Of a stretch of DNA of 50,259 bases, positions 1 to 50,259 are shown piece by piece (position 1 is the first letter of the stretch; each line of letters opens with the position of its first letter). The notes beneath the pieces were generated by a model. It did no database searches, was not told the DNA's origin, and was given only the letters and a program-made list of their open reading frames with translations. Where the stretch lies: IMG/VR virus record IMGVR_UViG_3300013132_000072, positions 1-50,259 of that record. The stretch is one strand, 5' to 3'. Both the position numbers and the translations under genes were made by a program. Source of the stretch: a virus.

Positions 1-19
1 AGAGAGCGAGCCACGGGAG

Positions 20-217
20 GTGGAGCACGATCACGAGGGAACCATGGCTCGTGGTGAGCTCGGCTCCTTGCTTAGGAACGCCGAAGAGCTGCGCGACCGC
101 ATTGGTGCCGACGATGAGCTACCAGGCTGGGTCTCGGGCTATATTACACTGGCCTCAGATTACATGAATAGCGTAGCACAGTATATGCGGCAGATCGACG
201 AGGATAAAAAGGACTGA
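20..217 (+). CDS. Small phage protein or C-terminal domain of a structural protein
   Basis: Encodes a short helical sequence with the motifs HEGTMARGEL, LPGWVSGYITLA and DYMNSV. This pattern (an EGxMAR.QL start, then a W-x-S/K-x-I/L-T-x-A-x-DY stretch) recurs at the C-terminus of phage virion or scaffold-like proteins and as small stand-alone phage proteins; its function is not established. The frame is open to the left edge of the window, so it may be the 3' end of a longer gene. If it stands alone, the ATG at 44, with GAGGGA at 35-40, is the better start than GTG at 20. A terminator follows 24 bases after the stop, so it ends its operon. Confidence 0.6.
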   Translation: MEHDHEGTMARGELGSLLRNAEELRDRIGADDELPGWVSGYITLASDYMNSVAQYMRQIDEDKKD

Positions 218-240
218 CGCTTACTCTGCAGACTGTAAAT

Positions 241-264
241 AAAAGGCGCTGGAATGCGCCTTTT
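241..264 (+). terminator. Rho-independent terminator
   Basis: A nine-base stem (AAAAGGCGC paired with GCGCCTTTT) encloses a six-base loop and ends in a T tract. It separates the upstream gene from the nucleotide-metabolism gene. Confidence 0.85.
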
Positions 265-324
265 GCTTGTCTGGCGCTTTCGCGGCACCATGTCTGTGCC
301 CTGTTCAGAAAGAATGGAGTCAAA

Positions 325-1389
325 ATGAGTAGCGTCAGCCTAACCTTTGATGATATATCCCTAATACCACGACTCAGTACAATCAAGAGCCGGTCGGAAG
401 TACAGCTGCACACCGTACTCGGCTCAGTCCGTCCACTGTGCTTGCGGCTTCCTATTATTAGCGCCCCGATGGATACGGTAAGCAGCCCTGCACTAGCTGC
501 AGTGCTGAGCGATGCCGGCGGTATTTGCATCCTGCATCGCTATCTGTCTATTGCCGAGCAGGCGACCCAGGTCACAGCTGCTCGGGAGTTGGCTACCGAC
601 AAGCTACGCTTCCAAATCGGCGGCGCAGTCGGAGCGACCGGAGACTTTCTAGAGAGGACTGCTGCCCTAGTAACTGCAGGAGCGAAAGTAGTATGCGTAG
701 ATATGGCGCACGGGCATTCGTATGCGGCCAGAGACGCAATTAAGGCCATTCGAGCAGCTTACCCCGATCTGCATATTATGGCGGGCAATATTGCGACTGC
801 CGAAGCATACAATGATTTGGTTGCATGGGGGGCCGACTCCCTGCGTGTTTCTATTGGTAGCGGCTCCTGCTGTGAAACCAGGGTCAATACAGGGCATGGA
901 GTGCCGGCACTCCACAGCGTTATGGATGTCGTGCAAAATGCTTATACCGGTGGTACAAATGCTAACGGCAGGCCGATATATCCTGCAGGCATTATTCTTG
1001 ATGGGGGCATCAGGAATCCTGGCGATATCGTGAAGGCTCTTGCTGTTGGTGCGCAGGCCGTCATGATGGGCAGCATGTTTGCTGGAACAGACGAGTCGCC
1101 CGGTCGCCGCATTATTGTAGACGGCGTTGAAAAAGTTGTATTCCGAGGCATGGCCAGCCCAGAGAGCCAGCTTGAGTGGCGGGGATATGTCGGGAGTGAC
1201 GAGGGCACATCGCACTATGTCGACCCAAAGGGGCCAGCACAGGCTGTTATCGACAAGGTCGTCAACGGAGTTCGGTCAGGTCTATCGTACTCTGGCGCAT
1301 TCTCCATTGAAGATTTTCATAGCAAGGCCAGGTTTGTCCAGCAAACAGTGGCAGGGCTAATCGAGGGCAAGCCTCATATCAGGCTGTGA
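325..1389 (+). CDS. IMP dehydrogenase / GMP reductase family protein
   Basis: A 354-residue TIM-barrel enzyme of the IMPDH/GMPR family, which interconverts IMP with XMP or GMP using a nicotinamide cofactor. N-terminal [11 protein letters not shown] and APMDTVS match the family. The catalytic cysteine loop reads [11 protein letters not shown], with Cys183 as the expected nucleophile, followed by [19 protein letters not shown] and [14 protein letters not shown] are the phosphate-binding and post-barrel segments. There are no CBS domains, so it is shorter than the usual bacterial GuaB (about 490 aa). The flap region [10 protein letters not shown] resembles GMP reductases more than classical IMPDH (which has SSDRYFQ), so IMPDH versus GMPR is unresolved. 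The likely role is steering host purines toward phage nucleotides. Confidence 0.9.
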
Positions 1390-1395
1390 TTGCTT

Positions 1396-2160
1396 ATGAA
1401 TACAAATCCGCATCATATAGATGGCTATGCAAGTTTGCATTTAGACAATTACTCTAGTGCTAGAATTAACATCGTAAGCAAAAAGACTGATGGAGCGAGA
1501 GCGGTGGCCGAATCCAGCTGGCAGGTCCCTGCTACCACTACCCAGCTTAGCAAGATAAATCAGGGTGGCTCTGGATCGCCTCCGGAGCTTGTAGAGCAGC
1601 AAATTGTAGGACTAAGGAGTGAGGCGGGAACAAACCTTTATAAAGTAGATTTCCTCAGCAATCACAAGCCTGATCACGACTCGGCACACCGAGTCGATAT
1701 GTTGGTGCTATCAAGTCTGCTAACAAAAGAAGTTCGTACACTTACGTATTGGACTGATTTTGATGCAGAAATTCTGCTACCAAAGGCGCCAGCATCCAGC
1801 AAGCTTTTTGTAGAAGATCTGTTAAGTCCGAAGGTAATCGTAATCGGAGGAAATACTGAAATAAGTTCGTCCGCAATCAGCTCCGCAAGCGTTTCAGTGC
1901 ATGCTAAGCACGCCTGGCCAGCTGTGAAGAAAGACAAGGAGGATCTTGTAAGAATGGAGGCAACGGAAGATGGTGAGTGGAAGTTCTGGTCAATCTGGAA
2001 ATCCGGAAACAGAGTTTTTTATTACCACGGCCGTATAGGCGATCCCTCTGGAAACGAGGGCGCCTATGTCAGCAGCTCAGTCCGGGCAGCCGGAGGAGTT
2101 GTGCGCTTTATGCAGCAGAAGGTTGCAGAAAAGACGCGCAAAGGGTATGTAAAAGTATGA
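1396..2160 (+). CDS. WGR-domain protein
   Basis: About 254 residues starting at ATG 1396 (TTG 1390 is also possible). It follows directly after the purine enzyme gene and was probably co-transcribed with it. The first 190 residues are not recognised. The C-terminal 60 residues fit a WGR domain: KFWSIWKSGNRVFYYHGRIG, then GAYVSSSVRAAGGVVRFMQQ, then KTRKGYVKV. The signature W-G-R is H-G-R here. WGR domains occur in poly(ADP-ribose) polymerases and MolR-like regulators, where they bind nucleic acid ends. No ADP-ribosyltransferase motif is visible in the rest of the protein, so a binding or adaptor role is more likely than catalysis. Confidence 0.65.
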   Translation: MNTNPHHIDGYASLHLDNYSSARINIVSKKTDGARAVAESSWQVPATTTQLSKINQGGSGSPPELVEQQIVGLRSEAGTNLYKVDFLSNHKPDHDSAHRVDMLVLSSLLTKEVRTLTYWTDFDAEILLPKAPASSKLFVEDLLSPKVIVIGGNTEISSSAISSASVSVHAKHAWPAVKKDKEDLVRMEATEDGEWKFWSIWKSGNRVFYYHGRIGDPSGNEGAYVSSSVRAAGGVVRFMQQKVAEKTRKGYVKV

Positions 2161-2192
2161 CATTGCCGTACAGGCAGAAACGAGAATGGTAA

Positions 2193-2456
2193 GTGGAAGA
2201 TAATAAGGGACGGCGTTTCTTCCGCCGTCGAGACCGAAACGAGGATGACTCGTTCGAGGTAAAGGTGGTTCTTCGCGATGGCGAGTCCGCCGATAGTTTG
2301 GTTAAACGTTTCAAATGGGCCGTTGAGGCCAGTGGCATTCTGAAGGAGGTGAGAGATCGTGAATATGCCATGTCGCCGTCAGAAAAAGCAAAATTCAAGC
2401 GGCGCCGCGCTGCAAAGCGCCGAAACAAGGCTAGGCAAGATCGCTCGGATCGATGA
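2193..2456 (+). CDS. rpsU: Ribosomal protein bS21 homologue
   Basis: An 87-residue basic protein starting at GTG 2193. The core VVLRDGESADSLVKRFKWAV followed by GILKEVRDREY matches the bS21 signature (two helices with R-F-K and L-x-E-x-R-x-R-x-Y/F), and the C-terminus is an Arg/Lys-rich tail (KFKRRRAAKRRNKARQDR), as in cellular bS21. A Lys/Arg-rich N-terminal extension of about 20 residues (GRRFFRRRDRNEDD) is extra. bS21 sits near the anti-Shine-Dalgarno end of 16S rRNA and aids initiation. Phage copies are known in large phages and are thought to bias ribosomes toward phage mRNA; that role is inferred here. A strong terminator follows. Confidence 0.88.
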   Translation: MEDNKGRRFFRRRDRNEDDSFEVKVVLRDGESADSLVKRFKWAVEASGILKEVRDREYAMSPSEKAKFKRRRAAKRRNKARQDRSDR

Positions 2457-2465
2457 TAATTAGCT

Positions 2466-2492
2466 AAACGGCCGTCCCTCCCGGCCGTTTTT
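2466..2492 (+). terminator. Rho-independent terminator after rpsU
   Basis: AAACGGCCG pairs with CGGCCGTTT around a seven-base loop (TCCCTCC), with five T residues at the 3' end. It closes the operon that starts with the purine enzyme. Confidence 0.88.
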
Positions 2493-2514
2493 GCTATCAA
2501 AGAAGGCGCATACT

Positions 2515-2536
2515 TGCGTCTGCCCATAACCCCGGG
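2515..2536 (+). repeat. Intergenic motif, copy A (copy B at 3177-3198)
   Basis: TGCGTCTGC, two variable bases, then ATAACCCCGG lies in the 100-base gap before clpP. Nearly the same string (TGCGTCTGC, three bases, ATACCCCGG) lies just after clpP at 3177-3198. The gap also holds a perfect 12-base palindrome, TCGCATATGCGA, at 2560-2571. Function unknown; a promoter or operator element is possible. Confidence 0.4.
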
Positions 2537-2593
2537 CACGATCAGATGAGTACCGACTTTCGCATATGCGAGCACAGATGAGAGGTTATTTCA

Positions 2594-3175
2594 GTGGCAA
2601 GACCAAAGAAAGTACAGGCGCCTCCAGCCCCGCCCCCACCGGGGCGGGATCGCATACCACCCCATGACCCACGTCGCAGCATCTACTTGTTCGGCGAAGT
2701 AGATACTGATATGACAAAGCACCTCGCCGAGCAAATGGCACACCTACTAAAGGAAGATAGCAAATCCCCTATTTGTGTAGTTGTCAATACAGAGGGCGGT
2801 GGAGTCTACGAGTCTTTTGCCATGCACGACCTTATCCGTGCCTGCCCTGCTCCAGTGCACACCTATGGACTAGGTACCGTTATGAGCGCCGGTACCATCA
2901 TTCTTGCGGCAGGACGCAAGCGGTATGCCTACCCTAATTGCTGGCTAATGGCTCACGAGCCATGGTTTGTTGGCAGCGACCTGCGTGCTGGCGAGCTGAA
3001 ATCAGACATGCTCCACAACGAGCGACTAAGCTCAGTATTCTACGGACTTTATAGCAAATACTGCCAGAAGCCGATAAATATCATCGAAAGTGATCTGAAC
3101 GGTCGAACAATTTACTTCAGCGCGACCGAGGCAAAGAAGTACGGCTTTGTGGATGACATCGTCGACATTGAGTGA
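2594..3175 (+). CDS. clpP: ClpP-like serine peptidase (family S14)
   Basis: A 193-residue protein of ClpP length, starting at GTG 2594 with AGAGG eight bases upstream. It has a proline-rich N-terminal tail (residues 6-17) and then the ClpP fold. VVVNTEGGGVYESFAMHDLI matches the oxyanion strand/helix, GLGTVMSAGTIILAAG carries the nucleophile Ser98, and YPNCWLMAHEP carries His121. The catalytic Asp is unclear: the usual position in the segment IIESDLNGRTIYFSATEA reads Gly-Arg-Thr, with Asp167 three residues early. No ClpX/ClpA ATPase is seen nearby, so it could use host Clp ATPases, remodel host proteolysis, or act as a ClpP-type head-maturation protease. The last cannot be excluded. Confidence 0.88.
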   Translation: MARPKKVQAPPAPPPPGRDRIPPHDPRRSIYLFGEVDTDMTKHLAEQMAHLLKEDSKSPICVVVNTEGGGVYESFAMHDLIRACPAPVHTYGLGTVMSAGTIILAAGRKRYAYPNCWLMAHEPWFVGSDLRAGELKSDMLHNERLSSVFYGLYSKYCQKPINIIESDLNGRTIYFSATEAKKYGFVDDIVDIE

Positions 3176-3197
3176 CTGCGTCTGCGGCATACCCCGG

Positions 3198-3218
3198 ACG
3201 CACTCGTGGCCAGTGCGT
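3198..3218 (+). other. Intergenic hairpin without a T tract
   Basis: ACGCACT pairs perfectly with AGTGCGT around CGTGGCC, directly following motif copy B. No T run follows, so it is not a classical terminator. It may be an RNA processing site, an operator or a leader structure for the downstream gene. Confidence 0.4.
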
Positions 3219-3240
3219 GTAAGCAAAGGATTGCCTAGCA

Positions 3241-3549
3241 GTGAAACAAGCAGATCTCATCCTGGGTTGCCATGGCCGTGAGGAGCACGGCATATGCCTT
3301 TGTGGCGGCACATCCTCGGCGATACTAGATTTGCTAAGCGTGCACCCCGCGGATAAAAAATTCCACGATTACATGTACAAGCTCATGCGATTAGACCAGA
3401 GGCCGATTACCGATTATAATGCAGTAATAAGCACTCTGCAATTTCTAAGAGGGGCTTATCTGCCAGATAAACAATTTGAGGTAATCGGTGAGTGGTTAAG
3501 GTTTCACAAGAGATGCGGAATCTATATGTACAGGAGTACGCTTGACTAA
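3241..3549 (+). CDS. Hypothetical protein
   Basis: A 102-residue protein with a GTG start at 3241 and an AAAGGA sequence about 11 bases upstream. No family is recognised. The N-terminal part contains four Cys/His residues close together (CHGREEHGICLC), a possible metal-binding knuckle. The rest is mixed helical with many aromatic and charged residues. Its stop overlaps the start of the next gene by eight bases, so the two are probably translationally coupled and belong to the same operon as the primase zinc-finger protein and SbcDC. Confidence 0.6.
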   Translation: MKQADLILGCHGREEHGICLCGGTSSAILDLLSVHPADKKFHDYMYKLMRLDQRPITDYNAVISTLQFLRGAYLPDKQFEVIGEWLRFHKRCGIYMYRSTLD

Positions 3550-3904
3550 GCAAATCAGCACTACCAAACTGGCAGCGGCTTTCCGAAAACTACAGGACGC
3601 GCAAGAGCGAATGACTAGGCTCGCTAAGAGCTATTGGGCGTATTTCAAGTCTGATCCTGCAGGTTTTGAGATGGAGCCGCTTAATGCAGCGGCCGCAGAG
3701 CTAAATTCTATTTCATCAGCCGAGGGAGCACAGACTAGCGCGACACTGGCCCTAAACGGTCTGATGCATTTAGCATCCAGGGTCAAGGATCTTGAGGCCG
3801 AAAATAAGAGTCTGCGGCGTCGCCTGGAGAGGTTAGAGTCAGATGCAGAACGGAAGAGTCAAATTTCAGCAGAGCAACACTCAGCTGAAGTCACTGCTGA
3901 GTGA
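3542..3904 (+). CDS. Hypothetical coiled-coil protein
   Basis: A 120-residue protein with a TTG start at 3542 supported by AGGAG at 3531-3535. It is mostly helical, with a heptad-like coiled coil near residues 80-104 (LASRVKDLEAENKSLRRRLE), suggesting dimerisation. No family is recognised. Its 3' end overlaps the primase zinc-finger gene by 62 bases in a different frame, an unusually long overlap for this window. The context (primase half, SbcDC) suggests an accessory role in DNA replication or recombination, but nothing in the sequence proves it. Confidence 0.55.
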   Translation: MTKQISTTKLAAAFRKLQDAQERMTRLAKSYWAYFKSDPAGFEMEPLNAAAAELNSISSAEGAQTSATLALNGLMHLASRVKDLEAENKSLRRRLERLESDAERKSQISAEQHSAEVTAE

Positions 3905-4415
3905 GCGCGCCGCCGAGAGCGCGTACAGCATGCTCGCCGCTCGCAAGACGCTGCAGTCCGGCAGCGGTAAGTTTACTCACAAATGTAGCTGCCCAAGTCC
4001 GGCGCACAAAGGTGGCGGCGAGAAAACCGCCAGCTTTTATTTCAGCCGAGCAACAGGGCAATTCTTTTGCTTTGGGTGCAATATTTACGGCAACGCTTTC
4101 GATCTTATCGCCATGCTTGGCGGCAGCAGCGAGACTGCGCTAGAGTCTGCAATCCAGCAAGGTCCGATAGCCATACCAGATACTCCGAACATGCAAAAGC
4201 TAATCGGAGACCACAGTAGAAAGTTGATTAAGAAATGCCGGCAGAAGCTGGCTGCAAGCTACGGCACAGCCTCATGGGAAGTAGACTTTAAGTGGATGCA
4301 GAGCTTTTACGAGAAGCTTGACAAAATACTTCCAGATATGGAGTCTGAATCTGCAGAGCAGGTACATGGCAGGTTTCTTCAGTTTAACATGGAGCTAAAT
4401 AGGAGATTCAAGTGA
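3843..4415 (+). CDS. DnaG-type primase zinc-binding domain protein (CHC2)
   Basis: A 190-residue protein carrying only the zinc-binding part of a bacterial-type primase. The segment KCSCPSPAHKGGGEKTASF followed by FFCFGCNIYGNAFDLIAML matches the CHC2 finger, with ligands Cys50 (or Cys48), His55, Cys76 and Cys79. The remaining 90 residues are helical and unrecognised. There is no Toprim domain; a separate Toprim-primase core is encoded 27 kb away at 31624-32358. The zinc domain normally recognises the template trinucleotide and the RNA polymerase domain makes the primer, so the two would have to work in trans. ATG 3843 has GGAGAGG upstream; ATG 3930 is an alternative. The stop overlaps the sbcD start as GTGA. 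Confidence 0.8.
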   Translation: MQNGRVKFQQSNTQLKSLLSERAAESAYSMLAARKTLQSGSGKFTHKCSCPSPAHKGGGEKTASFYFSRATGQFFCFGCNIYGNAFDLIAMLGGSSETALESAIQQGPIAIPDTPNMQKLIGDHSRKLIKKCRQKLAASYGTASWEVDFKWMQSFYEKLDKILPDMESESAEQVHGRFLQFNMELNRRFK

Positions 4416-5578
4416 TAGGAATAATTGGAGACTGCCATCTTGGCGCCAGCCTCAAGGCGGGGACCAAAGACCCAGTAACCGGCATTCCAAGCCGGCTCGT
4501 GGACTATCATAATACGCTGCTTTTTGCAATTGAGGAGATTGCAAAAACGTGCGATACCATTGTGTTCACTGGCGACATCTTTGAGCACAGGTATCCGCAC
4601 ATGATTCAGCAGCAGATGTTTAGCAATGCCCTGCGCCGAGCACTTGAGCTTGGAGTAAAGCAGATTCACATTCTCATCGGCAATCATGACCAGCAGCGCA
4701 CGGCAAGCACAACTACACTTGCGTACCTATCTGAGCTAAAGCTAGATAACATCATTATTCACGATGAGCCTAACACTGTTAGAATTGGAAATGACGCCCT
4801 GCATTTCTTTCCATATCGAGATCGCAAATACCTTGCTGCGCCCACATACGCAGAAGGCATTGCCGCTGCCGATGTCATCATCGCTGGCCTGGCGGCTAAT
4901 CGTGCCCCAGGCTCAAACATACTTATCGGGCATATGGCAATCGAAGGCACATTCTTTGCAGAGGAAGAAGCGGAGTTGTACACCGACAACGAGCTAATGC
5001 TGCCAAAAGCCAGCTTTGCTCCATTTGATCTGACTATCATGGGGCATGTACACACTCCTGGCGTAGTCAGCACAAATCCGCAGATATATTACGTCGGCTC
5101 CCTTGAGAAGCGCGGGGCATTTGAGTCGCACAAGAAGCAGTACTGCGTTGTTGATTTGCAGAATCGCAGCGCCGATTGGAAGACACTGCCATGCAAGGAC
5201 TTTTATGAGTTTGGCATCGGACTGCCAAAGACAGGCGTAGAACTCATGAGCGGGCTGCTTGCTCAGCTGGTAAAGCAGATCGACTCAACAGATCTCACTG
5301 GGAACATTGCAAAGGTAGAGATATCTGTTTCTTCTGAAGATATCGGCCACCTAAACCCAGATGCAATCATGGCAGAGCTACTGCGACGCGGTTGCTCGTT
5401 TGTGTATCCGCCATCGGTCTCCGTTAAAACCGAGCGTGCTCTTCGCAATGATGTGAAAGAGCTCGGCTCAGATACCGAAACATGGTCGCAGTACATCCAG
5501 GGTCTTGTAACAGATAAGGATTTCGCTGCACAACTGATTGCAGTTGGCAACAGCATCATTGCCGAGGAGGAAGCTTGA
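4412..5578 (+). CDS. sbcD: SbcD/Mre11-type nuclease subunit (T4 gp47-like)
   Basis: A 388-residue metallophosphoesterase. All five Mre11 motifs are present: GDCHLGA near the N-terminus, FTGDIFEH, LIGNHD, IGHMAIEG, and MGHVHTPG. Together these bind two Mn ions for 3'-5' exo- and endonuclease activity on DNA ends and hairpins. The C-terminal third is the capping/linker region, ending in Glu-rich sequence. It starts at GTG 4412, overlapping the previous stop by four bases with AGGAGA upstream, and the gene runs straight into sbcC through a TTGA overlap. Co-expression as a stoichiometric complex is therefore expected. In T4 this pair degrades host DNA ends and prepares recombination substrates. 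Confidence 0.95.
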   Translation: MIGIIGDCHLGASLKAGTKDPVTGIPSRLVDYHNTLLFAIEEIAKTCDTIVFTGDIFEHRYPHMIQQQMFSNALRRALELGVKQIHILIGNHDQQRTASTTTLAYLSELKLDNIIIHDEPNTVRIGNDALHFFPYRDRKYLAAPTYAEGIAAADVIIAGLAANRAPGSNILIGHMAIEGTFFAEEEAELYTDNELMLPKASFAPFDLTIMGHVHTPGVVSTNPQIYYVGSLEKRGAFESHKKQYCVVDLQNRSADWKTLPCKDFYEFGIGLPKTGVELMSGLLAQLVKQIDSTDLTGNIAKVEISVSSEDIGHLNPDAIMAELLRRGCSFVYPPSVSVKTERALRNDVKELGSDTETWSQYIQGLVTDKDFAAQLIAVGNSIIAEEEA

Positions 5579-7587
5579 TTCCACTTAAAATGCACATGGT
5601 TAACTTTGGGCCATATGCCGACTCGGCGGTAGACTTCAACTTCAAGTCTGCCCTGATCGTCGGAGAAAACCTGAGTGTATCGGGAGCCAGCAACGGCACA
5701 GGGAAAAGCACAATCTTCCAGGCGCTAACATGGGCGCTCACTGGCAGCTCCCGCTACAAGAACTCTAACTCGATTATTCGCGATGGAACCGATGCTGCGA
5801 AGGTAACTCTGCTGTTCGAGGCCGGCGGCGAGAAGTACCAGATCATTCGCGGCAGAAACCGCACGAACAAGCAAACCCTGGACTTTAATCGTGTACTGCC
5901 TGACGGCAAGATGGAGCCGGTTAAGGCAGATACCAACTCAAAGTTAGACGAGAAGATTGCCGAAGTAACGCGTGTGCGCTACGACTCGTTTGTCAACACG
6001 GCTTACTTCGCACAGAACACTATTTCAGAATTCATGTACGGTACTAGCTCTGTGCGGCAAAAGCTTATCGCAGAGATCCTGGCCATGGATCGCTGGAACT
6101 CCTATGCGAAAAACGCTGCAGCCAAGCTATCAGAGACAGAGAAAGAGCTTGATATCTGTCGCTACAAACTTTCGATTTTTGGCAACCTGCCGGATCAGCG
6201 CATGCGGCTACAGGCCGAGCATGTCACCCTGAGTGAGCGAGGCGAGCGTATTTCTGCAGAGATTGCTGCCCTAGAGGCGGAGGAGGAAGGTCTGCGTGCG
6301 GTGGCTGCCGAGGAGGCAGCTGCGTTTCAGGCAGCTGCAACCAGGGCCGCTACGCAGCAACTTGTGGAAAACATCAGAAAATCACTTGCAGACGCAGAAG
6401 GTCGCAAGGCGACGCTGGCCTCGCGACTTGCCGCAGTCCGATCCTCCATCGAGGCTATGGGCTCGCAGGTTCGCGAGATCGGACCACGTCCTGATGTTTC
6501 CTCATCAATTCTCCAGAAACTCGCCGAGCGGCGGGGCGAACTGGCGCTTAGTGGCCGCCGCATTTCTGCTATGGAAAAGGGGCGTTGCGAAACATGCGGG
6601 TCTTCCTGGCAGCATGATCACGCAGAAGAGCTCCGGCAGCTGCGTGCACAGGTCGAGGAGATGAAGTCCCGGATTTCGATTGGTGAGGGCAAGCTGGCCG
6701 AGGCCCGAACTGCCGAGGCCCAGTGGGATGCCGAAAACTCAAAAGTTTCTGGTGCCAGGACGAGGCTTTCTTCGCTAGAGGCAGATGCCGTTTCTCTCGC
6801 GGCCGAGGGCTCTGAGATTGACGGCAGAATTGCTCGGCTTGCCGTGGAGTTGCAGTCTGCAGAGCAAAAGCTGGCGGCAATCCCGGGATTTAGATCCGCT
6901 TCTGGTGCAGCCGGTCGCTTGCGCGAGACGCAGGCGCAGCTCTCCGCAGCTAGAAATCAGCACTCCGGAGTTGTTGCTGGCCTAAGCCAGGTACGGGCAA
7001 AACTAGACGTAATTGCAGCCCAGGAGGCCGAGTCTGGTGCGATGGCGGCTCGAGGCCAAGAGCTAGAGAAGGAGGTCAACCTATACTCTGCTCTTGCCAA
7101 GCACTTCTCAAAAACAGGAATTCAGGCATCAATCCTGGACACCGTAATTTCAGAGATCGAGACCCTGAGCAACTCCTTCCTTAGCCGACTAAGCCACAAG
7201 CCATTTAGCATTAAATTTGTTACCCAGCGGCCGGATACAAAGGGGCAGATTAAAGAAACTCTCGATATCGAAGTGATCAGCCCGACTTCCACCAAGTACA
7301 TCGAAGATCTCAGTGGTGGAGAGCAGTTCCGCGTTGGGTTCAGCGTTCGGCTTGCTCTCGCCGCAGTGCAGGCCCGCCGCCAGGGCGGGGAGCTGTCGCT
7401 CCTGTTGCTGGACGAGGTATCCAGCAGCTTAGACAAGGTAGGCGTAGAGACCTTCGTGAGCATTGTAAAAGAGCTGCAAAAGACGATGATCGTTATGCTA
7501 ATTACTCACGACGACTCACTTAAGGAGCATTTTGATAATGTTTTAAGGGTGCGAAATGACGGACAAGTAGCGAAGATCATTCAGTAA
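5575..7587 (+). CDS. sbcC: SbcC/Rad50-type SMC ATPase (T4 gp46-like)
   Basis: A 670-residue SMC-like ATPase, the partner of SbcD. The Walker A is GASNGTGKSTIFQAL near residue 37, the Q-loop TAYFAQNTISEF, the signature DLSGGEQFRVGFS, the Walker B LSLLLLDEVSSSLD, and the H-loop LITHDD. The two ATPase halves flank about 400 residues of coiled coil with a zinc hook, CETC (Cys338, Cys341), at the apex. The length matches phage gp46 rather than the longer bacterial SbcC. The TTG start at 5575 is preferred over ATG 5590 because GAGGAGG lies six bases upstream and it overlaps the sbcD stop. A terminator follows directly. Confidence 0.95.
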   Translation: MIPLKMHMVNFGPYADSAVDFNFKSALIVGENLSVSGASNGTGKSTIFQALTWALTGSSRYKNSNSIIRDGTDAAKVTLLFEAGGEKYQIIRGRNRTNKQTLDFNRVLPDGKMEPVKADTNSKLDEKIAEVTRVRYDSFVNTAYFAQNTISEFMYGTSSVRQKLIAEILAMDRWNSYAKNAAAKLSETEKELDICRYKLSIFGNLPDQRMRLQAEHVTLSERGERISAEIAALEAEEEGLRAVAAEEAAAFQAAATRAATQQLVENIRKSLADAEGRKATLASRLAAVRSSIEAMGSQVREIGPRPDVSSSILQKLAERRGELALSGRRISAMEKGRCETCGSSWQHDHAEELRQLRAQVEEMKSRISIGEGKLAEARTAEAQWDAENSKVSGARTRLSSLEADAVSLAAEGSEIDGRIARLAVELQSAEQKLAAIPGFRSASGAAGRLRETQAQLSAARNQHSGVVAGLSQVRAKLDVIAAQEAESGAMAARGQELEKEVNLYSALAKHFSKTGIQASILDTVISEIETLSNSFLSRLSHKPFSIKFVTQRPDTKGQIKETLDIEVISPTSTKYIEDLSGGEQFRVGFSVRLALAAVQARRQGGELSLLLLDEVSSSLDKVGVETFVSIVKELQKTMIVMLITHDDSLKEHFDNVLRVRNDGQVAKIIQ

Positions 7588-7590
7588 ACT

Positions 7591-7616
7591 GGGCCGGCTA
7601 TCAATGCCGGCCTTTT
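7591..7616 (+). terminator. Rho-independent terminator after sbcC
   Basis: GGCCGGC and GCCGGCC form a seven-base stem with a seven-base loop (TATCAAT) and a TTTT tail. It ends the operon running from about 3241 through sbcC. Confidence 0.88.
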
Positions 7617-7649
7617 ACTGTGTAATTGAACATTGTTAAGGAGCGCTAC

Positions 7650-7967
7650 GTGGATTTGCTTGCATTTATGCAGCCAGAGACGACAAACAGCTTGGCGGCA
7701 ATCGGTACACTGGGTTTTGATGGAGCCCAGCGAGCAGCGTTGACACGAGCCGCGGCGCAGCCTAATCCTCGGGCAGAGGCTCTCCGATGCCTAAAACTTG
7801 CCCGCACATATCTAAAAGATGCAAGGGCGTTCAATTTTTCTCCAGGGCTACACAGCAGATACTTGCTGCTTGCAAGCTTCTACAGGATACTTGCTCATAA
7901 GATTTATTGGAAAGCGGGTTTCCGCAACGAACAGGTAAGGCACGGTTTTTTGAGGGTCATTAAATGA
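7650..7967 (+). CDS. Hypothetical protein
   Basis: About 105 residues from GTG 7650, chosen because AAGGAG lies at 7638-7643; the open frame extends to TTG 7626. It is predicted helical and basic, with segments such as EALRCLKLARTYLKDARAF and YLLLASFYRILAHKIYW, resembling a small helical-hairpin (repeat-like) protein. No family is recognised. It is the first gene after the sbcC terminator and shares an ATGA overlap with the next gene, so the two form a small operon. Confidence 0.6.
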   Translation: MDLLAFMQPETTNSLAAIGTLGFDGAQRAALTRAAAQPNPRAEALRCLKLARTYLKDARAFNFSPGLHSRYLLLASFYRILAHKIYWKAGFRNEQVRHGFLRVIK

Positions 7968-8848
7968 GCATCTCAAGCCTTATCTTTCTGGAATCTGAAA
8001 ATCAGTTGATTGCAGGATTTCCAGAAACAGTAGAAATTCTTTCATCAAATCCTGCAGCTATTATATATTTTACGACTGACGGCAGCATCCCCGATCCGCT
8101 AGCCCAGGTGTATATAGAGGCAATTCGCCTCCCAACGGACAGCCAGCCATTTACTCTTAGCGCAGTCGCCTATGCAGACGTTGACGGGTACATGATTCCC
8201 GGCAGCATCCTGACCTACACCTGGTCACTTAATAATACGGCGTACTTTGAGCAAAGAAAGAGCCACAAGGCGGGTATCGCATACATATATCCAGGTGGCG
8301 CCGACATACCGTACTGGTATGACTTCGAAGGGAATACCGCCACCTATCTGGATATTGATCCCAGCGAAATACAATTCTTGTTCTCGGATCGAGATTCTCA
8401 AGGGTTCCCACAGTCCAGCGACTATCACAGCGAGGTCACCGGAGTCGTAAATACGGACACGTCGTATCTCAGCACGCTGGGAGCCGATAACTTCAACCCG
8501 GATGCGCACATAATCCTTATTGACACCAGACCGGAGTCCGCTCGCAAACCATCCGTTACCGTTATTAACGGTCCATATATGACCCTGAGAAATCCAGAAA
8601 AGTATTACCGAGGTATCGACTATCGCGCAGTTGACGGCTCAAATCATACGTCTGGTCAGCATATCCAGAGCTATTATAACCGTAAGACCGGGACGCATGT
8701 GGCTTATTACTTTGACACCGTGGACGCAAAGTGGATCAAGTCAATCAGCCATGTTCCGGTGGAGCCGGACAAGGTCAGGCCACTGCCTGTCTATCAGAAC
8801 CCACTAGTTTTCCAGTGGAATCTGTTTGGTAGATATAACACTTTCTAA
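7964..8848 (+). CDS. Probable virion protein with chitobiase C-terminal-type beta domain
   Basis: A 294-residue, beta-rich protein. Residues about 18-90 match a chitobiase/beta-hexosaminidase C-terminal (Ig-like) domain: IIYFTTDGSIPDP, then TLSAVAYADVDGYMIPGS. The remainder contains NGPYMTLRNPEKYYRGIDYR and SYYNRKTGTHVAYYFDT, and ends in FQWNLFGRYNTF. This looks like a structural or particle-decorating protein, but no specific function is recognised. It starts at ATG 7964, overlapping the previous stop. A 74-base gap follows, holding a small perfect hairpin (CCTGTC, TG, GACAGG at 8881-8894). A virion protein between SbcC and a recombination nuclease is unexpected. Confidence 0.6.
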   Translation: MSISSLIFLESENQLIAGFPETVEILSSNPAAIIYFTTDGSIPDPLAQVYIEAIRLPTDSQPFTLSAVAYADVDGYMIPGSILTYTWSLNNTAYFEQRKSHKAGIAYIYPGGADIPYWYDFEGNTATYLDIDPSEIQFLFSDRDSQGFPQSSDYHSEVTGVVNTDTSYLSTLGADNFNPDAHIILIDTRPESARKPSVTVINGPYMTLRNPEKYYRGIDYRAVDGSNHTSGQHIQSYYNRKTGTHVAYYFDTVDAKWIKSISHVPVEPDKVRPLPVYQNPLVFQWNLFGRYNTF

Positions 8849-8922
8849 GCCTGCCGTCTGCCGCAAATGCTGGGGACCCTCCTGTCTGGACAGGGACTCA
8901 TCCCAAAGATTGGCGGTTAATT

Positions 8923-10869
8923 TTGACACTAAAAGTATCAGTAAGCAGCCTGGATACCTACGAAAGCTGCCCAAGGAAATATAGGTTCCAGCAAATCGAC
9001 AAGCTCCCACGCAAGACCTGGGAGCATCTCGATGTAGGCAACTACGTCCACGAGGTACTGGAGCATTTTCACAAAGAGCTGAATGCAGATGCTAGCCAGC
9101 AGCCGGAGGCGCTTCTTAAGCAGATCGCCAAGAATACGTGGAACAAATTCTCTACAAAGATTAGCGCAGAAGGTATGGAGAAGAGCAAGGGCCTCCTCAA
9201 GTCATATCTTGCGCACGTTTCTTCCGAGGGCTGGCCAGATGTTCTTGCCACAGAAGATCGTTTTAGCATTCAGATTAACAATGACCTGCTAATCCGTGGC
9301 GTTGTAGACAGGATTGATCGCACTCCGAACGGATATCAAATCCTGGATTACAAGGGTTTGGCTCTCGATACCCCCATTCCAACGCCGAGCGGCTGGACAA
9401 CAATGGGCGACCTAAAGGTTGGCGACAAGGTGTTTGGCAGCGATGGTCAGGAGACGACCGTAGTTATCAAATCCGGGGTTCATAACCGGCCCTGCTACAA
9501 GATTACCATGAGCGATGGCTCTGACGTCGTATGCGACAACGTACACCTATGGCAGGTGTCTCTGGCAGGTTCAAAAATGACGGACAAGAGCGAGAAAACG
9601 CTCGACGCAGATCAGCTCTTCGAGCTTTTCAGCTCCCTTCAGAAGGACCGAAGGGGGTCAATTGTGATAAAAAATCCTAAGCCACTTCAGTATCCAGAAC
9701 AGGATCTACCTATTGATCCATGGGTACTGGGGGCCTGGCTTGGGGATGGGCATAGAAAAACTGGCAGCCTGACTGTCGGGGCCCAGGATTTTGACGACAT
9801 GACTTCCATTGTCAGGGAGAAGTGGGGAGACTTCTCCGTCTCCAAGGAAAAGAAGAGGAATCCTAATCACAATGACGTTTTCACAGTTACCTTGACAAAG
9901 CCCCGGCATGATCGATGTGGATTTGGTCATGATCAGAGTTTGCATAAAGCTAATCATGAATCCGCGGACACATGCCTGATATGCTCGAATCGAACAAGTC
10001 GCCAGAGGAACGGCACCCTTGATCCTGAAAGGGATCCGGCAAGAACCAATATTCCACTGAGAGGCCTTTTGAAGGCAAATAATTTGCTATACAACAAGCA
10101 CATCCCGGAGATATATCTTAGGTCATCTGTAGCCCAGAGACTAGAGCTCCTACGCGGACTGATGGATACAGATGGTCACTTTTCATATAAAAAAGGTAGA
10201 TGTGTATTCGTCTCATCAGACAAGGCACTTGCTCATAGTATCAGGCACCTGATAAAGACTTTTGGCATCTCTACACGGCTCTATGAGGCTGTAGATAAAC
10301 ATGGAAATAAGTCATGCCAGGTTGTGTTCTCTCCTGTCGGCATTAACCCATTTAGACTAAAGCGAAAGGCTGACCTGGTCGACGGACACGTATTCAAAGA
10401 GCCAAGGATGGCACTGGGAAGGCGCATTAAGGTTATGGAGAGAGTTGAAAGTGTTCCAACCCAGTGCATTCAAGTTGATGCGCCCGACTCCCTGTATGTT
10501 TGTGGCAATGGTCTAAACCTAACCCACAATACGGGAAAATCCTCCTACCTCGACAAGTTCCAGCTGCAGGTCTACGGGATGCACCTAAAGAACCTCTTTC
10601 CTGACATCCAGGAATACGATGGTGTCTACTTGGTACTGCCAGAGGGTCCTAAGAAGCTCAGCTACCGGATTACGCTGAGCGATGTCGAAGAGGCAAAAGA
10701 GGACATTATTAAGACTGCTGAGCAAATCGCTACGGACAAGACTTGGGAGCCTAAGCCAACATTCTTGTGCAAGTATTGCGATTATTATGACGCCTGCCCA
10801 GACGGCTGGGGCAAGGGCAAGAGCGGCGGGTCGGATTTGGTTAAAATCTCGGGCAGAAAGAAATTCTGA
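8923..10869 (+). CDS. RecB/Cas4/AddB-type 4Fe-4S PD-(D/E)XK nuclease, interrupted by an intein
   Basis: A 648-residue precursor; removing the intein (residues 145-536) leaves a 256-residue nuclease. The N-terminal SSLDTYESCPRKYRFQQI is the conserved QxxxC-type start of RecB-family nucleases and carries the first iron-sulfur Cys. LLIRGVVDRIDR supplies Asp129, and LDYK joined to TGKSSYLDKFQLQ gives the D-x-K (Asp142, Lys144) and QxxxY motifs. The C-terminus FLCKYCDYYDAC provides the other three cluster cysteines. This layout is that of Cas4, AddB and phage PD-(D/E)XK exonucleases acting on DNA ends. No cas genes or helicase are adjacent, so a recombination or host-DNA degradation role alongside SbcCD and RecA is more likely than CRISPR adaptation. 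Confidence 0.9.
   Translation: MTLKVSVSSLDTYESCPRKYRFQQIDKLPRKTWEHLDVGNYVHEVLEHFHKELNADASQQPEALLKQIAKNTWNKFSTKISAEGMEKSKGLLKSYLAHVSSEGWPDVLATEDRFSIQINNDLLIRGVVDRIDRTPNGYQILDYKGLALDTPIPTPSGWTTMGDLKVGDKVFGSDGQETTVVIKSGVHNRPCYKITMSDGSDVVCDNVHLWQVSLAGSKMTDKSEKTLDADQLFELFSSLQKDRRGSIVIKNPKPLQYPEQDLPIDPWVLGAWLGDGHRKTGSLTVGAQDFDDMTSIVREKWGDFSVSKEKKRNPNHNDVFTVTLTKPRHDRCGFGHDQSLHKANHESADTCLICSNRTSRQRNGTLDPERDPARTNIPLRGLLKANNLLYNKHIPEIYLRSSVAQRLELLRGLMDTDGHFSYKKGRCVFVSSDKALAHSIRHLIKTFGISTRLYEAVDKHGNKSCQVVFSPVGINPFRLKRKADLVDGHVFKEPRMALGRRIKVMERVESVPTQCIQVDAPDSLYVCGNGLNLTHNTGKSSYLDKFQLQVYGMHLKNLFPDIQEYDGVYLVLPEGPKKLSYRITLSDVEEAKEDIIKTAEQIATDKTWEPKPTFLCKYCDYYDACPDGWGKGKSGGSDLVKISGRKKF
9355..10530 (+). mobile_element. 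Class 3-type intein with LAGLIDADG homing endonuclease
   Basis: A 392-residue intein within the nuclease gene, between Lys144 and Thr537, splitting the active-site motif DYK|TG. The N-terminal splicing block reads GLALDTPIPTPSGWTTMGDL with Gly rather than Cys/Ser as residue 1. The block B region CDNVHLW has His208 and Trp210, the block F region TQCIQVDAPDSLYVCG has Cys515, and the end is LTHN followed by Thr. Trp, block-F Cys and the Thr before His-Asn are the WCT set that defines class 3 inteins, which do not need a residue-1 nucleophile. LGAWLGDG and LLRGLMDTDGHF are the two LAGLIDADG motifs. A Cys/His-rich insertion (CGFGH to CLIC) lies between them. Confidence 0.88.
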
Positions 10870-10876
10870 GGCAAGC

Positions 10877-11656
10877 ATGAACATCGACGGAACATATAAG
10901 GTTGGCAATAACAAGTATTTATACCTAAATAGCAAAACGGGAGAGGGGTTTGAGAAGCTAATTAGCCTAATGCGTGGCTTTCTGAATCACCAGCTAAATA
11001 CCATGGAGTTCCCCAGTTTTGGCCGTGATGATCTCGAGCAGGAGATGCTGACTCTTGCGATGGAGGCGCTGCCGAGGTACGACGAGACAAAGCCTGCGAA
11101 TCTACTGACGTTCCTCCAGAACCACATCAAAAACCGTCTGATCAATATGTGCAAGTTCTTCTCACAGAAGAGGCGATGTGCAACCTATATTTCTGCTGAT
11201 TCACAGAAAGTGCGCTGCAATTCCTGCAGGACTTTCTTCCGTGCAAAGCAGAGCCTTGAGGTGCTTACCTGCCCAAAATGTGGTGAATCCGCTGAGAAGC
11301 ACAGTGGTATGTGGAAGTTCTACAACCTTATTGCGATCCCCGGTCAGATTGCCGTAGATGATAGCGATGCCCAGCTAGAGCAGGAGATCGATCCAGACAA
11401 CGCTCAATTTACCGCAATAGGATGCGGCGGCGGGACGCTCACCACCGATCACGGGATTGATATTTTGAAGCTTCTAGGGCAGGAAGACGACGTAAATAGA
11501 TCAATAATCAATCTAGTTTATCAGGGATACAGCCGTCAGGAAATAGCACTAAAGCTTGGGTTGACATCGGCCGTAGTAAGCAAAAACCTAGCCGAAGTTT
11601 GTAATAGGCTTAAGAATAAGATAACCGAGGACAGTAATGAATTTTCAGCTTTTTAA
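10877..11656 (+). CDS. Sigma-70-like factor with internal zinc ribbon
   Basis: A 259-residue protein from ATG 10877 (GAGG at 10868-10871). Residues 45-95 resemble sigma region 2: FGRDDLEQEMLTLAMEALPRYDET, then ANLLTFLQNHIKNRLINMCKF. Residues 114-135 form a zinc ribbon (CNSC, then CPKC). Residues 210-250 form a region-4-type helix-turn-helix (LVYQGYSRQEIALKLGLTSA, then VVSKNLAEVCNRLKNKI). Region 3 is largely replaced by the ribbon and linker, and region 1 is absent. It probably redirects host RNA polymerase to phage promoters, possibly late genes. Its end overlaps the start of the giant 2511-residue gene by 20 bases. Confidence 0.75.
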   Translation: MNIDGTYKVGNNKYLYLNSKTGEGFEKLISLMRGFLNHQLNTMEFPSFGRDDLEQEMLTLAMEALPRYDETKPANLLTFLQNHIKNRLINMCKFFSQKRRCATYISADSQKVRCNSCRTFFRAKQSLEVLTCPKCGESAEKHSGMWKFYNLIAIPGQIAVDDSDAQLEQEIDPDNAQFTAIGCGGGTLTTDHGIDILKLLGQEDDVNRSIINLVYQGYSRQEIALKLGLTSAVVSKNLAEVCNRLKNKITEDSNEFSAF

Positions 11657-14600
11657 GACTGCCGCCTTCGATAACGCCGTCACTCTACCCAGGGTCGGGT
11701 TTCTCTCTGGAGTACTGCGAAGCTTGGTTGCCCCGCTATACGCTTTTCATGATGAAAAACACCCTGAGCTAGAGTTTTTGGCGCTAAGTCTTGCTGATCA
11801 TTTTGCCGGCGCGGACCCGGAGACAAGGCTATTCCTGTCTCTGCGCTCACGAGACCCTTATGAGCTCGTCAATAAAAAGCTGCTCTCATTTAAGATGTCG
11901 CAGCTCCGAGCCTTTGCCGACGGCATAGAGAATCCCAGCGTTGAGCTCAGCGATGACAATATTCGCAAGCTAGTTGACCTCGTTATGCACGAGGCAGTAT
12001 TCCTCGCATGGGAAGAATTCTTGCGCTCCAACCCTCGCGCGGCCCTGCTCGCTGGAGCAGAGGGCCTTGCTCCATCGGAGCTGGTCAAGACTGCAGCGAA
12101 GAAGAAGAAGAACGCCCCCGCGATTGCTGAAGCAGAAGGTGGAGCCGAAGCTGAAGGTGGAGCTGAAGGCGGCGCGGTACAGCGTGGGCGCCTTCAGCGT
12201 CGCACGGGAGGTGAAGTCTACTCGCTAAGGGCCCCTACCATTAGCCAGGGCAGAGATGAAGTTGCTGTTTTGGCATACGAGGCCCTTCACAATGCTCTGG
12301 TAATGTCCTCGTTGCTTGAGGGCACCCTCCAGCATAGCGCCGGAACCACCAGGGCATTTAGGGAGCGATCACTTTCTATTTTAATACATCACGCTGATCA
12401 AGTCGACGAAATTGATAATTTCCGCGCAGCAGTCGCAGAGATATGTGCCTCTAATCAGCAGCGGCCTATTGTAAACGGCCTTCCACTTGTCAGTGATCCT
12501 CCGATGGGCGATATTCTCGGCTCTGATTTCTCCAGGTGGACCAGGTCCTCCGTCGTCGACGACGATAATGATGGCAAAGAACACCATCCTGCGGGATTTG
12601 TAACTGCCATGGCACTTGGCGTTGACGCAAATACACGAAGAAATGCGGCAGAAACAAGTCTGCAAATTCGTAGAACTATTATGGGGAAAGAAGCTGCCGG
12701 ACCATCAATTATCTTAGGTACTGGGCGAGCTGCAATTGGGGCTCATAAGCGCCTTGCATCGGCATTTTCCTCAGAACCTGACAAGCTTAAGTCTGCCATT
12801 CATGGGATTGTCGTTGCAGGCCTGAATGCCAAGATCAGAGCCATGAAAATAAATGGAGTGCCAACAGCCCCGTGGCTCGGTATTATCCCGGCGCTGACCT
12901 ACCCTGATATAAAGCAAAAGGCCGATGCTGCACTGGGCAGAATCCTTGGAAGCATCGATGGCAATTTCTCATCTCTGGAGGAGGCTGCGCAGATATGCAA
13001 TGCCGCGGTTGATAGCGAGGCTGCTAATGCGGATCTGCAAAAGGTAGCGCGCTCGCGGTGGGTCACCAAGCAAAATCATCCCACGGAAGAGCTGGGCAGC
13101 TCGTTCCTGCACTTTTTGGCGAGCACAATCTTGGGGCTACCGATCAAGCTTGCCTCACTATGGAAGGAAATGGTTATTACAGAGGCCCTTGCTCCGATTC
13201 CCAAGCTAGATATATCAAAGGAGGTTCAAGTAGGGGGTAAAACACTAACTGTAAAGCAGCTCGCAAGCCTGCTCGGTACTTCCACTGTTGCCGACAAGGC
13301 GGCACGGACCTCGGTTGCGGCACAGGATGCAATCATAAATCTATTTAGCCACTCTACGGTTTCAAGCTCCGACCTGTTTATCGCATCTTTTGATTATATC
13401 AAAGGCCTTGACAGCGCCCCACAAATTATCAGAGCTAGAGAGAAGGCAGTGACCAACATAAAGCGAGCCGTAGAGTCCGCTCGTGCTGCCATTACAAGGC
13501 AGCTGGCAGAGCTCAGGGCCAGCAAAGAGGCCGCAGAGCAGTCTGGCACAGCAGAGAGCCTCGACAGCATACGGCTGTATGGCGAGACCATGAGTGCCGA
13601 TGTGGCACAGGCGCTTCTGGAGTTGCCCCGAGAAGATCTTAGCGCCGCAGTCTTTGCAAGCCTGATAATGTCTTTCGACAGCACCTCGCTGCCACAAGCC
13701 GATCTACAGGCGACATGCAAAAAGATAATTGCTAGTAATGGTAAGCTATATGAAGGAGAAAATCTAAAGGACTTTGCAGAGCTATTTGCTAAAGCAATCC
13801 CTCCTAACTTTAATCGCCAGCGCCCCGCGCAGGTTGCGTCTGATTTCCTAGGGTCCTCCAAAAGGTACCAAGATGCACTCCTCTCGGAAGAAGTAACCGG
13901 AGAGGAGGGCGCAGATGCACTCGCAAACCTTGGCACAGGTCTAGATAGAATTCAGACAGGGACGGCAGATGCTTCTGCAACTTGGTTTATGCACAGGGCA
14001 TCTAGTATTGCCCTCGTAAAAAACCTGTTGTCTGAGCACATCGCAGTAACCCTTGACGACAATGAGAAGAAAATAAAGCAGGAGATCGAGGATCATGTCG
14101 CTGTCGATCCAGCCTCGGGCCTGAGCAAGAGTCTTAAGCAAGACATTGATAGCAAGATTGAGGATCTAGAGAGAACGGGTATCCTGGGTCAGCGTGGCTT
14201 TGAGATAGATGCACAGGCCGATGACCTAAAGGAATCAGAATCAAAAGCTGTCAATCCAGAGCAAGCCGTGGTCCTCCGCAATGTTAATCGGTTTTTGCGC
14301 AAGAACTCGAAGAGCTCAATCCTGGCAGAGCTACAGCGGCGTGGTTTTGACGAAACCTATTACGACGCATTACTTGTACTTGTTTCTCGAAAAATCGGAG
14401 TTCAGTTCGCCGAAATGCTGGAGAAGAATGCACTGTCGCGCTATTCCGCCAAGAAAGAGATGACCCAGTCCCTTGGGTCTGGCGGCGAGGTCAGTGTCTC
14501 GCGCACCGACCGTGATGGTGATCGTGACTACGGCGGTGGTGGCGGTCGCGATACCGGCGCCGAGGCCAGCGAGAGCGAGGGCCTAGCCCAAGAATCTGCC

Positions 14601-17600
14601 GAAGCCCAAAAGATTCTCGGCAGTGGCGAGATTAAGAGTTTTGTGTCGAAGTGGTATACCTACCCGGTGTATGACTCGAAGGGCAACATCGGCGCGCAGT
14701 CTCTGGCGGGCTTTTTAGCAAATGCAATGCACAAAGCAGACCTGGCCCAAAATGGAGATGCCAAGGCCAAGGAGTACATAGAGTATATAACTAAAGACCC
14801 AGCCGTGAAAACTGGAAATGTGCGGACTCACCCCCTTTCGATGATGATGAAGCATGCCGTTCGCAATGCAGTTGGTGCTGAGCTGTTTCTTGATCCTGCG
14901 CGGAAAAATCTTGCTACGATCATTTCCTATAACAAGGCAAGCGGAAGCGATATAGTTTCATATGCCAAAGTAGCCGCGGACATCGGGCTACTAGCAGATC
15001 CGATTCGTGCCGCAGAGAACCTAGCCGCTGGAGATCGGCGCGGAGACACTTATCGCCGTGCCTTTGAGAGAATGCTGATGAAAGCCGGCCATATGAAGGT
15101 AGACAATTATGAAATCTGGAAAGCCGGTATGCTAGAGGAGCTGCAGGTATTTAGAAAACAACAGATTGCTAAAATCGACTCACTTCTGGCGCGGGGCGTA
15201 ATAACTGCTAGCTCCAAGAACATGCTAACAACCATTCTCGATAGAAAATTCAATGGAAGTGCCGCATTTGATGCCACGTATTTGTCAACAGAAGAGGCGG
15301 ATGCGCTCCTGGTAATTGGCAAGGCTATTGGCGCACAACTGGTTCCAGCTGTTGATGACATCCTGCGCGAGACCATTGCTTCTCCAGAGTTTGAGGCAGC
15401 CGCGAGGAACGCAAAGGATGATGTCCAGGCTATTGCGAAGGACGTAAAAGACGACAAGAAAAAGAGCTATGGCAGATTCCTGCAGCAAAGGCTCGATGCA
15501 GCGGGATTTCCCGCGGCAGATGTTAGCCTTGGCGAAAAAATAAAAGCAATTATGGAAGTTCGCAGGATGCGGACCCCGCCCGCCGATCCTAAGGCTGTGA
15601 AGGTTTTTAATAGCAACCTGAAGAAATTTGAGAGCAGTCTGCCGACACTTCGTGCATCGCAGGACCGACTCATTTCATCGATTGTCAAGGCTGATGAGTT
15701 CCGCAGTGCGATTAGCCAATGGGCCAGTGAGCGCGGAGAAGAAATCAAGGCGCTTGTCGCAGCCGCTGATTTCGGCAACAAGGTTGCCGGAGCCCGCATG
15801 CTTGGCGCGGCCTTCAGAATAGCTATTAAGCAGGAGCTCGGAGAAGATGCAGAATCATCTTTTATGGATGCATCTGGCGGGTATTCTAATCTATTTGCCA
15901 GAGAAGACCTTGGTACAATCGTCAGCTTGCTAGTTGACTCTATAGAGCTTTATTTGAAGGACATTACTGACGCGTCACCGGAACGTGCGTCGCTTCTTAA
16001 GAAGAAGCTAGAGTCGACAGCTGTGACAGTGGGCACCGCATCTGTTGAGTCGGAAGGCCTGCTTCGGGTGCAGCAGCTTTCTCAGTTTGCCGATGGCACT
16101 CGCCTGATTGACGCTATTTCTGATGCGACAAAGAGTCTTCCGCAGCTGAAAATGTTTATGCAAACAGTAATAGCAGATAAAACCAGCCTTGCACTGCGCG
16201 GAGGAAGGGCGCTCCCTCAGACTCGACAGATGCTTGCCGAGGTCGCATCTCTGTTTGCTGAAAATAGCCCCGAGGTAGAGAGGATTGCCAAGGCCGCTCG
16301 TGGCAGCGAGAGCGACGAGGGGCGTGAGAAAAATCTGCGGCGCTACCGCCGTCTGGCGGCAGATGCGGCAGGCATACTGGAAGTAATATCCGAGCAGGTG
16401 GCGGTCGCCAGCGCTTCGGCAAATGAGATAGAAGAGGCCAAGAGCACGGCCTCTTTGATCACCGGCAGTGCCGCTCACAATGAGATGTTGCGGCTAGAAG
16501 ATGCTCTTCGCGCGGCTCGACTGCCACGGAGCCACGCCTTCTCTACGTACAAACGCACTTATGAGATGCATGCCGCCCATGTGGCAGATGTTGCACAGAA
16601 GTACGCCAAGGCGGTCGAGCAGAACTACGGCTCTATGTTCGAGGCCCAAGAGCGGCTCAAGGCCAGCGGCAAGACTGTTGAAACTGCGACTCCGGAAGAG
16701 TTGGAGAGGGTGTTTCGACAGATCGCATCGGGATCGGTAGTCGGCCCGCAGCTAGACGCCAAGGTGCGAGAGATTAATGCCTCTCCGCTTGAATTCTTGC
16801 TAAAGAATCCAGACCTTATCGGAGTGGTACAGAGGCGATTTAATCTGGCCCAGATTAAAGAAGCATTTCTAAGTGCCGGATTCGCACAACCGCTGTCTAG
16901 CATCCTAGCAGATTTTGCAGTGCAGGACGCAGGCGATCTTAGGGCCGTCCTCGCCAGCCGACCGGGATCCTATGCTAAGCTCAATAAATGGGTCGATGGT
17001 CAAAAAGGAACTCCCGAAGAGCGAAAGGCAGCGACAAAGAGCAAGGTGGCCAAGATAATGGACAATCACCTCTCTGAAGTGATCGCTGCAAATGCCAATA
17101 GCTTGGCAAGAAGAGCTCTTGATCTCCCCGAAGAAGAGGAAGAAGCGGACGATGTCGATCAAAGGCGCATTGCGGCCCAGGTCGAATTTGCGAAAACAAA
17201 AGGCGTCGAGATCTTCAAGAAGATCGCATATGCAGAAGCCAAGGTGCAACAAACTGCCGAGTTGGCCGCAGCCGCCGCCAAGGGACGCGATGTTGTTTCA
17301 GATGAGTTCCGCCGGGGCTTTGCAGAGGCACAGCAGCAGCGCGAGCTTGCACAAGAGATCAGTCCAGCAGACGACATTATCAACTTTTCAGAAATTGTTC
17401 TGGAAGAAGACGAGGTAGTCACCAGTGAAGAGACTGAGCAGAAACGGAAGGTAAGGACAGAAATCGTTAATTTCTGCACCTCTTTCATGCGCAGGGATAT
17501 GGGCAACAACATCGGCAAGGTCTTCGGCGACTTTATCAGTGCACTGCGGGCGCAGATCGATAATGAGTCGGTGCTTGACAAGCTCGAAGTCAGCGACCTG

Positions 17601-19172
17601 ATCACCCTTAATACCGACTATATTACGCGCCTCAAGAATATCAAAGCAAATGCAAGGTCTGTGAAAGATGTCGGCAATATGCTCGTGGCTCTTTCAAAAG
17701 ATATTGAGCGCGTCGTATTCAAGAACACGACTTCCATCGCCTTCTCTCCAGCGGCAGAGAAGGATGAGAGCCGTTTTGAATCAGAGCTTGACAAAGTCTT
17801 GGCGCGAATGAATGCTAAGATAGACAGCACCCTGAGCAAACCTGGAGTCAGCGCCGCGGAAGGCGACGACATGTCCCTTGCGGAGAAGGGGCTTGAGAAT
17901 ATCAGGCTCTCACTAAACTCTATCTCGCAGGACAAGCGTCAGGTCAACGGCGACCGTCTAGATGAAAAGGGCGTAATGTCAGTGCTCGCAGATATTGAAA
18001 AACTTATAGCGCCAGCCACTGCAGAAAGGGCCACGCCAGCGATCATGAAAACTCTCATGGACAAACTCGGGCTATTTGGCCTGTCGTCAAACCAACCAGG
18101 AGTCGGCTATTACGAGATCGGTGTACCACTTGTAATCCCAGACTCATCCGGCTTCCAGGCGGCAGTGGACCAGCTTGAGAGCGAGGTTGAGCAAGCGAAG
18201 CTCGGCTCAGGTCCGGCGGCTGCGGATGAATATCTTCCGCTAGAGAGCCTTGTGCGTGCATATTCTGAAGGCATGTACCAGTTTGCGCGCTCCGCCGACG
18301 TGGCAGCTGCGACTAGCCTGCTCTCGTCTCTGTTGCCAGGCATAAACGCAGGCTCTAAGATGAGCGAAAAACAAGTTAGCGAAATCCACTCTAAGCTAGC
18401 GGACATGGGAGTCATAACCAAGGCTCCTACTGCACCGCATGTGGTGGAAATCCATGATGTTCCACGGGTCGAGCCAATTGGCCCTGAGCAGCCGCCAGAG
18501 GCGCCACAGACTGCGGTTTCGCCACTAATGGACATTCAAGAGGGCAGGCTATCGCCTCCTCGTGCAGAGTCACCCGAGGAAGAGATTATCGAAGTCTCGG
18601 AAGGGGACATCGAACCTGTTGACGAAGGGGACATCGAACCTGTTGACGAAGAGGGCATCGAACCTGTTAGCGAAAATGATGGTAGTGAAGAGCTCGATGA
18701 AATCCCGGCGGGAGAGGTCTATTTAATAGAGCAAGAACCTGCCGTCGCCCCTGCTCCATCGAAGGTCACTCCGACCCCGATTGATCTCGGCCCTAAGCCC
18801 ATGTCACAGGAGTCCCTCGAGGTGCTGGACAGAATTATAGAAGAAGCAGATACGATCAATAATATGCTGGCCGCGGCAGGAGTTGCGGGCCCAGTGCACG
18901 AGTCGCTAACCGGTATTAAGAACAGGCTAACGGCTGCAAGGGCCTCTGGCGTAGTAGCTGACGACCTGGATCAGCTCGTGGATGTTCTTGATCGTGCCAT
19001 GGCCTTGTCTGATGAAGTAGCGGCGGGCGATCCAAGCGCGTTTGCTACGATTGCTCCGCCTGCAATGGCAGACTTGTTAGAGGGTGTGAGCAAGATTATC
19101 ATGCCCAAGAAGGCCAACTCACGTCCTCCTGCATTTATACGAGATGGCGATAGTTGGACAGTGCTAGTGTGA
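11637..19172 (+). CDS. Giant protein of unknown function (2511 aa)
   Basis: The largest gene in the window. No enzymatic motif was recognised on reading through it; it is Ala/Glu/Lys-rich and predicted mostly helical. It begins MNFQLFKTAAFD, the signature shared with several other proteins here. Three low-complexity linkers are visible: a Lys then Glu/Ala/Gly stretch at residues about 155-182, a Gly/Asp stretch at about 953-975 (DYGGGGGRD), and a Pro/Glu-rich region at about 2265-2350 with an eight-residue repeat (GDIEPVDE). These separate probable globular helical blocks. Its size and composition suggest a packaged internal virion or head protein, but a tape measure or ejected protein is possible. 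A terminator follows its stop. Confidence 0.85.
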   Translation: MNFQLFKTAAFDNAVTLPRVGFLSGVLRSLVAPLYAFHDEKHPELEFLALSLADHFAGADPETRLFLSLRSRDPYELVNKKLLSFKMSQLRAFADGIENPSVELSDDNIRKLVDLVMHEAVFLAWEEFLRSNPRAALLAGAEGLAPSELVKTAAKKKKNAPAIAEAEGGAEAEGGAEGGAVQRGRLQRRTGGEVYSLRAPTISQGRDEVAVLAYEALHNALVMSSLLEGTLQHSAGTTRAFRERSLSILIHHADQVDEIDNFRAAVAEICASNQQRPIVNGLPLVSDPPMGDILGSDFSRWTRSSVVDDDNDGKEHHPAGFVTAMALGVDANTRRNAAETSLQIRRTIMGKEAAGPSIILGTGRAAIGAHKRLASAFSSEPDKLKSAIHGIVVAGLNAKIRAMKINGVPTAPWLGIIPALTYPDIKQKADAALGRILGSIDGNFSSLEEAAQICNAAVDSEAANADLQKVARSRWVTKQNHPTEELGSSFLHFLASTILGLPIKLASLWKEMVITEALAPIPKLDISKEVQVGGKTLTVKQLASLLGTSTVADKAARTSVAAQDAIINLFSHSTVSSSDLFIASFDYIKGLDSAPQIIRAREKAVTNIKRAVESARAAITRQLAELRASKEAAEQSGTAESLDSIRLYGETMSADVAQALLELPREDLSAAVFASLIMSFDSTSLPQADLQATCKKIIASNGKLYEGENLKDFAELFAKAIPPNFNRQRPAQVASDFLGSSKRYQDALLSEEVTGEEGADALANLGTGLDRIQTGTADASATWFMHRASSIALVKNLLSEHIAVTLDDNEKKIKQEIEDHVAVDPASGLSKSLKQDIDSKIEDLERTGILGQRGFEIDAQADDLKESESKAVNPEQAVVLRNVNRFLRKNSKSSILAELQRRGFDETYYDALLVLVSRKIGVQFAEMLEKNALSRYSAKKEMTQSLGSGGEVSVSRTDRDGDRDYGGGGGRDTGAEASESEGLAQESAEAQKILGSGEIKSFVSKWYTYPVYDSKGNIGAQSLAGFLANAMHKADLAQNGDAKAKEYIEYITKDPAVKTGNVRTHPLSMMMKHAVRNAVGAELFLDPARKNLATIISYNKASGSDIVSYAKVAADIGLLADPIRAAENLAAGDRRGDTYRRAFERMLMKAGHMKVDNYEIWKAGMLEELQVFRKQQIAKIDSLLARGVITASSKNMLTTILDRKFNGSAAFDATYLSTEEADALLVIGKAIGAQLVPAVDDILRETIASPEFEAAARNAKDDVQAIAKDVKDDKKKSYGRFLQQRLDAAGFPAADVSLGEKIKAIMEVRRMRTPPADPKAVKVFNSNLKKFESSLPTLRASQDRLISSIVKADEFRSAISQWASERGEEIKALVAAADFGNKVAGARMLGAAFRIAIKQELGEDAESSFMDASGGYSNLFAREDLGTIVSLLVDSIELYLKDITDASPERASLLKKKLESTAVTVGTASVESEGLLRVQQLSQFADGTRLIDAISDATKSLPQLKMFMQTVIADKTSLALRGGRALPQTRQMLAEVASLFAENSPEVERIAKAARGSESDEGREKNLRRYRRLAADAAGILEVISEQVAVASASANEIEEAKSTASLITGSAAHNEMLRLEDALRAARLPRSHAFSTYKRTYEMHAAHVADVAQKYAKAVEQNYGSMFEAQERLKASGKTVETATPEELERVFRQIASGSVVGPQLDAKVREINASPLEFLLKNPDLIGVVQRRFNLAQIKEAFLSAGFAQPLSSILADFAVQDAGDLRAVLASRPGSYAKLNKWVDGQKGTPEERKAATKSKVAKIMDNHLSEVIAANANSLARRALDLPEEEEEADDVDQRRIAAQVEFAKTKGVEIFKKIAYAEAKVQQTAELAAAAAKGRDVVSDEFRRGFAEAQQQRELAQEISPADDIINFSEIVLEEDEVVTSEETEQKRKVRTEIVNFCTSFMRRDMGNNIGKVFGDFISALRAQIDNESVLDKLEVSDLITLNTDYITRLKNIKANARSVKDVGNMLVALSKDIERVVFKNTTSIAFSPAAEKDESRFESELDKVLARMNAKIDSTLSKPGVSAAEGDDMSLAEKGLENIRLSLNSISQDKRQVNGDRLDEKGVMSVLADIEKLIAPATAERATPAIMKTLMDKLGLFGLSSNQPGVGYYEIGVPLVIPDSSGFQAAVDQLESEVEQAKLGSGPAAADEYLPLESLVRAYSEGMYQFARSADVAAATSLLSSLLPGINAGSKMSEKQVSEIHSKLADMGVITKAPTAPHVVEIHDVPRVEPIGPEQPPEAPQTAVSPLMDIQEGRLSPPRAESPEEEIIEVSEGDIEPVDEGDIEPVDEEGIEPVSENDGSEELDEIPAGEVYLIEQEPAVAPAPSKVTPTPIDLGPKPMSQESLEVLDRIIEEADTINNMLAAAGVAGPVHESLTGIKNRLTAARASGVVADDLDQLVDVLDRAMALSDEVAAGDPSAFATIAPPAMADLLEGVSKIIMPKKANSRPPAFIRDGDSWTVLV
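18603..18674 (+). repeat. Three 24-base tandem repeats inside the giant gene
   Basis: Two identical 24-base units (18603-18626 and 18627-18650) and a third diverged copy (18651-18674) encode GDIEPVDE, GDIEPVDE and EGIEPVSE. The repeat lies in an acidic, proline-rich linker and could expand or contract by slippage without shifting the frame. Confidence 0.9.
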
Positions 19173-19177
19173 AGAGG

Positions 19178-19199
19178 GCGCCCTTCGGGGCGCTTTTTT
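19178..19199 (+). terminator. Rho-independent terminator after the giant gene
   Basis: GCGCCC, a TTCG tetraloop and GGGCGC are followed by six T residues. It lies six bases past the stop codon and ends the nuclease, sigma and giant-protein operon. Confidence 0.92.
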
Positions 19200-19237
19200 C
19201 ATGTCCGCACATTATTCGCCCGGGTGTAATTGCTGGC

Positions 19238-20479
19238 ATGACCAACATCCAACACTCGCTCCTTGAAAAAGACGGAAAATATATCGTCGACATTACAGTT
19301 CCAGGGCCTCTTGTAGAAAAAGCTCTGAATGCGGCGGCCCAGGCTATTGCAGATAAGGCAGAGGTCCCAGGCTTCCGGCCTGGAGCAGCCCCTCTCGCCA
19401 TCGTGCGACAGCACTATGCGCCTCAACTAAAGGCCCAGGTTTCTTCCAGGCTTGTACAGGAGGCTACCCGAGACGCGCTACGAACTCTGCAAATCTCTGC
19501 CGGAGCCAGACCAATGGTGCTACCAGAATTCAGGCCCGCTGGTATTCGCAAGTGGGTAGGTCGATTCGAGCTCAATGGCACCTTCAAGTTCGCAGTCGCT
19601 ACAGACGTGCCTCCGGCAGTTACCACCGTGGACATCGACGGGATCACTGTAACGCCTCATACCGATGATCCTAATGCGGTCATTGACGAACAGCTGCACC
19701 ACTTGCGCCACGATCTTGCTATCAAGTCCCCTTCGAGCCAGCCATCAACGGAGCTAGATGAGATCATTTGCTCTATTGTTGCGCTTGACCAGAATGGACA
19801 GGCACTCCCAGAAATGTCACTGGCCAGCTTCCCGCTGTCTCTTGATCTACAAAAGGAAGCCCTACTAAGCCGTACCATGGCCGCCCAGCTAATCGGCAGG
19901 CGCCCTAGTGATCAGGTGGAGTTTTCAGAAGATGGCCTCACCTATCGAATTTCCATCGAAGCAGTCAACATAAAGACCCTGCCAGTTCTAGATGATGCGT
20001 TGGCTCAGCAGTGCGGAATCGCTTCGCTGCAGGAGCTTCGTGATCGAATCCACGAGGAGTGGCTACTGCGAAATGCCGCCCGAATCAGGCGAGATCTTCA
20101 CATGCAAGTTCGCGAACAGCTTGTGGCCAAGAACCCATTCCAAGTTCCGGAGGCCTGGACAGCAGATTATCGGGAAAAAGTTCAGAGTCTGGCAGATTTT
20201 TCCGAAGCACTCCAGGAGAGCGAAGAGCGAGCTGCCCGATTTGCCCAGATCTACGCCGCGTCAGACTACCTACTAGAGATTATCGAAGAAAAGTTTTCAA
20301 GTGAAGTACAGCTGTCGGACGCAGATTTGCTTAATTACGCCAAAGAAGAGCTGGGCGTGTCTGGAGTAAAACCCGAAGATTATATCAAGGTTATGCTGGC
20401 AAAGGGCCAGTACGATTCATGGGTTCTTCAGCAGAAGAAGACGAAAACGCTCGATTGGCTTATTACAAGGGCCAAGTGA
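19238..20479 (+). CDS. tig: Trigger factor (ribosome-associated chaperone, PPIase)
   Basis: 413 residues from ATG 19238, close to the bacterial trigger factor length of about 430. The N-terminal ribosome-binding domain contains VPGFRPGAAPLAIVRQHY; the usual signature GFRxGKxP is altered to GFRPGAAP, losing the Lys that normally touches ribosomal protein uL23. A PPIase (FKBP-like) domain follows at about 135-215, and then the helical arms: LPVLDDALAQQCGI, LQELRDRIHEEW, VPEAWTADYREKV. It would hold or fold nascent chains and may serve the large structural proteins encoded here. Phage-encoded trigger factors are rare. The open frame extends upstream through the terminator, but no supported start lies there. 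Confidence 0.9.
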   Translation: MTNIQHSLLEKDGKYIVDITVPGPLVEKALNAAAQAIADKAEVPGFRPGAAPLAIVRQHYAPQLKAQVSSRLVQEATRDALRTLQISAGARPMVLPEFRPAGIRKWVGRFELNGTFKFAVATDVPPAVTTVDIDGITVTPHTDDPNAVIDEQLHHLRHDLAIKSPSSQPSTELDEIICSIVALDQNGQALPEMSLASFPLSLDLQKEALLSRTMAAQLIGRRPSDQVEFSEDGLTYRISIEAVNIKTLPVLDDALAQQCGIASLQELRDRIHEEWLLRNAARIRRDLHMQVREQLVAKNPFQVPEAWTADYREKVQSLADFSEALQESEERAARFAQIYAASDYLLEIIEEKFSSEVQLSDADLLNYAKEELGVSGVKPEDYIKVMLAKGQYDSWVLQQKKTKTLDWLITRAK

Positions 20480-20515
20480 CTAAAACAGCCGGTAGATGAA
20501 AGATAAGGAAACGCA

Positions 20516-20797
20516 ATGAATAAGAAGACTGTCTCATGCACTGTTAGTGGTTTTGCCATCCGCAAGTACACCTCAACCGAGGGTAAGAAGGAAGAGGATC
20601 CCGGCACCGTAACCCTTGCGCTCATCGGCAGCAAGGCCGATATCCGCCCGAACGAAGCACTCGGTCAGCTCACGGTTTCCGATGTACTTGCTGCTCTCAA
20701 TATTCATCAAGAATCACGGGAGCAGGTAGAGATCACGCTCAACTTCTCTGTACCAGAAGAGGTTGCAAAGCAGATCGAAGCCGCCCGGCGGCACTGA
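20516..20797 (+). CDS. Hypothetical protein
   Basis: A 93-residue protein from ATG 20516 with AAGGAAA upstream. Predicted beta-rich N-terminus (TVSCTVSGFAIRKYTS, then GTVTLALIGSKADI) and a helical, charged C-terminus (SVPEEVAKQIEAARRH). No family is recognised. It lies between trigger factor and a strong terminator, so it is the last gene of that transcript. Confidence 0.65.
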   Translation: MNKKTVSCTVSGFAIRKYTSTEGKKEEDPGTVTLALIGSKADIRPNEALGQLTVSDVLAALNIHQESREQVEITLNFSVPEEVAKQIEAARRH

Positions 20798-20802
20798 GCA
20801 AG

Positions 20803-20832
20803 ACCCGCCGCAAGGCGGGTTTTTGTTTTTTT
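20803..20832 (+). terminator. Rho-independent terminator
   Basis: ACCCGCC, a GCAA tetraloop and GGCGGGT are followed by an unusually long T-rich tract (TTTTGTTTTTTTT). The Shine-Dalgarno sequence of the next gene starts immediately after. Confidence 0.92.
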
Positions 20833-20843
20833 TGGAGAACACC

Positions 20844-21170
20844 ATGAGCGAAGAGAAGAAATCGATACGAGTGGCAAAGGCAACCCTTTGCCCGCGATGC
20901 AACTCTTTTATATATCACCTGCCCGTAGCCTTGGATGCAACTGTTGCCGAAAGTCTTGCGCTTTTTGGCAACCCAGTCTATCCACTTGACAAGTTCAAGA
21001 TTCTCAAAATAGAGTCGGAGGGGATCGCAATCGATTCCGCGCTTGGCAAAAAAGAAGTGCGTGTAAAGTTCAAGAAGAACGCAGTGTCGATGTCTGCGCT
21101 CTTTCGCGCTTCGCTCCTAAGCTGGGTAGAGAGCAAAGTCGGCCCAACTGACTATATTGGAACGCCATAG
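20844..21170 (+). CDS. Hypothetical protein with a CxxC motif
   Basis: 108 residues from ATG 20844 with GGAGA nine bases upstream. Near the N-terminus is TLCPRCNSFIYHLP, a possible zinc knuckle with only one CxxC pair. The rest includes beta strands and ends in SLLSWVESKVGPTDYIGTP. No family is recognised. It lies nine bases before dnaE and is probably co-transcribed with it, so a replisome-accessory role is possible but unproven. Confidence 0.65.
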   Translation: MSEEKKSIRVAKATLCPRCNSFIYHLPVALDATVAESLALFGNPVYPLDKFKILKIESEGIAIDSALGKKEVRVKFKKNAVSMSALFRASLLSWVESKVGPTDYIGTP

Positions 21171-21179
21171 GAATTAAGC

Positions 21180-24100
21180 ATGACCAAGTTCGTAAACCTG
21201 CACGGCCACACCTACGGATCCGTACTTGACGCGATTGTTCGACCCAGCGAGCTTTTCCGCCGGGCGAAGGAGCTCGGCCAGAAAGCCGTGGCGATCACGG
21301 ATCATGGCAATATGTCGCAGATTTACCCAGCATACAAAGAATCTAAGAAGCACGGCGTCAAGCTTATTCCGGGCAATGAGATCTATTTTGTTGAGAATCT
21401 CGACAACCCAAAGTCAAAGCGACGCCACCTCGTACTCCTGGCCGCAAATCACCAAGGGTACAAGAACCTTTGCCGCATTACGTATGAGGGCTTCAAGAAC
21501 TCGGTCACAGTAATGGGCAAGGAGTTTCCTCGTGTAACGGCAGAAACTCTTCGCAAGTACAACGAAGGCCTTTTTGCTACATCCGCTTGCGGTGGCAGCA
21601 TCATTGCCGCCCACCTTTATGAAGGCGATAGCGACGGGGCCGACCGCCATGCTCGCACGTTTGCCGAGATCTTTGGCAATCGCTTCTTTATCGAGATTCA
21701 GCCGCATGCACTAAAACGCGGAAACTTCGACCAGATCGCTTTAAATAACATGCTCAAGGGCGTGGCCGACCGGCTTGGCATTCAGATGGTTGCGACGTGC
21801 GATTCACACTATCTTGTGCCGGAGGACGAGAAATTCCACGACATGGTTCTCGCCATCAGCGATAAGAAATCCCTTTCTGACCTGACGCGGCACCGCTACG
21901 TCAGCAGCATTCCCTGCGCGGCCTGCGCCGGCTCGGGATGCGATGAATGTGGCAATACCGGCATCGGCGAGATCATTCCGTGCCCAGAGTTCTATCTAAA
22001 GCACGAGGATGAGATCCGCGCCTTCTTCTCGAAGCAGTACTCGCCCGAGTTTGCAGAGCAGCTAATCTCCAACACTTCCATGATTGCAGATCAGTGCGAA
22101 GAGCCCAAGTACCTGGAACCAACTGGCGAAAGAATTCCTAAATATGACATGCGCATGATCGCTGGCTGCCCAGACAGCGAAGAGTTCCGGACATGGCTAG
22201 CAGAGAAGCCTGCACGCGGCGCCATTCCGGTTGATAATGCCTATTTGCGCTTCCGGGTTGCGAAACGCTACCGGGAGTATACGAAGACTTTTGACCGCGC
22301 TCGTCAGAAGCAGTACTGGGAGCGGCTAGAGGCAGAACTTGAAATCCTCGAGACCCGTGGGTTTTGCAGTTACATGCTTATTGTTGCTGACGCTATCCAG
22401 TGGGCAGAGTCTCAGGATGTGTGGACCGGCATTGCTCGCGGTTCAGCGGGCTCAAGCCTTATTGCATATTTTCTCGGAATTCATAAGCTTGATCCCATTC
22501 CATACGGACTTCTATTCGAGCGCTTCCAGAACAAGGAGCGTGCGCAGTGCCCCGACATCGACACGGATATCCTGTCATCTGGACGTGATCGCCTTATTAA
22601 GTATATGTCGGAGCGCTGGGGAGCGGAGTACGTCGCTCAGATCACTAACGCAAATCGCATTACGCCCAAGGTTGCAATCAAGGATATCGCAAAGTCCCTG
22701 GAGGTTGGCGGCACTCGCCAGGCCTCGTTCTCAATTGCTGAGAAAATCACAAAGGAGATCCCTCTCAAGGTTACGAAGCCCGATGGCAAGATTATCGAGA
22801 TTAATACTGTTGCTCTTGCCAAAGAGTACAGCCCCACGCTTGTCGATTTCTTTAAGCAGTACCCAGAGGTCGAAGCCCATGCAGAAAAGGTCGTAGGCTT
22901 GCCACGTAGCTGGGGTGTGCATGCCGGTGGCGTTATCGTTAGCGACGTGTCGCTGCCAGACAACTTCCCGCTGCGGCGGGATTCTGATGGCACCGTAAGC
23001 GTTCACTATGACAAGTACGTGTCAGAAGAAGTAGGCCTTATCAAGATCGACATGCTTGGCCTAGATACGCTCGATGTGCTGCGCGAGGCCTATCTGACTG
23101 CTCGCAAGATGGGCATCAATCTGCCTAAACCATGGGAAGTACCAGAGGACGACCAGCAGGTTTACAAGATGATTTCCGATGGCGATGTGCTCGGCCTTTT
23201 CCAGCTAGAGGGCGGCACCCTTGCGCAGCTGTGCAAGCCAATGCAGCCCAGGAACATTGAAGATATTTCTCTCATCAACGCTCTTGGTCGCCCTGGCGTT
23301 GACAAGGCAAAGCGCAAGCAGTTTATCGACCGTCGCTTCGGACGGCAAAAGGTGGACTATGCTCACGCCGAGCTCGAGCACATCTCTAAGCCAACTCTTG
23401 GCATCTCTGTTTACGACGAAGACTTGCTGAAAATTGCCAGCCATATTGCCGGATGGAGCCTTTCCGAGGCCGATGGTCTGCGCAAGCTGACCAAGCTAAA
23501 GGAGAAGGGCGCAGATCTTGCGGCCAAACTGGAGAAGAAGTTCGTTGACGACGCTGAGCGGCTAGGTCGTGTGGCGCGCAAGGATGCGCAATACATCTGG
23601 GACAATGTTATTGCCGATTATGCCAAATACGGATTTTGTATCGCAGGCGACCAGCTTGTTGAGACAATCGACGGTCCGCGCCCCATTTCCGCTATCAGCA
23701 GTGGCACAGTTGTTAAATTTATCGATCTTCATACTGGCGGTTTCAAGTATGCGCCAGCTAGCAAAGTCTGGTCGACCGGCAAGAAGCAGGCTTTCAAGGT
23801 GACCTTTGAAAGCGGTCATACGGTCTCTGCCACGGAGGACCACCGCTTTTACGACCACCGGGCCGGAGGCTGGGTGCAGTTTAAACAGGTCATCTCTGCC
23901 GGCGCAGCGAGCCGCACTAATGGCTTTGGCGCATGGATCGCGGATCCTGTGACAGAGGTATTAGACCTGGGAGAAGTAGAGGTCTACGACATGGAGATGC
24001 CAGTCGACCCGAATTTCATCCTTCCGGGTGGCTTCGTGGCCCACAACTGCAAAGCCCACAGCGTTGCCTACGCCCGGATGGGTTATGCGACGGCCTACTA

Positions 24101-25046
24101 CAAGTATCATGCCCGAGCAACTTTCCTTTGCTCTTACCTAAACCAAGAGATTGCAAAGAAAACGCCGGACACTGCCGCGTACATTGAACAGATCAAGAAA
24201 GAGATTCTTTCCTCCAAGATCGCAATCCGTGCCTGCGACATCAATCTGAGCGGCGATAGGTATCGGGCGATTGATCGCAAGACTATTGTTACTGGCTTGA
24301 ATGCTGTCAACGGAGTTGGTGACGTAGCAATTTCGCATATTTTTGCTGGCCAGCCATATACCGCGTTTGCTGACTTCATTTATCGCAGCCCCTCTTCTGT
24401 TAACCGCAAGACTATTATCTCACTGGCCAAGGCTGGCGCATTTGACGGCTTCGGCATTTCACGCAAGTGGATTTGTGACACGTTCTCAGAGGAGAAGGCC
24501 GCCAAGCGCTTGCGCATGAAGATTAACAGTCTCGGTGACGCAGCCACCCAGGATGGTGCCGCAGAGGCCAAGGACATTGATTGGAGCAGTTTCGACTACC
24601 TCTCTACAAAAGAGGAAATGACCAGGGAGTGGACTCGCAAAGAGATCCTTCTTGCCGAGAAAGAAGCTCTTGGAGAATTCATCTCTGGCTCTGCCGAAGA
24701 GGTATTTGGCGGCTTCTTCAAGAACATCAACAATCCGCTTACCCGTGCGCAGTTGCAAGCCCTGCCAAATTATCACAAAGTTATGCTGGAAGGCGTTATA
24801 CTTGGGATAGACCAGATTCCGGTTCGGACAGGCAAGAATGCGGGCAGAATGCAGGGCAAGATTAAGATCGAGTCCCTGAAGAAAGAAGATTTTGAAGTAT
24901 CGGTTTGGCCGGATGACTGGGAAAGCACAAAGCCCCGTCTGGAAGTAGGATCTCCAGTGATCCTACGCTGCACTGTAAAAGAGTGGAACGAGTCAAAATC
25001 TCTTAGCCTAGAGGATGTAGTTTCAGTTTGGAAGGAGCCCAAGTGA
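21180..25046 (+). CDS. dnaE: DNA polymerase III alpha subunit (DnaE) with a mini-intein
   Basis: A 1288-residue precursor; removing the 137-residue intein gives 1151 residues, full DnaE length. The N-terminal PHP domain keeps its metal ligands: HGHT, ITDHGN, PGNEIYF, RRHLVLLA, ATSACGG and CDSHY, so 3'-5' proofreading may be intrinsic. A four- or five-Cys insertion (CAACAGSGCDEC, then PC) at residues about 246-270 looks like a zinc knuckle. Palm catalytic residues are in CPDIDTDILSSGRDR (Asp459, Asp461) and IKIDMLGLDTLDVL (Asp624). The C-terminus has an OB-like segment (MLEGVILGIDQIPVRTGKNA). It would be the replicative polymerase of the phage. The next gene overlaps its stop as GTGA. Confidence 0.96.
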   Translation: MTKFVNLHGHTYGSVLDAIVRPSELFRRAKELGQKAVAITDHGNMSQIYPAYKESKKHGVKLIPGNEIYFVENLDNPKSKRRHLVLLAANHQGYKNLCRITYEGFKNSVTVMGKEFPRVTAETLRKYNEGLFATSACGGSIIAAHLYEGDSDGADRHARTFAEIFGNRFFIEIQPHALKRGNFDQIALNNMLKGVADRLGIQMVATCDSHYLVPEDEKFHDMVLAISDKKSLSDLTRHRYVSSIPCAACAGSGCDECGNTGIGEIIPCPEFYLKHEDEIRAFFSKQYSPEFAEQLISNTSMIADQCEEPKYLEPTGERIPKYDMRMIAGCPDSEEFRTWLAEKPARGAIPVDNAYLRFRVAKRYREYTKTFDRARQKQYWERLEAELEILETRGFCSYMLIVADAIQWAESQDVWTGIARGSAGSSLIAYFLGIHKLDPIPYGLLFERFQNKERAQCPDIDTDILSSGRDRLIKYMSERWGAEYVAQITNANRITPKVAIKDIAKSLEVGGTRQASFSIAEKITKEIPLKVTKPDGKIIEINTVALAKEYSPTLVDFFKQYPEVEAHAEKVVGLPRSWGVHAGGVIVSDVSLPDNFPLRRDSDGTVSVHYDKYVSEEVGLIKIDMLGLDTLDVLREAYLTARKMGINLPKPWEVPEDDQQVYKMISDGDVLGLFQLEGGTLAQLCKPMQPRNIEDISLINALGRPGVDKAKRKQFIDRRFGRQKVDYAHAELEHISKPTLGISVYDEDLLKIASHIAGWSLSEADGLRKLTKLKEKGADLAAKLEKKFVDDAERLGRVARKDAQYIWDNVIADYAKYGFCIAGDQLVETIDGPRPISAISSGTVVKFIDLHTGGFKYAPASKVWSTGKKQAFKVTFESGHTVSATEDHRFYDHRAGGWVQFKQVISAGAASRTNGFGAWIADPVTEVLDLGEVEVYDMEMPVDPNFILPGGFVAHNCKAHSVAYARMGYATAYYKYHARATFLCSYLNQEIAKKTPDTAAYIEQIKKEILSSKIAIRACDINLSGDRYRAIDRKTIVTGLNAVNGVGDVAISHIFAGQPYTAFADFIYRSPSSVNRKTIISLAKAGAFDGFGISRKWICDTFSEEKAAKRLRMKINSLGDAATQDGAAEAKDIDWSSFDYLSTKEEMTREWTRKEILLAEKEALGEFISGSAEEVFGGFFKNINNPLTRAQLQALPNYHKVMLEGVILGIDQIPVRTGKNAGRMQGKIKIESLKKEDFEVSVWPDDWESTKPRLEVGSPVILRCTVKEWNESKSLSLEDVVSVWKEPK
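23637..24047 (+). other. DnaE mini-intein (137 aa, no endonuclease)
   Basis: Begins CIAGDQLVETIDGPRP (block A, Cys1), has block B GHTVSATEDHRF with the TxxH pair, block F VEVYDMEMPVDP and the end GGFVAHN followed by Cys+1. It is therefore a canonical class 1 intein, with no homing-endonuclease motif in 137 residues, near the minimum for a splicing HINT domain. It splits the conserved YGF|CKAHSVAYA segment of DnaE. The well-known split DnaE inteins of cyanobacteria sit about two residues earlier in the same segment. It appears fixed and immobile unless an endonuclease acts in trans. Confidence 0.93.
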
Positions 25047-25615
25047 ATTGTATCAACTGTAACCTAGAAATTTCGCCAAGCTTTGTAGCGTCCATCCGGG
25101 ACAATAAGTGCCCTGCTTGTGGCAAAGCTTGCCTATCAGATGCAGATCATGGTGCGATATTCTCGGTTGTTTCGCTAATTACTTCCTCTGTCACTGACAT
25201 GGCCGAAGATACCACAATTAAGCTAGCCACTGCGCTTCACGGCAAGTTCGACATCTTCCCGAAAGGCGTTGTGGTAGATGGGCAGGTTACAAAAGAAATT
25301 GTCTATGTGACGACCGGCTCCTCATCGCAGCCGGCTGGCGGCATGCGACGACCAGCCCCGCTGCCGGTCCGCAAGGCTCGCGTGGCGCCTGAGCAGTCTA
25401 CTCCTGAGCTGCCAGGCGAGCAGCTTACTCCGGCCCAACTGGCCAAGCTGCGGCAATTCCAGCAGCTGCAGGAGCAGACTGTAGACGTTGAAGAAGATGA
25501 GTCAGTTACTTTTGACGGGCCACTTAGCGAGGATTTGCGCGATGCCGAGGCAGTACGGCTTGCAAAGCAGAAGATTGCCAAAATGCGAGCCGAGCATGCT
25601 GGCATTAAAGGCTGA
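25043..25615 (+). CDS. Zinc-ribbon protein of unknown function
   Basis: 190 residues from GTG 25043; the start is set by AAGGAG at 25031-25036 and the GTGA overlap with the dnaE stop. The N-terminus has two CxxC pairs (MNCINCNLEIS, then KCPACGKAC), a zinc ribbon. A short folded region follows, then a Pro/Arg linker (residues about 95-130) and a charged helical C-terminus (QQLQEQTVDVEEDESV, then VRLAKQKIAKMRAEHAG). No family is recognised. Tight coupling to dnaE suggests a replisome or transcription accessory factor. Confidence 0.7.
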   Translation: MNCINCNLEISPSFVASIRDNKCPACGKACLSDADHGAIFSVVSLITSSVTDMAEDTTIKLATALHGKFDIFPKGVVVDGQVTKEIVYVTTGSSSQPAGGMRRPAPLPVRKARVAPEQSTPELPGEQLTPAQLAKLRQFQQLQEQTVDVEEDESVTFDGPLSEDLRDAEAVRLAKQKIAKMRAEHAGIKG

Positions 25616-25620
25616 ATCAA

Positions 25621-25890
25621 ATGGACTGGAAGAAAAGAAACATAAGGAATGTGCACCTACTTTGCACAGATATTGACGAATCAAACATAAACAAAATGCT
25701 TGACGAGGCGCGCGTTCATGACGCGCGCTCTATTATTACGTGCGATTTCGAGGGCAGGATCACCCGATTCAATCCCTCTAAGGCGATGACATGGGGCACG
25801 GTCTGGTATGTACAAAACCTCATGATCATGCAGCGCCTGCATCAGGTAGATGCCGCAATGAGCGCACTTAAGAGCCGCGGTGTCATTTGA
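25621..25890 (+). CDS. Hypothetical protein
   Basis: An 89-residue protein from ATG 25621, five bases after the previous stop. It contains VHLLCTDIDESNINKMLDEA and ITCDFEGRITRFNPSKAMTW, a mixed alpha/beta pattern. No family is recognised. It is coupled by overlap to the next gene. Confidence 0.55.
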   Translation: MDWKKRNIRNVHLLCTDIDESNINKMLDEARVHDARSIITCDFEGRITRFNPSKAMTWGTVWYVQNLMIMQRLHQVDAAMSALKSRGVI

Positions 25891-26276
25891 AAATAAAAGA
25901 GTACTTGCTGGCATGCAGCGATCTGCAGTCAGAAAATGATCTAGATATTGTATTTGAATCGATGCCGTGGGCCAGGGGCGCTGGCGGCATGTGGGCCTCT
26001 GCCCGTAATTATTTTTCTTCTTTTCCAGATGACATGAATGGCATCACCATGACGGCTGATACTCCCACTCAGTTCTGGAGAGCCTGGTTTACTCCTGCGG
26101 GATATCTACACCTGCTTGAAAACAACCAGCCCTCTGCGGCGTCATCTATTGGTCTGCTGACTATTCGCGTAAGTATAAGAGCAAGCACTTGTAGCAAGCA
26201 CCGGCAGTACCTAGAGACCGCGGGTTTTCTCGAAGATGGGCCAGGTTATTGGTCGTACAATTTTTGGAGCGAATAA
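25887..26276 (+). CDS. Hypothetical protein
   Basis: A 129-residue protein starting at TTG 25887 within the stop of the preceding gene (TTGA overlap). It is rich in Trp and other aromatics (FESMPWARGAGGMWASARNY, FWRAWFTPAGYLHLL, GYWSYNFW), and its middle contains a Ser/Ile-rich strand region. No family is recognised and there is no signal peptide. The stop overlaps the ATG of the next gene (TAATG). Confidence 0.55.
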   Translation: MKIKEYLLACSDLQSENDLDIVFESMPWARGAGGMWASARNYFSSFPDDMNGITMTADTPTQFWRAWFTPAGYLHLLENNQPSAASSIGLLTIRVSIRASTCSKHRQYLETAGFLEDGPGYWSYNFWSE

Positions 26277-26827
26277 TGTCAGAAGAACAAAAAGCCGATT
26301 CTATCATGGCTCAGCTGGAAGAGCAAATCAGGCTCGCCACTGGCTATCCAAATATTCGCATGATGATGCGCACTATTTCAGACTATGTCGGGCAGATCCC
26401 AGATACTGTTGCCACGGTAGATGGCCACACGGCCCGGGAACTGGCCGCTCGATTCCTAAAGGGTCAGTCGTTGTGCGCGGATCTTGTTGCAATTGCAGAA
26501 TTTTACGAGGGCAAGATGGCTCGCAAGCAAAAGGCCGCCTACTCAGAGGCCTTTATTGACGCAAGTGACAAATTCAAGACTCAGAAGGAAAAGGAGTCTT
26601 ACGCAGAAATTTCGGCTTCCCATGTAGAGGCCGCCGAGGAGTATATGCGGGCAAAGATGTTTCGCCTGCTTATCGAGAACAAGCGCGAAGACCTGGAAAA
26701 GGCCCACTACTTTATGCGAAAGATTGCAGAGGGCGACACGATGGCACCACCAGATCTGCCGTCTGTTGGAAATGCAGCCGGAACTCAGGTAGCGCGAAGG
26801 AACGAGAACGGGCGCGTCACATTCTGA
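26276..26827 (+). CDS. Helical protein next to SSB, possible recombination mediator
   Basis: 183 residues from ATG 26276, with GGAG seven bases upstream. It is almost entirely helical and highly charged; the segment KMARKQKAAYSEAFIDASDK and the helices after it have evenly spaced Lys, Tyr and Met. This layout and its place directly before the ssDNA-binding protein recall T4 UvsY-type recombination mediators, which load RecA/UvsX onto SSB-coated DNA. That is a positional and compositional inference, not a motif match. The C-terminus is disordered (Pro, Gly, Asn-rich). Confidence 0.5.
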   Translation: MSEEQKADSIMAQLEEQIRLATGYPNIRMMMRTISDYVGQIPDTVATVDGHTARELAARFLKGQSLCADLVAIAEFYEGKMARKQKAAYSEAFIDASDKFKTQKEKESYAEISASHVEAAEEYMRAKMFRLLIENKREDLEKAHYFMRKIAEGDTMAPPDLPSVGNAAGTQVARRNENGRVTF

Positions 26828-26903
26828 GGCGCTACGGATAAAGCAGGATTCTTTGCCACTATGTGGCAGTCAAGTTCAAACAACAGTCTGTAGGCGCAAG
26901 CCG

Positions 26904-26928
26904 GGATAATGGTATCCTCACTATAAGT
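26904..26928 (+). promoter_or_regulatory. Candidate promoter/operator before ssb
   Basis: In the 124-base gap before ssb, an inverted repeat GGATA-ATGG-TATCC (26904-26917) lies next to CTATAAGT (26921-26928), a possible -10 or late-promoter-like box about 25-30 bases before the start codon. An earlier small hairpin (TGCCAC, TATG, GTGGCA) lies upstream. Activity is not demonstrable from sequence alone. Confidence 0.35.
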
Positions 26929-26951
26929 GCAGACAAACCAAGAGGTAAAAA

Positions 26952-27695
26952 ATGACTACAGTAAATGGACGTATTGCGTGGGGCGAGAAGGCTGGCGGGG
27001 GCGCGGGTGGTTCGCGCCTCGATCAGAAGAACGACTTCCTGCGCCTCAAGGCCGATGGCGACTACATTATCCAGCTCATGAGCGAGGCGCCCATGGCTTA
27101 CCACGAGCACTGGAGCAAGACAGCGGATGGTCAGAACCGCAGCCTGCGTTGCGCTCTCCGCAACTGCACTCTTTGCAAGGAGGCCGATGCCGCCAAGAAC
27201 TCGCCAGACCCCAAGGTCCGCGAAGCTGCCAAGCAGATGACTTCAAAGCCCAAGTATGCAATTGAGGCCTTCCTGCTCGCCCAGGGCAACGAGCGCCTGG
27301 GGCAGACTACCGGTCGCGCGGTTATCTTTGAGTTCGGCAAGCAGATTTATGACCAGATCTCTCAGGTTGCAAAAACCCTTGAAAAGATTGGCGGTCAGCT
27401 GAGCGGCAGCATTCTGCTTGTAAACCGTGAAGCGCGCCGTGGACCATCTGGCATGTACAGCGTTACGCTCGTACCAACCGCCTACAAGATGACGCAGCAG
27501 CAGCTCGATGCCGTCAAGGCCTTTGAGGAGAAGGGCATTGACCTCAGCAAGCTCTATGCTCCACCAGAGGATGAGGCCAATATGCGCCGCCTTGGCCGAA
27601 TCGGTGGGGGCACCGATGCCCCGGCTGCCTCATTCGGTGGCGGTAGCGATGCCGCGCCTGCGGCCGGCGGTGCCAAGTGGGACGACAGCTGGTGA
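26952..27695 (+). CDS. ssb: Phage single-stranded DNA-binding protein
   Basis: A 247-residue protein with the layout of T4 gp32-like phage SSBs. A flexible N-terminus (GEKAGGGAGGSRLDQ) is followed by an OB-type core with a zinc site formed by His51 or His53, Cys67, Cys72 and Cys75 (CALRNCTLC). A Gly/Ala-rich linker and a short acidic tail ending AKWDDSW follow. In such proteins the acidic tail docks polymerase, primase and recombination partners. It coats ssDNA in replication and RecA loading. Its codon pattern (strong bias to GCC/CTC/AAG) suggests high expression, and it has its own terminator. Confidence 0.82.
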   Translation: MTTVNGRIAWGEKAGGGAGGSRLDQKNDFLRLKADGDYIIQLMSEAPMAYHEHWSKTADGQNRSLRCALRNCTLCKEADAAKNSPDPKVREAAKQMTSKPKYAIEAFLLAQGNERLGQTTGRAVIFEFGKQIYDQISQVAKTLEKIGGQLSGSILLVNREARRGPSGMYSVTLVPTAYKMTQQQLDAVKAFEEKGIDLSKLYAPPEDEANMRRLGRIGGGTDAPAASFGGGSDAAPAAGGAKWDDSW

Positions 27696-27718
27696 TAGCA
27701 CGATAATCCAGTACCAGG

Positions 27719-27750
27719 AGACCGGCTTAGGCCGGTCTTTTGTTTTTTTT
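27719..27750 (+). terminator. Rho-independent terminator after ssb
   Basis: AGACCGGC and GCCGGTCT form a perfect eight-base stem with a TTAG loop, followed by a T-rich tract (TTGTTTTTTTT). Confidence 0.92.
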
Positions 27751-27765
27751 GCTGTAACCCTAGGC

Positions 27766-28491
27766 ATGAACAAGTTTAAAGCAATTCATGAATGCCTTAA
27801 GAAGTCCACCTCTTTTCACTATTTAGAGGACTACTGCACTGAAAACAAGATCACGGCGATGTCTCTCAGTAGGGATAATTTTACAATAATGCTGCGGCCG
27901 CTGTTTGAAGATGTGCTGTTAGACTTCGAACTGATAGTTGACCCAGTCTACCTAAGCCTGTATACCTATGGCAGCATTGCGGATGCAGTCGGTCGCCTAG
28001 GCGTCTTCCTATCGGCCCCACGCCCGACCGAATCGGGCACCACAAAAATACTGCTGCGAAAAGTTATCAGCCTTCGACTCCTTGGCACAGATGACGAGAT
28101 CGAGGCAGAACTAAAAACCTTCTGCTATGCCATAGATGTTGCCATGCGTTACATGGAGCGCCTTGAGGTTGCAGTTCATCTGCCGAACGTGGACATCTCC
28201 ATGTGGGAAGGCGTCGACCTACAGTTTACTGACATTGGGCACATCGTTGAGCGGCGGGCGATTGCATATCCAGACTGGGATCACTTCATAGATACTATCA
28301 TTTCAATATCTGATGATGAGCTCCCGGAAGACTACAAGGAGGAGATCATAAAGATAATGGTCGCCTGCAAGGAGTTCGAGCGCGTAAACGACCATCTGAA
28401 GCTGCCAGAGGTTATCGGACCTCTCGTAGGGATGCTCGAAGAGTTGGATGGCAAGCCTAAGCCAAAGCGAAAAAATTATGACATCAACTAG
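27766..28491 (+). CDS. Hypothetical protein
   Basis: 241 residues from ATG 27766; the open frame upstream runs antisense-like through the ssb gene and terminator and is not coding. It is acidic with regular helices (DDEIEAELKTFCYAIDVAMR, ISISDDELPEDYKEEIIKIM) and a basic C-terminal tail (KPKPKRKNYDIN). No family is recognised. It is first in the operon with RuvC, DnaJ, RecA and primase, so a DNA-metabolism role is plausible. Confidence 0.65.
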   Translation: MNKFKAIHECLKKSTSFHYLEDYCTENKITAMSLSRDNFTIMLRPLFEDVLLDFELIVDPVYLSLYTYGSIADAVGRLGVFLSAPRPTESGTTKILLRKVISLRLLGTDDEIEAELKTFCYAIDVAMRYMERLEVAVHLPNVDISMWEGVDLQFTDIGHIVERRAIAYPDWDHFIDTIISISDDELPEDYKEEIIKIMVACKEFERVNDHLKLPEVIGPLVGMLEELDGKPKPKRKNYDIN

Positions 28492-28500
28492 TGCAAACCG

Positions 28501-29160
28501 ATGAGAAGTATTGCACTAGACATATCAAGTAGAAATACTGGTTGGACTGTTATGTCCGATGGTTATCTTTTAGAGACAGGAGATATCACGCCACCTGCCA
28601 GCGCGGACCACCCGCAAAAGCTCCATTTTTTCCGTACTGCGCTGCTACAGCTGATAGCCAGACATCAGCCGGCAGAATTGTGCATAGAAGATGTTTGGGC
28701 AGGCAAGAACAAGCTCACGTATAAGATACTATCTCTTTATCACGGTATTGTGTATCAGTTGACTGCCGAAGCATGCCTGCAGCTGCAGATTATGACCCCT
28801 AGTCGCTTCCGACGGCTTGTTGGGGCTGTGCACAATATCAAGCTCAATTACGCAGAACGTGAAGAGGCAAAGCAGGCAGTGAGCTCTCTCGTCTGCTCTA
28901 TTTACCCCGAGCTCTCCTCTTCGTCGGAAGACGTCCATGATTCGGTCGGAATTGCCATGGCAGCCCATTACTGGCGCACAAAACTAGATGAGGAGTTGGC
29001 CAGCGTTCGCGCTGCAAATCCGAAGATAAAATCTGCCAGTCGCCTACTGACACTGGCAACTGATCGAGCCGAGGACTACTTCAAGGGACTGGAGAAACAA
29101 AATGCAAAATCCGTGGGAAGTCCTGGGAGTAAGTCCAGAGACAAGTCAAGAGGAAGTTAA
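28501..29160 (+). CDS. ruvC: RuvC-like Holliday junction resolvase
   Basis: A 219-residue RNase H-fold nuclease. The N-terminal strand IALDISSRNTGWTV supplies Asp7, CIEDVW supplies Glu63, and EDVHDSVGIAMAAHYW supplies Asp144/Asp147, in RuvC order and spacing. The family cuts four-way junctions symmetrically, which would resolve recombination intermediates before packaging. A Lys/Ser-rich C-terminal tail of about 40 residues is extra. Its last 59 bases overlap the dnaJ start in another frame, so the tail may exist mainly because of that overlap. Confidence 0.85.
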   Translation: MRSIALDISSRNTGWTVMSDGYLLETGDITPPASADHPQKLHFFRTALLQLIARHQPAELCIEDVWAGKNKLTYKILSLYHGIVYQLTAEACLQLQIMTPSRFRRLVGAVHNIKLNYAEREEAKQAVSSLVCSIYPELSSSSEDVHDSVGIAMAAHYWRTKLDEELASVRAANPKIKSASRLLTLATDRAEDYFKGLEKQNAKSVGSPGSKSRDKSRGS

Positions 29161-30022
29161 AAAAGCATATAAAAAGCTTGCTCTGAAGTACCACCCGGAT
29201 CGCAATCCGGGTGATGCCGCTGCAGAGGACAAGTTCAAAGAGATTACTGCAGCCTATGAAGCAATCACGAATGGCAGCGCCAGGCAATCCTATGGCCAGC
29301 CTACTGATGACATGCTTAACGATATTTTTAGCCAATTCGGGTTTGATATGCGTACGCGCCAGCAGTATGCAAATGTCGAGCCAATTATGCTCAGCGTGCA
29401 GGAGTATGCTACTGGAGCAGACAAGACTACGCGAATTCGCCTGGACGGCAACTGCCGGGATTGCTCGGGCGTAGGCGCGGCTCCAGGCGACTATAACGAT
29501 TGTGGCACTTGTCGCGGTACCGGTAAAGCTACTTTTCGCCAGGGATTTGTGACAGTGTCGATGGGCAGTTGCTCGCCATGCCGCGGAGTAGGGCGTACCA
29601 TTATTCGCCCCTGCGCCAAATGCAGCGGCAGCGGTCGATCCATGTCTGATGATACAGTGGAGGTGCGCGTCCCGCCAGGTGCAGGCGGAGGCCAGCTCGT
29701 AGTAAACTTCCTTGGGAATAGAATTGGTATTCCGATAGGAATCAATCCGGATCCGAATCTCTCTATAGATGGTCGCAATATCCGGTCAAAAATAACTATC
29801 TCCCTGCAACAAGCGCTGTTCGGCTGCAAAGTACCGGTCGAGACTGCGCTGGGCATAAAAACAGTTTCCATAGATCCGCTTAAATACGGGCACGCCGAGC
29901 TGCGACTGCGCGGTCTCGGTGTACAGGGCTCCAATCCTGGTGATCACGTCCTGGATGTAAGGGTCGAGATGCCAGATGAGGCAACAAGAGAGAAAGTGAA
30001 AGAGGCGCTAGATGAGCAATAA
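29102..30022 (+). CDS. dnaJ: DnaJ (Hsp40) co-chaperone
   Basis: A 306-residue, complete type I J-protein. The J domain WEVLGVSPETSQEEVKKAYK contains HPD at residues 31-33, followed by only a short linker in place of the usual Gly/Phe-rich region. Four CxxCxGxG zinc motifs are present (CRDCSGVG, CGTCRGTG, CSPCRGVG, CAKCSGSG), then the C-terminal substrate-binding domain (RSKITISLQQALFGCKVPVE, LRLRGLGVQG). No DnaK is seen, so it probably recruits host DnaK to phage replication or assembly complexes. ATG 29102 has GGAG at 29091-29094, inside the ruvC gene. Confidence 0.95.
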   Translation: MQNPWEVLGVSPETSQEEVKKAYKKLALKYHPDRNPGDAAAEDKFKEITAAYEAITNGSARQSYGQPTDDMLNDIFSQFGFDMRTRQQYANVEPIMLSVQEYATGADKTTRIRLDGNCRDCSGVGAAPGDYNDCGTCRGTGKATFRQGFVTVSMGSCSPCRGVGRTIIRPCAKCSGSGRSMSDDTVEVRVPPGAGGGQLVVNFLGNRIGIPIGINPDPNLSIDGRNIRSKITISLQQALFGCKVPVETALGIKTVSIDPLKYGHAELRLRGLGVQGSNPGDHVLDVRVEMPDEATREKVKEALDEQ

Positions 30023-31145
30023 GGAATTCCTTAAAGCATTCAACAAAACGTTCGCTAAGAACGGCACGGACGCTGCGCGCAAAGCGAGCGATCCGCAAGC
30101 TTACAAGGGGGAGGTGATTGATTTTCCGTCGTTGACGCTTGGCGACGCTAGCCATTACTGGGGACTTCCTCTTGGTAAAATTACTCAGTTTCATGGTCCC
30201 GAGGGCAGTGGCAAGACTTTCTTTGCTATGCTCATGGTAAAGCAGGCTCAAGACAAGTATCCTGGTAGCAGCGTTGTTTGGTTTGATGCCGAATATAGCT
30301 TTAGCGAGACCTGGGCCAAGAACCTCGGAATCGATATCGAGCGGCTAATCATTATCCCTGAGAACAATGCTGCCACAATCTTCACCATGATCTGCGGTCG
30401 TACCAATGATCAGGGCAAGAAGATTGATCTTGGTATTCTTGACCACGTTGCTGGCAAGAGCCTTGACTGCAAGCTGATTGTCTTGGACAGCATTGCAAAC
30501 CTTATCTATCCCATCGAAGAAAATCGTGGGTTCGAGGAGCAGGAAATGGCCGCTGGCGCTCGATTCCTGATGAAGGGCATGAAGCGCACGACTCCGATGC
30601 TTGCTGACACTGGAACTGCCTTCCTTTGTATCAACCAGGCTCGTGAAAAGATTGGCGAGCGAATCCCGACACTGACCTATCCCGGTGGTCGTCCATATCG
30701 CCACACTCTTAGCCTGGCCGTGCTCTTCAAGGCGTCTGCTGCCAAAGACGGTCAGATTCAGAGTGAGGACGAGCGCAAGCAGGGTCACAAGATTCTTGCC
30801 ACCGTGGAGAAGACCCGTGCTGGTCCAGACAAATGGAAGAGCGAATTCTGGCTAGACTTCTCCAAGGGCGTAGTTAATCGCGGCGCAGAAGCTGCTATGC
30901 TTGGTGATGCATATGGCCTTATTTCGCGTCCGAATGCTACTATGTGGCACTACGAAGACCTGTCGGTCAAGGGCAAGGATGCTTTCGCGGCTGCGCTCGA
31001 GGCTCGTCCAGATCTCGTTGACAAGCTCGTTGCAAAGATTCGCGACATCAAGCAGTCCGGCAATGGTCGAGCCGCAGTCCTATCAGAGGACGACACTGGA
31101 CCTGTATCTGACTTCGAAGTAGAAGAGACCGTGGAGAGCGCCTGA
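30012..31145 (+). CDS. recA: RecA/UvsX-type recombinase
   Basis: A 377-residue strand-exchange ATPase. The Walker A is FHGPEGSGKTFFAML near residue 61, the strand VVWFDAEYSFSETWAKNLG carries the catalytic Glu region, the Walker B is CKLIVLDSIANL, and loop L2 lies around CINQAREKIGERI. The C-terminus is acidic (SEDDTGPVSDFEVEETVE), as in cellular RecA. It overlaps the dnaJ stop by 11 bases. With SSB, RuvC and SbcCD it forms the core of recombination-dependent replication and repair. Confidence 0.95.
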   Translation: MSNKEFLKAFNKTFAKNGTDAARKASDPQAYKGEVIDFPSLTLGDASHYWGLPLGKITQFHGPEGSGKTFFAMLMVKQAQDKYPGSSVVWFDAEYSFSETWAKNLGIDIERLIIIPENNAATIFTMICGRTNDQGKKIDLGILDHVAGKSLDCKLIVLDSIANLIYPIEENRGFEEQEMAAGARFLMKGMKRTTPMLADTGTAFLCINQAREKIGERIPTLTYPGGRPYRHTLSLAVLFKASAAKDGQIQSEDERKQGHKILATVEKTRAGPDKWKSEFWLDFSKGVVNRGAEAAMLGDAYGLISRPNATMWHYEDLSVKGKDAFAAALEARPDLVDKLVAKIRDIKQSGNGRAAVLSEDDTGPVSDFEVEETVESA

Positions 31146-31627
31146 TGAAAACTCATTGCCCCGCATGTCGTAAATCATCGCTAAATTTCCTGCACAAGGA
31201 AGCCGGCGCTCTGTACTGCAGTGCGTGCGGCAAGCAGATTCCCGTCTCAGACAGCATTAAGGCTGCCCTTGTTCGCAAGGGCGCCTTTTTGCCTGACGAC
31301 TTTTTTGATGCGCCGCCAGAAGCACCAGTACCTCAACCAATTGTCGCTCAGCACGATCCCCGGGCTGCGGCGCTACGGCGAATCAACCAGCAACAATCGC
31401 AGCTTAACCCCGAGATGGACGGCGATACTTCAAGGAAAATAAATATTCCGAAGATCTCACGGGCAGAGGCTGCTGCTCGCAAGCAGGCAATCGTTGCAAG
31501 TCTGGCTAATACAGATGAGGCGCTCTCTCAAGCATCTCAACCACCGCGACCAGACCTGGCATCGGATTTTGCCGAGCACGGAATAGACCTAGGTCGCCTG
31601 GATGAGATACTCAAGAGTGAGCCGTGA
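31145..31627 (+). CDS. Zinc-ribbon protein of unknown function
   Basis: 160 residues from ATG 31145 (TGATG overlap with recA). The N-terminus has two CxxC pairs, THCPACRKSS and LYCSACGKQI, forming a zinc ribbon. The rest is proline-rich and disordered, with a basic helix (RAEAAARKQAIVASLAN). It ends in a GTGA overlap with the primase catalytic gene. Because the primase partner at 31624 lacks its own zinc finger, this ribbon could act as an additional template-recognition subunit; that is inference. Confidence 0.7.
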   Translation: MKTHCPACRKSSLNFLHKEAGALYCSACGKQIPVSDSIKAALVRKGAFLPDDFFDAPPEAPVPQPIVAQHDPRAAALRRINQQQSQLNPEMDGDTSRKINIPKISRAEAAARKQAIVASLANTDEALSQASQPPRPDLASDFAEHGIDLGRLDEILKSEP

Positions 31628-32358
31628 TCGAAACAGAAGCACTAGAAACAACCATAAAAGTTTGCAACCTCGGCATCTGGCAAGATCCCGAGGTTCTCTC
31701 TTATTGTCGCGAGCGGGGATTGTCGGACACAATAATCCGAGAGTGGCGACTGGGCGCCTTTCCCGAGGACCCCAACCAGCTGTATAGCCTGAGCACGCAA
31801 ATAAATAACTCTCGCTACTCCAGCTACTCCATACTGCGTCTTATTGATGGATATTTCGAGTCTTCGTTCTTGAAGAATCGCCTGATAATTCCTGTCGAAG
31901 ATACATACGGAGTCCCGATGGCGATCATGGGGCGGGCAGTACTTCCTGCGGAGATTTGCAAACAATACGATTTTCCAAAGTACTACAATACCCACTACCC
32001 TAAGACACGGGCCCTGTTTGGCATGAGCCGAGCTCTGCCCGCAGTTATGCGCACTCGGGAAATAGTTCTAGTAGAGGGAAATCTTGATGTAATTACGGCG
32101 CACCAATACGGGCTGCGCAACGTCGTTGCTACGAGTTCGTCAAGCATAAGCACACACCAGATTTCTCTGGCTGCGCGTTATGCCGACAGGATCTTTCTTG
32201 CTCTTGATGGCGATGAAGCTGGTCAAGCTGGCATCGAGAGGGCGATGGATAAGCATGCGGCTGCAGCCCGGCAGCTCGGAGTAGAGCTGATTCCAATGTA
32301 CTTTCAGGATGGAAAAGATTTAGATGAAGCCCTACGGGCAGGAGGAATAAAATGGTAG
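31624..32358 (+). CDS. dnaG: DnaG-type primase catalytic (Toprim) protein
   Basis: A 244-residue protein matching the RNA-polymerase domain of bacterial primase without its zinc-finger or helicase-binding domains. LKNRLIIPVEDTYGVPMAIM and FPKYYNTHYPKTRALFGM match the N-terminal half of the core. The Toprim is IVLVEGNLDVITAHQYGL (Glu151) and IFLALDGDEAGQAG (Asp195, Asp197), with VATSSSSIS in the conserved loop. The zinc-binding half is encoded 27 kb upstream at 3843-4415, so primase is split into two genes. It starts at GTG 31624, coupled to the preceding gene. Confidence 0.88.
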   Translation: MIETEALETTIKVCNLGIWQDPEVLSYCRERGLSDTIIREWRLGAFPEDPNQLYSLSTQINNSRYSSYSILRLIDGYFESSFLKNRLIIPVEDTYGVPMAIMGRAVLPAEICKQYDFPKYYNTHYPKTRALFGMSRALPAVMRTREIVLVEGNLDVITAHQYGLRNVVATSSSSISTHQISLAARYADRIFLALDGDEAGQAGIERAMDKHAAAARQLGVELIPMYFQDGKDLDEALRAGGIKW

Positions 32359-32621
32359 ATTCAAATTGCGTTGTTAAGTTTTATGCAAATTGGTGCGGGC
32401 CGTGCAAGCAGCTTGCCCCGGTAGTTGATGCAGTTACTGCGGAACTCGGCGTAAAGCTTGTATCGGTTAACGTGGACGAGAATCCTGAGCTTGCACAGCA
32501 ATTCGGAGTCCGCAGCATTCCTGCTGTTTTTGCCATCAAAGATGGCACCCCTGTAGCTTCTTTCTTCGGTAACAAGTCGGAGGCCGACGTCCGGGTTCTT
32601 GTGGGCAAGGTGCTGTCATGA
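32352..32621 (+). CDS. trxA: Thioredoxin
   Basis: An 89-residue, minimal thioredoxin fold. CVVKFYANWCGPCKQL carries the classical WCGPC active site (Cys15, Cys18), VNVDENPELAQQFGVRSIPA carries the cis-proline, and the C-terminal helix is shortened compared with cellular thioredoxin (about 105 aa). It could reduce a phage or host ribonucleotide reductase, act as a polymerase processivity factor (as host thioredoxin does in T7), or maintain redox of the many zinc and Fe-S proteins here. It overlaps both neighbours. Confidence 0.95.
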   Translation: MVDSNCVVKFYANWCGPCKQLAPVVDAVTAELGVKLVSVNVDENPELAQQFGVRSIPAVFAIKDGTPVASFFGNKSEADVRVLVGKVLS

Positions 32622-33181
32622 AAGTCGTGGTTTATGACGCTAGTTATTATGCTGGATGGGTAGGAAATACCTGGGTGGCTGGCGGCAGGCTTTATCGCGC
32701 GCTGCGCAAGGTAGATCTTGTAATTCCTGTTCTATTTTGGAGTCAGGTGTATTCCGAGCTGCAGAAGCTGCCAGATTTCAGCATTACCGATCTCCAATTC
32801 TGGTGCCACGGCTATCCGGGCGGAGTAGTGATCAATAAGGAAGCGGTCGCACACGACCGCATTGACCCGCGGCTTTGGAAGGGGATTGCTGCAAAAATTG
32901 CCCCTGCGGGGCGTGTGTGGTTCCGCTCATGCAGTACGTTCGCTCGTCGCCAAGGCCAGCTATTTGCACAAAATTTAGCAAATACCATGGATCGTCGAGT
33001 AGTAGGTCACACCTATCTCACGTGGGTGTTCCAGTCTGGCTTACACGAGCTGCGACCGGGGGAGGCAGTAAGCTGGTCTGAGATGGAGGGTGTTAGAGTT
33101 AGGAAAGATAATACTGTAGAGCTAAAGACATCTGGTCCCTTTGAGCCGAACACTGTCACATGCCTACATACTGACTTTTAA
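32618..33181 (+). CDS. Conserved-type protein with an HG...SC dyad, caspase-like peptidase candidate
   Basis: A 187-residue soluble protein. LQFWCHGYPGGVVI contains His64-Gly and VWFRSCSTFARRQGQLFA contains Cys105 preceded by a beta-strand-like VWFR. The order strand-His-Gly, about 40 residues, strand-x-Cys is the layout of clan CD (caspase/gingipain-like) cysteine peptidases. The later segments RRVVGHTYLTWVFQSGLHEL and RPGEAVSWSEMEGV look well conserved but are not assigned. No substrate is evident. It is co-transcribed with thioredoxin through an ATGA overlap. The peptidase reading rests on two short motifs. Confidence 0.5.
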   Translation: MKVVVYDASYYAGWVGNTWVAGGRLYRALRKVDLVIPVLFWSQVYSELQKLPDFSITDLQFWCHGYPGGVVINKEAVAHDRIDPRLWKGIAAKIAPAGRVWFRSCSTFARRQGQLFAQNLANTMDRRVVGHTYLTWVFQSGLHELRPGEAVSWSEMEGVRVRKDNTVELKTSGPFEPNTVTCLHTDF

Positions 33182-33192
33182 TAGAGGAAACT

Positions 33193-33594
33193 TTGAGCAG
33201 CCCGAAGCAGCCTAAAAAACTAACCACAGAGGAATGGGTTCAACTACTGCTAGACAACCAAGAAGAATGGCGAACCCGGCTGGCTTTCGTGGATGAGGAG
33301 GCCCGCAGAGTCTTTTTCAGTTCTGCCGGGCCTCCGCTCGATTCAAATCTGCAATTCGTTAGCGTATTTTTCTACGCAACCTACCTGTACAATTTCATAC
33401 ATGCACTAGTTTCTGACCCAGAAATCGGCGTTCCAGAGGAAGTTCTCAAGTACCACACTGAACTAGCTGTCGAGCTAGCGGAGTCTGCTTATGTTGATTC
33501 CGCAGCACACCTCAGGAAATCAACAAACCTTCTAGAGGACAGCGAGGGTCTGGATCCGGAGCTACGCATAACAATGAAGCGAGGAGATGCATGA
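33193..33594 (+). CDS. Hypothetical protein
   Basis: 133 residues from TTG 33193 with AGAGGA upstream. It is acidic and helical, with an aromatic hydrophobic segment (FVSVFFYATYLYNFIHALVS) that could be a buried helix or one membrane-associated helix. No family is recognised. An ATGA overlap joins it to the secreted protease gene. Confidence 0.6.
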   Translation: MSSPKQPKKLTTEEWVQLLLDNQEEWRTRLAFVDEEARRVFFSSAGPPLDSNLQFVSVFFYATYLYNFIHALVSDPEIGVPEEVLKYHTELAVELAESAYVDSAAHLRKSTNLLEDSEGLDPELRITMKRGDA

Positions 33595-34274
33595 GAGTAC
33601 TGCTAGCACTGGCTATGATTTTCGCTGTGGGCTGCCAACCCAAAGATCCGCTGTCGGCAAAAGCACTGGCCGAACAAAATATCTGGAAAATGCGGACACC
33701 CGAAGCAGAATGTACGGCCTTCCAGATTGAGCCAGATCTACTGGTCACTGCAGCACACTGCGTTAACTCAGACATCTTCCTATTTAAAAATGGTGACGAT
33801 GTTGTCCAGGGTAGCCTGATCGGCACCTCTCCCACAACAGATATAGCACTCTTCTACGCGCCAGGAGCTAATCGCCCTGGTTTTGTTGTTTCTCAGGCCC
33901 TGCCGGATAATGGCGAAAGCATGACTGCCGTTGGATTCCCGGCTCGTGTTTCAAATGGCTTTATCTTTGCGCGCGTAAAGATCATTAGCGTCACTAGCGA
34001 CGAGTCGGGCGGCAAGTACGCAATATCCCTCGGACCAGATGTTTGGCCAGGCATGAGTGGCGGACCACTACTAAATGACAAAGGCGAGGTCGTAGGAGTC
34101 GTCTCCAGTACCAGTCAGGTCATATTTGGTCCATCCAGCGACCCAACCAGCCTGCTGCGTGAGACTGGCAACTACGCAGTTGATCTGTATAACACACTCA
34201 TGGAAATTATTGCCGCAGCAAATAAAAAGGCCGCAGAGCCTGTGCCGGATCTGCAGCCAACCGAATCTGAATAG
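33591..34274 (+). CDS. Secreted trypsin-like serine protease, predicted lipoprotein
   Basis: A 227-residue protein with an N-terminal signal MRVLLALAMIFAVGC, a lipobox ending at Cys15, so export and lipid anchoring are predicted. The chymotrypsin triad is complete: VTAAHC (His56), PTTDIALF (Asp84), and WPGMSGGPLL (Ser156). Cys41 and Cys57 are placed for the conserved disulfide beside the catalytic His. Asp19 at lipoprotein position +4, and not +2, would favour outer-membrane sorting in a Gram-negative host. An exported protease may alter the host surface, block superinfection or help lysis; the substrate is unknown. Such genes are unusual in phages. Confidence 0.85.
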   Translation: MRVLLALAMIFAVGCQPKDPLSAKALAEQNIWKMRTPEAECTAFQIEPDLLVTAAHCVNSDIFLFKNGDDVVQGSLIGTSPTTDIALFYAPGANRPGFVVSQALPDNGESMTAVGFPARVSNGFIFARVKIISVTSDESGGKYAISLGPDVWPGMSGGPLLNDKGEVVGVVSSTSQVIFGPSSDPTSLLRETGNYAVDLYNTLMEIIAAANKKAAEPVPDLQPTESE

Positions 34275-34276
34275 AA

Positions 34277-34302
34277 AGAGGCCGGGGTTACCCGGCCTTC
34301 TT
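34277..34302. terminator. Bidirectional terminator between convergent genes
   Basis: GGCCGGG, GTTA and CCCGGCC, flanked by AAGA on the left and TTCTT on the right. It serves the plus-strand protease operon and the minus-strand kamA gene, whose stop codon begins at its edge. Confidence 0.82.
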
Positions 34303-35672
34303 CATGCTGCTCCAGCTGCTGCTACTGCGGCCTCTATCATGGCACGCCGCCTGTCCGGATCACCCCAGTCTGCTCTCACAGCCGGGTCTAGGGCGGCCAG
34401 TGGGTCGAAATAACAGAATTTCTCGCCAGGCTTTACACTCGGAGCAGCGTAGACGCTGATGCCGGTATTGCGATCATACAGCTCGAATGAGTGAGCGTCA
34501 CGCTTACCGCCACCTCCAGGAGCATCTACGACGAACACTGGCGTATTGAAGCCAGCAGTACTGCCGCGCACTCCCTTCTCGATCTCTATAGCCGTTGAGA
34601 CAGCTGTGCGCAGGTCTTCTGTGCCACGTACCAGGTCGTGCACATATACATAATAGGGATGAACGTTAATCCAGCTCAGTCGCTTGACAAGTAGCTGCAT
34701 CGTCTCAACGCTGTCATTTACGCCGCGTTGTAGTACGCTCTGGTTGCGAACAGTAACCCCGCGCTCCATTAACAGGTTGCATGCCCGTGCGCTAATTCCT
34801 GTTATTTCCGCAGGGTGATTAAAGTGCGTGTGGATCACCACTTCTTTGTGCAGCTGCCGGCCACGGGCTGCGATGTCGCAAATCGCATCGGTCCATGCAG
34901 GATCGGTCAGCACCTTCATTGGCTGGATTGCAAGCCCCTTCGTAGCATAGCGCCAGCGCCGGACATGTGGAATGGCCAGCAATCGCTCGCCAATCGCCCG
35001 CACCTGATCGGCGCGCAGCCGGTAGCTGTCACCGCCGCTCACAACAACATCCTCTACTTCGGGCCGTGACTCGATGTACTGGAAGATGCGTGACCAGCGC
35101 TCCTCGTCGGCCTTCAGACTGACCTTTTCTACCGTATCAGTGTCCAAGCCGACCGCGTAGCTGCGCGTGCAGAAGCGGCAATACACTGGACACGTATCAA
35201 GTGCTAGGAACAGCACTTTGTCTGCGTAGCGATGTGTCAGTCCCGGCACCGGGCTGTCGTCCTGCTCATGTAGCGAATCAAGCGTCAACATGGGATGGTC
35301 GGCCTCGAGCTGGCTGCCTACGGGCAGGAATTGCCGGCGAATTGGATCGGCATACGGGCTTGACCAGTCGATCAAGCTCATCAGGTACGGGCTGATGCGA
35401 ACGGCCATTGGAGCGGCGGCAAATCCAGCTTGCACATCTGCGATAAAATCCTCGGACACCAAGTCGCGTACTGCCGCCACCAGCCGATCTGCGGAGGTTA
35501 TCGCATTTTTTTCCTGCCAGGTGTGGCTTAGGAAGGCCGCCTCATCAATCTCGCTCCACGCTGGAATCGTCCGCCAGAACTCGTCCGTGCGCAGATTGCG
35601 GTGGTCCAGGGCTGATTCTGCAACTGCCGGCTTTAGGTGATTAATTCCGTCAAGGATTTGTAGTTTGCTCAT
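34302..35672 (-). CDS. kamA: Lysine 2,3-aminomutase (radical SAM, PLP)
   Basis: A 456-residue protein of full KamA length. The radical SAM motif is LDTCPVYCRFCTR (Cys161, Cys165, Cys168). The PLP lysine is in FVVDAPGGGGK (Lys390), and the two Asp residues that bind the lysine substrate in known aminomutases correspond to Asp346 (YYVYVHD) and Asp383. PGLTHRYADKVLFLA and EDVVVSGGDSYRL are further family blocks. It would convert L-lysine to beta-lysine. The shorter EF-P-specific relative EpmB lacks some of these features, so free lysine is the likelier substrate. It is the only minus-strand gene between 1 and 40222, typical of a horizontally acquired single-gene insertion. Confidence 0.94.
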   Translation of the reverse strand: MSKLQILDGINHLKPAVAESALDHRNLRTDEFWRTIPAWSEIDEAAFLSHTWQEKNAITSADRLVAAVRDLVSEDFIADVQAGFAAAPMAVRISPYLMSLIDWSSPYADPIRRQFLPVGSQLEADHPMLTLDSLHEQDDSPVPGLTHRYADKVLFLALDTCPVYCRFCTRSYAVGLDTDTVEKVSLKADEERWSRIFQYIESRPEVEDVVVSGGDSYRLRADQVRAIGERLLAIPHVRRWRYATKGLAIQPMKVLTDPAWTDAICDIAARGRQLHKEVVIHTHFNHPAEITGISARACNLLMERGVTVRNQSVLQRGVNDSVETMQLLVKRLSWINVHPYYVYVHDLVRGTEDLRTAVSTAIEIEKGVRGSTAGFNTPVFVVDAPGGGGKRDAHSFELYDRNTGISVYAAPSVKPGEKFCYFDPLAALDPAVRADWGDPDRRRAMIEAAVAAAGAA

Positions 35673-35737
35673 GCCTATTATTACAGGATTACCTATGGTT
35701 ATTGCTGTACTGTGGTAATGTCAAAAACGGGAGCTGT
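35673..35737. promoter_or_regulatory. Divergent intergenic region between kamA and the LFK-tag gene
   Basis: These 65 bases must hold the promoters of two divergent genes. On the minus strand a perfect TTGACA (35724 to 35719) could be a sigma-70 -35 box for kamA, but no good TATAAT lies 16-18 bases downstream. The same ten bases (TTGACATTAC on the minus strand) recur at 42181-42190, upstream of another minus-strand gene. Confidence 0.3.
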
Positions 35738-36061
35738 ATGACTTTTTCGCTTTTTAAGATTGCCGTTAATCCGTCGATGTCTAGCTACCTGGACGAGAGT
35801 GATACCCATCCTCGCTGGACGCCTCAATATGCGGCTCATGGGCACGGGCCACTCGCGGCCAAGAGAGGAGATCCTCTGCCGACTCCTGAGAATTTTGGGC
35901 ATATTATTGTTGCTCCTACCAAAGATGGAAAAATTAACTTTGAATATTTTGTCCGGAACTGCCCATATAATATTCTTGAACAGATGTTTGCCGATATTCC
36001 TGGGTTTTTAACGGATCCACATCACATAGATTTCATACAAAATATCTTAGATGGAAACTAA
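35738..36061 (+). CDS. Small protein with N-terminal LFK signature
   Basis: 107 residues from ATG 35738 with GGGAG close upstream. It begins MTFSLFKIA, the signature shared with the giant protein, the Nudix protein and the 49265 gene. The remainder (HPRWTPQYAAHGHGPLAAKR, HIIVAPTKDGKINFEYFVRN) is not recognised. It is followed after 12 bases by the LysM protein gene, so these two and the Nudix gene form one operon. If the signature is a virion-targeting tag, this is a packaged protein. Confidence 0.65.
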   Translation: MTFSLFKIAVNPSMSSYLDESDTHPRWTPQYAAHGHGPLAAKRGDPLPTPENFGHIIVAPTKDGKINFEYFVRNCPYNILEQMFADIPGFLTDPHHIDFIQNILDGN

Positions 36062-36073
36062 GAACTTAAACCT

Positions 36074-37783
36074 GTGATAGAGGAAAGAATAGAGCGGGCA
36101 TATTCGAAGCCATTTCTTTTTAGCGAGAAAAGCAGGCTGGCTATCGAGCATGGGTTGCATCCTTATTCTTATGATATCGGCGGCGAACATAAAATAAAAG
36201 ACTTGCATGCCAAAGTAAAAAGCATCTCTAATCAAATTGGAAAGCAATTTGATCCAAGAAAAGGCAACATAGCCGCTGCATTTTTTAAAGGGAATATGGG
36301 ACATACTGAGCGCTATCTGCGGTACGTGCTAAGCACTTCGCAGTACAAAACAAGAGTCGAAGAAAGGCCTGCTGACATAGCGAAGCGCATAGGCGTAAGT
36401 TTATCAGACCTAGTGAAGCTAAATCCTCAGCTAGCTAATGCTGCGACTGTGCCACCAGCTAGCACCATAAAGATCCCACCTATGCTAGAGGTAAAGCATC
36501 TCGACGAGAGTGCACTGCCCGACGCCGAGGCACTCTTCAGGTCGATCAATGCGATTAGCTCGCTTTTTGGTCGGAGTGCCGGCGTCGGTGGAGGTGACGA
36601 CATCGCACTCGAATGGCTCGCAAAGTGCAAAGGAAGTGCTAGCAGAGTGGATAAAGTCAAAAATCTAGCAGGGCTGGCCGACATTTACCATCAAATGCAC
36701 TTCACGCTACCGACAGCACCAAATGCACTCCATTCGCAGGCAGTGAATGGAAATAAAAATGCTATGAATTTTATGCGTAATTACCTATTATTGCGTGACT
36801 TTTCTCCCGAAAAAATAACAGAAGCCCAAGACCATGCGCGAGAATATCTAAATCTAAACATCGATATTGCTCAAAATCTAGAAACTATAGAGAAGCTTGG
36901 AGTTATCGGCGACCAACAATCTAAATTTATCAGGGTCGTTCAAATAATTTTGAATGCAGCTTCGGTCATAAATGGAGTTATGACTTATAAGAAGCATGCG
37001 GCACCAAAAGCACCAGAGCTGTTTAATTTAGATCATGAAATACTTGCAGGTCACTTGCGATTCCGCGTACTCAAGGACAAGGATCCCTATCACTTTACGG
37101 TTGGCGCAGACACAAATTGTTGTCAAGTTATAAAAGGAGCTGGAGAGGATTCAGCGGTACAATCATATGTAAATCCTCTGGCCGGAGTACTAGTACTGGA
37201 ATGCAATAAGGGCGGGACTTGGGAGACCGTTGCGCAGTCATACTTTCATTATGTACCGGCACAACAGCAGTATATTCTAGACAATGTAGAAGAAAATGCT
37301 GATATGACTAAGTACATGTCTAATACCTATGGCACAAATTTGCAGTCGATTTATGCTATATTTGCAAATGAAATAAAGAAAAAAATGCCTCATGTCAAAG
37401 ACATGGTTGCGGGAATGAGCTATTCAAAAATAGGAGAGACGGAAGCCTGGGAAACCGGATCCATGCCCAAAGATCCAAGGTATTATCACAAGCTGGATTT
37501 GACTTCCCAGCAAGAAGAAGAAGAAGAAGAAGAAGAGGAGGAAGATGAGGAAGATGAGGAAGATGAGGAAGATGAGGAGGAGAGTGAATTTGAGGGCTAC
37601 TCGGATTTTAGCCACATACAGCACTTAAACCTGCAATCGCCAAAGTTTGAGGTAAAGCCTCCGGTCGCCACCCCCGGCCTAGCGCCGGCGCCGAAGGCGC
37701 AAGAGGCTGAAAAGAAAGAGGCGCGATTCAGGAGGCTAACTCTGTTTAAGGCCGCATCAAATTCATTCCGCCTCTTCCGCTAA
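36074..37783 (+). CDS. LysM-containing protein with acidic low-complexity tail
   Basis: 569 residues from GTG 36074. Residues about 92-137 fit a LysM domain (RPADIAKRIGVSLSDLVKLN, then STIKIPPM), which usually binds peptidoglycan. Residues about 330-420 form a Cys-containing domain (FTVGADTNCCQVIKGAGEDS, VLVLECNKGGTWETVAQSYF, YILDNVEEN) whose T-x-CC-Q and V-A-Q-S segments look like an active or binding site, but I cannot name the family. A Glu/Asp run follows (residues about 481-505). The C-terminal end RRLTLFKAASNSFRLFR repeats the LFK-x-A theme. Possibly a virion protein that interacts with the cell wall. Confidence 0.7.
   Translation: MIEERIERAYSKPFLFSEKSRLAIEHGLHPYSYDIGGEHKIKDLHAKVKSISNQIGKQFDPRKGNIAAAFFKGNMGHTERYLRYVLSTSQYKTRVEERPADIAKRIGVSLSDLVKLNPQLANAATVPPASTIKIPPMLEVKHLDESALPDAEALFRSINAISSLFGRSAGVGGGDDIALEWLAKCKGSASRVDKVKNLAGLADIYHQMHFTLPTAPNALHSQAVNGNKNAMNFMRNYLLLRDFSPEKITEAQDHAREYLNLNIDIAQNLETIEKLGVIGDQQSKFIRVVQIILNAASVINGVMTYKKHAAPKAPELFNLDHEILAGHLRFRVLKDKDPYHFTVGADTNCCQVIKGAGEDSAVQSYVNPLAGVLVLECNKGGTWETVAQSYFHYVPAQQQYILDNVEENADMTKYMSNTYGTNLQSIYAIFANEIKKKMPHVKDMVAGMSYSKIGETEAWETGSMPKDPRYYHKLDLTSQQEEEEEEEEEEDEEDEEDEEDEEESEFEGYSDFSHIQHLNLQSPKFEVKPPVATPGLAPAPKAQEAEKKEARFRRLTLFKAASNSFRLFR
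37514..37582 (+). repeat. In-frame acidic microsatellite
   Basis: Seven GAA codons, two GAG codons, then four exact GAAGATGAG units (37541-37576) and two GAG codons. They encode ten Glu residues and then DEE repeats. The 3- and 9-base units allow length change by slippage without frameshift. Confidence 0.95.
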
Positions 37784-37828
37784 CCCGCGCTACACCCGCG
37801 CATAGCAGTCAAGCTACAGGTAACTCGC

Positions 37829-38245
37829 ATGAACTTTCAGTTTTTTAAACGTGCCAGCCCGGCACTAGCCGCCGGAGCCGCGATAGTAGCCAGCAGCACC
37901 GGCAGAATACTGCTCCAACTGCGCGCTCCTCATCTAAGCGCCGGTGGTACATGGAGCCTTGTAGGCGGTGGCATCGAACCAGGCGAATCACCCGAACAAG
38001 CGCTGTTTCGCGAAATCACAGAAGAAACAGGCGCCGTACTAGCAGGCAATCCCCAGCACCTGTACACCAATAAGAAAAAACACCTACATTACCTCAGCTA
38101 TCTGCTGCGCATCCCAGAAGAGTTCGAACCAGTAAACAGCGAGGAGTCCGCCGAGCACCGGTGGGTAGATGCAACCGATCTGCCGCAACCACTGCACCCA
38201 GGGATGAAGCCGTTGGTGCCAATCCTGTTGCGAATACTAAAATAA
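37829..38245 (+). CDS. Nudix hydrolase with N-terminal LFK-like signature
   Basis: A 138-residue Nudix protein. The Nudix box GGGIEPGESPEQALFREITE continues ETGAV, giving the full G-x5-E-x7-REUXEEXGU pattern that binds Mg and hydrolyses nucleoside diphosphate-linked substrates. It begins MNFQFFKRASPAL, matching the signature of the giant protein, which is unexpected on a soluble enzyme and would fit packaging into the virion. The substrate is unknown; mRNA caps, NAD, ADP-ribose and mutagenic nucleotides are all known for the family. It is last in its operon, before a terminator. Confidence 0.92.
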   Translation: MNFQFFKRASPALAAGAAIVASSTGRILLQLRAPHLSAGGTWSLVGGGIEPGESPEQALFREITEETGAVLAGNPQHLYTNKKKHLHYLSYLLRIPEEFEPVNSEESAEHRWVDATDLPQPLHPGMKPLVPILLRILK

Positions 38246-38263
38246 ATGCAATCTAACCCGGCA

Positions 38264-38295
38264 GAGGCCCGCGATCCGCTTGCGGGCCTCTTGTT
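38264..38295 (+). terminator. Rho-independent terminator after the Nudix gene
   Basis: GAGGCCCGC and GCGGGCCTC form a nine-base stem around a nine-base loop, followed by TTGTT. Confidence 0.85.
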
Positions 38296-38375
38296 GCATA
38301 CCCGGCAAAATACGGCAGACCGCCGGCCATAAAATGTAATCTAATCCAAGTTAGGTCAGAATTTTATTAGCAGTC

Positions 38376-38388
38376 GAGGTGATTTATT
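38376..38388 (+). promoter_or_regulatory. Strong Shine-Dalgarno placed for an ATT start
   Basis: GAGGTGA (38376-38382) is a seven-base match to the anti-Shine-Dalgarno sequence, spaced correctly for the in-frame ATT at 38386. No ATG, GTG or TTG in the frame lies within its range; the next in-frame candidates are TTG 38494 and ATG 38497, which lack such a site. Confidence 0.6.
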
Positions 38389-38820
38389 TCTAAGTCAAGC
38401 AATTCACAGTATCTTTATCGCGAAGTTGTCGTTGATCCCGTTATCCTATCTACCGTCTATCTCAGGAATGCCGCCTATAACATCAACGAAGTTGAGTTGA
38501 TGGAGGAGTTGAAGGAACTTCAGGATAGGTTGATCGCTAAGATTAAAGAGGTCATTGATACATGTCTGACTGAGCGGCAGCGGGAGGTGATGATACGGAC
38601 GTATTTAGAGCAAAGAACGCAGATGGAGGTCGCTGACATGTTGGGTGTTTGCCAGACCACCGTACATAAGATCATCAGCGGAAACATAGACTACAGCAAT
38701 GGCGGTCGCCGCTACGGCGGCGCGCTAAAAAAAATCAAGAAAATTTGCGAAACAGATCAAGAAGTCGTTCAAATCCTCACTCGCCTTGAAGAAATCAAGG
38801 GTGCGCTAAGCGACACATGA
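38386..38820 (+). CDS. Helix-turn-helix protein, probable ATT start
   Basis: 144 residues if translated from ATT 38386; 107 if from ATG 38497. The segment before the first ATG (SNSQYLYREVVVDPVILSTV, then YLRNAAYNINEVEL) is stop-free, well-structured protein sequence. The body has a sigma region 4/LuxR-like helix-turn-helix: LTERQREVMIRTYLEQRTQM, then EVADMLGVCQTTVHKII. A short C-terminal helical domain follows (EVVQILTRLEEIKGAL). Candidates are a small-terminase-like protein or a transcription factor; neither is proven. AUU starts are rare (infC is the known bacterial example) and usually mark translational control by initiation factor 3. Confidence 0.7.
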   Translation: MSKSSNSQYLYREVVVDPVILSTVYLRNAAYNINEVELMEELKELQDRLIAKIKEVIDTCLTERQREVMIRTYLEQRTQMEVADMLGVCQTTVHKIISGNIDYSNGGRRYGGALKKIKKICETDQEVVQILTRLEEIKGALSDT

Positions 38821-38846
38821 CCTAGATCAGGCAGCAATAAGCAGCA

Positions 38847-38881
38847 GACGCCCGCCCAAGATTCATTCCTGGGCGGGCGTC
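38847..38881 (+). other. Very stable hairpin after the HTH gene
   Basis: GACGCCCGCCCA pairs along all 12 bases with TGGGCGGGCGTC around an 11-base loop. It is placed like a terminator, but no T tract follows (CGATCTTACG), so it may act as an mRNA 3'-end stabiliser or a factor-dependent terminator. Confidence 0.6.
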
Positions 38882-38928
38882 GATCTTACGCAGGTCTGCT
38901 AAAAAAACTCTCGGCTGTCACTTAGGAT

Positions 38929-39010
38929 GTAACAAATGTTACCATGGCGGTCTGACCACCACCATGATACCCGGGAGACGAAAGCTACTGGAAGTCGCTT
39001 CATCGTCTCC
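38929..39010 (+). other. Structured leader upstream of the HNH gene
   Basis: Three successive hairpins: GTAAC-AAAT-GTTAC (38929-38942); CATGG..GGT-CTG-ACC..CCATG (38943-38966); and a long one at 38974-39010 with GGAGACGA/TCGTCTCC, AAGC/GCTT and ACT/AGT nested around GGA. They lie 54 bases before the HNH start codon. No known riboswitch, ribozyme or tRNA consensus was recognised. It could be a regulatory leader or part of a mobile intron-like element carrying the endonuclease. Confidence 0.5.
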
Positions 39011-39063
39011 TTACACCGAAACTACAGTCCACAAAACTGAGAATGGGAACAAGGAGAATCATT

Positions 39064-40116
39064 ATGGCAAAAAAACAAGATTGGTACGACTTCGCTGGGC
39101 AGGTTGTAGGCTGCTACACCGTAATAGAAAAGGTCGCTGCGGACGATGATGGCAATATGCACTGGAGGTGCAAGTGCAATGTATGCGGCAATACGTCTGA
39201 TAACCTTAGATCATCGGACTTGTCTGGCTCATCAAAGAAAACAAAAAATTGCAGCATGGAATGCCGGGCACGTGAGGCAGCAAGTCAGTATATCGGCAAA
39301 AGATACCACATGTTGACGGTGACCGGCATAAATGAAGAAAAGAGTCGGCGCTGGAAAACTCTTTTCGTTGACACCATGTGTGACTGTGGGAATCTGCGAG
39401 AGGGGGTTAAGCTTACTGATCTGAACTGCAAGGACAAAGAATGGGCCTGTAGCCAGGCTTGCGCTAAAAAACATGCAAATCAGAACTACATAGGATACCG
39501 CTCTGGCAAGCTCGAGGTAGTCGGAGTTCGTCATGGAAAGGTTAATGAGTCTGATGCCGGGCACGGTAGAGTGCTTTTTGATGTAGTTTGTGAATGCGGA
39601 ACAAAGACTACATATCATAAGCGCAACGTACTAGGGGATCGTGGCTGCGTTCGTGTCAATAGCTGCGGCTGCGAAAAGGCTCAGCGCATGCAGGATATTT
39701 GCAAGGATAAGTGGGACGGTCATACTCCGATTCCGCAGGCCCGTGCCACGAATGAATACTTTGCTTGGCGTAAGGCCGTGTATAAGCGATACTCCGGAAC
39801 ATGCGCTGCTTGCGGATCAAAGAATCGCAAAGGCATGGAGGCGCACCACCTATATGGTTTTTCATTTTACCAGCACTTGAAGTACGATGAAAATAATGGA
39901 ATTCTGTTATGTGAGGGATGTCACAAAGATTTCCACCGCAAGCATGGCAATCACTTTAATGTTCCTCAGCAAATGCTTGCGTACATGGGTCGAACTGATT
40001 TGCCGGGCATCGATCTTGAGCGATTGCTGCAGGCTGGCGAGCCTACTCTTGATGGGCCTCTTGAGGAGGCGCCACAGGTAGACACTGACATTGGCGAGGG
40101 GGTTGTTTTAGATTGA
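39064..40116 (+). CDS. HNH endonuclease with three zinc-binding repeat modules
   Basis: 350 residues from ATG 39064 (AAGGAG eight bases upstream). Three tandem modules of about 50-60 residues each read roughly F/YxGxxxGxLxVxxV..C.CG: DFAGQVVGCYTVIEKV with KCNVCGN; YIGKRYHMLTVTGINE with MCDCGN; YIGYRSGKLEVVGVRHG with VCECG and SCGCEKA. They probably bind zinc and recognise DNA. The C-terminal HNH nuclease reads CAACGSKNRKGMEAHHLYGF, then NNGILLCEGCHKDFHRKHGN. It is a typical free-standing phage homing endonuclease, possibly related to the structured leader just upstream. Confidence 0.88.
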   Translation: MAKKQDWYDFAGQVVGCYTVIEKVAADDDGNMHWRCKCNVCGNTSDNLRSSDLSGSSKKTKNCSMECRAREAASQYIGKRYHMLTVTGINEEKSRRWKTLFVDTMCDCGNLREGVKLTDLNCKDKEWACSQACAKKHANQNYIGYRSGKLEVVGVRHGKVNESDAGHGRVLFDVVCECGTKTTYHKRNVLGDRGCVRVNSCGCEKAQRMQDICKDKWDGHTPIPQARATNEYFAWRKAVYKRYSGTCAACGSKNRKGMEAHHLYGFSFYQHLKYDENNGILLCEGCHKDFHRKHGNHFNVPQQMLAYMGRTDLPGIDLERLLQAGEPTLDGPLEEAPQVDTDIGEGVVLD

Positions 40117-40120
40117 ACTG

Positions 40121-40145
40121 GGCCGGCGACAAGCCGGCCTTTTTT
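40121..40145 (+). terminator. Rho-independent terminator after the HNH gene
   Basis: GGCCGGC, GACAA and GCCGGCC with six T residues. A second hairpin (CCTTCCGCC paired with GGCGGAAGG, 40162-40195) follows without a T tract and lies between the two convergent genes. Confidence 0.9.
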
Positions 40146-40222
40146 ATTACCAAATACGGAACCTTCCGCCAGAAGCGCGAACTCCGGGCGGAAGGCGGTG
40201 TTTGATCGAGAGAGCTACTTAT

Positions 40223-40495
40223 TTACTTTAGCTTGTTTATATTGTCTAGAATATCTACAAGCAATGTTGCATTCTCTGGTGGGCCATCGACCGTCTGGGC
40301 GGCCTTGATTATGGCTACTGCTTCTCGCGCTTTTAGTGCCTGAGGGCTGACTCTTCGCACGGGGAGAGTGGCCGCTTGCTTAGCCAGGTTCTGAAACCGA
40401 TCCCCGATATCCATGGCTAGGCGAGCCTTGCGAGCGTCACCCTTCTGTAGGAATTTCTGCGCCAGGTCATACGCAGCAGCAGTCTTTTTAAACAT
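40223..40495 (-). CDS. Small helical protein
   Basis: A 90-residue basic helical protein beginning MFKKTAAAYDLAQKFL, loosely similar to the F-K-x-A signature seen in other genes here. It continues KGDARKARLAMDIGDRFQNL and ends LLVDILDNINKLK. A GAGGG Shine-Dalgarno lies just upstream on the minus strand. No family is recognised. Its leader contains five 12-base repeats and, further up, a TAAATAT promoter-like box. Confidence 0.65.
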   Translation of the reverse strand: MFKKTAAAYDLAQKFLQKGDARKARLAMDIGDRFQNLAKQAATLPVRRVSPQALKAREAVAIIKAAQTVDGPPENATLLVDILDNINKLK

Positions 40496-40506
40496 GGAGC
40501 CCTCTC

Positions 40507-40566
40507 TATGGGGCCCGGTATGGGGCCCGGTATGGGGCCCGGTATGGGGCCCGGTATGGGGCCCGG
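40507..40566 (-). repeat. Five perfect 12-base tandem repeats in a gene leader
   Basis: TATGGGGCCCGG occurs five times head to tail with no mismatch. Each unit has the palindrome GGGCCC, so the array can form several alternative hairpins in RNA or cruciforms in DNA. It lies 12 bases upstream of the start of the 40223-40495 minus-strand gene and downstream of a promoter-like box, so it should be transcribed as 5' leader. Confidence 0.95.
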
Positions 40567-40583
40567 TTAAACTTTCATATTTG

Positions 40584-40593
40584 ATATTTACAG
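40584..40593 (-). promoter_or_regulatory. TAAATAT late-promoter-like box
   Basis: The minus strand reads CTGTAAATAT about 90 bases before the start of the gene at 40495. The same GTAAATAT core occurs at 50030-50037, and CTAAATAT upstream of two other minus-strand genes. It resembles the TATAAATA late promoters of T4-like phages. Confidence 0.45.
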
Positions 40594-40606
40594 ATTCATA
40601 GATGCA

Positions 40607-40632
40607 ACAAAAAACCCGCTTTGAAGCGGGCC
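40607..40632 (-). terminator. Rho-independent terminator of the adhesin gene
   Basis: On the minus strand, CCCGCTT and AAGCGGG form a tight stem followed by six T residues, 21 bases past the stop of the LamG adhesin gene. Confidence 0.88.
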
Positions 40633-40653
40633 TTTGTGTCAGAGTGACTTCTA

Positions 40654-42090
40654 TCAGGTGCCTGCGGTCGGCAGCGATCCGGGCGGAGTGAAGCTTGCCG
40701 TGTAGCGGGCCACTCCTTTAGTTACGCGCAGATCGTCGATGTACCCCGTAAAAGCGTATCCACCTCCAGCGGTATCGAATCCGCCTGTAGAGTTTAGCAA
40801 GTTTCCAACGGATATCTTGTTCGTACTATTTCCAAGTGCGCCGGCGGCAGTAGCCGTTGTCGCGTCTTGGACTCCGTTTACAAATAGCCGGATGGTGCTG
40901 CCGGAGCGGCTGACTGCGACATGCGTCCAGGTGTTTGATGAAACAAGTGTAGTCGTTCCCTGAACACCTATATCTGAGGCTCCCAGTCGATATGCGATGT
41001 AGGGCCTGCCATTATTAACTCGGAAGGTAAAGGAGGACGGTGCCCACTGGCTAATTATTGAGCGATTCCCGCTTGTACTTGTCATATAAACCCAGGCTTC
41101 TATTGTGAAGTCGCCATCAAATGCGAAGGCATCGCTGTCGTTCATTGTCAACGCGCTGCTGCCTGGCAGATAAATGCTTGTTCCTCCGTGCTTGCTCTGG
41201 GTGGTGCTGTTTACTGTGCTGCCAATTCGCGTGATGGCAAAATTATTCGTGCTGTTGTCAAAGAATGTGGTGCTGTTGTTCATGGCACCATCTGCTTTTA
41301 GCAGCAGTGATACATTTGAGAAATGTGGATCGAGTTCAGCCACACCTATTTGATACCTGATGATTACGATTCCGGAGCCGCCGTTGCCGCCTGGACGCGA
41401 GGTGAGCGGGGAATTGGTGCGCGGCTGGCCGCCCCCACCGCCGCCGCCTGTGTTCGCCTGGCCAGCACCGCCGGTTGCGCCCGACGACGTCGAAGCCGCC
41501 CCTGCACCTCCACCGCCGAGGCCGCCGGCGCCGAATCCAGGCCGATTGCCGGCTCCTGCGTAGAAGGTTTCTATGCCGTTGATAGATGACGACAGGCCGT
41601 TTATTGTGCCGCTGGCCCCTATGCCTGCCGCGCCGAGGCTCCCTTCTCCAGACCTTCCTGCGCCGCCACCCTGCGCCGATAGCCCTAGCACGGACGAGAT
41701 GGCACCTCCGGTAGCACTGCTGCTTGTGCCAGTACCTCCGGCACCGACTGTGACCGCATACGCCATTGCCGATACCGCTGACGCACCCGAGAGCATCTGC
41801 CCCGCGTTACCACCACTGCCTCGCTGGGGGTTGTACGGATCCTGTAGTCCTGGTCCGCCGGCTCCACCGCCGCCAACAATCAAATACTCAACTGCTCCTG
41901 CAGATGTGAACGTTATATCTCCGCTTGACAGAAAGGTGTGAACTTTGTACACCTTGTCTCCTACTATTATTTCTGACTCGATACCACCGGTAGCGGCGGC
42001 AAAACCCGGCGCGCGAGAGGGGCGGACTAGATTGCGAGCTTGTGACCCGCGCACTATGTTAGGATTTGATACACCAAAATGACGTGACAT
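40654..42090 (-). CDS. Tail adhesin: glycine-rich domain plus LamG/jellyroll lectin domain
   Basis: 478 residues from the minus-strand ATG at 42090, chosen for AGGAGAGC directly upstream; the frame extends to 42144 without a better site. The middle is Gly-rich with loops such as LIVGGGGAGGPG and NTGGGGGGGQP, ending in SGIVIIRYQ, the pattern of phage receptor-binding glycine-rich domains. The C-terminal 200 residues form a LamG/concanavalin-like domain: VSLLLKADGAMNNSTTFFDN, FTIEAWVYMTSTSGNRSII, WTHVAVSRSGSTIRLFVNG, YIDDLRVTKGVARY. It would bind host surface polysaccharide or protein. It is on the strand opposite the two other fibre genes. Confidence 0.85.
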   Translation of the reverse strand: MSRHFGVSNPNIVRGSQARNLVRPSRAPGFAAATGGIESEIIVGDKVYKVHTFLSSGDITFTSAGAVEYLIVGGGGAGGPGLQDPYNPQRGSGGNAGQMLSGASAVSAMAYAVTVGAGGTGTSSSATGGAISSVLGLSAQGGGAGRSGEGSLGAAGIGASGTINGLSSSINGIETFYAGAGNRPGFGAGGLGGGGAGAASTSSGATGGAGQANTGGGGGGGQPRTNSPLTSRPGGNGGSGIVIIRYQIGVAELDPHFSNVSLLLKADGAMNNSTTFFDNSTNNFAITRIGSTVNSTTQSKHGGTSIYLPGSSALTMNDSDAFAFDGDFTIEAWVYMTSTSGNRSIISQWAPSSFTFRVNNGRPYIAYRLGASDIGVQGTTTLVSSNTWTHVAVSRSGSTIRLFVNGVQDATTATAAGALGNSTNKISVGNLLNSTGGFDTAGGGYAFTGYIDDLRVTKGVARYTASFTPPGSLPTAGT

Positions 42091-42145
42091 GTGCTCTCCT
42101 GATAGGAGTTGCTTGCCTTGCGGATTTACTTGATCATAATACAAT

Positions 42146-42155
42146 ATATTTAGTA
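42146..42155 (-). promoter_or_regulatory. TAAATAT late-promoter-like box
   Basis: The minus strand reads TACTAAATAT, 56 bases before the adhesin start codon, in the 178-base divergent gap between the adhesin and the first long fibre. The same ten bases occur upstream of the gene at 48911. Confidence 0.5.
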
Positions 42156-42268
42156 ATTGGGCGCGGCGGGGCCATAGCCCGTAATGTCAATTATGGTGTA
42201 GCTGTTTCAAGGCATTTATTATTAAAGCAGCCTTGAAGCTGAAAGCAGCTGCGCATTCCGGAGATCCA

Positions 42269-45133
42269 ATGACTTTTAGACCATATGCCTGGAAAATTCG
42301 TCTCGGTAACACTGAGAACTTCCTTGATATTGACGATCTAACAGACGGATACTTGCTATGGAGAAACGGCTCAAAGGTGATGTCTACTCTGATTGATCAG
42401 GGTAAGCTGAGTCTGAGCGCTCCACAGAACCCGAATGATGCGGCTACGAAGCAATATGTAGACGATAGCCTTAGTGCTGATGAGTCTGCCCGGGTCGCGG
42501 CCGACATCCACCTACAGGCTCAGATCGACGCGCTCATGGGTACTTCGCTGACCAGCGGTGACAAAGGCGATATTACCGTTGGATCTACTGGCACATCCTG
42601 GACTATTGACTCGGGTGCTGTCACCAATGCAAAATTGGCGAACGTGGCTACTGCCACTATCAAGGGCAGGACCACTGCCGGCACTGGCGCAGTTGAAGAT
42701 CTGACGGGTACCCAGGTCACAGCCTTGTTGGATACGTTTACGACCGCTGCAAAAGGCCTTGTTCCTGCTGCCACGGGAGGAGGAACTATAAACTTCTTGC
42801 GTGCAGATGGAACCTGGGCTGCGCCGCCCGCAGGTACCGTTACCAGTGTATCTGTAGTATCAGCAAATGGTCTTGCCGGCACTGTTGCAAATGCGACAAC
42901 TACTCCGGCCATTACGCTATCGACTAGCATAACGGGCCTCCTTCAGGGCAACGGCACGGGTATAGGTGCGGCAGTCGCCGGTACCGACTATGCCCCGGCC
43001 ACAAGTGGGTCGTCCCTACTGGCTGGCAATGGCAGCGGTGGTTTTAGTAATATTAGCATTGGAAGCGGCCTTTCGCTTGCTGGAGGCATCCTCGCTGCCA
43101 CGGCCTCTGATTCTTCTGTTATCTCGGTCACGGAGGGCAGTGTTCCTTCTGCAGCTGCCGGTACGGGTAAATTGTGGGCAAATGGCGCTGCCGATGCCCG
43201 GCCTTACTGGGTCGACGACACTGGTCAGAACTTCAACCTGACGCTTGATCGATTTAATACGCTGACTCCTGCCGCGTCCGTAGCTATCGATGTATCTCCC
43301 GCATTGCCAATTTTCAACAGCTTGACGCTAAATCAGAATACGACATTTACTACGTCAAACCTCGGCAACGGACGATCAGCATCGGTACGTGTTATTTGCG
43401 ATGGTACTGACCGACAATTAACATTTCCTATGACATGGAAGTGGCTCGGCTCCGGCCCGCCTAGCGGCCTGCTCGCGAATAATGTTGGGTATCTTTCTAT
43501 TGTTTCATTTGGCAGCACTGATGCTAGCGTGGTTGCCGCTTGGTCGTACGAAAATATGGCGCAGCCTGGTACGGTTACCGGCGTATCCGTGGTTTCTGCA
43601 AATGGCTTGGCCGGCACGGTTGCGAATTCCGGCACTACGCCCGCTATCACGCTATCTACAAGTGTCACCGGACTTCTGAAGGGCAGCGGTGGTTCCATTA
43701 GCGCAGCAATATCTGGCACAGATTATGCTGCTCCTGGTAATTACGTTACGACCGACACTGCGCAAACTATAACTACGACAAAAGCAATCGATGTATCCGA
43801 CTCTGGCGCAGCCCTTCGCGTCACACAACGCGGAGCCGGCGAGGCACTCCGCATAGAGGATTCTACAAATCCAGATAGCACTCCGCTTGTGGTAACCGCA
43901 GACGGAAGCCTAGGAATTGGCACCTCATCTCCTGGTGCAATGTTGGATGTTGCCGCCACCGGGGCGTCGTCCGTCACGCTTTATTCTGCCGAATTTGAGT
44001 CATCATCTGGTACAGCAAACGCCGGCCGAGTTCTTTTTAGCCAGGGCAGCACATATGCAATGGCGATTGCTCCAGCTGGAACTAGCGCAACTACTGGGCG
44101 AATTGACTTTCAATACATCACAAGAAGCACCGGCGCTATTGCGTCTACGCCACTATCTCTGCGTGGCGATGGAAATGTTGGAATTGGAACGACCTCTCCT
44201 GGCAAAAGACTGCACATTAGTGGCAGTGGGCTGCTAATTGATGGCGCCAACTCGGTCGAGAGCACCCCCCTTGCTGCAAGGCTAATTGTTGACAGCGGCG
44301 CCAGCACCGGCCATACTCTGGCTGATCTGCGAAACAACAATGGATCGACGCTATTCGTCGGTGGATCAGCGGTTGGGATTGGCACGGCTTCGCCGTCCGC
44401 TTCTAACCGCCTCTCAATCTCTGCGGGCACTAACAACAGCCTTGCTAGCATAGCTATATCAAACAGCTACCTCAGTACTGGCACATGGGAAATTGCAGTT
44501 CCTGGTACTGGCAAGGTTTTAGATTTTGCATACAATGGAAATTCAAGAGGGTATCTGAGCAACTCGGTAAACGTCTCAAATATAGACTTCACCGGCCAGC
44601 ACAGGAGTGTAACCACAGACATCGGCCAGCTTGAAGATGGCGGAATAGGCCTTATTGTTGTTGCTACTGGTGATTATCAATCACTTTCGGGCACGAGTGA
44701 TATTGACATCAACGAAGCTCTGCCCAAGGCTACGCTTAGCAGCATCAGGAATCAAAAGAGTGTTTTTGGCGTTATTTCCGACAGAGAGGACGACAGCTCG
44801 TCAACGCGAGAATACTGGGTAGGTAACTTTGTCAATGTTTATAACAAGGCACCTGGTGATAATCGCTTGGTCATAAACTCTCTCGGAGAGGGCGCCATCT
44901 GGATTTGCAATATAAACGGAGCCCTTGAAAACGGAGATTTTATTACCTCTTGTGAAGTCCCTGGGTACGGGATGAGGCAGGACGACGATCTCATGCATAA
45001 TTACACAGTTGCAAAAATAACCTGTGACTGCGACTTTGATCTGTCCAGTACTGCGTATTTGTGTCAAGAATTCGAGTTTAATGGAACTGTGTACAGAAGA
45101 GCGTTCGTAGGCTGCACATATCACTGCGGATAG
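42269..45133 (+). CDS. Long tail fibre protein, paralogue 1
   Basis: 954 residues from ATG 42269, set by GGAG upstream and by alignment with the second fibre (both begin MTFRPY). The N-terminal 60 residues are a shared attachment domain. A repeated module (TSVSVVSANGLAGTV, then TPAITLSTSITGLL, then GTDYA) occurs at about 42836-42990 and 43569-43730. A beta domain (FTTSNLGNGRSASVRVICDG) is shared with fibre 2. Three GIGT..SP motifs (LGIGTSSPG, VGIGTTSPG, VGIGTASPS) mark intramolecular repeats. The C-terminus is Cys-rich (ICNINGALENGDFITS, TCDCDFDLSS, VGCTYHCG) and probably forms the receptor-binding tip. Confidence 0.88.
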   Translation: MTFRPYAWKIRLGNTENFLDIDDLTDGYLLWRNGSKVMSTLIDQGKLSLSAPQNPNDAATKQYVDDSLSADESARVAADIHLQAQIDALMGTSLTSGDKGDITVGSTGTSWTIDSGAVTNAKLANVATATIKGRTTAGTGAVEDLTGTQVTALLDTFTTAAKGLVPAATGGGTINFLRADGTWAAPPAGTVTSVSVVSANGLAGTVANATTTPAITLSTSITGLLQGNGTGIGAAVAGTDYAPATSGSSLLAGNGSGGFSNISIGSGLSLAGGILAATASDSSVISVTEGSVPSAAAGTGKLWANGAADARPYWVDDTGQNFNLTLDRFNTLTPAASVAIDVSPALPIFNSLTLNQNTTFTTSNLGNGRSASVRVICDGTDRQLTFPMTWKWLGSGPPSGLLANNVGYLSIVSFGSTDASVVAAWSYENMAQPGTVTGVSVVSANGLAGTVANSGTTPAITLSTSVTGLLKGSGGSISAAISGTDYAAPGNYVTTDTAQTITTTKAIDVSDSGAALRVTQRGAGEALRIEDSTNPDSTPLVVTADGSLGIGTSSPGAMLDVAATGASSVTLYSAEFESSSGTANAGRVLFSQGSTYAMAIAPAGTSATTGRIDFQYITRSTGAIASTPLSLRGDGNVGIGTTSPGKRLHISGSGLLIDGANSVESTPLAARLIVDSGASTGHTLADLRNNNGSTLFVGGSAVGIGTASPSASNRLSISAGTNNSLASIAISNSYLSTGTWEIAVPGTGKVLDFAYNGNSRGYLSNSVNVSNIDFTGQHRSVTTDIGQLEDGGIGLIVVATGDYQSLSGTSDIDINEALPKATLSSIRNQKSVFGVISDREDDSSSTREYWVGNFVNVYNKAPGDNRLVINSLGEGAIWICNINGALENGDFITSCEVPGYGMRQDDDLMHNYTVAKITCDCDFDLSSTAYLCQEFEFNGTVYRRAFVGCTYHCG

Positions 45134-45285
45134 TCTGCTAGTAGGCGTCGTCTGCGCATGCTCGGTGCTCAAACTGCCGTCTCTCTGAGGCGAGGGGCGC
45201 GGGCATCTTTGATGCTAATTATATTACATATTAGGCAAGAAATCGAAGATAGGCAAGTGAGCAAGCTAATTAACTTGGAGACACC

Positions 45286-48200
45286 ATGACTTTTAGACCA
45301 TATACTGGAAAAGTCCGTCTTGGTAATTCAGAGACTTTTCTAGACATCTCTGAACTTCCGGATGGATACGTACTCTCTCGTGAGGGTACGCAGATCATTG
45401 CAACGCTCATTGATCAGAGCAAGCTTTCTCTCGAGGCCCCATCAAAGGACGCTGATGCCGCCACAAAGGGCTATGTTGACTCAGAGATCAGCTCAGAGGA
45501 ATCTGCTCGCATTGCGGGTGATGCAGGACTTCAGAGCGGCCTGGCATCAGAAACATCGGCTCGCGTAGCCGGCGATGCAGCTCTCCAGATTGAGATCGAC
45601 GCTGAGGAGTCCGCGCGTGCTGCCGGCGACGCGGCCCTGTCGACCAGCCTCGGCAACGAAGCTTCGGCTCGCGCTGCCGCGGTTGTCGCTCTCCAGGGCA
45701 ATGTTGCCAGCGAGGAATCTGCTCGTATTGCTGGCGACAGCAATCTGCAGACCCAGATCAACAACCTGCTCTCTAACGTAACTCCCGACTCGCTCGACTC
45801 CCTAAGTGAGATTGTTTCGGCATTCCAGAATGCTGACGGCTACCTCCTAGAGGTAGTTCAGAACCTATCAACCGGCTCAAGCTCTGCTCTTGGCCTTGAG
45901 ACCTCGGCTCGTATTGCTGCTGATGCAGCATTGCAGGTCGAAATCGACAGCGAGGAGTCTGCCCGTGCAGCGGGTGATGCCGCTCTCAGCACCAGCCTTG
46001 GTAGCGAGACCTCGGCCCGCACTGCCGCCGATGCAGCTCTCCAGGTCGAGATTGATGCGGAGGAGTCTGCTCGTGCAGCGGGCGACGCCGCTCTTTCCAC
46101 CAGCCTAGGTAACGAAGCCTCTGCCCGCGCTGCTGCTGATGCAGCTCTGCAAGTCGAGATCGACACCGAAGAGTCTGCTCGTGCTGCGGGTGATGCAGCC
46201 CTCACAATCAGTCTCGGCAACGAGACTTCGGCTCGCGTAGCCGGCGATGCGGCTCTCCAGATTGAGATCGACACTGAGGAGTCGGCACGTGCTGCCGGCG
46301 ACGCGGCCCTCTCAACCAGCATTGGCCTAGAGGCGTCCGCTCGCGTTGCTCAAGACGGTTATTTGCACGATCTCATTGTTGACGAGGTCGAGCGTGCCTC
46401 GGGTGCCGAGGAGGCTCTTCAAGGCAATATCGATGCCGAGGCATCAGTTCGTGCCGCTGCCGTTATCTCTCTTCAGGGTGAGATCGATACCGAGGAGTCC
46501 GCTCGTGCTGCTCAGGACACGGTCCTGCAGGGCAATATTGACACTGAGGCTTCCGCTCGTGCTGCTGCGGATAGCGCACTAGCTGGCGACTTGGATCTAG
46601 AGGAGTCCGCTCGTATCGCCCAGGACCAGAGCCTTCAGACCAGTATTGGCTCCGAGGCGTCTGCTCGTGCGGCTGCTGATGCGAGCCTTGCTGGTGATCT
46701 AGATCTAGAGGAATCTGCTCGTATTGCTGGCGACAGCAATCTGCAGACCCAGATTAACAACCTGCTCTCTAATGTTACCCCCGAGTCTCTAGACTCGCTC
46801 AGTGAGATTGTCTCTGCATTCCAGGACGCTGACGGGTACCTCCTAGAGGTGGTCCAGAATCTCTCGACCGGCTCAAGCTCAGCTCTTGGTCTAGAGACCT
46901 CGGCTCGCATCGCTGCCGACGCAGCTCTTCAGGTCGAAGTTGATACCGAAGAATCTGCTCGTGCGGCGGGCGATGCTGCCCTTACGACTAGCCTAGGCCT
47001 TGAGGCGTCTGCTCGCATCGCTGCTGACGCAGCCCTGCAGGTCGAGATCGACACCGAGGAGTCTGCCCGTGCTGCTGGTGACGCTGCACTGTCAACCAGC
47101 CTAAGCACCGAGACGTCCGCTCGTATAGCTGCCGATGCGACCAAGCTATCGCTCTCCGGCGGAACCATGACCGGCTCCATTGCCATGGGCAGCAACAAGA
47201 TTACCGGCCTTGCTGCTGGTACCGATGCTAGCGATGCAGTTACGCTATCGCAGCTGCAGTCGGCTATCACCGCAATCGATCCCGCCGGTAGCGCTGGCCA
47301 GATCCAGTTTAACGCCGATGGTTATGATTTCGGTGCAAGTGCGAACCTGACCTGGGACAATGCGCAGAGCTCACTATTCGTTGGTGGCGCAGCCAAGGTG
47401 AATGGTGTAGTTTCGCTAGGCGAGGTAGCTGAGGCTCCGGCCGGTGAAGCGGGCTACGGCAAGCTTTTTGCCAAGACAGATGACGGTCTGTACTTCGTTG
47501 ACTCGGAAGGCGTAAGCCACTACATCCTGCTCGACGGCTATGTTCAGCTGTCCGGCACGTCCGTAGCTCTCGACGCCAGCCCATCGCTGCCGGTTTACCG
47601 CAGCCTGAGCATGACTGGTGCTACGACCTTTACCACGTCAAACCTTGGTGTTGGTCGCTCCGTAAGCGTTCGGCTCGTTGCTGGCGCATCTGAGCGCACC
47701 GTCACCTTCCCAGCCGGCTGGAGCTGGCTCGGTGGCGCCACGCCAACTGCAGTACCGGCCAACAAGGTCGCACTGCTCTCGTTCGTTGCCTATGGCCCGG
47801 CTGACACCGATGTAATCGCTGCCTGGTCGTACAACGACTCCGAGGCGATCAGCGGCGGCGGTACGACCGGCCAGGTTGCCTTCTACGATGGCACCCGCTC
47901 GATCTCCGGCGAAGCAAACCTGACCTGGGATGCCGAAAACGACCGCCTTGTTGTCGGTACCGTTGCATCACCAGCTGCCAATTTGCATGTAGGCGGCAGC
48001 GCCCAGGTAGATGGCGCGGTTACGATGAACGGCGCAGTAACCATCGGTGATGGTTATGCTGATGTCGTTACCGTAAATGGCACTGCTACGTTTAACCAGC
48101 CAGTTTCGATGGGCTCGAACAAGATCACTAATCTTGCTACCCCTTCGAGCAACAATGATGCCGTCAACCTTGCCTTCCTTGAGTCGCGTCGTCTCCTGAC

Positions 48201-48495
48201 GATTCAGACCATAGCGGGTTCTGGCAGCGTCGACGCGGCGACCGACGTCGTGTTCGTGACCGGTTCCGGTGGCTCCGTCGTCCGTCTGCCGCAGGCGGTT
48301 GCGGGCAATGCTGGCAAGGTAATCGTTATCAAGAAGCGCAACTCCGGCGCCGAAGATAATGTTGGTACCGCTTCGGGCTCTGGCCAGGCTATTGACGGTG
48401 CAGTCGCCGACTCATCATCAAACCTCCAGGAGCTGATGCTAGAGAACGAGTCACTGACCTTCCTAAGCGATGGCAGCAACTGGTTCATAATCTGA
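45286..48495 (+). CDS. Long tail fibre protein, paralogue 2, with coiled-coil repeats
   Basis: 1069 residues from ATG 45286. The first 60 residues match fibre 1 (MTFRPYTGKVRLGNSETFLD). Residues about 65-620 form a long repeat region of 13-15-residue units such as EESARAAGDAALSTSLGNE, expected to form a trimeric coiled-coil shaft. It includes a larger duplicated module (DSNLQTQINNLLSN, then LDSLSEIVSAF). The distal part has beta domains shared with fibre 1 (FTTSNLGVGRSVSVRLVAG) and a C-terminal head ending TFLSDGSNWFII. It differs from fibre 1 in shaft and tip, so the two may extend host range or form segments of one fibre. Confidence 0.9.
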   Translation: MTFRPYTGKVRLGNSETFLDISELPDGYVLSREGTQIIATLIDQSKLSLEAPSKDADAATKGYVDSEISSEESARIAGDAGLQSGLASETSARVAGDAALQIEIDAEESARAAGDAALSTSLGNEASARAAAVVALQGNVASEESARIAGDSNLQTQINNLLSNVTPDSLDSLSEIVSAFQNADGYLLEVVQNLSTGSSSALGLETSARIAADAALQVEIDSEESARAAGDAALSTSLGSETSARTAADAALQVEIDAEESARAAGDAALSTSLGNEASARAAADAALQVEIDTEESARAAGDAALTISLGNETSARVAGDAALQIEIDTEESARAAGDAALSTSIGLEASARVAQDGYLHDLIVDEVERASGAEEALQGNIDAEASVRAAAVISLQGEIDTEESARAAQDTVLQGNIDTEASARAAADSALAGDLDLEESARIAQDQSLQTSIGSEASARAAADASLAGDLDLEESARIAGDSNLQTQINNLLSNVTPESLDSLSEIVSAFQDADGYLLEVVQNLSTGSSSALGLETSARIAADAALQVEVDTEESARAAGDAALTTSLGLEASARIAADAALQVEIDTEESARAAGDAALSTSLSTETSARIAADATKLSLSGGTMTGSIAMGSNKITGLAAGTDASDAVTLSQLQSAITAIDPAGSAGQIQFNADGYDFGASANLTWDNAQSSLFVGGAAKVNGVVSLGEVAEAPAGEAGYGKLFAKTDDGLYFVDSEGVSHYILLDGYVQLSGTSVALDASPSLPVYRSLSMTGATTFTTSNLGVGRSVSVRLVAGASERTVTFPAGWSWLGGATPTAVPANKVALLSFVAYGPADTDVIAAWSYNDSEAISGGGTTGQVAFYDGTRSISGEANLTWDAENDRLVVGTVASPAANLHVGGSAQVDGAVTMNGAVTIGDGYADVVTVNGTATFNQPVSMGSNKITNLATPSSNNDAVNLAFLESRRLLTIQTIAGSGSVDAATDVVFVTGSGGSVVRLPQAVAGNAGKVIVIKKRNSGAEDNVGTASGSGQAIDGAVADSSSNLQELMLENESLTFLSDGSNWFII
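45490..47150 (+). repeat. Shaft repeat array in fibre 2
   Basis: More than 25 degenerate copies of a 39-45-base unit encoding E-(E/T)-S-A-R-x-A-x-D-x-x-L. A block of about 230 bases at 45717-45945 recurs at 46704-46932 with nearly identical protein but many third-position differences, so the copies are old and held by protein-level selection. Confidence 0.9.
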
Positions 48496-48515
48496 TAACT
48501 AGCAGCTGAAAAGAG

Positions 48516-48545
48516 ACCGGGCCCTGAAAAGGGCCCGGTTTTTAC
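48516..48545. terminator. Terminator after fibre 2, probably bidirectional
   Basis: ACCGGGCCC, TGAAAA and GGGCCCGGT with a T tract (TTTTT) on the plus strand. On the minus strand the same stem is followed by CTCTTTT, so it could also end the convergent gene at 48561. Confidence 0.9.
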
Positions 48546-48560
48546 TTGAACAAAACTAAT

Positions 48561-48911
48561 TCAGAATTCTGTTTTTGAAATGAGGTCCAGTGCGGCATCG
48601 ATCTGGTCGGCAGCATCGCGCTGACAAGCAGAGTCTAGTGCAGCTGCGACCTTGACCAACTCGCCCATGAGAGATGCCTTGCGACTCTGGCGAGCATTGA
48701 GAGCGAACTGAATCTGCCCAAGCAATTCCCGCTCGGCCTTGGTCAACTTCTTGTCGCCCTCCGCCCTCTCCTGTAACTCTTTCTTCTTCTTTTTTAGAAG
48801 CGAGGTCGGGATTTTCTTGTCTTGCTGGATCTTGAGCTTCTTGTGCAGTTCGCCCTTTTCCTCTAGATTGACGGCTCCCTGCATCCACTTATTGTCTTTT
48901 CCTTTTGCCAT
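48561..48911 (-). CDS. Small basic helical protein
   Basis: A 116-residue protein from the minus-strand ATG at 48911 with GGAG seven bases upstream. The N-terminal part KWMQGAVNLEEKGELHKKLK followed by KKIPTSLLKKKKKEL resembles a short phage/bacterial motif (KWxQxAxxxxGxLHxxLxxxxxxxIP). Its function is not known to me. A helical, Ala-rich C-terminus follows (GELVKVAAALDSACQRDAAD). Confidence 0.7.
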   Translation of the reverse strand: MAKGKDNKWMQGAVNLEEKGELHKKLKIQQDKKIPTSLLKKKKKELQERAEGDKKLTKAERELLGQIQFALNARQSRKASLMGELVKVAAALDSACQRDAADQIDAALDLISKTEF

Positions 48912-48951
48912 TTTTTACTCCGGATAGCTTACTAGCTGATTATCGTTCGAG

Positions 48952-48961
48952 ATATTTAGTA
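48952..48961 (-). promoter_or_regulatory. TAAATAT late-promoter-like box
   Basis: The minus strand reads TACTAAATAT, identical to the box at 42146-42155, and lies 41 bases before the start codon at 48911, within the 51-base gap after the neighbouring gene. Confidence 0.5.
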
Positions 48962-48962
48962 G

Positions 48963-49190
48963 TCACGAATCTGATAATACATCTACCTCTACGTGGAATC
49001 CACGATTATTAAATGCCGCTATGGCTGCCTCATCTACTGCAGAGGCCCGTGGGTAAAGGAATTCTACCCTGTTTTTTACTATATCCAGAGTTCTTATATA
49101 TCCAACCTTCCTGTGGCCCAGGTAAACCTGAATACCCTCGTTCTGACTTGTAATATGTCCAATTAGGAGTGAATCTGCTTCAGTATTCAT
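48963..49190 (-). CDS. Hypothetical protein (HIRAN-like fold possible)
   Basis: A 75-residue protein from the minus-strand ATG at 49190. It contains IGHITSQNEGIQVYLGHRKV and GYIRTLDIVKNRVEFLYPRA, a compact beta-rich pattern. The G-x-V/I-G-Y-I segment vaguely recalls small HIRAN-like or OB domains, but this is too weak to name. It is divergent from the 49265 gene. Confidence 0.55.
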   Translation of the reverse strand: MNTEADSLLIGHITSQNEGIQVYLGHRKVGYIRTLDIVKNRVEFLYPRASAVDEAAIAAFNNRGFHVEVDVLSDS

Positions 49191-49264
49191 CTTTGATGAA
49201 AGCTTACTGGGCTTTTAAAGCAGACATGCATTCTTCTGCGCTATTACTTAGCGTAGCATTACAC

Positions 49265-50014
49265 ATGGCTAATTTTCCACTGTTTAAGCGCGCTGGGCAT
49301 GAGCTGAGATCTGAAGCTGGCATTCTCGATTTCATAAAAGATCTTGGATCCAAGGCCATTGACCTACTGGACTCTGATGTCGCAAGAAGTATAAAAGATT
49401 TACCCGAGAATTTTTTAGCAGGTATTTCCGATAAGGATAGTGGTTTACATAGTAGCAAAAAACCTTCGCCCGAGCAGGTAAAAAAATATATTCAGAAAGT
49501 GGTTTCTGAGCGCGAGAGCACTCGACCAAGTGGCAAAAAGATCACCGTTACAAAGCTGCAGACCGTTCCTGGTCCTGCTGGATCTGATGACGCATTCTAT
49601 GGCAAGATCTTATCTGGAATCGGCGCTCCTGTGACTCCAGAAAATAAAAGATTTATGTACGCCTGGCGGGTGGCTGAGGGAGGGCAGGCTGCTTTCAATC
49701 CATTTAATACAACGCAGGGCGCGCCGGGTGCGACAAACTACAATACTGCTGGTGTCAAGAACTATACCAGCGAAGAGCAAGGCGTGGCGGCAACTGTAAA
49801 AACTCTGCTAAATGGCAGATATGGCGAGATTGTATCAGTGCTCCGTGATGGAGGACCTGGGGCCTCTGCGGCAGCTGCTCAGGCTCTTGCTCGCAGTCCG
49901 TGGGGGACTGGAGAGCTTGTCTTTAGAGTTTTAAAAGGAAGAGGTCAGCGCAAGCCCATTTACCAGCTACCTGAAGCCGAAGAGGATGGCGAAACTATTC
50001 ATATGAATAGCTAA
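49265..50014 (+). CDS. Possible lysozyme-like virion protein with N-terminal LFK signature
   Basis: 249 residues from ATG 49265; this start places MANFPLFKRAGHEL at the N-terminus, matching the signature of other tagged proteins. In-frame upstream starts (49169, 49196) exist without support. Residues about 120-205 contain MYAWRVAEGGQAAFNPFNTT, then GATNYNTAGVKNYTSEEQG and ATVKTLLNGRYGEIVSVLRD. This resembles a domain of phage and bacterial cell-wall hydrolases with a lysozyme/transglycosylase-like fold; the Glu in AWRVAEG would be the catalytic acid. Assignment is tentative. A tagged, packaged muralytic enzyme would help genome entry. Confidence 0.6.
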   Translation: MANFPLFKRAGHELRSEAGILDFIKDLGSKAIDLLDSDVARSIKDLPENFLAGISDKDSGLHSSKKPSPEQVKKYIQKVVSERESTRPSGKKITVTKLQTVPGPAGSDDAFYGKILSGIGAPVTPENKRFMYAWRVAEGGQAAFNPFNTTQGAPGATNYNTAGVKNYTSEEQGVAATVKTLLNGRYGEIVSVLRDGGPGASAAAAQALARSPWGTGELVFRVLKGRGQRKPIYQLPEAEEDGETIHMNS

Positions 50015-50027
50015 TTCCGATCTTTGC

Positions 50028-50037
50028 TTGTAAATAT
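50028..50037 (+). promoter_or_regulatory. TAAATAT late-promoter-like box
   Basis: TTGTAAATAT lies 62 bases before the start codon of the gene at 50100, with the same GTAAATAT core as the box at 40584-40593 on the other strand. Confidence 0.45.
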
Positions 50038-50099
50038 AACTATCAATCCGGAAGCTCTAATTTAAACGAGGTCCCGTAATTACCGGCACTTGGAGATAC

Positions 50100-50259
50100 A
50101 TGAAATCGGACATTGACTGGAAATCCCTTGAGCTAGCACTGAATCCGCCGACCGACAGGTCAATTGACTTTGCTTCAGCATCTGGTCAGTTTACGAAGGT
50201 CGCGTTTGATGTTTATAAGAAGATCGGAGAAGAGGGCCTATGGGAGCTGCGCGAAGCCG
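50100..50259 (+). CDS. Hypothetical protein, cut by the window edge
   Basis: Begins at ATG 50100 with GGAG five bases upstream and remains open to the end of the window (53 codons seen). The visible part reads MKSDIDWKSLELALNPPTDR, then SIDFASASGQFTKVAFDVYK. No family can be assigned from this fragment. Confidence 0.65.
   Translation, partial: MKSDIDWKSLELALNPPTDRSIDFASASGQFTKVAFDVYKKIGEEGLWELREA

Follow-up and report, generated by a model that had tools for sequence, protein, structure and literature searches.

The window, by which we mean the whole stretch of 50,259 nucleotides that was analysed, carries on its plus strand an open reading frame (ORF) at 8923-10869 that starts with TTG and encodes 648 aa, the 1947-nt frame being uninterrupted by stops. 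Residues 145-536 of this protein (nt 9355-10530) constitute an intein of 392 aa, running from Gly1 to a terminal Thr-His-Asn, and the two flanking exteins once joined amount to 256 aa, as calculated from the translation (Table 1). An earlier sequence-only reading had placed an intein at these very positions, exactly between the DYK and TGK of a nuclease, and had predicted a spliced product of 256 aa. These claims are confirmed by PDB matches to class 3 inteins and by a natural allele in a sister jumbo phage (L013, an IMG/VR record of 371,675 bases). The nuclease gene of L013 is intein-free, likewise starts with TTG, and encodes a protein of 256 aa, the predicted length, that is 84% identical to the window exteins. 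Because L013 is a natural allele without the intein, both intein borders are fixed: L013 reads ILDYKTGQS without interruption, whereas the window reads ILDYK-intein-TGKS. At the DNA level, the intein-free junction of L013 is GATTACAAA^ACGGGC (here and below, a caret marks an insertion point or splice junction).

The two phages also have a gene order in common, namely SbcC, a 105-aa protein, a 294-aa protein, the nuclease, and a sigma-like protein, and the L013 record suggests that the window is a piece of a jumbo phage. Among the 256 extein codons compared, 103 carry synonymous and 41 non-synonymous changes, a balance as expected for a gene under constraint. The DNA identity between L013 and the window is not raised near the insertion site, and there is therefore no trace of recent homing from an L013-type relative.

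A second intein was seen at 23637-24047 of the window. It is a mini-intein of 137 aa and of class 1 type (Cys1 ... AHN^Cys), hosted by DNA polymerase III alpha at the site YGF^CKAHSVAYA. With DnaE as the query, the DnaE of L013 proved to be uninterrupted, so that both window inteins are absent from this phage; an intein search of the whole L013 record found none. Elsewhere, the window encodes a member of the IMP dehydrogenase/GMP reductase family (325-1389; PF00478, 1.3e-95), a 2511-aa ORF (11637-19172), and a protein with a trigger factor N-terminal domain (19154-20479; PF05697, 1.5e-21). To our knowledge, the trigger factor domain is uncommon among phage genes. In L010, a single ORF at 397-3744, terminase-like by eye, apparently holds two inteins, the first of class 3 (THN^T) and the second ending in AHN^C.

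Table 1. Features of the interrupted nuclease gene (window positions; residue numbers of the splicing blocks and endonuclease are those of the intein unless stated otherwise).
Feature	Positions	Strand	Basis
N-extein, 144 aa: Cys16 (Fe-S), His43, Asp129, strand ending D142-Y-K144	8923..9354	+	Pfam PDDEXK_1, 1.3e-29
Class 3 intein, 392 aa, with LAGLIDADG endonuclease	9355..10530	+	PDB matches of ~1e-25, alignment, AlphaFold2 model
Block A, GLALDTPIPTPSGW; position 1 without Cys, Ser, or Thr	9355..9396	+	Aligned with 6bs8 and 6rix
Cys47 (precursor Cys191), equivalent of DnaBi1 Cys48	9493..9495	+	Alignment; PMC6195587
Block B, D61-N-V-H64-L-W66 (W66 = precursor Trp210)	9535..9552	+	H64 and W66 invariant
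First LAGLIDADG motif, VLGAWLGDG	9724..9750	+	D131 and G132 invariant in the nine-sequence alignment
Cys/His module in the endonuclease, C188-x3-H192 ... C207-x2-C210	9916..9984	+	Sequence
Second LAGLIDADG motif, LLRGLMDTDG	10147..10176	+	Pfam LAGLIDADG_3, 1.7e-11 (above cut-off); D271, D273, and G274 invariant
Block F, PTQCIQVDAPDSLYVC; nucleophile Cys371 (precursor Cys515), codon 10465-10467	10456..10503	+	Aligned with DnaBi1 Cys118 (PMC6195587)
Block G, ending Thr390-His391-Asn392 (Thr390 = precursor Thr534)	10507..10530	+	T, H, and N invariant
C-extein, 112 aa: +1 Thr, TGKSS, Fe-S motif C-x2-C-x5-C at 10768-10797	10531..10869	+	Pfam Cas_Cas4, 4.7e-9

The host protein is a PD-(D/E)XK nuclease of the Cas4/AddB-like kind with a [4Fe-4S] Cys motif. 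Pfam matches, conserved residues, and fold all agree with the earlier proposal of a Cas4/AddB-type host that is split behind its catalytic Lys. Among 27 relatives, the catalytic residues H43, D129, D142, and K144 never vary, and the cluster cysteines C16, C224, C227, and C233 are conserved to at least 90%. Since the intein-free L013 protein scores 63.8 bits against the Cas4 equivalog TIGR00372 and thus misses its cut-off of 65, we call the nuclease Cas4-like and do not file it as a CRISPR Cas4. For the L013 protein, the structural model (pLDDT 85.8) matches the folds of the Argonaute-associated Cas4-family ACE1, AdnAB, AddAB, and Cas4, and it contains a strand at residues 137-144. The insertion point is the end of this strand, directly after the catalytic Lys, a position that probably keeps the nuclease inactive until splicing has occurred. 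The sequence-only reading had considered a 4Fe-4S nuclease an unusual host for a class 3 intein, which turns out to be wrong. Kelley et al. 2016 (PMC5050341) describe 40 class 3 inteins in the PD-(D/E)XK motif of the Cas4/RecB-like exonucleases that C1 mycobacteriophages encode, and place them with the terminase TerL1-d inteins (48% identity); further phages and actinobacteria can be added to these, as discussed below.

The intein sequence on its own, searched against the PDB, returned MchDnaB1 (6rix, 2e-25) and Msm DnaBi1 (6bs8, 3e-25), and alignment to these two places the Trp in block B and the Cys, Thr, His, and Asn in blocks F and G. The class 3 assignment from a Trp-Cys-Thr (WCT) triplet in blocks B, F, and G, first made from the letters alone, is thereby upheld, and the residue numbers given with it (Gly145, Trp210, Cys515, and Thr534, then His535 and Asn536) are right on the translation. 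The intein combines Gly145 at position 1, the WCT triplet, the block B H64, H391, N392, and a +1 Thr. The triplet (W66/C371/T390) is invariant in a nine-sequence alignment of the window intein and eight relatives. Nor does it vary in any of 162 distinct relatives, which come from viral contigs, phages, and bacterial genomes; this survey was sampled by similarity and endonuclease motifs, so that frequencies from it are valid for that sample only. The observation as a whole is no chance pattern. The block F Cys of class 3 inteins acts together with the block B His and the block G Thr as a protease-like triad (PMC7664689), the residues of which are all present in the window intein.

Structure prediction, which the sequence-only reading had named as a check, yielded a confident AlphaFold2 model (54-row alignment; pLDDT 92.1, pTM 0.91) with a predicted HINT fold of class 3 type. 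With the whole intein model, Foldseek matches PI-SceI and hence the combined HINT/endonuclease architecture, while the splicing domain superimposes at 0.7-0.8 A over 68-69 columns on the 6bs8 and 6rix chains. The stretch that lies close to the class 3 structures is the first ~70 residues of the model, with 54-56% identity over ~68 aligned columns. The profiles Pfam Intein_splicing (PF14890) and TIGR01445 both miss the nuclease intein and detect only the DnaE intein.

Between blocks B and F, the intein carries a LAGLIDADG endonuclease with both motifs preserved. As this endonuclease looks intact, the intein is probably mobile and splicing-competent. To judge from its residues, the Cys/His module of the endonuclease possibly binds zinc; C188, G191, and H192 are kept in the two nearest relatives (L096 and L097). 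By eye, the module is partly seen in L048 too.

These nearest relatives come from actinobacterial genomes, namely a Frankiaceae MAG (L096, 45% identity) and a Nocardioides MAG (L097, 42%), and they have the same boundary as the window intein (RVVDYK^G...THN^TG(K/R)SPG). On the phage side, further cases are found in Streptomyces phage Frankenweenie, Pseudomonas phage Rollin, a human-gut phage record, and the viral contigs L028 and L073, all reading DxK^Gly...THN^Thr; the site in gp214 of phage Ghost (L003) is VELK^S...THN^TQ. In the Nocardioidaceae, the nuclease occurs in 124 of 150 genomes and the intein in three of them (G003 and G146, both also read as sequence, and G071, for which the interruption rests on split match coordinates). 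Most of the 124 thus have intein-free alleles, and an intein that turns up here and there in a widespread gene is the pattern that a mobile element gives. A scan of the nuclease for the DYKTG pattern was left out of the presence counts because this pattern picks intein-free alleles. The plasmid search found no nuclease host spanning the query. The chromosome of Nocardioides sp. B-3 has a frame-shifted nuclease-site intein (L098, 2501-3700), the frame shift of which reflects either decay or an assembly error.

In the tree of a 25-row set, the eight nuclease-site inteins with Gly1 form one clade (support 100/98), and the window intein groups with the actinobacterial inteins (99/96). The Ghost intein pairs with the intein of the LittleE terminase (100/99), in agreement with PMC5050341. 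An AU test on the same set rejects a single clade of all nine nuclease-site inteins (p = 0.003), and separate trees of the splicing domain and the endonuclease recover the same grouping. Class 3 inteins thus most likely arrived at this residue boundary on two or more occasions; alternatively, one lineage left the nuclease site again, the root of the tree not being fixed. The position of the window intein outside the Ghost-type C1 mycobacteriophage lineage, in a separate clade across phages and actinobacterial chromosomes, is well supported, and this clade is apparently not covered by Kelley et al. 2016 (PMC5050341). Cys383, considered as a marker of the nuclease clade, is present in 6 of 7 clade rows and also in 26 of 154 others, and is not diagnostic.

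A shared local context may be part of the story. Lys precedes the intein in 129 of the 162 surveyed cases and Ser or Thr follows it in 160, a K^(S/T) frame that is common to the P-loop GK^(S/T) and the nuclease DxK^T. Because both sites share this local extein, its compatibility may have eased a shift between P-loops and nucleases.

The signature of the class, the two borders, the preserved motifs, the intein-free allele, and the lineage are matters of observation; splicing, cutting, and inactivity before splicing we infer. In our reading, which we hold with high confidence, a mobile class 3 intein with a LAGLIDADG endonuclease sits between the Lys of DYK and the Thr that follows. The precursor would be a single 648-aa chain in which the intein separates the strand of the active site from the loop that follows. 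By analogy with known class 3 chemistry, Cys515, in the Cys-His-Thr site of the HINT fold, would attack the Lys-Gly bond to give a branched thioester; the +1 Thr would then take the N-extein, and Asn536 would cyclise, releasing a 256-aa nuclease with DYKTGK. The endonuclease would spread the intein into alleles that do not have it, and its lineage is specialised for the (D/E)xK^T of PD-(D/E)XK nucleases in phages as well as in actinobacterial chromosomes. Related class 3 inteins of phage terminases splice readily and some of their endonucleases are active, according to PMC5050341. Points against this explanation are the identity of only 45% to the nearest relative, the DNA identity to L013 that is not raised beside the insertion, and the origin of the window, a fragment of a virus from a metagenome.

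A first alternative makes splicing conditional. In Msm DnaBi1, the nucleophile Cys118 and Cys48 form an inhibitory disulfide under peroxide, and every replacement of Cys48 that was tried stops splicing; the original paper terms this Cys non-conserved (PMC6195587). Cys191 and Cys515 of the window precursor align with Cys48 and Cys118, and the host nuclease bears a [4Fe-4S] Cys motif. A switch in which a Cys191-Cys515 disulfide slows splicing, so that the nuclease would become active solely in a reducing cell, is nevertheless unlikely. In 147 of the 162 surveyed class 3 inteins, irrespective of host, the Cys191 position is occupied by Cys, and being near-universal in this class 3 sample it is no special adaptation to the Fe-S host. 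Together with the effect of the DnaBi1 replacements, this count implies that Cys191 may be kept for folding or catalysis and not for sensing. Moreover, the intein is missing from the sister phage and from most bacterial orthologues, and is therefore not needed for nuclease function. Oxidative inhibition is possible in view of the aligned cysteines, but it would then be a general property of class 3 and not one fitted to an Fe-S nuclease. We are similarly doubtful of a joint reading, in which a lineage dedicated to this site across divergent nuclease families, phages, and actinobacteria also operates a Cys191-Cys515 redox gate; its lineage part is supported.

Still less probable is a remnant that is splicing-dead or capable of cleavage only, with a gene that yields two fragments or nothing. 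The residues of class 3 catalysis, the two endonuclease motifs, and the +1 Thr are all intact, as are the catalytic and Fe-S residues of the nuclease in a frame that stays open over 1947 nt. A Gly at position 1 does abolish class 1 splicing and the relative L098 is frame-shifted, yet Gly1 is common to the other open nuclease-site inteins of the window clade. That a class 1 or class 2 intein was mis-filed by a few residues is hardly credible. Its endonuclease domain does resemble class 1 inteins such as PI-SceI, but position 1 is without Cys, Ser, or Thr, the WCT residues stand at class 3 block positions, and the splicing domain has the above-mentioned identity to class 3 structures.

The trees indicate two or more entries of class 3 inteins into a nuclease active site at one residue boundary. 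The interrupted window allele and the intein-free L013 allele provide a matched pair that is usable for splicing and homing tests. The Cys partner of the DnaBi1 redox switch, despite its "non-conserved" label, occurs in the majority of class 3 inteins across a broad sample, so that one can now test if oxidative inhibition belongs to class 3 in general or is special to mycobacterial DnaB. Class 3 inteins at this kind of nuclease site were already known from Kelley et al. 2016; what is new is a lineage apart from the C1 mycobacteriophage group.

Compared with known systems, the exonuclease inteins of the C1 mycobacteriophages resemble the window intein in being class 3, full length, inserted behind the Lys of (D/E)xK, and followed by a +1 Thr. 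The Ghost intein differs in having Ser instead of Gly at position 1 and ELK^TQ instead of DYK^TG, and it belongs to the LittleE terminase lineage, apart from the window clade. The inteins in actinobacterial RecB-family nucleases (L096, L097, and L293) share the boundary DYK^Gly ... THN^TG(K/R)S, a similar Cys/His module in the endonuclease, and the Fe-S Cys pattern of the host; unlike the window case they are chromosomal, and the extein of their host has ~28% identity to its counterpart in the sister phage L013. The intein in the Cas4 exonuclease of Streptomyces phage Frankenweenie (L002), labelled an intron in its record, falls in the same clade and reads DWK^Gly ... THN^T, but it measures 331 aa, is without the Cys/His module, and has a different-looking host nuclease. 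Finally, Msm DnaBi1 and MchDnaB1 have the WCT triplet, the block B His, Thr-His-Asn, and the Cys48 equivalent in common with the window intein, whereas these solved DnaB inteins are mini-inteins in a helicase and the window intein carries an endonuclease and resides in a nuclease.
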